NCBI GenBank assembly: GCA_003024785.1
Contig: PUQB01000333.1
Span: forward strand, 62,001 to 126,000
Direction of reading: 5' to 3'
Source of the DNA: Selaginella tamariscina
Lineage: Eukaryota; Streptophyta; Lycopodiopsida; Selaginellales; Selaginellaceae
Length of the DNA: 64,000 nucleotides
Both the position numbers and the translations under genes were made by a program. The notes below the pieces were generated by a model that searched no databases, was not told the origin of the DNA, and saw only the letters and a list, made by a program, of their open reading frames with translations. Below are positions 1 to 64,000 of the stretch, piece by piece. Position 1 is the first letter of the stretch. The number at the start of each line of letters is the position of its first letter.

Positions 1-715
1 ATATTATTGGTGTGTGTGTGTGTGTGTGTGAGACAGAGAGAGGAGAGAGTCAATCCTTAATGTATATATCAATATTATGTATTGAGAATGCCTTTACATA
101 TGAATATGTGTTTGATTAAAAAGGCTATAATGATATATATAAATGTATGTATTAAATTGTTTGCCTAGATGCATATAATTCTTTTGATTTAAAATTTTAT
201 AAAATATAAAGATGAACATCAGTCACTCCGTTTAACAAAATTATTAATTAAATAAAGTTGTAACCTATACACATTCGTAAAGTCAATTCATAAATATTAG
301 ATATATTCACATGTGCTTGTGCATATCACACACATGCTCCAGCCACGTATACACACACAAACACGACTTTGTGTTTCACTCTCAGACACTTTAAATACAT
401 ATATTAACATTATATATGTGTGTAAAATTTGTGTGTTTGCGGATGTGTTTACGATGACGCCAAAAGGCACGCACACGCACACACAAAGAGGCATATATAA
501 ACATAGATATGCACATAAGTGCACTGACACATGTAACTTATTGATTGAATCCATCGGACTTGTTTAGTGACATCGATAATCTGCAAGTACATGGCAGTAT
601 GTATTTTCACATACTATACATTTCCAACTTAAGCAGCAAAGGAAGCTGCTGGGGCAAATAGATTTTCATTCACACACCCACAGTATATACGAGGGTATAT
701 GTGATATTCCTAAGA

Positions 716-750
<35 letters not shown>

Positions 751-1990
751 TGCATGCATGCATGCACACACACACAACATATTATATGTGTGTGTATGTT
801 ATTATATAAAAATCTATATAAATACATATATACATAGCATGAAATATGACAAAGATGTATTAACGAGGTGGTTACAAGGATGAGTTGTTCTCATTGTCAT
901 TAGTTTATACATTATTATTACTTATCACGAGCTCAACGACTTAAATATAAAATACAAAAATTTTGGTTAGTGTGTATTTATGTGCTTGATATGTGTATGC
1001 CTTTTACACAACACATTAAACCGGTGTACACACACATACATACTTGGTATTTGTGAGTATGCTATTTGATATAATCCATGGACATGCATGCATGTCTATT
1101 TTTGCTGACAGAGGAATATATTAAGATACATTTTATATGCAAATAGATGTATATTGATATAAATACCGCACACATGCACACACACACACACAGACGACAT
1201 AAAATATGCAATTGTTTGTATGGTTAGGTATTCTTTATGCATATTATCTATATAAGTATATAAGAGTTTGTACAAAGTCATACAAACTAGGTTTCTTATA
1301 TAGGAACCTAGTTTGTATGACTATATTATATAAGTTTTTCATAACATTGTAACGCACACACACACGCACGCACTCATGCTGAATTATTTATTGTTTAAAC
1401 ACTGCTGAAATTGGTGGTAAATGCTAGATTTAAAATACTTTACATTCTTGTCAAAATGTTACACATGCTTGGCCATATAGGAGGTCACGAAGGTGGAGGC
1501 ATGTATAAAAAAACTAGGACAATGCGTATGTGAGTTTAAAAATATATTGATATACACATACCTACATTAACATATGGACACATACACATGCAACATTATT
1601 ATCTCTACATATATATAATGTATCTCTCTCTAATATATGGCTTCACAATTCTATAATATCTTGTTTTAAATGAGATACAAATTAGTCAATGATAAAGTTG
1701 CCGTGGAACGAGAGAAATAAAGAAAGAAAGACAGGATCATTCACAGAACAACGATGGAAACAACTACAACTTAGTATATACTAGTGGTTTTGAACCACAA
1801 ATAACAAAAGTTTGAATGAGAGAGAATAAAAATCTTTCACAAAACATGATGAAACAACTGCTAACTAAAACAAGAGAAATGAGTTCACATATACTAACAG
1901 ATTTAAACAAATTCAGGAATATTCTTGAGTTTGCACCTAACACTTAGCTGAATTTGCATTTGGCAAGCTTTAAGAATATACTTTACCTTG
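1..1990. other. AT-rich intergenic DNA with microsatellites
   Basis: No gene is recognised. The stretch holds a TG run near the start, a TA run at about 719-747 followed by repeats of TGCA, and scattered CA/TG tracts around 340-500 and 1160-1190. Short open frames here are translations of these simple repeats and have no recognisable domains. Confidence 0.7.
1276..1322. repeat. Near-perfect 19-bp inverted repeat (hairpin)
   Basis: The arms at about 1277-1295 and 1304-1322 are complementary apart from one end position and are separated by about 8 bases. The arm core is CATACAAACTAGGTTTC. It is not linked to a gene and could be the core of a small MITE or a foldback. Confidence 0.7.
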
Positions 1991-4719
1991 CTAGTTTTCA
2001 TCCTTGAATTTCGACTCCAACACTCCTAAAGCCAAGGGTGTGATTGCTACACTTCTCCTCCTCAATCAAGGCTTGGCCACAACCCCAATGGAATTCATTG
2101 TTCAATGAAGAGAGTCCTAACCAATGGCTTGGTTAAGATATTAGCCAGCTGTTGTTAGAAGAGATGTGTTCAAACCTTCAGCAAACTTGTGCTTACCAAT
2201 TCCTTGATATAGTGATAGTGTTTAACAATGTGTTTGGATTTCTAATGTTGCACCTCACTATTGCACCAATCAATTGCTCCCTTGTTGTCCACATGGAGCG
2301 AAATTGATATCGAGAATTGCCCGAAAGCTCCAAAAAATTCCTAAGACCAAAGGATCTCCCTAGAAGAAGAAGAAGCAACCAATTACTCTGCTTTGTGGAA
2401 AAAGAGCAACGTGAGCCTACTTCTTATTGGCCCAAAGAACAAGGCTTGTTCCAATTTGGAAACAAAATCCTGTTGTGGATTTGTGCTATCTTAATCATCC
2501 AATAAGCTGATGTTGCTAACAACTAGAGAAAACCATCACTTGAGCTGTATGATAATCTAAAAGCAAGTGTTTGTTTTACATATTGCATCACAGATTTTGC
2601 CATGTCCCAATGTTTCTTGCCAGGATAGCAAAAATTGGCTAAGAGCAATGATGATATAAGCCAAATCCAAATGGTTGCATACTATAGCGTACTTGAGACT
2701 CCGAATGTTGAGGTATATGTTCGGTGAGTTGGCGTTGAATCCCAGAAGTGGAACATAGCTGATTGAAACTGCGATTCACAAATTCACCACCATTATCAGT
2801 CCTCAACTTTTTGATCCGGCAACCAGTTTGGTTCTCCACCAATGCTTTCCATTCTATAAAGCAATCCAAAACTTCAGATTTAGTTTTTAAGAAATAAACC
2901 CAAGTTTTTCGACTAAGATCATCCGTAAAGGTTAGGAAATACTTAGCCTTGCTAAAAGATGGAATACGGATTGGGCCACAGACGTCACTATGGACAAGCT
3001 CCAACAGTTCATGTGCCCTACTCCCGATTGTTTTGAATGGTTGGCGATGATGCTTGCCAAGAGCACATGCCTCGCATGGAGAAAGAGTCAAATCGTTAGA
3101 TACATTCAAACCATTTACCATTGGTCTCAAACTTTCAATCCCGGAAATTGAGCAATGACCTAGTCGCTTGTGCCAAAGGTCACAACTACCTTTGCCAACT
3201 GAGGCAAGAATTAAGGAATTGGTTGACACCTTATCCGTAAGATGGTACAAATTTCCTTTCCTAGGTGCTACGGCAACCACGTTGTTAGAATACTTTCTTT
3301 GGATAATACAAGTCGTATCGTTAAAAACGACCGTATTACCCATATCAGTTATTTTAGCAACAGAAAGTAAATCTTTGCGTAAGGAAGGAGCAAACATTAC
3401 CCCAGCGAGTGTGAGATCCCCTTCAGATGTGTGAATGCTGATATCACCGATTCCATGCACGTGATGCTCACTATTGTCTCCCAGTTGAACTGCATGTTGG
3501 CCAAGACAGTCACGATACTTAACATAATGATCCTTATGCCAAGTTAGGTGAGTAGTAGCACCAGAATCTATCACAAAAGAACCTTTTACCGTTGTGTTAT
3601 TGCAAGCTTCGGTTTTGATCTCAGCAACACAAGCCTCCTCAAGTAGGCGTCCATAGTTAGCTGATGTCTTCCTAGACTTGATCTCTTCCAATTGCTTTTG
3701 AAGATGTTTCATCTTCAATCTGCATTCACTTTCATCATGGTTAGCTTTGTTACAGTAACCACAATTTTTCTTTTTCTTATCCTTCCCATTCTCCTTCAAC
3801 TTGGACGTGTTCAACTCCCTTCTGATTTTCCCTTGTTCTTTTTCTTCCTTGCAATTTGCTTAGAAGTTCCTACAAACAAGGCTTGATCAGAATTTGAGCT
3901 GCCAATTCCCACATCCTTCCGCATGATTATCTCCTCCTTAACGGCAAGTATTGCACGGCTAAGTTGAAGCTTCTCAACCTGCATCAAATTGCTTCGAAGG
4001 GAGTGAAAAGAGTTGGGTAAAGAACGAAGAAAGAAGTAATTTTGGAGGGAAGGAGGAAGCTTGTTGTCTTTGTCGGACTCCTCAATTTGCCTGTACGTGT
4101 TCTTCATGTTGTCCACGAACTGGTCAAAGTTCTCGGATTCGGACCACCGCATATTGACCATCTCTGTGTAGAGGTGTCCAATCTGCACATGAGTCTGCAA
4201 CTTGTGCTTGTCGCAGAGCTTCTTCCACAGATCTTTGCTGGTGTAGTTCTCCTCGAGATTGAGATCATCTAACACACTCTCCGTCACAGCTAATCCAATC
4301 GTTGCCGTGCCTTTATCCTCTCGCCGGCTCCAGGTGTCCAGCTTTTGGTATCCAGCATCGGCTCCTGGTTTGAGCTCGTCTCCATTGACCACGCCCCAAA
4401 CTCCCTCGCCTTTGAGGATGAGTTCCATTCGGCGTCTCCAGCTTGAGAAATTTCCAGAACCATCAAAAATGGTAATGGAACGGCCGTTGGAGAATGTGAC
4501 GGTAGCAGCATCTCCATCTTTCTGACCCTGCTCCGATACCATGACAGAATGAAAGATCTTTAATCAGAAAAGAAAAGAAACAACTGTAATGCTTATTAGT
4601 TCACGCATAGCATATATACAACTCTACGTTGAAAATATCTTGGCGACTGTTAAGCCTTGAAAGCGGCCGAAGAAGCTGCCGGAGATTGAGGCTGTCATCT
4701 CCTTGATTTCAGCTCAACA
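1990..4719 (-). mobile_element. Ty1/copia LTR retrotransposon fossil 1
   Basis: Copia-family element read on the minus strand. Its 5' LTR is 4542-4719, starting TGTTGAGC and ending in TGTCA on the minus strand. It is followed directly by a primer-binding site like TGGTATCGGAGC at 4530-4541, the initiator-Met type. The gag region spans about 3811-4540. A zinc knuckle (CGYCNKANHDESEC), protease (DSGATTH), GAG-pre-integrase and integrase core follow down to about 2640. A small RNase H tail similar to QLANILTKPL lies near 2110-2150, so most of the reverse transcriptase is lost. No convincing 3' LTR was found. The front half is well preserved and the rear half is mostly missing; it is broken and of moderate age. 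Confidence 0.85.
4542..4719 (-). repeat. 5' LTR of copia fossil 1
   Basis: 178-bp segment with TG...CA ends in minus-strand orientation, placed directly before the primer-binding site and the gag start. The outer boundary at 4719 is inferred from the TGTTGAGC start and from the change to a second copia fragment at 4720. Confidence 0.6.
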
Positions 4720-5640
4720 TGATTTAGTGAAATGGTGTTTAAATTCCTGCTATGGAGCAGATGCTATCAAAGTATGGTTCACAAATTCTCCACCATTATT
4801 CATGCATAGCTTTTGATTCGATAACCAATTTGATTTTTAACCAAAGCTTTCAATTTACAAAACGACCTAAGACCTCAGATTTCTTTTAGAAATAAAGTAA
4901 ATTTTACAACTTAAATCATTTGTAAAATCAGAAAATACTTAGCCTTTTGAATGACGGATTGCATTGGACCACACACATCAGTGTAATCAACTCAAATAAA
5001 TCACTTGCTCTGCTTCCAATCATCTTGAAGGGCTGACAATGTGTGTCAAAGCACAAGCTTCACATGGAGCAAAGAGTTATATCATTAGATACATTTAAAC
5101 CATTTGCCATTGTAGAAATCCCATATAGTGAGCAATGGCCAATATTGTGCAAAAAATCACAAGATCCCTTGCCAATTGAGGCAAGAATTATAGAACTTAT
5201 AAACTCCTTGTATTTGAGTTGGTACAAGTTTTCTTCCCTAGGAGCTATAGCAACCATATCATTAGTCCTCATATTTTGAATCACACAAGATTAATCATCA
5301 AAACAAAGACTGTTACTCATATTTGCTATCAACAAATAACAAATCTTTACGAAGGGTAGGAACATATATTACTCCAATTAAAGTAAGATTTTCATGAGAA
5401 GTGTGGATGTTGATGTCGCCAATGCCGTGTACACCATGCTCACTATTGTCTCCCAACTGCACAGCATGTTGGCCAAGACAATTTCTAGCAAAGTCTTCAG
5501 CCAAATGCATTGAACTTTTTCTTAAGCTAGAGAGGATCCAATGGTGTAGTAGATGCATTAAAGGCAAATGTCTAACAAAGTTGCATAAGCATTTGGAACA
5601 CCAAGAGTCCTTTCTCATTTCAAGTCGTTTGTAAGAATTG
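4720..5640 (-). mobile_element. Ty1/copia fossil 2 (protease/integrase fragment)
   Basis: A second copy of the same copia family on the same strand, abutting the LTR of fossil 1. It matches the integrase and GAG-pre-integrase part of fossil 1: both contain QLGDNSEH followed by VHGIGDI and a LRKDLL motif (near 3350-3500 in fossil 1 and 5320-5490 here). It has no LTR, gag or reverse transcriptase. It is more diverged than fossil 1, carries many breaks and is older. Fossil 1 probably inserted into or beside it. Confidence 0.75.
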
Positions 5641-7201
5641 ACGCCTTGTGAAATGTGCTACATTACACTTTGTAAAGGTCATTTAAGCTTGTAACACCTT
5701 TCTTCTACAACAGAATGAGACAAAGGTAGTACCTTTTATGTCCTTTTTGTTAACATTGTACATCTTTGAAATGAGCTTGAACTTGTTTTTTCATTTCTGT
5801 CATAAGCCTTTTCCTTTCCCCTTTATGTAAATATAATGATAGGGAAGTTCTAAGTATGTGTAGTTGTGTGTAGCTGGTCCGTCTTGTTCAATTTAAACTA
5901 TGTTGTCAACATTGTTCTTATTCTTGCTGCTCTCTCTATCACTGCCCTTTCTTCACTTTGTTGATAGTAGACCATGTGGCTGTTTGGTAGGTGGATTAGG
6001 AGTCAATAGATGGAGTGGGAGTTCTTGTGCATGTTGTAGCCTAATGGGTGCCACATTACTTTTAGAAGGAATATGTATCGAGCAACAAGGTGGGCATCAA
6101 TTTTGTTGTAGTTGTATGTTGGTGTATTGCCTCCATCTAGTTGTTGGACACTTATCTTGATGCATGCACGGTCATGGCCCTTGTAAATGTAGTCGTAAAT
6201 ATATTTGATGCCCCCAACACTAAAACATTACTTAATGTTGATATGTGTAACATACTTGGACGTGAGATACCAATTCCAAGATAAAACTAAGTTATTGTTA
6301 ATAGTGATGCCTCTTTATTGGTACTCTCTTTGATACTCTAATTAGCTATTAGAGTTCACAATAACGGTAGTCTTGAAGTGTTTTAGGAAGCCCTAGCTAC
6401 ATACTTATTATATAATAAGGATGGCACACAACATTTTGGAGTATACCTTTAAGTTGATGTTGTTATTTACTTGAAGGTAATGTGTTTCACATGAATGATC
6501 ATAAATCTCTTGACGATTTAATGCAATTGTGGAAATTCTTTAATGTTCATGATGTTGTTAATGTCATTGTTATTCTTAATTTTATTTTCTTGCTCAAGGA
6601 TGAGGAACATGTAACAATGTGGCAAACCTTGCTTTTAAAACTCAATTGTGTACATACATGCCTTAACCTTTTCAAAGATGTAATTATCAGTGATGTCCTT
6701 AAGATAAATTTTAGTTTGATGTGAAAGACATGTGCTACTACTATGTGACATGATTCCATGTTGTCTTGCATTTCTAACTAACTCAAGCTGCATCTAAATG
6801 TGATGAAGAGATCTGCCTTGCCCAATTTTCTTATTTCTTATGAGTGCCATGGAATTTTGATAATTTTCTTGTATTGCTCTTGGGCTAAATAGATATGAGG
6901 ATGGGAGTATGATCAACTTTTATATTGTTAACCTTTGTTGTTCCACTTCATGGTTTGATGTAGTCATTGAGACCTTAATAAATTTCAGCATGCAATTATG
7001 TTTGGTTATGCCAGAGAAAGTTAAGGTTGTTGACTTTCACATGTGCGCACACATCAACAGTGTTAGTTTTTCACTATTGAATAAAGGGTTGAACTCAAAC
7101 TTGACCCTTGGATATGAACCTCGATTCTTTTGTGTGACAAACATATATGAAGAATACTTAAGTGAGGTAATTATCTCTTGTCTTTTTTCACTTATATGCA
7201 C
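5641..7201. other. Unassigned AT-rich DNA
   Basis: No recognisable gene. Short open frames (for example around 5900-6160 and 6909-7208) have low complexity, no domain and no supporting context. The right end abuts the left inverted repeat of the 14.6-kb element. Confidence 0.5.
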
Positions 7202-7222
7202 GTTGTAACTAAAGTGGGCATG
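7202..7222 (+). repeat. Left terminal inverted repeat of the 14.6-kb element
   Basis: 21-bp arm, GTTGTAACTAAAGTGGGCAT plus G. It pairs with 21745-21765 with a single mismatch (G versus A at position 13). The TIR identity of such short arms 14.5 kb apart is supported by the gene layout between them. Confidence 0.7.
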
Positions 7223-7483
7223 ATACGTGAAAATGGGAATATAAAATAAATTACTAATTAATACTTAAGTTTTAATTATTAATTAATCATTTAATTAATA
7301 TGTAATTAAGCCTTAAATATTAATTAATTAATTAATTAATCCTTCAATAACCTTACTTAGTAAGGAATATTCCTAAAATATCTTAGAATATTCATATTAT
7401 TCTAAAAATAGTTTACAATAATGAAGAAATACTATCAAACATAATTACAAATGAAATCATTTTCTTATCAACATGTTAATTTT
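7223..7483. other. Left subterminal AT-rich zone
   Basis: About 260 bp between the left inverted repeat and the phosphatase-like gene. It is dominated by TTAATTAA runs and contains GGAATATTCC and AGAATATTC motifs. Similar GAATATTC motifs occur just inside the right inverted repeat at 21620-21685. Confidence 0.5.
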
Positions 7484-8565
7484 TTATAAATACTTTCTTT
7501 CTATCATACAAAGAAATCTTTTCATTTTGTCTAAATCATCACTCTCCGGATTAATCAAATCATTTTGGTCAATATCTTGATGTTGTTGCCACCACTTAAC
7601 ACTCTCACGAATGCAATTGGGAGTTGCCATCCTTGTTAATACATAAGATGTGATAAGAGAAGGTCTGCATAAAGGCTCATCTAAAAACTGACGTTCCTTA
7701 AGAATAATATTATAAAGCGCCCGGTTGCTATCCTTCATTTTATAAAATTCAATATCACGAGAAAGAAAAGCTTCAGGAAATGTATGATACGGTGGATACT
7801 GCTCACAAAAATTTTCGAGATTCTTCTTTCTGAGGCACGTATCCAAGTAGTTCACTAGCTCATCCATGATATCGGTATCAGAATATGGATCGAAAGTGAT
7901 TGGATGAATACAAGCAATGTTTTGGTTGAGCATAGCCTTCTGAGGAGAGTCGTCTACTACTAACATCTGTGTTCTTCATTATCCTTAAGCGACTGATCTC
8001 CCCATGAGTCCCAATTATTCTTTCATTCTTGAAGAAGTATGGCTTGCTTTCCTTTCTTATATTGTGAAATTCGAGAGGTTTATGACACATTCGCTGGTCA
8101 AAAATCCAATCTTTACGAATCACCTCTTCTGCAACACTACAATGTTTCTTAAGTAAATTCAACAGCGGTGTTAAGTTATGAATCTGCATGCATGACCAAA
8201 TCCCCACAAGCGCACCCATCTCCTTAAGCTTTTGAAAGAGACGATCCAACCCTGGACGAAAAATAATATCATATCGAAATTTACCATGACAAGGAATGAA
8301 ATCTCCTTGTTTGATTTCTTTTTCTATCCTCGGGCCTTTGTCGATGAAGCAGAACACCATTGACATCCAACAACACAATATGGCCATGAGTAACATGAGA
8401 TAGCGTTGCCTCTTGAATACTTTGCAAATCACTTGTTTGCTCCCTTTCACATTTATCCGTTGCCACTATCTCGTTGCCTATCCCTTCATCATTTAATTGT
8501 ACATCATCCTTACAAGATTCAGATATTGCATGCGCTGAAGAAATTGATTTCGGAACTGAAGCCAA
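7484..8565 (-). pseudogene. FCP1/NIF-type HAD phosphatase-like gene, frame-broken
   Basis: Encodes a protein of the FCP1-homology (NIF) branch of the HAD superfamily, whose members dephosphorylate proteins such as the RNA polymerase II C-terminal domain. HAD motif I is present as LLDVNGVLL, a DxNGxL form often seen in plant members (about 8350-8385). RPGLDRLF and GIWSC correspond to the motif II region (8200-8250), and LVVDDSPQKA is motif IV (7935-7965). A basic C-terminal tail follows to the stop near 7484. The open frame shifts near 8340 and again near 7970, each time inside a conserved motif, so about two one-base changes separate it from an intact protein of roughly 350 residues. These may be consensus errors like those in nearby host genes. 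Low-scoring coding-like sequence continues upstream to about 8750, so the start at 8565 is uncertain. It lies 260 bp inside the left inverted repeat and on the same strand as the ParB-like gene, so it is probably element cargo or a captured host gene. Confidence 0.7.
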
Positions 8566-8917
8566 TAAAATGATGATGAAGTGGCCCCCATGGTAACGAT
8601 GTTTTGAGCTGCATTATTATCCATTTCCTGCATGAACTCTGTCATTCTGACATGTGGCACAAGAAATTGTCGCCAAACCCCTCTCTTACCTCATGGCAAT
8701 GCTGAAAATCCATGTTCTCAATTATTTCATTACATCTGCAAAATGATAATTAGCTGACCTTAAAATTATCAAGGTATATTATTTACCTTGTTAATGTGTG
8801 ACCCATGTTTGAACTAAAAGCTTCATTAATCCTTGAGAATTTATTTTCTGTACAAATATAAAAGAAATATACAAAAATGCCTTATGTTACACTCATTTAC
8901 AACTATTCATCACTCTA
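8566..8917 (-). other. Spacer between phosphatase-like and ParB-like genes
   Basis: Minus-strand sequence at about 8570-8700 keeps an open frame that runs into the phosphatase-like gene and may be an extra exon. From 8750 to 8917 the DNA is AT-rich with no recognised feature. Confidence 0.35.
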
Positions 8918-11900
8918 TCAATTCATTATCAATTCTTCTTCGCTATTACCTTCTGAGTGAGGCGAAGAAGGTCTAAGCCGCTTGTGAGATGGTTCAAGAT
9001 CTTCTGCATCTTCTATTGATGTTTCCATGGGTCCTGGAGTGTGCGAATGTTCTGTACTCCTCGAGATAACTTCCGGTCTAATATCTGATTGAAGTTCGTT
9101 CTCAGACTCCGAGATTGAACCAGATTCACCTTCAGAGCTATCGCACTTATCTGGAGGGAACTTTCTCAAATACGCCTTTATGGATCGTTGGGGTACTCAG
9201 TTGAGACCCAATCTATCCACTTGTTCAGGTCCTCAACCATGGTCTTATCCTTTTCAACGGCAAACACACATGTATGCCGAAGGTAACACTCCTTCAAGAC
9301 GGACCCCCTAGTGCAGTAGTCAAAAACCCACGCATCACTGTGAGGACCCCTGATCAAGTTGACGATGCTCCGTGCCGCTTGACTTGTAATGTTTGGATAA
9401 CGTACATTGCCGAATACGTCACTCATACCTATCGGTGTATCGGATGGAGGTTCAGGGCCGTTGGAGTGCAAACAGATGCCTGGCCAGTCATTTGGAAGCT
9501 TGAAATTGTTTGGCGCATTCCTAACAACCAAGTGAACAACGTATCAATGCACTTGGGATTAGCATCGTTCATATAAAATCCTGTCCAACGATGTCTATTC
9601 TTCTTGGCGAAGGCGAAGGCAAAAGTATCGGTGACATGAGCAAGAATCAAGAAATAAATACCTGAAAAAGTAGGTATCAGTGAAGAGCGCAAGCATGAAT
9701 TCAATAATAAATACCTTCTATGTATATGCTTGCACGGCTAAGTTTCTCCACCAGATCCTCTAGTGCCCTATCTGTCGAAAGATTTTTTGACACCCGCCGA
9801 TCCATCACGAACAATTGAAACGGTTTCCTACAAGCAGTGATGTTACCCCATAAAGTCTCCGAATCTAACAACAAACATCTGTAGGGCTTGTCGTGATTCG
9901 TAGCATCCTCCTTTATAAGGTTCAATTCGGTTCTCCGCTGCTGAAGGACTGCCATAAGAGAAGGCGTCATCCCAATGTTCTCCTTTTTGGCGTTGGCGTG
10001 CAATAGATTCTTGCCCAGATCTTCCGATTGGTTCACCCATTCGACAAGCATATCATCGTTCGTCACATGCAAATATTTGCTGACCTCTTCATATGTTGAA
10101 GTCGAGGTCCAACCCAGTTTGTGGCAGTGTATTCCCAACCACTCCTTGAAATGCCTGACCGTCTTCAACTCCATTGCCTTGAGATGAAAAGGAGAGGTTG
10201 GGCTGCTGTTATTAATTTGTAGTTTGCCATCGATCACCAAATCAGCCAAGACTTCCATCTCCTCCATCGTTGTTCCATTTAAAGGCTTCAACCATGTGAG
10301 CTTGAAATCGTTGTCTACATCCTTTGTAGATTGAACAGACTTAGCCTTCGGCGTCTTACTGGGTTTCTTTGCAGACTTTTCTGAGGGCTCCCCTTCACTT
10401 GTCTGCTTCTTCTTCAGTGTTCCTTTTGAAAAGGATTCCATAATCCCCAACCATTTGGCAAAGATCCTATCTTCGGGGCAAGAAATCAACATCATCAGAA
10501 AGGATGTTTCCTTCCCGCCCACCTGGGCAAAATCAACTGCTGCAATTTCTTCAACTCTCTGAGGAAAAAGACAGATTAATATACCGGCGAGATAAATCCC
10601 GCCCAAACAATTTGCTTACCCGGTATTCCGCAGATTGTGTATTCCCTGCGGTAGCTCTTTGTGGTCGCTGAAGAGATTCCCACACGGCTCGCGTGTGTTT
10701 AAACTTCTCCCATATTTTGCTGTTGTAGTGGTTGGTGTCGGCAGCGTCCCATTCCGCCGATAACTTATGGTACTGCTCGATTGTGAGATTCGGCTTAGCT
10801 AAAAACGCCGATCTTTTTGTCAGCTTCTCACGGGTATGCTCGGAAAGTTTTGTTGCCATCGTTTTGTTGTGTTCATCGAGAAGTCGTTGGGCTGCCGTTA
10901 TTGTGTGCTGGCCACTAATGATGTAGTACTTGATAGATTTTTATTCTCCGTCTGAATCTTCATGAGTTGTTCTGGTGTTGTGATCCAGACTTTGTCAGCC
11001 CTTCCTTCTTTCATAGTATGGACACAAAACAGCATTATGTGGAACGGTATAAGAATTGTCGTCCTTCATCTTCTCCATGAGCTCAGCTACACGTTCCTGG
11101 TTGAGTGGCCTGTAATTGAAGTTTGGGTTGACGCTGCAATATTTAACCCTACAAGGATAAATCTTATCATCCAACATCATTTCCTTGTGACTTATTGCAG
11201 CATGAGATGCCACAGGTGCAGCTGACAAAACGATTGATGATTTTCTTTTGCGATCCGAATCAACATGTGTGATCCCCGACTGCAGCTGTTCTAGTGTTCT
11301 CGGCTCCTTCCAGCTCCCAAGCTTCCTAAGCAAATTGAACGTGATCTGTAGAGAACCTGAGACCGAGCCACCCTCTCAATCTCCCTTATGATGTCGCTGT
11401 GTTCTTCTTCAATGTGAAGAGGGAAGATTGCTCCACTTGCTGATTTTCTGTATTGTGAAGCAATATCTCCTGACAATACACCTACTCGATGAGTCTGAAG
11501 ATCTTCGAAGTAGACATCCAGATGGATCCCCTCCATAGATGGGCTTTCGTTGAGTTGAAGAAGAACTCCAAGGTCAACATCATTAGTGAACACGTGAACG
11601 TCATTATCCACAAGTCGACAAAACCACCCGAAATTAATGTTGTAACTGACGACCTCTGGATCCGAGAACGTGACATTGGATGGAACAAGGCATATGTGTC
11701 GAGCATCGTCCAATCTGGGTTCGCAGCCTGCTTTCGGGTGCTTGACTAGCGAATCTACTTTCCATTGTTTTGCTTGTCCATGAGATGTGACAGAGGTTAA
11801 TTTGACAGCAGCCATGGTTGCTCCAATGCGCTTCCCATTTATCTTAAAATATGGCCAAGTTGATTCCAGAATCCCCCTGCCCATCTCTTCTCCTGCTCTT

Positions 11901-12050
11901 GTCTTTAATGTCACCTCAATTCCACATCTGAATACAAAAATGATTAGTTCAAGTATCCGAGTATAACAGATTTTTATTTTAATTCTTACCCAGAATTTGA
12001 CGACGACTCCATACTAATGACTCGATCTCCTTGTTTGATCAAATCGTCCT
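8918..12050 (-). CDS. ParB-like domain plus DNA-methyltransferase-like protein
   Basis: Large minus-strand gene with at least three short GT-AG introns (11928-11989, 10559-10619, 9662-9714). The N-terminal part (11350-12050) is unrecognised. A ParB/sulfiredoxin-fold domain follows at about 10870-11170: it has YRPLNQERVAELMEKM, then WITTPEQL, then YYIISGQHTITAAQRL, which resembles the ParB signature ending in a GxHR/GQH loop and an Ala-Ala helix. A lysine-rich linker lies at 10330-10440. The C-terminal third resembles a beta-class amino-methyltransferase. It has PFQLFVMD at the motif IV position (9800-9830), then a tail of YPNITSQAARSIVNLI and AWVFDYCTRGSVLKECYL (9260-9380) with a following VEKD, matching the order of motif IV before motif I. 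DPPY is replaced by DRRV, so activity is doubtful. An acidic Ser/Glu tail ends at 8918. The frame changes at about four places (near 11370, 10930, 9530 and 9190), possibly consensus errors. ParB-methyltransferase fusions are known in phages and bacterial mobile elements; a spliced plant version is unusual. Confidence 0.65.
10586..10603. repeat. Palindrome copy inside an intron of the ParB-like gene
   Basis: GGCGAGATAAATCCCGCC, a two-mismatch version of the array palindrome, lies in the 61-bp intron at 10559-10619. The same variant occurs in array A near 13630. It ties the arrays to this gene. Confidence 0.75.
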
Positions 12051-12154
12051 TCTGCAAAATAATACACTATAAATAAATTATATAAAAACGCACACACACT
12101 TGTATAAACCCGAATATACAAAAATAATACACAGAGAGAAGTAGACGTAATTAA

Positions 12155-12237
12155 CTGTCCGAAGCTCACATTTGTGTTAGTGCAAAAGAAAGATAACATT
12201 TCGTTTTAGAACCACCACAAATGTGAGCTCTGGACAG
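12155..12237. repeat. 22-bp inverted repeat upstream of the ParB-like gene
   Basis: Arms at 12155-12176 and 12216-12237 share CTGTCC and GAGCTCACATTTGTG-type sequence with two mismatches, separated by 39 bases. It lies about 100 bp upstream of the first recognised exon of the minus-strand gene and could be a regulatory foldback or binding site. Confidence 0.7.
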
Positions 12238-12352
12238 TTTTACATAGATTCCTAGCTTTTACTCGAAATATTATGATAAGATGATAAAAGTAAATAAAAT
12301 GAGATATGCAACTTATATATACTAATACACATATATATTCACATGGAAGGTG

Positions 12353-13753
12353 CGGCGGGATTAATCTCGCCACCCCTTCAATGCCTCCTGAAAGAGTGGG
12401 CGGGATTAATCTCGCCACCTTTCTGGAGGCCTTGAACGGGAGTGCGGAATTAATCTTGCCACCCTTCTCGGTCTCAGAGAGAACTGGGCAGGATTTATTT
12501 CTCACACCCCTTCAGTGACTCCAGAAAGGGGCGGGATTAATCTCGCCCACCATGTAAGGGATGGTTAAATGAATTTCCCCACCCTTCCCATTCTCTCCAT
12601 TGGTATGTTGAAAACCTTCTACGTCTCAGACAGAAACGTTTGGGATTGGTCCGACTCACCAATGGAGAAAAAAGGAAGGGGGCGGGATTCATTCCTCCAA
12701 CAGGCATTGAAGACTCGGCGGGATTAATCCCGCCGCCCAGGGCCTTCACTCGGTCCCTATGCGGCGGGATTAATCCCGCCGGACGCCAATTCCCTGCGCG
12801 GAATCGGGCGGGATTAATCCCGCCGCCTAGGCACTTCAGGCAGGCCAATGGCGGCGGGATAAATCCCGCCCGATTCCGCAGGGCATTGCGTCGCGGCGGA
12901 TTAATCCCGCCTCCCAGGCCCTTCACTCGGGCCTTAGTCGGCGGGATTAATCCCGCCGAACGCCAATGCCCTGTGCGAAATCTTGCGGGATTAATCCCGC
13001 CGCCTAGGCCCTTCAGGCAGGCCAATGGCGGCGGGATAAATCCCGCCCGATTCCGCGCAGGGCATGCGTACGCGGCGGGATTAATCCCGCCCACCATGTA
13101 AGGGATGGTGAAATTAATCCCACCACCCTTCTCAGTTCCCTCCATTGGTATTTTGTAAACCTTCTCCGTCTCAGACAGAGTTAGTCGGGATTGATTCAAC
13201 ATACCAATGGAGGAAAAAAGAAGGTCGGGATTAATCCCGCCACCGGGTAATGAAGGTTCGGAGAGACTAATCCCGCCGCCCTCTCGTAAATCATGCGCTC
13301 ACACATATATATTGGCTGCGGCATTTTGAACAGGGATGGGTGGGGGGGGATTAATCCGCCGCCCTCCGCAAGGCATGAGCGTGGGGCGGATTAATCCCGC
13401 CGTTCATGTCCTGCGTGAATTCCCTGGGCGGCGGGATTAATCCCGCCGCCTTACGCGCAGGACATGTCATGCAGGCTCTTCGGTTAGCCTTCCGTGCAGG
13501 ATCTTTCATGCAGGCTCTTCGGTTAGCCTCATGAGCGGCGGGATTAATCCCGCCCATCCCCTGTAAATGCCCTGCGCGGAATCCGCGGGATTAATCCCGC
13601 CCATTAGGGCCTTCACACAGGCCATTGCCGGCGAGATAAATCCCGCCGCATTCCGCGGCATGTGAGCGGCGGATTAATCCGCCGCCATGACCTGAGCGGC
13701 GGGATTAATCCCGCCGCGAGGCCATAAACCTATACGGCGGGATTAATCCCGCC
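12353..13753. repeat. Palindrome array A (GGCGGGATTAATCCCGCC)
   Basis: About 27 copies of the 18-bp perfect palindrome GGCGGGATTAATCCCGCC or close variants, spaced roughly 40-46 bp in the core (12717-13100). Common variants have GATAAATC or lose one G or C. The spacers are also GC-rich and partly self-complementary, such as GCCAATGCCCTG and CGGAATCGGGC. A segment of about 150 bp containing CTCCATTGGTA and its inverse is directly repeated (about 12541-12690 and 13090-13240). Copies at the left edge are more decayed. The array is upstream of the ParB-like gene. Long open frames here on both strands, with GGINPA or AGLIPP repeats, are by-products of the palindrome. Confidence 0.9.
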
Positions 13754-13759
13754 GCTCGA

Positions 13760-13835
13760 GGGGCTTAGCGTGTGTGCGAGAGATAAAATTAATAAATAAA
13801 AAAATTATACAGATAAAAACACACACATATATATG

Positions 13836-13894
<59 letters not shown>

Positions 13895-14528
13895 ATGTAT
13901 AGTGTATGTATAGTGTACGTGTGTGTGCAAGAGATAGATAAATAAATAAAATTATACAGTACTGGTACACATAATATATGTGTGTACATAGGTATATATA
14001 TGTGTGTATATGTATATCGTGTGTATGCGTGTGAGCGAAACAAATAAAATCATACAGAAAACAAACACACAACACACACATATATATACACAGGAGTGTG
14101 CGTGTGTGTGCGAAAGATAAAACTAAAAATAAATAAAATTATACAGATAAACACACATATATATGTGTGTATATAGATATATAATCCATAGAGAAAGAGA
14201 GAGAGTCTGTGAATATATAAGCATATATATAAACTAGTGTTGTATGTATGTATATATGTATATAGGTATATATATATGTGTATATGTATATTGTGTGTAT
14301 GCGTGTGTGAGCGAAACAAATAAAATCATACAGATAAACAACACACACACACACACATATACATACACAGGAGTGTGCGTGTGTGTGCGAGAGATAAAAC
14401 TAATAAATAAATAAAATTATACAGATAAACACACACATATATATATGTGTGTATATAGATATATAACCATATGAATGTATAAGCATATATATAAACTAGT
14501 GTTGTATACTATTTGTTAATATGCATTG

Positions 14529-14609
<81 letters not shown>

Positions 14610-14920
14610 GTAAAGCAGTGTGCGTGTGTGGGAGAGATAGATCAATAAAAAAAAATTTACAGATATTGGTACACATAATATATGTATGTATATATGTATA
14701 TAGGTATATATATATATGTGTATATGTATATCGTGTGTATTGCGTGTGTGAGCGAAAACAAATATACAATCATACAGAGATAACAATAAACACCCACACA
14801 CACACACACACACACGGAGTGTGCGTGTGTGTGCGAGAGATAAAACTAATAAAAAATTTATACGCACACTCCATATCATACACACACACACACACACACA
14901 GATCTCACCTGTGTGCACAG
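13760..14920. repeat. Higher-order TG/TA-rich tandem repeats
   Basis: A unit containing GTGTGTGCGAGAGATAAAAC, then TAATAAATAAATAAAATTATACAG, then CACACATATATATGTGTG recurs about eight times in two alternating forms. The second form has GTGAGCGAAACAAATAAAATC. The spacing gives a larger period of about 280-300 bp (for example starts near 14101, 14380 and 14828). It includes a TA tract and a TG tract at 14530-14608. Non-coding. Confidence 0.7.
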
Positions 14921-14929
14921 CCGCCGCCT

Positions 14930-15830
14930 CTTGAAACCCTAAGATATACCTAAACCCTAAGGAATTAATATATATATTAACCTAATAGAATATTCCTTCT
15001 GAGAATATACTTAAACCTAAAAAGAATAAATATAGATTCGCCCTAAACGAATATTCTTTCATTATATTATTAGCGCGTGCGTGTCCGTGGGTGTATCACA
15101 TACACCCAAAAATAAATCATGCAGGGATTTAACATGGTGTATGAGAGTGTTAAAGTTTCATGTGTAATACATACATACACATTGCATATATTAATACACT
15201 AATATATACACACACGTGTATACACACAGACATACATACATATTACATGGTTTAGGGTTTAGGGTTTAGGGTTTTGGATTTAGGATGGATCATGCATGGT
15301 GTGTATATATGAGAAGAGAGAGGTGTAAAAATTATTTTTGTACACATTGCATATATTTAGTACACATATATACTTACACATATTATACACAGATATACAT
15401 ACATAGTATATGAGAGAAGAGAGACAGTACAATATGATCATGCATGGTGTGTATAATACACACAGACATACATACATATTAGTACATAATATTTGAGAGA
15501 CCGAGTAATATTATAGATCATGCATGGTGTGTATGTTTGAGAGAAGAGAGACAGTACATATTAACATGGATCATGCATGGTGTGTATGTAAGAGAGACAG
15601 AAAGTACACATATATACATACGAGTACACATATATACATGCACACGTGTATACACACAGACATACATACATATTACATGAGTAATTCATTGTGTTACATA
15701 TTAGGGTTTTAGGGTTTAGGGTTTAGGATGGATCATGCATGGTGTGAAGAGAGAGTGTTGAAAAATTTTTGTACACACATGTATACACAGGGTTTAGGGT
15801 TTAGTTTAGGGTTTGCTCCCAACAAGCTTA
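14930..15830. repeat. Telomere-like repeats interleaved with a GATCATGCATGGTGTG unit
   Basis: Short TTTAGGG tracts occur at about 15248-15275, 15702-15727 and 15787-15820, and the opposite orientation (CCCTAAA) appears at 14934-14962. Between them the unit GATCATGCATGGTGTGTAT occurs five times (near 15289, 15438, 15516, 15569, 15729), each followed by a GAGAGAAGAGAGACAGTAC-type stretch and CACACAGACATACATACATA. This looks like an amplified, scrambled minisatellite seeded by interstitial telomere repeats. No gene. Confidence 0.75.
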
Positions 15831-16059
15831 ATATAAATATTAACCATGTAATTCAATGTTACATACACACAAATTGGTACATATATCATACATGCGTAAC
15901 AATGTTTTCAATAAAGAAGCAACATATTTCTTCAGTTTGGTTTAGGGTTGTGCATGTTGTGCATATGTGTTTTTGTAAGTTCTTGTAATGCGTGTGTAAA
16001 TTTATGATTGTGTTTATATATGTTGCAAAACAAACATCGATATTAAGAAAATAATATTA

Positions 16060-16740
16060 ATAAACACATATGAACATATTTTAAATTATACATAAAAATA
16101 TGATTTTATCTAATATAAGCCATATATAGTTTTATAATAATAATTTAATTTAATATTGAAAAGTTTAACATTGAAATATTCTTGAAATAATAAGAAATAA
16201 TTGAGAAATCCCATTAATATATACAAATGTAAATTAAGTACTCAAATAATTAACTAAATTAATTACATAATCAATGTTTAAATATTGGAATATTCTTGGA
16301 TAATAAGAAATAATAAAGAATATCCCATTAATATAAAGAAGATTAATTACTCAAGTAATTAAGGAAATGATTAATTATATATTATTAAAACTATATTGAC
16401 TATATATTAGATAAAATGATGTATTATTATGTATAATTTAAAATATGTTATAGTGTTATTAATTTAATATTGATAATAAGGTTTAACACATGAATATTCT
16501 TGAAATAATAACAAATTAATTGAGAAAATCCCATTAATATATACAAATGTAAATAATTACTGCAATAATTAAGAACAAGACTAATTTAATTATGATAATC
16601 AGGTTTAATATTAGAATATTCTTCAATATATAAATATTAAAGAATATCCCATTGATACTAGGAAATGAAAACTAAATACTCGAGTAATTAAGAAAATAAT
16701 AATAATAAAGACTATGAATATATTTTAAATGATACATAAT
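16060..16740. repeat. Diverged AT-rich tandem repeats with GAATATTCTT
   Basis: At least four degenerate copies (near 16170, 16285, 16490 and 16610) of a unit containing GAATATTCTTG, AATAATAAGAAATAA, ATCCCATTAATATA and TACTCAAATAATTAA. The GAATATTC core is shared with the element's two subterminal zones. Non-coding. Confidence 0.65.
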
Positions 16741-17358
16741 AATATCAATTTATTTATTGTATAAGTATATTTATATATATATATATTATAAATATACTTG
16801 AATACTAAGAATGTAGAATATAGTCTAAAATTTCGTAATATTAAACAGCTTGAATCACTTGAATAACATTAAATGCATTTTAAAATACTCATTGGAACTG
16901 AGAGTATATATGTCAGAGTGTCGGATATTTGTGTCACTCATCTTAAATTTTATTTTCTGTTTTTTTAAAAATTTGAATTTCTGACATATGTATTGTCGGT
17001 CTGACATGTAAATTTGAAAATGCATTTAATTTCCCACTCAAATTCAGATCTGGTTCTTTCTCTGGCAAGGGTTTCTTCATTTCTGTATTTTTCACTCTTT
17101 AGATCTTCTTTTTTCTTCATAGTGATCATCTCAGGAGCGAGATTAAATTGGGTGCTATTCTTTATAGGAAAGCACGGCGCCTTCAGTGCTGTTTACAAGT
17201 AAGTATTATAAACAAATTTAAAAATACTTATAAAGATTCACTCTCTTACATTCTCTCTTAAAATTACAATTTAGGGGTTTAGGAATGCATTAGGATTATA
17301 ATATATTCCGTTAGGATTTATCCCGTTTAAATATCCTTTTAACTTAATATTCTAGGTT
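16741..17358 (+). other. Candidate promoter and first exon region of the transposase-like gene
   Basis: A short plus-strand open frame at 17014-17198 (starting MKMHLISHS) ends at a good splice donor, ACAAGTAAGTAT. The next good acceptor, TATGTGCAG at 18171-18179, begins the recognisable transposase-like coding region. If the two are joined, array B lies inside the intron. The exon has no domain and could be only a leader. The assignment rests on splice signals alone. Confidence 0.35.
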
Positions 17359-18034
17359 AACCGGGCGCGGGTTAATCCGGCCATTTCTTTTTCGCCTCTT
17401 CGAAGAGGTGGCGGGATTAATCCCGCCACCATCTCTCGGGCAATGCTTCTCCGCCACTGAAAAGAGTGGCGGGATTATCCCGATAACCTTTTAACTGATG
17501 AAGAGTTACCAGAATTTATTAGAAAGAGTTGTCGGCGGATTAATCCGCCAACCATTTTAGGAGGCAGGGAAGGGGTGGCGGGATTAATCTCGCCACCACA
17601 TCCCTGTTTTAAGGATTTGGGGACAGGATTTATCCCGAGATCTCTTTGAAATCATAGTTTTGGAGAGAGTTATGTGCGGGTTTAATCCCGCCACCCATTC
17701 CCGTCGTAAGAATTGTGGGCGGGATTAATCCCGCCTTGGACTCCTTCCGACAAGGAAGAGCCGGCGGGATTAATCCCGCCGCCTTCCTCCTCGGGGGGAG
17801 TCCCGGCGGGATTAATCCCGCCGACTCTCTCCGCGAGGAGAGAGTCGGCGGGATTAATCCCGCGGACTCCCCCGAAGGAAGAGGCGGCGGGATTAATCCC
17901 GGCTCTTCCTTGTCGGAGGGAGTCCAAGGCGGGATTAATCCGCCGACTCTCTCCGAAGGGGTTGAGTCGGCGGCGGGATTAATCCCGCCGACCGTTCCTC
18001 GTCGGAGGGATTGTGGGCGGGATTAATCCCGCCC
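17359..18034. repeat. Palindrome array B (GGCGGGATTAATCCCGCC)
   Basis: About 15 copies of the same 18-bp palindrome as array A, spaced about 43-45 bp in the core. Copies are decayed at the left edge and near-perfect from 17717 to 18034. The spacers are themselves hairpins, for example GACTCTCTCC-GCGA-GGAGAGAGTC at 17822-17845, so neighbouring units fold into extended stems. The spacers differ from those of array A. It lies directly upstream of the transposase-like coding region. Confidence 0.9.
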
Positions 18035-18185
18035 ATCAGTTGTATTAATCAAACATAGATATTATCTCTAAACATAATTATGTATTATTGCATATGCATA
18101 TTATTAAGTAACCGTAATTCAGATTTCTTAGAAAATTGCATAAACAGATATCATAAATAATACAATTATTTATGTGCAGGACAAT

Positions 18186-21100
18186 ATGTTTAATACTGGA
18201 GATAAAGTATGTCTTTTTCGGAACAACGAGATAGTTGGCACTGGAACTGTGGAAGTTCGAGATAATAATGCATCATGTCACAATATTGCCCAAGGATCTT
18301 GTGTGACGTATGGGTGAACACCATTTACAAGCATGTTGAGTTCTGGGAATGGAATTTGAGGAGGGTTCTCCTGTATTGTGGAATTTGGATGAAGTCAAGG
18401 CTGACACAGAATATGCAGAGTCACAAAAAATAGTAGCACGAGTTTACCAGATGATGGCTTGCCTGCTGTGATGGATGAGGTGATTCTCTTTCTTCGTGAG
18501 ATTGAAGTCGGAAGAGGCATCATCACAGCTATAAATCCAATGGAAGCAGTGTCAGAAGAGAAACTAGGGTCCGACTTCGTGGGTGTAGTTGTGACAGAGG
18601 TTTCACCTAATGGCACATTGTATCCTGGATCCTCGTGAGGTGGCGAACATCTGAATTAAGACGGCAAGATGGTTCAACATATTCTGGGTTGGATTTCAAT
18701 AATAACAACCGGAAGAACAACTCATATTTGAAGAGGTTCCTTGCATTGGTCCTATTGTAAGAAAAAGCGATTCATGGTTGTAGATCTTCCCCTGCAAGTT
18801 TCAGCAAGAGGGTAAAGATGGATCCTACATCTTCCGAAAGTGTTACGAAATTTCCACGATTGACTGTTGCAAGAAGAAGTGTTGTCAGATGGCAGACCGG
18901 AATGAAATTACCCAATGTAGACATGTCTTTCGTATGCTCACCAAAAGCAAAGGCATGAGTTTTATGTAATGTTGCACTAACTGGGTGTATTGATGAAGGC
19001 CTCGGACACAGGTTATAAGTACATCCATGGTATTTATAAGGTGGCCATCTGCTTCAAAGCTTGGTACAGTATATACGGGATCCCAAAGACCACGTTCTAA
19101 CCGTCGGAGGATGAGTGGCTAGATGGAGCGAACCTCAGTTATGGGAAACTCGTTGGTCAAACCCGCTCTCACATCATGGCAGCCATAGAGATACTCAAGG
19201 CTTTTGTGGAAGCAAATGCAGACAGGATGCCTCACAAATGCCGAACCACAAATGCAGGGGTCAGGGAAAATCTCAAGGTTTTACCTTCAATCTACACTCA
19301 ATTGAAACTGTGTGAACATGTGAACAAGTGCCTCAGTTTGATGGGGCTCCAAGCAATCTGCACTGGTACCTTCAACAACATATGGAATACTCATTTTAAG
19401 GATGTGGAGATTGCAAACTCTAGCTTTTCTAAGTGTGACACTTGTACATCATTGAAGGCTGCAGAGGCTTGTGCAAAAACCTTGGTGGAGATCACTACAT
19501 TCAAAAGATGGAGGCCACATGATTGCACAACAAAACTTGCGGTCTCAGTACTATGCACACCGCATGCTTTCTGTCACGCCCATCAGAGTATGTGCTTGAT
19601 CCATGACAGATGGATCATTCAAAGACCAGCATTCCAAAGCTCTTTGCAACACCAAAGTGCCTTGGAAATGTCATGAAACTTCCGATTTCATTGACAGGTG
19701 TGCTAACACATGGACACGGTTGTGAGTCATATGGACACTTTTCACTTCCACATTGTCTCGCGAACTCCATTTACTATTGGGTCGTTAGCCATGTGTTTCA
19801 GAAACCTTGAAGCCCACTCACAGACAAGTCCTATCAGTGATCTCAAAGTGAAGAAACAACACCTTAACCTTTACATAATGCTCTCATGAACACATCTGCA
19901 CTTGAGGCTACTTGGGAATATGAGAGGCATTGTCAGCAACCTGCACAAAAAACAGATGGCCCTGTTGAGAGTTCAGGTTCAGTGGAGGATCTAGCTCAAA
20001 TAGTGACATGTGTCCTCAACATCAAATAAGCTTCCTCGTCATTTTTTTTACAGATGGATAATTGTGCAGGCGAGAACAAAAATAGGTAAATCATTTTACT
20101 TAAGGGTTTCTCAAGCTCATACTTACTTTTATTTTCTAGATATGTGCTAGCATACTTGTCAATGCTTGTTGCCAAAGGTGTGTTTGAAACAATCACGCTC
20201 AGTTTCCTTATGGTTGGTCACACTCATGAAGATATTGATGCGTTCTTCCAGCAAGGTCTCCAACTCTACAAAAAGGACAAGTGCACTTACCTTACCGCAT
20301 ATGATGAATCTTTTTGAAAATTGCATCTCCAAAAAAAGTTGTGCTTTGCTTGTGACTGAGGTGCCAGACTTCAAAAAATTTCTCAAGGAGTATATAAAAG
20401 AAGGGAGTGATTCTTTAGTTGGTCACCTTGTGCCGCTACAATTCTTTTTCTCCATACGAGATGGTATACCTATTATGCAGTACAAGTTACGGCCATCAGA
20501 GCAGGAGTGGTTACCGAAAGAGGGCTTAATGCTCTTCAAAAGTGGAGAGGATGGAAAGCCACTTCTCCCAGAAGGACAACCAGACCCTATTCCATTGAGT
20601 GCCCAGCTCAAGGAACAAGAGGTTATTATTGATGGCATCAAAAAATATGTGGCATGGGTTCAAAAATCGATGCCAAAGAATTCTGATAAGGCAACTGGTT
20701 ACTCAGAACTATATAAGCATGTGGTCAACTATTGGGAGACTGTTGTTCGAGAGTTGGAAGGGCCTACTGTCACAAGTACAGAATTGCAACACCCTTTCTG
20801 GCCTAAAACAAGGTGGCGAGAGGAGATTGAAATGACATCACTGAGCATAGACGACATAGAAGCCAGTAGTGATGTGGAAGTGCAAACCCCACACTTTGTT
20901 GGACAAAGGAACCAAAAACCTAAAGCATACTTTGATTGCTGCAGGATCTTCAAAAACTAATGATGGTTCTCATTACTCCAGATGCGTCATATAATCAGCC
21001 TATTTGGATGGGTCAAATTATCGACACACCTGAAGTAATCACAAAAAATAGTATTGTTAAGGTTGCATGGTTCAAACCACAAAAAAGGCGACACGAGAAG

Positions 21101-21268
21101 GAGAGCGAAAGATATAATGGATGCCTAGAGAAAACATGGTCTCCCAATCAAAAAGACCCAGCATGTTTTATAAATGTTAAATCCATTCGATATGGGTGGA
21201 TGTCAAGAAGCGTTGATAAAGTCACGATTAACAAAACTGCAAGGGAATGTATGTTTTCTGAAGCTTAA
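18186..21268 (+). pseudogene. DUF7869-type transposase-like protein, degraded
   Basis: Plus-strand gene matching in layout the large eukaryotic DUF7869 proteins, which have an RNase H-like core and behave as transposase-like repeats. It starts after a TATGTGCAG acceptor with FNTGDKVCLFRNNEIVGTG. A cysteine-rich segment (CQMADRNEITQCRHVF) lies near 18890-18950 and SKCDTCTSLKAAEAC near 19430-19475. A first catalytic-type motif reading MDHSKTSIP is at 19610-19640, and VGHTHEDIDAFFQQ, the hallmark of the family, is at 20212-20255. A conserved C-terminal block with SIVKVAWFKPQKRRHEKE lies at 21050-21100, and the stop is at 21266-21268. The reading frame is interrupted by several stops and shifts between 18300 and 20150 and again near 20960, so this copy is unlikely to be functional. 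An intron is likely near 20030-20140. The gene ends about 480 bp inside the right inverted repeat, where a transposase would be expected. Confidence 0.7.
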
Positions 21269-21744
21269 AGCAATTACAAAATTATAAAATATCATATATT
21301 TAATATTCATAATTATTATAAACTCTTTAATAATAGTACCAAATTGTATACTTAACTATATAAATTTAAAAAATGATATGGAAGATTGACTATATTATTA
21401 TAGGATTTTATATATATATTACTACTACAAATTTTTAATTAATAATGTTATATTTAAATATTAATATTTTAATAACAACATCAATATTTATATAATGTAC
21501 CTCTTATGCTCTTCCTTAATTGTTATATTAGGCAATATATTATATAATTTAATACATTCTACTTTTATAATGTTATTAATTTTTGTTCAATGAATGCTAT
21601 AATTTATTAAAGGGTAGAATACAAAATAGAATATTCTAAAGAATATTCTTTTTCAAACATATATTCTAAAGAATATTCCTTTAATATTAGAAAATGCTAA
21701 TTAAATAGCTAAAATTGCTAATTATTAGGAAATGGGACTATAGC

Positions 21745-21765
21745 CATGCCCATTTTAGTTACAAC
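21745..21765 (-). repeat. Right terminal inverted repeat of the 14.6-kb element
   Basis: 21-bp arm that reads GTTGTAACTAAAATGGGCAT plus G on the minus strand, matching the left arm at 20 of 21 positions. The subterminal zone just inside (21269-21744) has no gene and carries GAATATTC motifs like the left end. Confidence 0.7.
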
Positions 21766-22619
21766 TTGCAATTATATTATTGCATAGTGAAGAAATGTTG
21801 CTTCATTCTTAATGTTCATCCTCGATCAGATGTGATAATACAACATATATGTGATAAGATCAATAAATGAGTTCATTATCTCAATGTTCCTTAGCTCATC
21901 ACCTCTCTAATGTATATAAAATATCATGATTGAATAGTGGTTTTCCATTTGGATTCACAAATATAATTAAAACCTCATCTCTTCATAGCCAAATTATACC
22001 TTTGCAAGTCTAAGCTAAGACAACTAATATTGAAGTACATCCTTATATTTATTTATTAGGTTGCTTGTTCAACCCTTCAAAGTTTGAGTAAAAAGACTAT
22101 ATGTTTTAAAATAAATTGTTAAGTTGTCCTAGTAGTACAAGATTACAATTATTATTTTGAGCATTTTACAACTCTTTCCTTAAGTATACTTCAAATTTAG
22201 AATGTAAAGTTGTGTTTACCTACATTACATGTATTTACATTTAAATTTACTACGCATTATGCTTTACTTAGGTGTTCATTGGCATTTGGATGCGTAAGTC
22301 TTGTTCTATGTAGACTTGGTTATGGATTTTGAAGCAATATGGACTTGAAGTGTTGAAATAATTTATGTTAGCACCAAATGATGTAAACATCAATGTATTA
22401 TGTATGTTTTGATATTTTTATTAAGTCTTTATTCTTCACACAGACTCTAATTAATAAATGATATAAAAGGATTGGAGAGGGTCTAACTCGACCTTGTCAT
22501 TGTAGCAACATTGTTTTGTTATGTCATCCTTAAACACCAATGGATGTATTCTTTGTTAAGTGGTCCACATTAGTGAGTTACAACTTCTTTTTGAATGACA
22601 CCTCTTGTTGCCTTATACG
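21766..22619. other. AT-rich intergenic DNA
   Basis: No gene or clear repeat is recognised between the right inverted repeat and the tandem repeat that starts near 22620. Confidence 0.5.
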
Positions 22620-24055
22620 TCGGGATTGGCCCTCCTAATTCATTCTTGTTGTGCATGTTTAACCAATTTCACTCATTATTCATCTTTGATATTACCTTCA
22701 TATACTTGTAATCTTCAATCCCTCTCAATTTGTGCCTAAAATGCCAATCTTTCTTGTTGTTCATCCTTAATCTCACTTTCATGTACTTGTAACCTTTTAT
22801 CTTTCTTGGCTTGTGCTTGGGATGCAAACCTTTCTAGTCATTTGTGCTTAGTCTCACCTTCTTGTACTTGCAGCCTTGTATCCCTTTTGGTTTAGGCTTG
22901 GGATGTTAACTTCTCATTATTCGTCTTAGTCTGACTTTCATGTACCTGTAACCTTCTATCCCTTGGCTTGTGCTTGGGATGCTACCTCTTATCACTCATC
23001 CAATCTCACCTTCATTTACATATAGCCTTCTTTCACTCTTGGCTTATGCTTGGGATAGTAGCCTCTTTCATTATTCTTTCTTGATCTTGTTTGGAGTTTA
23101 TTTGGATGCGAAGATAGATAAAATGGATATTTCTCTCATATCATCATAGAGATATGAAAGGTCATGACCCTATGCTATGGATCAACGACATGGCAAACAG
23201 ATCATTAATCCTCAACACACCCCTTCAGACTCTGAGATGCCTAAGTCATGATCTCCTAAATTAAAAACTAAGGCACTAGCTAATCCCATAGATTAGCTCT
23301 AAATGGTCAATCGCCTCAGCAAGTCCACATACTGGACTGCCTCATAGCCCTGTCACTAGGGCTGAACACCACCCCCTCAAAGTGGTATTGCCATTGCCTC
23401 CAAGTGGCACTTAACACACCCGTCTGTGTGCCATAAAGGTCAATTGCCAAATCTGGTGCCTACAACATAAGAGATCAAGAAGAAACCTGGTCCAAGTGTG
23501 TCTTTGTGGATATGCCTCTATGCCCTATATGCTGAGCGCCTTTGCACACCTAAGTACAGTACCCTAACTGTGGATTGCTTCATGCATCTGCAACCTTTGG
23601 AGTCCTCTGCTCCTCAGCACTACACAACCACATATCCTCATCCTTGTCATCCTCCTCATCGCTCTCATCACTGGCATCTTGATCAACGATCTTCATCCTC
23701 TTGTCCCAGGATTTAGAGCCTATGCTCTGATACATGTTGGAGTTTATGTGGAATCGAATATAGATAAATAGATATATAATGGATATTTCTCTCAGATCAT
23801 CATAGAGATATATATATATATACAGATGAAATGACATGGCAGATAGATCAGAGGATGACAGGTCATCAATCCTCAATAGATTTCACCTTTCTGTATCTTT
23901 AGCTTGTGCATGACTTACTAGCCTTTTTCATTAGTTCTCCTCAATTGCAATGGAGTTAGTTCATCGTTTTCTTTAGTATTCCTTTTATTTTTTAAATTTA
24001 ACCTTTTGTTACTCTTGTGTTTTTTTGCCTCTTGTAGTTGGTAATACTTTGATTT
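22620..24055. repeat. Degenerate ~80-90 bp tandem repeat, interrupted by a TRIM
   Basis: Around six diverged copies of a unit like CATGTACTTGTAACCTT, then CTTGGCTTGTGCTTGGGATG, then TCATTATTC and TCTCACCTT, between 22620 and 23087. The pattern resumes after the inserted element at 23884 (GTATCTTTAGCTTGTGCATGACTTACTAGCC). Non-coding. Confidence 0.65.
23088..23878 (-). mobile_element. TRIM: miniature non-coding LTR retrotransposon
   Basis: Two direct repeats of about 130-145 bp (23088-23217 and 23734-23878) share TGGAGTTTAT, GGATATTTCTCTCA, ATCATCATAGAGATAT and AATCCTCAA. They flank a 516-bp interior with no coding capacity. In minus orientation the right LTR is followed by TGTATCAGAGCATAGGCTC (about 23714-23733), a copia-type initiator-Met primer-binding site. 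Possible 5-bp target duplications GATCT/GATTT flank it. LTR divergence suggests considerable age. Structure is that of a TRIM; it would depend on proteins from another element. Confidence 0.75.
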
Positions 24056-24485
24056 TTGAGCCGCAAGTTTCTGTTTCTTATATATGTGTATGTGTGTGCA
24101 TATTATCTATATAAGAAATTTATATATATACACATACTCATAATATAAATATAACACATGACACATAGTGTGCACAAACGCAACTTGATGCTCTCTCGGT
24201 GGTAGAATATTCTTTGTTTAAATTAGTATATGCTACGATTTTTATATATCCTAACCTGGTGTATTTATATACAACACACTGGTTTATTTATATATATATC
24301 CTTGTAAGATCCCGAGCTCTCACATCCTATATTTATATGCGATTTGTTTAAGTACTTTAATTATACAATATGAACAAATAATTATTTGGTTTTGCTTAAA
24401 TTGACGGCCTGCCGTAAAGTACAAATTGGCGGCTAAACTTTAGAATTAGGGCACCATGAACAGAGCAAAATTAGGGCTTTAGAGA
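24056..24485. other. Upstream region of the kelch gene
   Basis: AT-rich sequence with TATATA runs and a short TG tract. It presumably contains the promoter of the downstream gene. No specific element can be supported. Confidence 0.4.
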
Positions 24486-27461
24486 ATGGGAGCGAGGAAG
24501 AATGGGGGAGGCTTGTGCGCGGGACATTGTGTGCGCTACACGGTGATTGCAGCTTTTACATTGATCGCAATGTATGCAGTTGTGAAGAATCTGTCGTGGG
24601 CGGCTTCTTACGGAGCAGCAGATTCAAGGATTTCTGCATCTAGATTCTCCACTATTCCGCTCCTGTATGATCCTTCTCAGCTTCCAGATGTCCGTAAGGT
24701 TAGCTTCTATGCCTGCATTTTCTTATTAATTAACTCATATTACACACATTGACACACACACGCTATATATATAATAGATTTACCACTACACACGATCTTG
24801 ATGCATTCATTTACGTGCAATGTGTGTGTAGTTGTCGGACTTCTATATATCCATATATATAAAATAGAGCACAAAGATATATAGGTCTTGAGATCGTTGA
24901 AACTGGAAACGATCGTTACGCAGATGCATACAAGTATACGTATATATAGGATTTGTTGTAAGCAATTCAAACAACGAAAGCATTATTGAACACTGTAGAA
25001 CTATCCATGACCATCATTTGCAATCTGTATCATTGTCCACTTAACCTTTCTCTCTCTCTCACAGACACACAGTAAATGCTATGCGTGTCCGTGAATGCTA
25101 TGCGTGTCCGTGAATGCTATTAATGGGATCAAAGTATAATATCCATACATATTTTCTGTGTTGTAAGCACATACATATGTTCCACGGAAACATTTTTAAA
25201 CATAACACATAGACATAGATACACGTATGTTGTTTTCAAATCAATAACAGCACACTCATGTCATAATTATGTACCCATACAAATTATGGATGCCTCTCTG
25301 TCTCTCGTGTGTGTGTGTGTGTTGACACTACTTATAATTGTAACATGTTTTTACTTGTTATACTTGCAAGATGTGCAGTTGGAGGAGGAAGTGCCAGAGA
25401 TAGAATGGGAAGAAGTCACAGAATGCCCAGTTAAACGTCTCGATGGTGCTGCTGTACAAATCAAGAATCTTCTTTATGTGTTTGCTGGATATGCCACCAT
25501 TGACGAGGTAATCAAGTGTGCGTGTATGTGTTTGTGTTTGTGTGTGTGTGACAATATGTTAGAATTCATATATGATCGTTAATATGTGATCATGATCGTA
25601 GATATTGCCTGTCTAATAGTCGACTGTAACTGTTCTACCATATATCTGTATAATATGCTCTATAGTACTATGGATATTATGCTTAAGCATACTCTATATA
25701 TGCATATATGTCACGCACATTGTTTTTAGGTGCATTCCCATGTGGATATATTGGACCTTGAAAACAACACATGGATAGACAGATTTGATATGCCAAAGGA
25801 AATGGCACATTCGCATCTGGGTATGGTTACGGACGGACGTTACGTATATATTGTCACTGGACAGTACGGTCCACAATGTCGTGGACCGACAAATAAGAAT
25901 TTCGTATTGGATACTAAAACTAAGAAATGGTCCCCTCTTCCTCCTCTTCCCGTGCCCCGGTAAGCGTGTGTGTGTGTATGTGTATTTGCTATTTATACTA
26001 TAAAATTATGCTCAGATCGTATTCTCTCTCTCTCGACCAAGCGTGTGGCATAATTACATTATATCTTCACAGTAATTTAACTAATAAACTTAATTAATAT
26101 AGATATGCACCTGCTACGCAGTTATGGAAAGGAAGGCTGCATGTAATGGGTGGGAGCAAAGAAGATCGATGGGAGCCTGGCTTGGAGCACTGGAGCCTTG
26201 CTGTGCAGGATGGTAAAGCACTAGAATCCGAATGGCGAACTGAAATCCCTATCCCACGCGGTGGACCACACAGGTACTCTATATACATTTATCTATGTAT
26301 GTACGTATGTATATTCAATGTGTATATGCATGTGTGTTTGGAGAGAGATGAATACGTATACATACACTGTAGATTAATGTTCTAGCGTATGTGATTTTTA
26401 ATAACACTATTTTAAAATTACGTGCATTTATATATAAATATACAGGGCCTGTATTGTTATGGATGGTCGACTTTATGTAATAGGAGGCCAAGAGGGGGAT
26501 TTCAAAGCTAAGCCTGGTTCTCCAATCTTTAAGTGCAGTAGACAAAAAGAGGTAAAGTTTTATTTGTTTACACGATGGGTGCATGTGCGTGTGTGTGTAG
26601 AGAGCATAGTTAAGTATATAACATACATGATATGTTCTGTGTGTATAATTCTAATAAGCACGAACACGCACGCACGCACACTTACACATGTTGAATTCGG
26701 ATACAGGTGGTACATACGGACTTTTACATGCTGGAGGAAGATGGGAAGTCTTGGAAGATGATGCCACCGTTACCAAAGCCTAATTCTCACATAGAGTTTG
26801 CATGGGTTATTGTCAATGGCTCCATTGTTATTGTTGGTGGTACCACTGAGAAGAACCCCGTCACTAAGAAGATGGTCCTTCTAGGTGACGTTCTGCAGTT
26901 CAGCTTCCAAAAAATGGTAATGTCTGTTACGTGTGTGCGGGCGTCTGTGTATGAGCATATCATAGTGCGTTTACATTCAAGGGGGTATATATACACCATA
27001 GACAAATTTGTGTATGCGCTCTCTCTCTCTTACACACACACATGTTGCTCGCTTCTTTATAATAACTGACAGATAGGTGTGCATGTGTGGGTGTGTGTGC
27101 GAGAGAGAGAGACAGATACAGAGAGAAATCTCATCGCATAATCATATGCATCGTTTCTATGATATAGATATATAGAGACGTGAGAACATGCATATATGCT
27201 ACTCTCTCTCTCTCTTGCAGAGACACACACACACAGTGTAAAACGTGCATATGTGTATAATTTCTTTAATTATATTTATTGATGTTTCAGAGGTGGAAGA
27301 TAATCGGGAAAATGCCTTACAGAGTGAAGACAACACTGGCGGCTTATTGGAAAGGGTGGCTGTATTTCACAGCGGGCCAAAGAGACAAAGGGATTGATGA
27401 CCCTTCTCCTAAGAAGATTATGGGCAAAACTTGGAGAACCAAATTAAAGCTTTTACTTTAA
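24486..27461 (+). CDS. Membrane-anchored kelch-repeat protein
   Basis: Seven exons (24486-24693, 25371-25507, 25730-25959, 26103-26273, 26446-26551, 26707-26916, 27291-27461) with consistent GT-AG borders give an intact 410-residue protein. Residues of about 15-40 form one hydrophobic segment (YTVIAAFTLIAMYAVV) after a short basic N-terminus, so it is probably a type II membrane or Golgi-type protein. The rest forms a kelch beta-propeller with repeated blades: LLYVFAGYATID, YVYIVTGQYG, LHVMGGSKEDRW, LYVIGGQEGDF, IVIVGGTTEKNP and LYFTAGQRDK. It resembles the plant galactose oxidase/kelch superfamily proteins of the Arabidopsis At3g27220 type, for which I know no firm biochemical role. Unlike its neighbours it shows no frame break. 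It is convergent with the VDAC gene; the stop codons are 261 bp apart. Confidence 0.9.
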
Positions 27462-27722
27462 TTCACCAAAAGGGATTTTGTAACAATTTAATATATTTAG
27501 CTTTCTTGAGTTTTCTTTTATATGTATATTACATACGCACACAGATTGACCATATATACATATAACGTATGTCCGCGTTCAACGGTGTGCATACGGACAC
27601 ATGCCAAACACACAGCAGAAAAAAGTTTGATATAAGAATGTCTCAAAAAGATATTATTCAAGTGTTAAAGAAAATAAAGATAATTCAAAAGGTTCATAGC
27701 ATTTCGAATGAAGAATACCTCT

Positions 27723-28878
27723 TCAAGGCTTGAGTGCGAGTGCAAACCCAACTTTGGTAGTCTTGTTCACTGCCTTGGTATCCACCTCCCCGGATATGGT
27801 GAAGAACGACTTGGGCCTGAACTCGTGCTGCAGCACGGCCCAAGCTTACCCTGGTTATCCAGTCGTGCCTTCACCGAGGTTATCATATCCAGGCTGTATG
27901 ACCCTCCCACCGTGAACGTGTTCTGCTTCTTAGAGATCGAGTGCACCACTTCCGCACCCACTATTGCCTTTGTTAACGGGCTCACCAGGTGCGAGTAGCT
28001 CGCCCTCACCGTATCCGCCTTGTCCATCCTGTATGCGTATATAACTCATATGTCCCATGCATACATGTCTGTGTATGTATGTGCGTATGACTTACAGGAC
28101 GAAAGCAGCCGTGAAGTCGGCCTTTGTGACGCCCAGACCGAATTCATACTTCTTCAGAGCTCCAGCATTAGTATCGATACATGCAGCAGCACCGAAGGAT
28201 AATTCTTTGTTCCCAATCGCCGCAGTTATGTCCACGTTTGGTGAAGCCGTTAGTCCAACAGCACTGGTGATCCCCACATTGTCGTGTGCATAATGCACTT
28301 CCACCTGTAACAAGACACAAGTGAGGGCTCTCTCTCTCTCTAACTCTAATAGATATTGACATCTGCTATACCTTTCCAGACGAAGTGTTGGGAAGAGCAC
28401 AGCTGACAATGGTCTTCACGCCTTGACTGACTTCATCGGCAGTGATTGTCGTATACAGCTGCGTATTATAAAGTAACATCCATGAGTATATATGCATATA
28501 TACTTATAGATATTACATTGGAGTTCGTGTCGACTTTCACATCGGCGGTAATATTGTGATGCTTTAACTGGGTAGAAGACATCACCACCCAGAGTATCTC
28601 CTTTCCGCAGCCCAGTTGAGGTAAACGTCTAACAACATAGAAAATGTGTAATCTGACATAATTCTGTACACGAGAGATTTGTTACTTACCAGCCCAGATT
28701 CTGTCGTAGTTGAGATGCTGAACTTGTGATCAAGGAAGAAATCCTTGTTGAGCAGATCTGTAAGTTAAAAAAAAGCATCTTTGAGATGGGAAGGGATAAA
28801 GAAGATAGATAGAGAGATTGTACAAATACCTCTGGTACTCTTTCCGATGTCAGAGAAGAAGCCGGGACCCTTACCCAT
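27723..28878 (-). CDS. VDAC: Mitochondrial outer-membrane porin VDAC
   Basis: Voltage-dependent anion channel, the beta-barrel that lets metabolites cross the mitochondrial outer membrane. Six exons on the minus strand (28830-28878, 28690-28757, 28517-28628, 28372-28458, 28096-28304, 27723-28028). The protein starts [16 protein letters not shown], the classic plant VDAC N-terminal helix, and continues [17 protein letters not shown]. The C-terminal part has [19 protein letters not shown] and the end reads VGFALALKP, as in plant porins. Length is close to the usual 275 residues. Two apparent one-base deletions occur, near 28580 (exon 3) and in a GGGCC run at 27838-27842 (last exon). Both interrupt conserved sequence and are likely consensus errors. 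It is divergent from AVP2, with 783 bp between the start codons. Confidence 0.9.
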
Positions 28879-29661
28879 TGCGCAAAAAGCTTCTGCATTG
28901 AGAGCATTGAATCAGAAAACCCTACAAAAACCCTCTCGTCTTCCTCTCACGAATCACATAGAATTCCATCACTCACCTGGAGAAATGCGCGATTTCTTCA
29001 CCGCCGCCGTGCAGCGCTCTCCGCCGCTGCTCGAGCCCTAATCTCTTAAACCCCTGTTTTATTTGCCCTAATTCTAGCTTTTTACTATATATTAATTTGT
29101 TAATAATCATAAATGTGTTCTTAAAAGCTTTGTTAAAGATTAAAATGTTACTAAAGATATACGATGTGTGGCTGCAAATTTAAATATTCACTTAAATGGA
29201 GAGAATATTCTTAGACTGTACGGCAAGCGACATTCTCGCCTCATTCCTAACCCCGACAATCCAGGCCGTTGGATTAATTGTGATTCCGTTGGGGAATTTT
29301 GGCCCACCATGTTTTCGTTTTGCCCTAAGTCAGTTCTTCGTGAGAGTTCTGGCCGGGGGAGGTGTTGGCGCTGCCGAGTTCGCGATGCGCGAGCTCTTCG
29401 TCTTCGATTACCGGTTAGGTTCATAATTCTAGATCTACAGCTCGCGCTCTTGAGTCAGATCGCGCATTCTCCAATTCGTGCAACATCATGCCGCTAGGCG
29501 AAGTGCGTGTTAGCCAAAAATTTCGTTTCCGGCTTTTCTCAGTGCAGATCAAGCCAGTTTCGGGCCTAAATTGGCTTAAAAATTCCTCCGTGGGCATCAG
29601 CAAGCGGAAAATCCTTTTTCTCGGCATCTAGAAGTGTAAAATTCCCTCAGCATCCAGCATA
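28879..29661. promoter_or_regulatory. Divergent intergenic region of VDAC and AVP2
   Basis: 783 bp between the two start codons must hold the 5' leaders and promoters of both genes. The part at 28900-29060 is likely VDAC leader and 29500-29661 AVP2 leader. Open frames here (for example 29168-29497) show no domain. Specific promoter motifs cannot be assigned. Confidence 0.5.
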
Positions 29662-32660
29662 ATGGAAGATGGACAGGATGCGGAGATCGGCTTGGGTTCT
29701 TACCAGGAGAAATCCCGGACTTTCCGTGCAAAATCGTCCTCACCATTCGTAAGTAAATGTTTTTTTATATAATCATGTTCTTGTTTCTATGCTGTTTTGT
29801 TCAGTGTGTGATGGACGTTTAGATTTTTTTTTTGTGTAATGCAGATTATGAGATTGCTCTATAGAATGGACAAGAGGGTGTACTACCTTCTCTTGGCTTT
29901 GAGCTTGGCGGCTATGTTTTACTTTGGAGTTCGGACTTCCTCGATAATTGTCTTTGTATTTGCAGTCTGCTCGCTAACCATTTTCTTTGCAACTTACCTC
30001 TCGTCCTGGGTTCTCTCTAAAGACGAAGGCCCGCCTGAAATGGTCCAGTATGTATCTTATCGGTTTATGTATATAGTTTGTCTCATTTTTTCCTTAATGT
30101 CAATAGATATCTGATGCAATTCGAGATGGTGCGGAAGGATTCTTTCGGACACAATAGGTACAATCACGAAAATGGCCATCGTGCTTGCTGTTGGTATTCT
30201 AGGTATTTATATGTTCAGGAGATCCACCCCGCAGCAAGAGGCAGCCAACATTGACAAGTATGTTTTTCTGTATATGTATATATATCTGTGTGCGTAAGTT
30301 GCATATAGAGTCAAAACGAACAGTCATTAAATTATGTCTAAATTGTTGATGATATGCAACAGAACAACCTCGGCCTTTATCACCGTATTGTCATTTCTAC
30401 TCGGAGCTCTTTGTTCCGGTGTTGCTGGCTACATTGGCATGTGGGTTTCTGTTCGTGCCAATGTACGTGTTTCAAGTGCTGCTAGAAGATCTGCAAGAGA
30501 AGCTTTACTCGTAAGTGTTCCTTCCTTCTCTTTCTTTGTAGAATGTCTGCCCCCGTGGGTAGTGGAGTTACTAAGTGGATTTTCTTTTCTGTAGGTGGCT
30601 CTGAGAGCAGGAGGTTTTTCAGCTTTAATAGTTGTAGGGATGACGGTGATGGGGTGTCAATTTTATACGCAGTATTATACGTGTATTTGGGCGTAGATAC
30701 ACCGAATGGCATGAAATCTACCGAGTGTAAGAACCTATATCCTATGTAGACACATACATGCACACCTACACATACAGATTTTCGTACACATTACACATAT
30801 ACACGGCCATGTAATAGATATCTGTAACTTCACGTGCAGTGCCCCTATTACTGGTGGGTTATGGCTTTGGAGCTCTCTTTGTGGCATTATTTGCGCAACT
30901 TGGAGGTGGAATATACACAAAAGCTGCTGATGTGGGTGCAGATCTTGTCGGAAAGGTGGAACAAGGTATTCCTGAGGATGATCCGAGAAATCCTGCTGTT
31001 ATAGCGGACCTGGTATGTGGTTTATATATATTATTGTGTGTATGTCTGTGTAGAAGTTATAATAACGATTGGTACTAACTAGCAATAATGCACTTAACAG
31101 GTGGAGACAACGTGGGTGATTGTGCAGCTCGTGGTGCGGATCTGTTTGAAAGTATTGCTGCTGAAGTCATCAGCGCCATGATATTAGGGTACAATGGTCA
31201 AACGATGCAAGCTGGAAGGTGTGCAAACTTACATGTTAAAGAGTCGATATAATAATGATACCACTATATGTATTCAAAATCATCTTACTATCATTTGAAG
31301 AACAAGAATAATATAAGTAATTCGTTTTTATCATACTGTTTATATGTGCAAGTATGCTGTTTGATGCAATATATAATATAACACAATATTTATGATCATA
31401 ATTGTTAGTATGTATGTCAACTATGGTATTCTATTGGTTTACTAATTATTCTGAGTTCTTTTACAGATGCATCTGGTTTTGTGCTATTCCCTCTTGTGAT
31501 TCACTCCTTTGATCTTGTGGTGTCTGCTATTGGTATTATGTCGATAAAGAACACGCGGGACATGGGAGGCAAATACATGGAGGATCCTATGGCTGTTTTA
31601 CAGAAAGGATACAGTGTTTCTGTAATCCTGGCTGTCCTTGCATTTGGAGGGGTAAGCATTAAGCTCAATTATATGACTAACCGTAAAATTAATGTATACT
31701 TAAGTTTACTGTACTGATTGTATGAGTTGAGACGTTTTGCGTATTACGCAGTCAACGCGGTGGCTTTTGTACACGGAGCAAGCACCATCCGCATGGTTAC
31801 ATTTCGCACTTTGCGGCTTAATAGGTATCATCACAGCATACATCTTCGTTTGGATTTCACAATACTACACGGACTACAAATACGAGCCCGTACGGATGGT
31901 GGCTATGTCCAGCACTACGGGGCACGGAACGAATATAATTGCTGGTATTAGTCTTGGGCTCGAATCTACAGCTTTACCCGTTTTGGTAATGTTTTTAAGA
32001 ATAATGCTATATATATATATATCCATCATGTTTTGTCTATACATAAACTTAATGAACTAAATAACGCTACAACCATTTATTTCGTCATACATATATTCTA
32101 CGGGATTCCTGTGTTCTCCCCTCCCCATCTCTATCTGTCTGCGTGTGTATATGTCTACAGTCGTAATGCATTATATGTTGCGTTATTATGTGTTGGTGAC
32201 AAATGTAACTCCAGAATTTTTCTGGATCATAGTATTAATTTTATACGCTTTAGCTATTATAGTATGTGTACATTACGTAATCGCTTTATAGTTCTATAAT
32301 AGCATCTATGATGGTGTTATAGTAAGGAAGAATATATATCACGGGAATATTTAAGTAAAGAAAACGTTTACCGTTTCGTGGAATATTTTTTTGTCAGACG
32401 ACCTGATAAATTAATACGTTTTAACATGAGTTTATTAATTAGGTGATTAGCGTTGCTATCGTATCGGCTTATTGGCTCGGGAAAACATCCGGACTCGTGG
32501 ACGGGAATGGCGTGGCTGTGGGAGGATTGTTTGGGACTGCTATTGCTACAATGGGGATGTTAAGTACTGCTGCTTATGTTTTAACAATGGACATGTTTGG
32601 GCCTATAGCTGACAACGCTGGTGGTATCGTTGAGATGAGTCAACAGGTAAGTTTTTTTAA

Positions 32661-32706
<46 letters not shown>

Positions 32707-34573
32707 TTTTTCAATCTGTATGATTATATATATATATATCCATACATCATTTTTAAAATGTGTACTTCTGCAGCCAGAGAGCGTGAGAGATATTACGGAT
32801 GTCTTGGACGCAGTTGGAAACACCACGAAAGCAACAACAAAAGGATTTGCTATTGGTTCTGCTGCACTAGCTTCTTTTCTGTTATTCAGTGCTTACATGG
32901 ACGAAGTATCTTCTTTCACTCAGTTACCTTTCTCACAGGTTCATATAACATATATGCGTGTCATGCATTATACTCACACGAACACACTAAATTATGCAAA
33001 TAGGATGTATAGAATGTTAAATGACGCACGCTTATAGACTATTGTTTCAAAGTACTATTTTTAAAGCATGGATATACTAGAATAATAGTCTGTCGTTTTT
33101 ATACTGTGCCAGCTTTTTGCATATCGGTACCACATGCAACGCATACATATAGAAATGGTACATGCCTGTATGGACGTATCACATCAACATGATATATGAT
33201 GTTGATGTGATACATATATATCCCGTGCACACACACACATATACATACACAAGTACAGTCTGTTTTACATACACGTACGTATATATTTATATGTATATTG
33301 TTACCTATAATATGATAAACTAAAATGGACGAGTCGACAGGTGGACATTGCAGTACCTGAAGTTTTTGTAGGAGGTTTACTTGGATCAATGTTGATTTAC
33401 GTGTTTAGTGCGTGGGCATGCGCTGCTGTGGGCAGAACAGCTCAGGAAGTTGTTAATGAAGTTCGTCGACAATTCATTGAGAGACCTGGAATCATGGTAC
33501 TGTGTGTGCGCGCGCGCACGTGTATGTGTTTACATACAATATACATGCACGTGTATATATAAACCGACTTGCCATTGTCATTGTTTACAGACTTATCAAG
33601 AGAAGCCGGACTATGGGCGTTGTGTTTCCATAGTTGCAAAGGCTTCTCTTCGGGAAATGATTAAACCAGGAGCACTAGCAGTTCTCTCCCCCATTCTCGT
33701 TGGTATGTTCCTGCTCATATGTTATGTGTGTATGTATGTATTCATGTTGTTTTCTGTGTTCTTTTGCAGGTATTGTGTTTAGAATAATAGGTGTATACAC
33801 AGAACAGCCTCTATTGGGGCAAAAGCTGTAGCCGGGATGCTAATGTTTGCAACAGTATCGGGCATTTTGATGGCACTTTTCTTGAATACGGCCGGTGGTG
33901 CGTGGGACAATGCTAAGAAGTATATAGAAGGAGGCGCTCTTGGTGGTAAAGGTAGTGACGCCCACAAAGCTGCAGTTACAGGAGACACGTAAGTGGATAA
34001 CATATATTATTTATATATCAAACATATAGGTAAATCTAATAACGAATTTGCTTCTATCTGTTTTGCTATAACAATGAGTTTATTATAAGAGAGATGTATT
34101 ACATGAAATATATATGGTTTAGTATCGATGTGTTATTATCATGGTATGTTGAAATATCATTTTTGTTATTTTATCGTCTACTTCAGTTGCTCTCTCTCTC
34201 TCTCTTTACTTTAACTCTCTGTACACGTATAAGCAGCCGCAATTCAGAGCATAGATTTTATAAATAGTATCGGAGTTTAGGTTTTATATATAGCATATTC
34301 ACTCTACATCTATATAGTTTTCTACATCTATATAAACAGTTGTGTAGTGCGTATATATATCTCTAGTATGTGAATATTTTTAACTCTCACACGCACTTTC
34401 TCTACAGAGTCACATATATAAAAGAATTAAATAGAAGGATACTTATATATGTGCTTTTAATGAACAGGGTTGGGGATCCGTTTAAGGATACAGCAGGGCC
34501 ATCCCTTCACGTATTGATAAAGATGCTGTCGACAATCACACTAGTCATGGCACCTCTGTTCCTCGAGAGCTAA
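29662..34573 (+). CDS. AVP2: Type II (K+-independent) H+-pumping pyrophosphatase
   Basis: Membrane pyrophosphatase that couples hydrolysis of pyrophosphate to proton pumping; plant type II enzymes sit in Golgi and related membranes. About 15 exons from 29662 to 34573. The start [17 protein letters not shown] matches the Arabidopsis AVP2 N-terminus. Landmarks: [10 protein letters not shown] (30020-30047), [32 protein letters not shown] (exon 30363-30510), [31 protein letters not shown] (split across field limits; exon 30840-31012) carrying the DVGADLVGK substrate-binding loop, STGHGTNII-like [12 protein letters not shown] (exon 31752-31985), [14 protein letters not shown] (32443-32646), and [10 protein letters not shown] (33341-33496). 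The final exons read [20 protein letters not shown] and [20 protein letters not shown]. Single bases appear to be missing near 30048, 30156, 30651, 31103 and 33816, mostly in G runs. Because the rest is almost perfectly conserved, I take these as consensus errors in a working gene. Confidence 0.93.
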
Positions 34574-34709
34574 AACACACAGGTTTTGTTTGTTTCAGAT
34601 AAACACAGAGATAAAAAAAACTTATTTAGTTAAGTTATCTAATTTTATCATTCATTAGTATTGTGAAATGTTTCAGTGCACATTTCATGCGTATTCCAGT
34701 TACTATCAT

Positions 34710-34745
<36 letters not shown>

Positions 34746-35805
34746 TGTGTTATATGGATCAAAAACGTTGATTTTCAATATTGAATCTCAACATTTAGCA
34801 TGAATAACTTTTAAGAATACATTAAGTATTAATTAGTACGGTATGTACTATTTATATTAAATAGAAAAGAAATTAAAAAAACCAATTATGCATGAATAAA
34901 AACATAAATGCTATATAATTAAATATTTGATATAAATAACTGTTCCTATTTAAAATGGAAATGATGAAAATGATTATTTTTTAATTTTTAATTTTTTTAT
35001 ATATACTGATAAATTAACTTCATGGACAAAGTTACCAAAAAACTATTTTAATGCTGGATTTAAGTATAACAATGTTAATAGACATATCTATACATATTAA
35101 GAATGAGTATGAATATTTTATGTAAATAATATATTTTGCCATGTTAAAGAGGTTAAATTGTTTATATTGTATAACTAGATCTGAGCCATCCATTGGAAAT
35201 CTGGCTAACGGCTTGGATTCATTTGATCCTGACGCTCCATAATTATACACAGAAAATGCAATTAACAGAGTTGAACGAAGAACCCTAATGTGAAATGGAA
35301 AAGCCCTAATCCATTTTCGCGATGCCGAGGCAGCTCCTGCGCCAAGCTCAGGTACTCTCTATTGTCTCTCTCGCTTTCTCTCTTGGGAGTATGCACCCTC
35401 ACACACACACACACCACACACACAATAGATTTTCTACTGCATTGGCGTCAGTTCAGGTATTCCACTATCAGATTTCTCAATGGTTATTGATTTTCTCATT
35501 GGCCTGTTTCCGCGTGTCATTGTATATACAATTTCGCATGTCCTCTGTTTTTAGGGTTTATGTCTGGGGTTTTTCTGCTCTTTTCGCCCTTTTAACCCTC
35601 CTTTCCACCCTTAAAGCGTGCATTAGCTCGGGAATCTACATTTTTCATGTTTTTGTTTTTGGGTTTGTTTCTCCCCTTTTGGGCTCTTTTTTCACATCGT
35701 TTTGCTGCAGAGAAGAGTGTATTAGTTCGGATATATGCATATATGACTTGGGCCAGGCCGAGAACAATCGGAAACAATGTCAGCTTTCTGAAAGAGGAGT
35801 CTGTT
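34574..35805. other. Spacer between AVP2 and EAF1, with a possible EAF1 leader exon
   Basis: Contains the AVP2 3' region, a TG tract at 34714-34750 and AT-rich DNA. A short frame at 35322-35351 (MPRQLLRQAQ) ends at a splice donor AG-GTACTC and could be a 5' leader exon of EAF1. Direct joining to the next acceptor (about 35710) does not stay open, so it is probably untranslated or not used. Confidence 0.4.
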
Positions 35806-41995
<6,190 letters not shown>

Positions 41996-42283
41996 ATATT
42001 CCCTTTAAAGTGGATATTCTTGAAGTTGGTAGGTATATTCTTTTTAATTTCTTTTTCTCTTTTTTTTTTTGTAAATTTTTTTTGCCCATGTACATTTTTG
42101 CTTCTTGTTGTTGGGCAACAAAGCAAAGGAAAAGTTTTGCCGCTGTAATTGGAATCTTAGGTATATACCCATATATGTATTATCAAACATGTAATTATAT
42201 ATATTTAACCTTCTAATAATTGTGATTAGGGTTTTAATATATTTTTTTAATTTCTTAGGGCAAGGCTTAAACCCTAAGTGGCT

Positions 42284-42865
42284 ATGGCGCCATTGAGGAG
42301 CCCCACGACGCAGCAGTGGGTCGAGAAATAGTAAGTGCGTGTGTGTACGCGCGTGATTTTATATATAAGCAAATTCACATGTACATATGCAGTCGGCCTA
42401 AGCAAGTCAAGGATGTGGCGCATCAAAAGAAGTGATTAAAACGCTCTCCAATGCATTAGAGACTGGAAATGTGAGTTTTTTTATTTGGGTTTTCTTATGA
42501 TTATATCATATATATTCACATTTGTACAAACGAGTGTACATATATAGTTTATTACATTAGTTGTTTTCTGGTAGTTTATCATGTATATGCGAGGATTCAT
42601 ACTAATGTTTAATGTGTTAATTAGTCATGATATTCCAATGCATTTTCTTCTGCATATATACGTAGATAGTTCTGTGACGTGTCTACATAGATTGTATTAT
42701 GTATATGCATACATGAACTTATAGTCATTTAAAAAGTAAAACATATCTAATTTCACCCATCCAATCTGCAGCTTCCCCATTTGCTGTTCTATGGACCACC
42801 TGGTACTGGGAAAACGTCTACAGCGCTCGCAATCACTCGTCAACTTTTTGGGTAACTTATATAAA

Positions 42866-42956
<91 letters not shown>

Positions 42957-44590
42957 CATGTATGTGTGTGTGTGTATCACGGTACGTTCCTATTCATATA
43001 CATTTGAATAGATACATATATTACAGTCTTCAAGTTTCCATATAAGTATTATTTATAATTCTTGATCTTGTTTTAATTAGACCTGAGCTTTACAAGACAA
43101 GAGTACTCGAGTTGAATGCCAGTGATGACCGAGGTATAAATGTAGTGAGGACTAAAATTAAGGATTTTGCTGCAGTTGCTGTTGGGCACGGTGTAAGGTT
43201 TGTCATTATTAGTATACATTTACATATATACTGTGTCTATCCGTTTATACATTTAGGCTAACTGTTGGGATTTACATTATATATCTATTATATCATAATA
43301 TATTATATTTGTATAATAGATCTATCTGTTAGATACATACATTCGTTTTGATGACTTTAGTGGCTACCCTTGCCGCCTTTCAAAGTGATTATTCTGGACG
43401 AGGCTGATTCAATGACGGAAGACGCACAGGTACACTAGATGGCTTTTAATAGCTAGTTACGGTTTAAGCTGACTCTCTCTCTCACACACACACACACAGA
43501 GGCACATGTAATGTTCATTTTCCTTAGAATGCACTGAGACGCACGATGGAGACATATTCGAAAGTTACTAGATTTTGCTTCATTTGCAACTACATCAGCA
43601 GGTACTGTGTGTGTGTGTGTGTGTGTGTGATTTGTATGTACACAAGTTCATGCATATATTTGTATTAACTTCCTTTTTGTTCTCATCTGCTAAATCAGAA
43701 TCATAGAGCCACTGGCCTCAAGGTGTGCTAAATTCCGGTTTAAGCCTCTTAACAAGGACGTAATGAACCGTCGGATTTTGCACATATGCCACGAAGAAGG
43801 TCTCAATCTGGACTCCGAGGTAACATAACATTATCATTCACGTCAAATAAACTCACTAATATTTGATTTATATTTTTTATACATGTGTGTGTGTTAGTAT
43901 TCTTTATTTATAATTTAACAATAACAATAGATATATTTTGCAGGGACTTTCTACATTGAGCCATGTTTCTGAGGGTGACCTACGTCGGGCTATCACAATT
44001 TTGCAGGTTGTACTTTCTTCATTCGACTTTAAATATAAGATTTTAATATTATCATGTATTACCTTTTAAGTTTTTGTATTTAATGATGTATTCTGATGTT
44101 TTATGTGGTTTGTATAGAGTGCTGCTAGACTGTATGGATCAACTGTGACAAGCGCTGGTATTATTAATGTGTCTGGGGTGAGCTATATTTCATTAAGCAT
44201 TTTATTTTCATAGCATATGTGTTACTCTCTAAATGTAGGACATTTATGATACCATTTAAATTTAAAATTAATACGACGTGCTATATTTTATTTTCTTGTC
44301 GCAGATTGTTCCGGATGATGTAATAAACTCACTGTTACAAGCGTGCTCTAGTGGTGTGTTTGATCAAGCTCAGATGGAAGTTAACATGATTATAAAACAA
44401 GGCTATCCAGTTTCACAAATCTTTTCTCAGGTGTGTGTGTGTGTGTGAGTGAGAGAGGGGGGGGGGGGTTTCTATCGATGTATATTATGGTACTTGGTAT
44501 GTTTAGTTTTATAAATATGTAAGAGCTAGAGACGTCTTTTTGGTAAATGTTCTAACATTTGTGTATATGTCCTATGTAGTATATATTTGT

Positions 44591-44628
<38 letters not shown>

Positions 44629-45058
44629 AGAGAGAGAGCATAGATCTAAATGAAAGAAACACATACACATAACAGGATCCCATTTACTAAATTTTTAAAA
44701 TTTGCAGCTGTATGATAAGGTGGTTGAGTCAATAATATATCTGATGAACAAAAAGCAAAGATATGCCAAAGGCTTGCCGAGGCTGACAAGGTAATACTTT
44801 GATATTATTAATCAATGCGATTATTTATTTTTATTATTATTATTTGATTTAATATTTTTATTATTATTAATCAATTCGATTATTTTATTTATTATTATAT
44901 TTGATTTAATATTTATTATTTGATTTATTATCATAATTGGTTGTTTGCAGTGTCTAATTGATGGAGCAGATGAATCTCTTCAGCTTATGGATGTGTCTAG
45001 TAATGCCATGCGAGCTATTTTGCAACATGACACAACAGTTTGCTTATTGAGGTCTTAA
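42284..45058 (+). CDS. RFC4: Replication factor C subunit 4 (clamp loader)
   Basis: Small subunit of the AAA+ clamp loader that opens and loads PCNA at primer ends during DNA replication and repair. Twelve exons: 42284-42330, 42393-42470, 42772-42851, 43081-43197, 43361-43429, 43528-43601, 43699-43819, 43944-44006, 44118-44177, 44305-44430, 44708-44790, 44951-45058. Starts [20 protein letters not shown]. Walker A is [15 protein letters not shown] (exon 3). Next comes [18 protein letters not shown]. Walker B is [14 protein letters not shown] (exon 5). Sensor 1 is [12 protein letters not shown], with the SRC motif [10 protein letters not shown]. Sensor 2 is [10 protein letters not shown]. The C-terminal collar includes [13 protein letters not shown] and ends in LRS. 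Length is about 330 residues, as expected. Apparent missing bases near 42427, 43373 and 44733 interrupt invariant sequence and are probably consensus errors. It lies 289 bp downstream of EAF1 on the same strand. Confidence 0.93.
42867..42952. repeat. CT microsatellite in RFC4 intron 3
   Basis: About 86 bp of CT dinucleotides just downstream of the Walker A exon. Similar but shorter TG, TA and CT runs fill many introns across this gene island. Confidence 0.9.
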
Positions 45059-45077
45059 TTTAAGTTTACACATTTTA

Positions 45078-45122
<45 letters not shown>

Positions 45123-45620
45123 ATGTAAGATGGATGTCGCAATATATACGTGTGTATTAAGCATTAAGTATTATGTATATGGATATTATTGAATTGGGAG
45201 GTATTTCAGTTTGATTATCTTAAATTAGATGAACATAAAGTGAGGAAGATACACGTGTACAAAGTGTGTGTGTGTGTGCGTGTGTGTGTATTTGAATATA
45301 TCTTTTTAGCAAGTTTATCAAGCTTAAATAAATATTTAAGAAAATTTTTACACCTTAAAAAAATAAATCATATTAAAGCCTTTTTAATTTCTTAAAACTA
45401 AGGTGGAAATAAACAATTTTTTATATTATAATAAGTTAATTAAATTACACTTTTAAATAGAGGAAAACTAGATTAAATTACACTTTTAAATAGAATATAT
45501 AAAATATATTCTTAAAGTTTTTCATTATTAAAATTTTTTAAGTTTAGGTTTATCTCAAGGGTATTATGGGCCGTAGTTAAGTAAAAATAATAATATATGT
45601 TAATTTTATGATTATTTTTG
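45059..45620. other. AT-rich DNA downstream of RFC4
   Basis: Contains TG tracts at 45082-45112 and 45266-45290. No gene or repeat family is recognised. Confidence 0.5.
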
Positions 45621-46074
45621 GGCCGCGCTAGGACACACCCCCGTTACTGCGCACACACCCCCCTATTAGCTGGAGCTTAGTGGCATGCTTACATGGAATG
45701 CTGATTAGATATTGTTTAACACCATTGCAGAATCCACATTTGGCTCAAACTCGTGGTCGTCCAACAGCTGCACAAAACACTAGAAGAGACCCTTCTGCAT
45801 TTGAAAGGGTTGAGGAATCAAACTGCAGCAGTAAGACGGTGTGGAGAATGTGGCGTTCAGGGTCATAACGGAAGGACATGCCCAAGGCTTAGATAAAAAT
45901 TATTTTTCTAGCAATATATTTGTGAAAACTCGATTCAATCTAGAAAATAATCCACTGAGTTCCATGTAAGCATGCCACCTAATCACCAGCTAATAGGGGG
46001 GTGTGTGCCACCTAATCGCCAGCTAATAGGGGGTGTGTGCGCAGTAAGGGGGGGGTGTGTCCCTAGCGCGGCCC
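45621..46074 (+). mobile_element. 454-bp Mutator-like deletion derivative with a zinc-knuckle exon
   Basis: Long inverted repeats of about 90 bp start GGGCCGCGCTAGG at 45621 and end with the complement at 46074. They continue through ACACACCCCC, GCGCACACACC, CTATTAGCTGG and TGGCATGCTTACATGGAA. TTATTTTT occurs on both sides and fits an 8-9 bp target duplication. The interior (45725-45895) holds an exon after a CCATTGCAG acceptor, reading ESN...CSS and then CGECGVQGHNGRTCP, a CCHC zinc knuckle typical of the C-terminus of MuDR/FAR1-type transposases. The transposase core is gone. The right arm has a tandem duplication of CCACCTAATC(A/G)CCAGCTAATAGGGGG. It is probably an internally deleted Mutator-like element that moves with help from a complete one. 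Confidence 0.8.
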
Positions 46075-48963
46075 TTATTTTTTATATATTTATTAATTTC
46101 AATTTTAGAAAGAGAGTAGATTTTTTATTTTTAAATTATATATTTTGAAATATTATAATAATACATTAGATGATATATTATATTTAATTGAAATCACATT
46201 ATTAATTTTAATATTAAATTTATAAATTATAAATTTAAATGTTTCAATTTCAATTTTAAAAATAATAAAGTTTCTATTGTTAATTTAAGTATTAAAATGT
46301 ATAAATTTACATTTGAAATTTAATGTGTTATTTTGTTATCAATCTTAAATATTATAACAAGTTTGTTGTACTTGTAGTTGCGATGATGAATTCATTTGTA
46401 TTTAATTTAATTATTTTTTTATTATGTTTTATTAGTTCATTCTTTTAATTTTTATTTTTTTGATAAGGATATAATATGATATTATATTTAAACTATAAAA
46501 TATACTTATTCAAAAAATATATAAAGAATTTTAAAGAATATTTATTAAATATTGTTTTAAATCTTATAAAAAAAGATTAGTTTAAATAAACAAAAGCTCT
46601 ATGTTTTTAAGAATAAATTAATTGGTGTTATTACCAATAGATGTGTGGTTAAGGAGACAAAATACTAATATATTTTAATTATAAAATTATGTAATCTCAA
46701 ATTTAAAAAGTAGTTTCTTACAGTTTTATTATATATTATATTAAAAAAATATCTAAATATTATACTAAACAAATAAATTGTATAATTTAAATATTTTAAG
46801 TTTTAAAACTGATAGATTTTCATTTCATACTAATTTAACATTAAAATAAAAATACTAAAATTTATAAATTTATAGTTTAAACTTGAAATTATTAATATAT
46901 TAATAATATTATATATTATTATTGCTTTTGACTAATTTCTTTCTTCTTCTTATTTATAAATTTCTTTATAAACTTGTTAATATATTTTTGAAATATAAAT
47001 TATTAACATCATTATTTTTTATAATTAATACTAAGTGAGGAAATCTTTAAATAAATGGTAAAATGAAATGTTAAACATATATTATTAGCTTTGGTTTATA
47101 ACAAATCAAAATATTTAAGTAACACATAAATAAAATGTTAAAAATTACTTTATCAATATGTGAGTTTTTATTTGTAAAGTCTTGACATATATTTTTAAAT
47201 TTTTTTTTTTAAAATGATTTTTTATAAGTAATCATGAACTTAACAAATTCGTTATACATAATTATTATTTTTTGTTGCATTTTGAAACTTCTTATAACCA
47301 AATATTTAATTAAGAATGACTTTTAAGATGGATATAATTTTAGTTAAGATATGTTTACTAGCGGATGGTTTACTTGGCCGGTGGTAATTAAAATAATGCC
47401 ACATCATTAATTATTACTACCACTGTGCTTTTCCATTAGAGTGGTTTAATTAAATTAAAAAATAAATTAGTAGTGCATAATTTTTTTTAATCGATTATTA
47501 TAAATATATATTTACACATACATGTAAATGAGTGATATTTTGCTAAATCTCATGATTGCTTTTTATTTTTAAAGTTTTAATTTATTTGTTTTTTCATTGA
47601 TCTTTTTGAAATCTAAAAAAAATAAAACCTAATTTCATTAATCTTGATACACGTGTTCATTCAATTATGCCCGGTAGCTATACAACCGGGCAAAATTGCC
47701 CGGTTATTAGGCTACACCGTAAAAGCCATGTAGACGCCACATAAGTGCCACGTAGGTGCCATGTAGATTATAAATTATAAATAATCAGCAAGTGGAAACC
47801 AAACCCATGGTAGAATAAATAATTTCTTTTATTTTGATTGGTTGAGGCAATTAACCCCGCTAGTGGAAAGTGGGCCTTAAAGAAATAAATGAAAAATCAT
47901 GTTTTACATGTGCTATAAGCATTTCACATACACGGTAATGTCATTTAGTTTCACTAACACACTTATTGTTTTTTTTAACATATGGCAAATGATATGTTTT
48001 TTATGAATTTATAAATGTGTTCATGATTATTTATTTTAATGACATCTTACTATTTTTTAAAACTTTAAGAATCATATTTCATAAATAATTAAAAGTTATA
48101 TAAAACAATGAAGATTCAATCATTTTTAAATTATGTTGAATTAACAAGTTTCATACTCAATACATAATATGTAATAATAACTTTTATTATAAGTTTATCA
48201 AGGATTATTTTAAAATGACACTTATTACTTACTAAGTTCATAAAGAATGTCAAAGAAAATACTATATCATATTGAAAATGCATTTTCAAATTAAAATAGG
48301 AATATTTATAGTTCTACCTTTTAGTAATTACTGTAGAAATGTTTTTTAAAATTTTATGTTTGAAGAAAAAATAATAAGATTAATTGTCATAAATAAGAAA
48401 TAAATTTTAAAACTATACTACATTACTTTCAACCTCATAACACATACATTTTCTTACTGTGTGTACATCAAATAAATTTAATGTATATAATGCATTCTTT
48501 AAATAAGAAACCATGTTTTATCAAGACATTTATTATATATTTGGATCTCCTTACATATTTTAATATTTATTAATTATGATGCTCCATATCCATACTTATC
48601 GAATAAATTTAACGTGTATGATATATTTCAATTTTTTTTTTATAAAAGACCATGTTTTATTAAAGTATCCATTGTACCTTTAGCTTTCTTTTGATGTTAT
48701 TTCTTTTGTAATTGATCCTTGTTATTTCTTAAGATGACTTTGAATTTTATTATATAAGTGAAATAAATTAAGATAATGTTGTATTTATGAAAATTGTTTT
48801 AACGAGTTCCACCTTAATAGTTCCTCTATGTTTAAGTATGAACATGAAATTGATATACACATTTATAGTGAGTGTCACACACACACACATATATTATTAT
48901 CACACTTCCAAATGAAACACATAAAACATTAAAATACCAAAAACTCCACCACAACGAAACAAC
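46075..48963. other. Long AT-rich intergenic region
   Basis: About 2.9 kb of very AT-rich DNA without a recognisable gene. GC-richer islands near 47370-47420 and 47660-47780 include phrases such as GCCACATAAGTGCCACGTAGGTGCCATGTAG. A related phrase, GCACCTATGTGGTGCTTACATGG, occurs near 51330 in the long direct repeat. This suggests decayed copies of the same repeat family. Confidence 0.5.
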
Positions 48964-50170
48964 TTAACTAGCTAGTAAGACTTTGCCTCCTTTACCAGGC
49001 TTCTCAGACTCTTCTATGGCCTTCTCATAATCTTCAAACTCAAACCTCTTACCACATGGAACCTCTGCAATCCCAGCTTTGAACATTTCCATCAAAGCTT
49101 GAGCAACCTGTTTCTTGTCTCCATTCCATTTTATAAGTCCCCATAAACTAAGCTGAATATCTCTCCCCAGATCATCTTTGGAGATTATCAATCGGTCGAC
49201 TCCAAGAACCCATCGAAAGCACTTTCCCCCGTTCCGCACACAAGCAGCTGCTAGGCGTGTTTGGCTGCCTCCTAACATGTCAATAGCAGCCCATGTACCA
49301 TCTCCATTAGTCACCTCTTTCACTTTCTTCACAACATCTGTAAAAACATATAAATATGTGGTTGCTCTCTACGATTAATATATAATTCACCTTCTTTTGT
49401 AACATTATATACTTCATCTGCACCCAAGGCTTTCAATTCATCCTTTAGTTCCTCCCTTCTTACAATGTTTATAGTCTTTATTCCCCAGTGCTTTGATATC
49501 TGTATGATCGACCTGCAAAACAATGAATCTCTCTCTCTCACACAACATGGTACATGTGTACTACCTTCCGAGTACGGAACCAGCAGCATTCTGGAGAATA
49601 TAACCTCCCTTTGGAACAGCGAGATCCTGTATTACACAGTATGCGGTCCATGGATTGATAACAAATTGCGCTGCAGTGTCATCAGACACTTCATTGGGTA
49701 CTTGAATTACATCCTCCTCGGAAACTTCAACATAGTCCTGCCATGATCCCTGACCTTTGCCGATCAATGAGCTCCAGAACAATATTGGAACCACTCTATC
49801 TCCTTTCTTCACACTTTGTACTCCTTCTCCCACCTAAAATGTTTAAAAATATTTATGCATTTTAATATTTAATAAAGAATTTCTCTTCTGAAAATTAAAA
49901 GAATCTCACCAGTTCAACAATTCCCAATCCTTTCGCAGCCAGGCACAATCTGACGGCTTTTCACGGCCTTCAAAAGTTGATCACATATGTCTTCTGCACC
50001 AAAGACAGATCCAGAGGATGCACAGGGCGGAGAACTATTCGAACTAGTATATTCCCAGCTTGTACTGTATGGGGCCTCTTAACACTACACAGCTGAAAGA
50101 ACAGGAGAATCTTCATTTGGATTAAAACATAGGGTCCTTGCTTGCTCTTCCATATCCTGAAAGCTTCAAA
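48964..50170 (-). CDS. Zinc-independent MDR oxidoreductase (quinone/2-enoyl reductase type)
   Basis: Medium-chain dehydrogenase/reductase without a zinc site; relatives reduce quinones or 2-enoyl thioesters with NADPH. Exons read on the minus strand: 49910 up to about 50170 (5' part unclear), 49565-49833, 49391-49512, 48964-49337. Features in order: RIVLRPVHPLDLSLVQ (the substrate-side N-terminal strand); GVQSVKKGDRVVP; SWQDYVEVSEEDVIQVP; VINPWTAYCVI; LQNAAGSVLGRSIIQ, the AxxGxxG Rossmann NADPH loop; KTINIVRREELKDELKALGA with the DEV that follows; IDMLGGSQT; and the C-terminal FEFEDYEKAIEE and KGGKVLLAS. The frame breaks near 49930 (GAAAGG run) and the first exon is not resolved, with another possible break near 49965. 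It could be a plant trans-2-enoyl-CoA reductase relative, but the substrate cannot be decided from sequence alone. Confidence 0.8.
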
Positions 50171-50479
50171 CAAGAATTACATATATGTAAACTATCAATA
50201 TTAAATATATAGATATATTGTTGAACTGCAAAACAACAAAGGAATATGCCATACAAATAATAAACACGTGTAGCTCTATATTACGTGTGTTGACCAGATA
50301 TCTTGATTATATGGTATTAAGAAATTAATAATGCATTTAATTTTTAAAATTATTTAAGAAAACCACGAGTTTTGAGTGTAAGTGGCAAACTTACAAGACA
50401 TACATTTCTCTCTCTATATATTATATGTGTGTACATGTGTATGTTTGCACGTGGAGAACGGTTTAACCTGATGTAATAC

Positions 50480-51746
50480 GTTTAGGACATATGTGTTAAA
50501 TACATTGTTTGCTGGTACTGGACACACGCGGCATACCACTTAAGTATCAGTTTAATTATTATTAATTTATAATTTAAAAAGAGATTAGCCAGATAAATAC
50601 ATTAATTAATGTATTTAAAATAAATTATATAAGTGTGAGAAAATATACGTGTGTACATACATGTGTGTATGTACATTTATGGCATACAATATAAAGATTC
50701 AATATGTTAATTAAGTCATGTAAGTGTAAAATTACATATAATTTATTTTTTATTTATATAATTTAAATTTTAAATTCTTTTTTTTTTTTAAAGAATTTCA
50801 GTATTCAATTCTAAGATAATAATAAAATATATAACATATTAAAAGCTATTTTAATTTTAAACTTAGTATATTATTTAGAATAGATTCATTTATTGAAATT
50901 TAACATTATAATAATATAATATAAATTAATTATACAAGTTAAGCTCTTTCTTTCTTATTTTATATTTATAATTATATTTTTTCAGTTGTTAAATTTATTT
51001 TTAAAACTTTTTACATCTTTTCACATAATTTACGAATAAAAATTGTTTTTTATTGCAGAAAAACTAAATTAATTTTTTATTAGTTAAGCTTTTTCATTAC
51101 TATAAAAATAAAAAAGGAGAATATAAATTTAAAATATCCTAAACTATGGTTGTAAACATAAAATTAATTTTTTAAAATTATTACAATGTTAAATTAAATA
51201 AAAACAATCTCCTTATGCCCATTTTCTATTAGCCAATGGTAATTAATTAAATTGTGATAATATTATTTATTTTATTAATATTTATTTTTCTATTTGCTAG
51301 TTATTATAATATGTATAGCTTTTATATAGCACCTATGTGGTGCTTACATGGCTTCTTCGGTGGTATCTAAATAATTGAGTAGTTTTATTTAATTAAATGA
51401 CTATCTAACATAAATTATGTTAAAAAGTTTAATTCACTACAATAGTTATAAGGAACAATAATTTGTAAAAGCTCTCTCATGCTCCTGTATGTAAATAATA
51501 TAATATGAAATTTATAAATTTGTGTTTATAAATTCACATGAGGTCTATGAATTTCATAGACCTCATACAAATTTATAAACACAAATTTTATATACATATA
51601 AATGTATATTTATGGATATGTAAATATATAATATATGTACAATATTTAATTCATAAACATTATATGTATACTGTACATGCAAGTTCGTATAGAAATTACA
51701 TAGGTTATGTGTAATATCTACATATTTTACAATGCAAAATATAATA
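50480..51746. repeat. Long direct repeat, left copy, part 1
   Basis: Non-coding AT-rich sequence colinear with 62140-63450. Shared landmarks include ACATTGTTTGCTGGTACT (50502; 62151), CATACAATATA-AGATTCAATATG (50683; 62412), the hairpin at 51514, and ATATTTTACAATGCAAAATATAAT at the gypsy insertion point. Copies differ by many substitutions and small gaps. It is interrupted at 51747 by the gypsy fossil and resumes at 56574. Confidence 0.8.
51514..51589. repeat. Hairpin of about 75 bp in the left repeat copy
   Basis: Arms AAATTTGTGTTTATAAATT and ATGAGGTCTATGAA pair with TTCATAGACCTCAT and AATTTATAAACACAAATTT, with almost no loop. The same structure is found in the right copy at about 63214-63289 with compensating and non-compensating changes. 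Confidence 0.8.
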
Positions 51747-51907
51747 TGTGAGAGCTCGGAATATAGAAATGTGTATATCCATTAGTTCAGAAACCCTAAC
51801 TTATATACAAGAGCGAGTGGTCCAGATTGAATCCAATCCGACGGCTATCAAAATCCACTACGCTAATAATAGTATGTGCACATGCAGCCGTACACGTGGA
51901 TCTTACA
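51747..51907 (-). repeat. 3' LTR of the gypsy fossil
   Basis: 161 bp with TG...CA ends. It contains TTAGTTCAGAAACCCTAAC and GTGCACATGCA, both shared with the other LTR. It includes about 40 bp that the 5' LTR lacks. Confidence 0.9.
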
Positions 51908-54900
51908 TCATCCCCTCCTCTCGGAAGGGTGTAAGTTGGTTAGGGTTCTCTTGTAGACGGGCCCGGATCTGGAGGAACATCAGGAGGAGGCACTGGTGGA
52001 TCTGTAGGCGGCACAACTTGTTCCCGTTGCACAAAATGCTTCAACCGTTGTACATGTACAATCTCCGGAGGATCGGGTTGAATTCGTGCCGAACCTCATA
52101 AACCTGTGGCCCTACTTGCCGTACACTCGATACGGTCCTTTCCACTGAGGAAGGAGACTCTTAGCTAAACCACGTACCGTAAGCTTGGGAAAACGAACCA
52201 ACACCAGTTCATCAACCTTGTACTCCGCAGGAGGACGATGATGCGAGTTGTAGCGTTGTTGTTGTCCTACTTGTACGCGGCCCAAGTGTTCTGCTGACTC
52301 CGCACGAACCAATGGAAGATGCTCGTCAGATACCGATCCCACGACCTAGCATCAGCAGCTCGCGGTAACCGAGAAGGCAAACCCAACTCCGTTGGCAACA
52401 CCGGGTCATGACCATACAAAAGCTTATATGGGAAGTACCAATGGAACTTTGAACTCCAGTGACATAAGCATATCGGAGAGACGGCAGATAACCATCCCAA
52501 TCTGAATGTTGAAAGTTCACATACTTCGCGATCATCCCCTTGAAGGTTCTGACAAGCCGTTCCACTAAACCATCTGTCTGAGGATGATAAGCACTTGTGA
52601 AAGTGTGGCGTATCCCTAATCGAGATGTCAAAACATGAAATGCCTCAGCCATAAATGCGGGACCATTATCCGAGAGAATTCGCTCCGGACAAGAATGCTG
52701 AAACACGACCCGATTCAGGAGAAACTGACCAACAGCAGAAGCAGTCGCACTAGCAAGAGCACCAACTTCTACCCAACGAGTTAGGTAATCAGAAGCAATA
52801 ATAACGTACTCGTTACCAGCAGTTGACCGCGGAAAAGGTCCCATCAAATCAAATGCCACCAATTCAAACGGACGAGAAACTGCAATTGACTCCAACCGTC
52901 CTTCCGAAGCACATGGGGGAGTATTGCGAGCTTGGCACCACACACACTACGCACATACCGAATCACATCTCCTCGCAACTCCGGCCAATAGAAAGATCTG
53001 CGCAGCTTCTCCATCACCCGACGATGTCCCATGTGCCCGCCAAGAATAGGAGAGTCATGGTAAGCATGGAGGAAGCGTGGAATGAAGATTGAAGGCACCA
53101 CCAACCGCAAAGGATCATCTGGATCAGTCCCCACAAAATAAAGAAGGTCATCCTGAAGGCGATACTGAATGTAAATGCCTGAAAGGCAAGTCATCAGCAA
53201 GTGATGCAGGATTCTCAAACCCATCACGAAGCCTTCGAATCCACGGCTCAACCTTTTGAGCTTCCCGAACCTCATCCAAAGACGGCAAATCTAACTCTGC
53301 ATTCTGCGGACACTGAATGTCAAGCACAGCAACTGCTGATGGTACGGAATCTTCATCCAAAAAGTCCACTGAAGCTGGAACAACTGGTTCCTCTGGGGCA
53401 ACAGAAGAGAGAGAAGGTGGAAGAGGAGCCCGAGAAAGAGCATCAGCATCAGCCATGGAACTCCTGGACGATGAACAACTTCAAAGTCGTAAATTTGAAG
53501 TTTCAAGGCCCACCGAGCAGTACGCCCAATCAAATTCTTCGCTTCAACAACGAAGTGACTGCTGCATGATCACCTTCCAACAACGTCCGCGAACCATGCA
53601 AGTAGGCATGGAGCTTCTCAAAACCCCAAACTGCTGCTAGACACTCCTTTTCAGTTGTGGAGTAATTCACCTCTGCTGGCTGCAATGTACGGCTGATGTA
53701 TGCAATGGGATGTCGTTGGCCAGGAACACTTGTACTCTCCTGCATCAATACACCCCCGAGGCCGATGTCAGAAGCATCTACACGCAAGATGAAAGGACGA
53801 GTGTAATCCGGGTACGCCAAAACTGGAGGAGTCGTCAACAACTCTTTGAGATCTGCAAATGCCTGCTTGCAATCCTTAGACCAAACAAAAGAAGTCATTG
53901 ACGATTTCAACAACGCGCGCAACGGTGCAGTACGATCTGAAAGATGATCCAGAAAACGACCCAGATATTGTACCTTGCCAAGAAAGCGTTGCACATCATT
54001 CACACACTTCGGCGTAGGGAACTTCAAAACTGCAACTAGTTTGTCAGGATCGACTTGCAAACCTTCACGTGAAATGCGATAACCCAGATAAGTGGTGTCC
54101 TTTGATCCAAATACACACTTAGATGGCTTCAACTTCAAACCAACTTCCCGCAGTCGATCCAAAACCTTACGTACATCACCGACATGCTCCTCCCACGTTC
54201 CATCGAATGGATCAAAACATCATCGATGAAATCAGCAGTCACCTCCGGCATGTCGCAAAGAACCTCATCCATCATACGCTGGAAAGTTGCTGGAGCATTG
54301 CTCAAACCGAAAGGCATCACCAGGAACTCGTACAGGCCAAATGGTGTTCGAAAAGCAGTCTTGGGAATGTCCATGTCAGCCATCGGAACTTGCCAATATC
54401 CAGATGCGAGATCTAACTTGGTGAACCAACGGCTCCGCCCCAGTCGATCCAAAAGGTCTGCAGTATGAGGAAGTGGGTACACATCTGAGACGGTTACCTC
54501 ATTTAACGGGCGATAATCAATGCAGAATCGAACGCTCCCATCAGGCTTCGTCACAAGGTGAGGTTCGCACGCCCAAGGACTTCGAGACTTCCGGATAACA
54601 CCCTTCTCCAACATCTCTTTGACATTCGCTCGTAAGATCTTGAGCTCCTTTGGTGATCGACGCCGAACAGGTACCTTGATTGGCCTAGCTTCTCCAGTTG
54701 GAATAGGGTGGCGTGTCGCAATCTTGGCCCCAGATGACAAGTCGAAGTTGAAAAGATCAGCATACTCCTTCTTGAGTTGATCAACAACTACAGCACGACG
54801 ATCATCTGATGGATCCAAAGAAGAAAAGGAAGAGCATGAAGGGAAAATGGTTGGAAATAAGGGTGAGACAAAAGTGATGGAAGCAGAGGTGGAAGCAGAT

Positions 54901-56453
54901 GGACGAAGTGGATAGAAGTAAGAGGAATGGAAGAAAGACGAGGGAGAGTCAAACAAGGGGGAGACTTTTCAAAGTCACACTTGGCATGATTGCGAGTTAA
55001 CCAATCCATACCAAGAATAAGGTGAAAAGCTTGACTCGGCACCACCCGCAAAGATTGAAGCTCGAGCTCACAATCATCCACACGAACAACAATGTCCACT
55101 TCATCCCGCGAACAAGCATGAGTATGTCCGTTGCCGTACAGAATGAAGACTGGTTCTACCGCACGACGCAAATGAAGGCTGCAACGTGTAGCAACAGATT
55201 GAGAAACAGAGGACAAACTTGAACCTGTATCCACCAACACTGAAAGGAAAACGGACGAGGTGTGCGATTGAAACGAGCTTGAAAAGTGAAAACCGGATGA
55301 TTTGGTGCCGAGTGAACCCCTTGATGATACTCCCGAAAGAAAGATGGAGGGGTCACTAATTTATTCGCACGAGGACCCTCCTCTACTCGTGCGATTCGTC
55401 TTTCCCGGAAGATCCACCGCATCACAACCTTCCACTGCAGCACACCAACCGGACGTTGTTGACGCCATGGCCTCCATCCTGGAAATGGGGGACGCCAATC
55501 GGGAAACCGTTGACAGCGCCGATACGTGTGTCCAACCTCATCACATGCCCAACAACGAACTGCACGTCCACGTCCTCGTCCACGGGCCCCACCTTGTGCT
55601 GGTACACGAGCGGCAACAGCCTCAACCTCCATCGGAGCAGGTCCATCCCCAACATGGAGTGGAACAAGAGCACGTGAAGGCACAAGTGGGAGAGGTGACG
55701 ACTCATATCGTTGTGCCAGCCTCAAAGCATCGTCAAGAGTCACTGGAGCTAGTGCATGCACAAGCCCCACAAGGTCTTGACGAAGTGCTGGCCACAACAT
55801 ACCTAACTTGATGCGTTCCGACATGTTAGGTTCTGCACGCAGCAAAAGGCTTCGAAAGCGAACACCAAACTGCATCACCGACTCAGATGGCTCCTGACGA
55901 ATACGATGCAACTGCTGAAAAGCATCATCACAGTCGTCCGCATGCCCAAATGCACGTTTGAAGATCTCTGGAAGAATATTCCAATCTCCACGAGTTGCAA
56001 CGTCAGACCATTGTACCACTACAACGCCGTCCCTTAAGACAAGTAGGAAACTCGCGCAAACACTGAGCACCGTCCCACGAATGATATGTGGCAACCATAA
56101 TGAAGTGATCAAACCAATGGTACACATCATTTCCAGGATTTCCGCAAAAGAAATCCGGCCGGACAGGGGTTTGCAACATGAGTAGGAGGAGTACCCTAGA
56201 CTGTGAATGCTGCCATCAACTGAGAATGATTGTTCAGTTGCACACGCATGGCATCCAACAACTGCATGAGTAACTGCTCCACAGACAAGGGATTTGCCTG
56301 TTGTGGATTCATGGACGAAGAAGAGACAAAATCACAAGAAAGGAATAAATCTAACAATGGAAAAGCTAGATAAGAAGACAAAGAAAATTGATAAAAAGAC
56401 ACAAATCCGAGCACTCCGTAGGGACAATTAGAGGTGCCCCTCACCTCCACCAA

Positions 56454-56573
56454 TGTGAGAGCTCGGAATATAAAAATGTGTATAATCATTAGTTCAGAAA
56501 CCCTAACTTATATATACAAGAGCGAGCGCTAATAATAATATGTGCACATGCAACCTTACACGTGGATCTTACA
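56454..56573 (-). repeat. 5' LTR of the gypsy fossil
   Basis: 120 bp, colinear with 51747-51907 apart from one missing block. Same TG...CA ends. Confidence 0.9.
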
Positions 56574-56771
56574 AATATATTTTAAGCTTACTTAACAGGG
56601 ATGGGATATTTTAGAAATAATAAGTATGATCTTTATGATTTCACTATGGTGTAAGATGTTTTTTCTACAAAAAGGTATTTTCTAGAAGCATTTATATCCT
56701 CATATATAATACACCTATGTATATATATGTGCATGTACATATATGGACACACATGTATAATCTACATTAAT

Positions 56772-56805
<34 letters not shown>

Positions 56806-57250
56806 ACTATTTTAATTCATGTAATATTTAAGAATTAATTATATGTTTTTCATATAATATGTTATGTTTAAAATGTGTGCATAATTTTTAATTCAATTAA
56901 CCAGTGAGTGGAAACCTGCAGTAATACTTATTATTAATTATTATTAATGATGTGGCATTTTTCAAATTTGCAATGAGTCAAATGCATTATAATAATTTAA
57001 AAAAAGATAATTTTAAATATGTAGTGACATTTTGTATTTTATAAATTGAATATTGAAACATTTTTAATACTAAAATAAAATTATTCATGCACAAATATGT
57101 GAATAAAAAATAAAAATGTGTGTTTTTGATTTACATGAATTAAATAACATAAAATCTTCATATTATATGTCATAGATGTACATACACACATTTTCTCACA
57201 TTTGTGAAGCTTAATTTATCTTAAATATATTAATTAAATATATTATCTTG
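56574..57250. repeat. Long direct repeat, left copy, part 2
   Basis: Continues the left copy after the gypsy insertion and matches about 63450-64000. Shared landmarks include AAAAAGGTATTT, CTAGAAGCATTTA-ATCCTCATAT, GTGCATGTACATATATGGAC and AATTAACCAGTGAGTGGAAACC. The right end of the match is unknown because the right copy runs off the window. Confidence 0.75.
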
Positions 57251-57574
57251 TTAATCTCTTTTTAAATTATAAAAATAAAAATAATTAAATTGATGCTTAG
57301 GTGACATGCCACATTATTACCAGCAAACTACATCATTTAGCACATATACCCTAAATGTACTGCATAACAATCTGCTCATAACATCGCTTCACAAGCGAAT
57401 TTTATTTAAATATGGTGGATAAAATGTTGATAACAGGCACATATACGATTTATTTTGTGTATAGATATATGTTTTTTATATAATTATCCCATTTAACATA
57501 ACTGTATTGACATTCTAGTTTGTTTGTAACACTATAGTATATTCTTTGAATACACATAATCTATAACGTTCAAA

Positions 57575-57646
57575 GCCTTCCTAGCTCAGCCGGTAGAGCG
57601 CATGACTTTTAATCATGTGGTCATGGGTTCGAATCCATGGATGGCG
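57575..57646 (+). tRNA. tRNA-Lys (UUU)-like gene with a shortened T arm
   Basis: Cloverleaf elements are present. The acceptor is GCCTTCC pairing with GGATGGC with one U-U mismatch. The D arm is GCTC...GAGC. The anticodon stem is CATGA/TCATG around a CTTTTAA loop, giving anticodon UUU. The B box is GGTTCGAATCC. Compared with the plant tRNA-Lys consensus, one base is missing from the 3' side of the T stem. This leaves either a 4-pair stem or a shifted stem with an 8-base loop. No intron. It is followed by few T residues for pol III termination. It may be a real gene with a consensus error or a recent pseudogene. Confidence 0.75.
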
Positions 57647-58600
57647 AATTAATGTATGCATGAACGTATATGTACATAAAAATATTATATGTGAAATATT
57701 AGATGGTACAGCAAAAGTTACATATGTTGAGATATTTACCCTCATTAATCTTAAGCAAATTATTATAAATAATGTATCAATCCCAATTATTAAATTCAGT
57801 TAATGGTTTGCAAATGAGCTTAAAGTATTTTAGATGTACGATTACATAACTAAAGAAGGTATTAAGGTTTAATAACCATCGTGAGTTTTTTTAGGTTTTT
57901 GAAGGATATTAGAGGCAATCGCTGTAATTTAACCTTTATTTATTATTAATTATGAATTTCTTTCTATTTAAACATCTATAGTATAAATGTCTATCGTTTT
58001 AAAAGAGTACGTGGACTGTAAAACCTATGATCATGAATATTAAGAGGTTATTTAAATATTAGAAAGAAAATAAATTCATTTTTAAAATCTAATCTCATAG
58101 TTGTCAATTTTTAATTGTTAAACACGTTTACATGCTGTTGTTGTGCGTGTGTATGTGTTGCTTTATAATGTAATCATGTAACTTTTGATTGCAGGCCATG
58201 TCCGTGAATAATATTGAAGAGTTAGATACAGATACGTGGTCATCTTTGCATCTGAATTATATATATCATCTTATAAATTCATTTTTATAAAAGCAAAAAG
58301 CATTAAGATAATTATACATCTTGTGATTTTTGTACTAAACTCCTCTCTCTCTCTTTTTGTTCAATCATACGAGACTTTCCACACAATCCATCTTAACAAT
58401 TGAGAATATTGGCTTTGTATAACATGAGATCACATGGATTAAAAAGAAGTTAAAGATGTATATAATGAACTTATACATGATGTTTTTAATAAGAAAAATT
58501 TTAAGTGATATATTATATATATTTTCAATATGGTATTGAAGTAATAATTTCTTGGGCATAGCTTTTGACTGAGACGTGTTCGAAGTCTTCCACCAGAAGG
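57647..58600. other. AT-rich DNA with no recognised feature
   Basis: Several hundred bases of AT-rich sequence without a supported gene. It could belong to the long direct repeat, but the other copy lies beyond the window. Confidence 0.5.
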
Positions 58601-61600
58601 ACTTCCACAGTGTAAGTCACAAATGGAATATTTTTTTATGAAAAAGAATCTGTGGGAATCGTTATGGAATCGATACCAAGTTGATAGTAGTAAACATGGA
58701 TGTGGTCAAAGAGTGGACCAAGTTGGACACTCGCACACTTGGCATTCTTGGTGTGTGGGAAAAATCTATCAATGTCATTTTGATATTAATAAAACCTTGA
58801 AACTGCTTTAAAGTTAGTTCTTAGTAAGACCACCAAGATGAACTTAATTGAAATGAAGATTAGTTTGGTGGCATGCTCAAGGCAGAATGATTAATTAAAG
58901 ATTTTACAAGTCAGCTTAAAGGCATTGTTAAGCAAATCAAGGCTTTCCAAACACCAATGAAGGTTAAAGATAGTGACAATGTAGCAATGTTCTTGAAGGG
59001 CATTTCTAATGTGTTCAAACTTGCCTCATGTAGACATGTTGCCAAAAAGACGTTTGACAAAGTCATCAATGAGATGTTTGCCTTGGAGACCTTATTGGGA
59101 ATGACCCAGATTGTGCAAATTCAACTCTTGATTTGGCATGTGTTGCTGTGAAGAACAAGGGTCTGTTTAGGAAATACTTGGGCCACACCAAAACAATGCT
59201 GCCAAGGGCAACACAACAACAATCAACCATGCAAGAAGAAACAATGGAGCGGAAGAAGAACAATGGACTTTGCAACACTTGCAAGAAACCATGACATTTC
59301 GCTTGTGATTGTCCAAATGAAGTTGCCAAGGCAAGCCAAGGAAATCCGAAAGACAAGCATGTTACTAATTTTGCACAAGAAGAGGATGATGCTATAAGCA
59401 ATGTTAGTCTCTTCATGTTTTCTAGCATTGACCTCCATGCTCTTGCTACCAAGGATTTTGAGTTTGGCCTTCTAGATCCAAGAGAAGTTGTGTGGTTGGA
59501 AAGTGGAGCTAACCAACACATGACACATATTCAAGAATTATTCAGCCAATTAGAGCCATTGCTAGTTGACAAGAGAATTTTCTTGGGTAACAACTACTCA
59601 CATAGTGTGTTTGGAGTTGGGACCATTAAAGTTCGTCTTGCCTCTAGACATGTTTTGGTTGTGAATGGTATATATTTTATTCCTAATGTCAAGAAGACTC
59701 TCTTTCTATTGGCAAGGTTGCAAACCATAATATGAATCTTATCTTCAATAAAACACAATGCTTAATCATGAAGGACAACCATATTGTAGCAAGTGGGAGA
59801 CGTTATATGATGGTTTGTATAGACTTAATGCGGTGGTAGAGTTACCCAAAACAACCTCGATAGCAGCTGATGTTTGCAGGTCCTCATTCTCCAGTGGATC
59901 TCTAGACATGGCATCGTCGACTGGGACACACAAACCTCCAAGACATTAAAAGACTTACAAGCAAACGCGCATGGCTAATGGGCTTCATATTACTCACAGT
60001 TGCTGATGTTTTGTGAACTGTGTGTGCTAGCAAAGCAACACAAATTCCCATTTAAGTCTAGTGCTGCCACAAGAGCTATAAAATTCTTGGAACTGGTTCA
60101 CTTTGATGTTTGCACAATGCCCATGCTATCTAGAGATAACAAGTTACTTTGTCACTTTTGTGGACGATTACTCATGCATAATTGCTGTCAAGTTTCTTGC
60201 TAGAGAGCTTCAAACAGGCAAGAAATTTAAGAAGTTTTGCAGTGATAGTGGCAGAGAATACACCTCTAAGCAGTTCATCAAGCTTTGTGATGATGCTAGC
60301 ATCGAGAGACAGTACTCAATCCTAGACACCCAATGATAGAACATGATAGCTGAGAGAGCAAACAAGATGCTCCACTCCTTTCTTTGAGATGCTGGTTTGC
60401 TGAAGCTTTTTGGTGTGATGTTGTAGCAGCAACGTAGTGTATCTAGAAACCACCAGTTTACTTTGGTTGTCAGACACCATATGAGCTTTGGCACAGAAAG
60501 GAATCAAATCTTAGGCACTTGAGAATCTTCGGATGTGTGGCATATGCATTTCTTCCAAACAAGCAAAGTAACAAGCTTGTAAACTCAAGTCCCAAAGCTA
60601 CTTGCTGGGATAAACAATCAAATGAAGGCATACAAGTTCTTCAATTTGTCTAGCTCAAAGATCTTTCACAGCCGGGATGTGATTTTTGACAAGTCTTAGA
60701 CTTATTCTACTCACAATCTTATCGTAGCCATCGACCCACCAATCAAGTGTCGACGATTTGTGGTGGTTGCAAGTGATGACGAAGAAGATTTTAGCCCTAG
60801 GGTTGGAACACTTCCAGTACTAGAACGTGTCTCTAGCACTAGATCTTCTTGGTCTAAAAGGGTCATCTTCACATGTAGGCAGTGAGTCAGGCTTGGGTGG
60901 GAGCACCTAGGCTTCCCCCATTCTTTGCAGATCCACCAGATTGCGTATGCTTACAACAAAAGCTGGAGTGCAATTCTAGGAGAGGCTTGACCTTCAGATG
61001 CTCGACGAGCTTCACGACATGCTTAGTGTATATAAACAAATATAAGTGATTCTAATGCATTTTATTTCTCTACTCCTCCAAATTGTAGCAAACAATGCTC
61101 GAGCTTCCAGATCCAGTTTTCTAATTACACTTTTCACAATGCCGTGGTATTCTCGTCCCAATAATTTACGAGAAGTTCTCTCTAGTTTTGAGCAAGAGCA
61201 GTGGTGTGCAACAACAAACTCAGAGTACTCGTCCCTCCTAGAGAATGAAACTTGGGAGCTCGTGGATCTTCCTCTAGGCAGAAAACCAATCAAGACAATG
61301 TAGATCTTTTGACTCAAGACTGGCTTGGATGGCAATGTCAAGTACAAGGTTAGATTAGTCACCAAAGGCTATTCTCATATAGAAGACCTAAATTTCAACG
61401 AGACTTTTTCTCAGGTCGTGAAGATGGTGTTGATCAGGCTCCTCCTCAACATTGCAATGCAACCAAATCTTGAAGTGGAAGAGCTTAATGTCACAGTAGC
61501 TTTCTTAAACGATGACTTGGATGAAGATATTTTTGTCATGCAGCCCGAGGGATTTTGGTCCAAGGAAAAGAATGCAAACTTTGCAAACTTTACAAGGCTC

Positions 61601-62140
61601 TCTATGGACTCAAGCAATCTCCATGGCAGTGGTAATCTACACAAGTCAGGTTCAATATGCATTTACCTTGCTCTTTATGTCAATAATTGTCTTCTCTTTA
61701 GGTCCCAGGAAAGGTGTTACTGAAGCTCAAGCACAAGTTACATGCACATTTCAAGATGGTGGCTTGCTTCTGCCTCGGCATAGAGATTCTTCAAGATAGA
61801 GCATCTGGCACCATTCAATTGTTGCAATGCAAATATACAGAAGAAATTCTCCAGAAGTTTGGTCTTGCAGAGATCAACTCAGCAGTGACACCAATGGAAG
61901 TTGGTTCTCACCTTAGTAAGGACCAAGCTCCTCAGACACTAGAAACAACAGCATATGAGCAGGATCCCATACAGGCAAATGGTTGATAGTCTCGTCTACT
62001 TAATGGTATGTACACATCCGGACTTAGCATTTGCAGTGGGACATGTCTCTCAGTTTCTCAAGACTCCAAGACATGTCCACTAGCTTGCCGTCAAACGAAT
62101 TTTATGCTACCTCAAGGGAACTCAAATTTTTTTGCTCTCA
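58600..62140 (+). mobile_element. Ty1/copia LTR retrotransposon fossil 3
   Basis: Copia element on the plus strand, heavily decayed. Parts in order: gag remnant (58620-59260) with a zinc-knuckle remnant near 59265-59310; protease region with LESGANQHMTH (59480-59530); GAG-pre-integrase with CELCVLAKQHKFPF (60006-60060); integrase core (60100-60500); reverse transcriptase with VRLVTKGYSHIEDLNFNETF (61350-61420) and downstream sequence to 61960; and an RNase H start with a YLKGT-type motif near 62110. It is a different copia lineage from the 2-5.6 kb pair. It carries many breaks, more than ten, and is old. It lies between the two copies of the long direct repeat, but those are not proven to be its LTRs. 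Confidence 0.85.
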
Positions 62141-64000
62141 TATGTGTTACATACATTGTTTGCTGGTACTCTAGAACATATGGACACAAGCGCCATGCCA
62201 CCTAAGCATCAGTTTAATTGAGTACGGTGATAATTATAAACAAAAATAAAATATACATCAGGATGTAGCACCATGTGGGAGAATACCTTTGTATAAATTA
62301 TTATTAATCTTATAATTTAAAAGAGATTAACCAGATATAAATATATTAATTAATATATTTAAAAATAAATTAAGCTTCAGTGAGAAAATATGTGTATGTA
62401 CATTTATGACATACAATATAGAGATTCAATATGTTAATTAAGTCATGTAAGTGTTAAAATTACATATTTATTTATTTTATATATATATTTAAAATTATGT
62501 TAAATTTATTTTAATACTAAAAGAATTTCAGTATTCACTTATAAGATAATAACCAAATATGTAACATAAAAACTATTTTAATTTTTAAACTTAATATATA
62601 TTTCGATTAGATTCATTTTACTCAAATTTAACAATTAAAATAATATAATATAGAAATTTCTTCTTATTTTAAATTTATAATTATAATTTTTTCAGTTGTT
62701 AAATTTATTTTAAACTTTTTACATTGCTTTTTATTGCATAAAACTAAATTAATTTTTTGTTAGTTTAAGCTTTCTCATTAGTATAAATATAAAAAACGAA
62801 AATATAATTAAAATTGGAAGTATCCTAGACTATGGTTGTAAACATAAGTAGCTTATTAAATTAATTTTAAGAAAAAAATTATTAAAATGATAAATTTGAA
62901 TAGTAACGATCTCCTTATGCACATTTTCTAATGTCAGGTGGTAACTAGCTATTTTTTTACTAATTAGTTTTTTGCCTATTGGTTATTTAAAATTTGGAAG
63001 TGTGTGACGTTTACATGGCACTTATGTGGCCTCTATGACTTTTTTTGTGATGGCCAAATAATTGGGTAATTTTAATTAATTTAAATAATTATTTAACATA
63101 AATTATGTTAAAAAGTTTAATTCACTATTTAAAAATACAATAGTTAGGTAAAAAACAATAATTTCTAAAGGCTCTCTCACGCTCCTCTTGCATGTAAATA
63201 ATATTGAATTTATAAATTTATGTTTATAAATTTAAAGGAGGTTTATGAAATTCCATAAACCTTGTACAAATTTATAAACACAAATTTATATACATATAAA
63301 TGTTTATCTATGTACATTGTATGATTAGATATACAATATATATTTATGGTTTCTGATTCGTGCATATTGCACATTCGAGTCCGTATAAAAACTACGTAAG
63401 TTTGTGTGTGTGATATCTGCATATTTTACAGTGCAAAATATAATATTAATTACTTAATTCATGGGAATAAGATATTTCAAGAATATAATGAGCATGATCT
63501 TTGTAACTTTAGTACAGTGTAATATGGTTTTTGCAAAAAGGTATTTCTAGAAGCATTTACATCCTCATATACAATACACTATATATATATGTGCATGTAC
63601 ATATATGGACTGTATATATAACTATTTTAATTCATGTGATGTTTAAGAATTAATTAATAAATGTGTGCATAATTTTTAATTTAGTTAACCAATAAATGGA
63701 AACCTACAGTAATACTTTTATCAATGACATGGCATTTTCTAAATTTACTATGGGTCAAATAATCACTTGCTAATGAAAAATGTGCATTATGATATATTTA
63801 AAAAGATAATTTTTAAAAATGTAGTGGCATCTCGTATTTTATAAATTGATATTAAACATTTTTAATACTAAATTAAAATTATTTATGCACAAATATATAA
63901 ATAAATAATAAAATGGTGTGATTTTGCATTTACATGAATTAAATAACATATTAAAATCTTCATATTATATGTTCATAGATGTACATACACACATTTTTTC
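62141..64000. repeat. Long direct repeat, right copy, with the empty gypsy site
   Basis: Colinear with 50490-51746 and 56574-57250. It has no gypsy element: the sequence runs straight through the site (CAAAATATAATATTAATTAC, about 63434). It includes the hairpin at 63214-63289 and a roughly 90-bp stretch near 62220-62310 absent from the left copy. It runs off the right edge of the window. Confidence 0.8.
63214..63289. repeat. Hairpin in the right repeat copy
   Basis: Counterpart of 51514-51589, with arms AAATTTATGTTTATAAATTT and GGAGGTTTATGAA against TTCCATAAACC and AAATTTATAAACACAAATTT. Pairing is kept along most of the stem although the two copies have diverged. Confidence 0.75.

Follow-up and report, generated by a model that had tools for sequence, protein, structure and literature searches.

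Sola elements are DNA transposons with a DDD transposase, 4-bp target-site duplications, terminal inverted repeats (TIRs) of 11-1124 bp and sizes from 2 to over 15 kb (PMC10741241). The available excerpts of the literature report the same duplications and transposase type, together with sizes above 15 kb and an occurrence in the moss Physcomitrella (PMC10741241, PMC9033089). Sola2 elements, as excerpted, make 4-bp AT-rich duplications and can carry foreign genes, such as Fanzor1 (PMC3627910). The closest published parallel to the locus described here is Sola1-1_Ec32, a 21.5-kb Sola-1 element of the brown alga Ectocarpus whose transposase faces, on the other strand, a 1104-aa gene that combines ParB-like and DNA-methyltransferase domains (PMC12477816). 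The authors of that study suggest that ParB-methyltransferase proteins attach to the element that encodes them and modify it; the available part of their text names no target site for such proteins and makes no mention of palindromes in Sola1-1_Ec32 (PMC12477816).

We analyzed a 64,000-nucleotide stretch of the Selaginella tamariscina genome (the window), in which a 14.6-kb segment is a single transposon copy carrying its own set of three genes along with two palindrome clusters. Like Sola1-1_Ec32 as described in the available text, it is a giant element with a large ParB/methyltransferase-like gene on the strand opposite the transposase; unlike it, the element is about 15 kb long, has an added phosphatase-like gene and two 18-bp palindrome arrays, and showed no DPPY-type motif (PMC12477816). 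The initial annotation had proposed a new class of transposon. Since a Sola-1 element with a ParB-methyltransferase gene has already been published for Ectocarpus (PMC12477816, in the part available), the element is not a new class: the overall plan is already reported, and what is new here is the NIF-type phosphatase gene and the two 18-bp palindrome arrays. Taken as a whole, the segment very probably belongs to a young family of giant Sola-type DNA transposons that move by cut-and-paste and are very abundant.

The element is bounded by inverted arms at 7202-7222 and 21745-21765, which are 20/21 identical, as had been annotated. They were the only two matches to the arm in the window at up to 3 mismatches, and 100 shuffles returned none. 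Inverted pairs of 20/21 identity occurred at six positions in the window, the arm pair included (dinucleotide-entropy threshold 3.2, arrays excluded), with three of the other positions representing one pair, shifted; Markov controls (n = 25) gave a mean of 0.04 and a largest value of 1. The arm pair was lost at a threshold of 3.4 and is thus not the most complex inverted pair of the window. Extending the arms outward yielded 27 nt, 24/27 identical in the window copy, and comparison of copies gave termini of the form ATGCA[C/A]GTTGTAAC, from which the window copy and C464, C459, C462, C213 and C125 differ by a base or an indel. With this boundary, which was chosen after viewing the copies, the element spans 7196-21771. 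The left TIR occupies 7196-7222 (plus strand) and the right TIR 21745-21771 (minus strand; its outermost base is unlike that of most copies seen), flanked by matching TTAT target-site duplications at 7192-7195 and 21772-21775. Inside the left end, an AT-rich subterminal stretch at 7278-7340 aligns with its own reverse complement at 82% and constitutes a small inverted repeat (query 77-139), present in all 40 places listed.

Exact 4-bp duplications at the same offset were found in 12 of the 14 two-ended copies examined. We fetched ten copies from the list of left-end matches, each as two adjacent stretches. Both ends were visible in nine of them, 14,569-15,325 bp apart and with genes and arrays as in the window, and eight of these nine had exact duplications (ATTT, AAAG, ATAT, ACAC, TTAT, ACCA, CTTC and ATGA). 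The TTAT duplication of the window copy was likewise exact and was read from printed flanks in the same way. For nine further copies, a 1,061-base right-hand stretch was inspected; a tenth was left out, its stretch lying beyond its contig. The right end was seen in four; the duplication was exact in three (ATAG, ATAC and AAAG) and slipped by 1 base in the fourth. In the other five, the right end was not found within the 1,061 bases. The two copies without a clean duplication were the one slipped by 1 nt and a rearranged one. The copy at L018-L019 is rearranged: its right end is duplicated in inverted orientation, and its flanks show no matching target duplication.

Elsewhere in the window, features recognized by eye include Copia-type retroelement frames just left of the element (2639-4563, minus strand), Gypsy-type retroelement frames (52267-56331, minus strand), exons of a Kelch-like host gene with a membrane-anchor-like N-terminus (24487-27069) and exons resembling a membrane proton pyrophosphatase (32666-33782).

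The interior of the element is arranged as initially annotated, with three gene units facing outward from a repetitive centre and two palindrome arrays: from the AT-rich, microsatellite-rich centre (13760-17030), the phosphatase-like and ParB-like genes run leftwards and the transposase gene runs rightwards. The palindrome, GGCGGGATTAATCCCGCC, is 18 bp long and has 34 matches in the window at up to 3 mismatches, all within the element, compared with none in shuffles. Array 1 (12354-13753; 22 units at 12.35-13.75 kb) lies upstream of the ParB-like gene, directly before an acceptor-like site for which no matching donor was found. Array 2 (17410-18033; 11 units at 17.41-18.03 kb) lies within an intron predicted in the 5'-UTR of the transposase gene (17199-18179, plus strand), whose splice-like signals recur in 11/11 near-identical copies, the acceptor-like one exactly and the donor-like one within 1 error. 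Both arrays are probably intronic. The remaining unit (10586-10603) falls in the second intron predicted for the ParB-like gene. Between the units of array 1, long inverted repeats with 118-nt arms, 79% complementary, were also seen at 12763-13091. A single exact copy of the 18-bp palindrome occurred in one viral contig (L001, 146-163) and was judged to be chance.

Rather than being targets of the ParB-like protein, the arrays may be selfish repeats of a satellite-like kind, or they may serve a host factor as binding sites. An E2F-type S-phase regulator, with GGCGGGA half-sites, would be an example of such a factor. We put this reading at a little below an even chance. Binding of the palindromes by the ParB-like protein is a proposal from co-occurrence, and unit numbers vary among the ten elements scanned (nine fetched and the window copy), with 19-31 units in array 1 and 9-20 in array 2, as they do in satellites. 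However, the 18-bp core is kept in both arrays while the spacers differ between them, a contrast biased toward the core by the picking of units on the core itself (at up to 3 mismatches), and the lone intron unit is kept in 10/10 of these elements, which are near-identical overall.

The proposed binding partner is encoded by the ParB/methyltransferase-like accessory gene (8918-12012, minus strand), a label given by motif. Its protein would be about 970 aa long, from four coding exons placed by eye at about 12012-11990, 11927-10620, 10558-9715 and 9661-8918 on the basis of open frames and splice-like signals in the copies. These signals are present with at most 2 errors in 11/11 copies, apart from two absent from one copy; among near-identical copies, such agreement shows consistency, not function. 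The frame is broken in the window copy. The central exon is open in the window and in 5/10 fetched copies, the second exon is fully open in 0/10 fetched copies, and the whole gene is open in none.

Two segments of the accessory protein, YRPLNQERVAELM and YYIISGQHTITAAQ, resemble ParB boxes by eye, and a third, DAWVFDYCTRGSVLK, resembles methyltransferase motif I. Profile searches assigned no ParB or methyltransferase family to the protein in Pfam, PHROGs or NCBIfam; the C-terminal piece, where a methyltransferase profile was sought, matched 0 families in these three collections. A ParB profile (PF02195 for the N-terminal domain) was absent among Pfam hits to E 5 for the window copy and to E 10 for another copy. 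Only weak matches to unrelated or unnamed families appeared, e.g. phrog_4933 (unknown function; E 0.067 over the ParB motif region). PDB sequences gave no ParB or methyltransferase match for the ParB-like part, and homologue searches with the protein found none. DNA N4/N6 methyltransferases have a catalytic motif of the DPPY/NPPY type; at the expected place, chosen by eye, 11/11 copies read FQLFVMDRRV, with no DPPY/W-type motif. Of the spliced ParB/methyltransferase-like gene originally annotated, the ParB-like gene unit, with its predicted splicing, recurs in the copies, and no profile search confirmed the methyltransferase part. The null searches would be expected of a protein unrelated to ParB and methyltransferases whose motifs are coincidental, an explanation that we consider unlikely. 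The resemblances of YRPLNQERVAELM, YYIISGQHTITAAQ and DAWVFDYCTRGSVLK speak against it, as does the gene so described opposite the transposase of Sola1-1_Ec32 (PMC12477816, in the part available).

The third gene unit, at 7484-8691 (minus strand), is a NIF/FCP-type phosphatase-like gene of about 400 aa (Pfam PF03031), with a broken frame in the window copy. Its annotation as phosphatase-like was borne out in another copy, where the frame is open for 403 codons and matches the profile with E 2e-11 and 44.3 bits against a cut-off of 21.8; pieces of the window copy gave 6.8e-05 and 0.011. The usual active-site motif of NIF/FCP phosphatases is DxDx(T/V). In 11/11 copies, the corresponding LLDVNGVL departs from it, with Asn for the second Asp. 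We infer that this gene is cargo.

The transposase gene (18186-21268, plus strand; predicted intron 20086-20140) matches DUF7869 (Pfam PF25273) with E 6.7e-36 for read-through pieces of the window copy, in which the frame is broken, and with E 9.1e-47 for the open frames of another copy. In one of the ten fetched copies, the frames to the two sides of the predicted intron are open for 660 and 392 codons. Scoring 7,996 candidates gave 70 relatives at E <=0.001; the best of them, P0001, shares 55% identity with the query across 45% of its length. The family includes proteins of bivalves and of the liverwort Riccia. An RNase H-like fold was seen for relatives of the DUF7869 protein. Foldseek returned no significant match: its top hit was an unrelated enzyme at E 0.039, and the full-length model reached no better than E 0.28. 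In modeling, the DUF7869 protein takes the form of an RNase H-fold DDD transposase, and this identity is strongly supported.

By its 4-bp duplications, its size and its modeled transposase type, the element fits the Sola superfamily. The relevant features are the duplications in 12/14 two-ended copies, a DDD transposase with a predicted RNase H fold, TIRs of 27 nt and a length of 14.6-15.3 kb. The label is drawn from these features and the published parallel, and it compares the element with Sola by way of published descriptions. The EnSpm/CACTA group was also considered and rejected: it has CACTA-like ends and 3-bp duplications, and the ends here are ATGCA with 4-bp duplications. Compared with Sola2, duplications here are not always AT-rich (e.g. 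CTTC, ACAC and AAAG; PMC3627910, as excerpted). DUF7869 could instead mark a distinct superfamily that shares 4-bp duplications with Sola by chance. It is a Pfam family of its own with named relatives in bivalves and liverwort, the term had no match in the literature searched, and the comparison with Sola is one of published descriptions. We nonetheless find such a coincidence rather improbable, as the 4-bp duplications, DDD core, size above 10 kb and ParB/methyltransferase-like partner on the opposite strand match the available descriptions of Sola and of one Sola-1 element (PMC10741241, PMC12477816), and Sola2 too has 4-bp duplications (PMC3627910).

The family is abundant in its own genome (300.7 Mb in 1,391 contigs). 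The exact inner 21 nt of the TIR, in either arm variant, occurs 1,482 + 1,444 = 2,926 times, with 0 matches for the reversed control. If every copy had two exact ends, this would correspond to about 1,460 copies, about 21 Mb or 7% of the assembly; the estimate is arithmetic from arm counts and copy lengths, and lone and inexact ends exist. Exact 18-bp palindrome cores number 27,128 genome-wide (reversed control, 0), or about 18.5 per estimated copy against 15-30 counted per copy, so in number the element can account for the genomic cores. Among 876 first-look candidates for the left 301 bp, all 40 places scored were 100% identical, and among 936 for the right 306 bp, all 40 scored were >=99% identical.

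The copies share more than their ends. Both the cargo and the transposase regions align to the window in 10/10 fetched copies. The first 100 listed of the 2,926 arm sites contained 28 facing neighbour pairs. Four whose two arms were of the same type were excluded; among the remaining 24, 17 were 13.5-15.5 kb apart, three were at 10.2, 11.8 and 18.1 kb, four exceeded 20 kb and none was below 5 kb. Arms enclosing only short unrelated DNA, named at the outset as the outcome that would overturn the single-element reading, are thus not what these pairs show. One copy is nested in another, and when its flanks are joined, minus one duplication, the resulting junction is matched by the window and by nine further copies (best matches: 0 mismatches and 3 gap positions per 159 columns). 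This uninterrupted sequence is an empty site, and the element family inserts into itself. More same-family sequence was seen in the flanks of three of the ten fetched copies (L016-L017, L018-L019 and L028-L029), one of them clearly nested.

Nine copies, compared with C468 and C458 omitted, showed mean substitutions of 0.35% over the left 4.9 kb and 0.77% over the right 3.7 kb; the most divergent pair reached 2.5%. Gap openings outnumber substitutions against the window copy in most comparisons, and some frame breaks are therefore possibly assembly errors. The transposon is very abundant and probably recently mobile. With shared genes and ends, target duplications and an empty site, the initial reading as a single element is upheld; a chance arrangement in which two related repeats happen to enclose a pair of host genes and a piece of transposon has nothing more than the frame breaks of the window copy in its favor, and it is refuted for practical purposes by the recurrence of the regions in 10/10 fetched copies, with duplications and an empty site.

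There is good support for cut-and-paste movement driven by the DDD transposase. The transposase would bind the arms, excise the element and join it to 4-nt staggered cuts in the target. If the window copy is moving now, it probably does so by means of transposase from other copies, because its own reading frames are broken. With less assurance, we propose the 18-bp palindromes, which lie within or next to introns of the two large genes, as binding sites of the ParB-like protein, through which the element may recognize or regulate its own copies. A ParB-like motif and clustered short palindromes within one element resemble the plan of bacterial ParB/parS partition; unlike in that system, the gene here is eukaryotic and intron-bearing, the binding is putative and no ParA was seen. 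By this analogy, a ParB-like protein that has lost methyltransferase activity might load on the palindromes as ParB does on parS, with one element-encoded protein recognizing an estimated thousand or more dispersed copies (27,128 sites). This would amount to self-recognition in a eukaryote, by which the element couples, silences or protects its own copies; we consider it unlikely.

The candidate palindrome arrays sit beside the transposase and ParB-like genes of a young family whose copies are estimated to number at least a thousand. They offer a concrete candidate site for the self-binding suggested for ParB-methyltransferase proteins, and with it that suggestion becomes testable.
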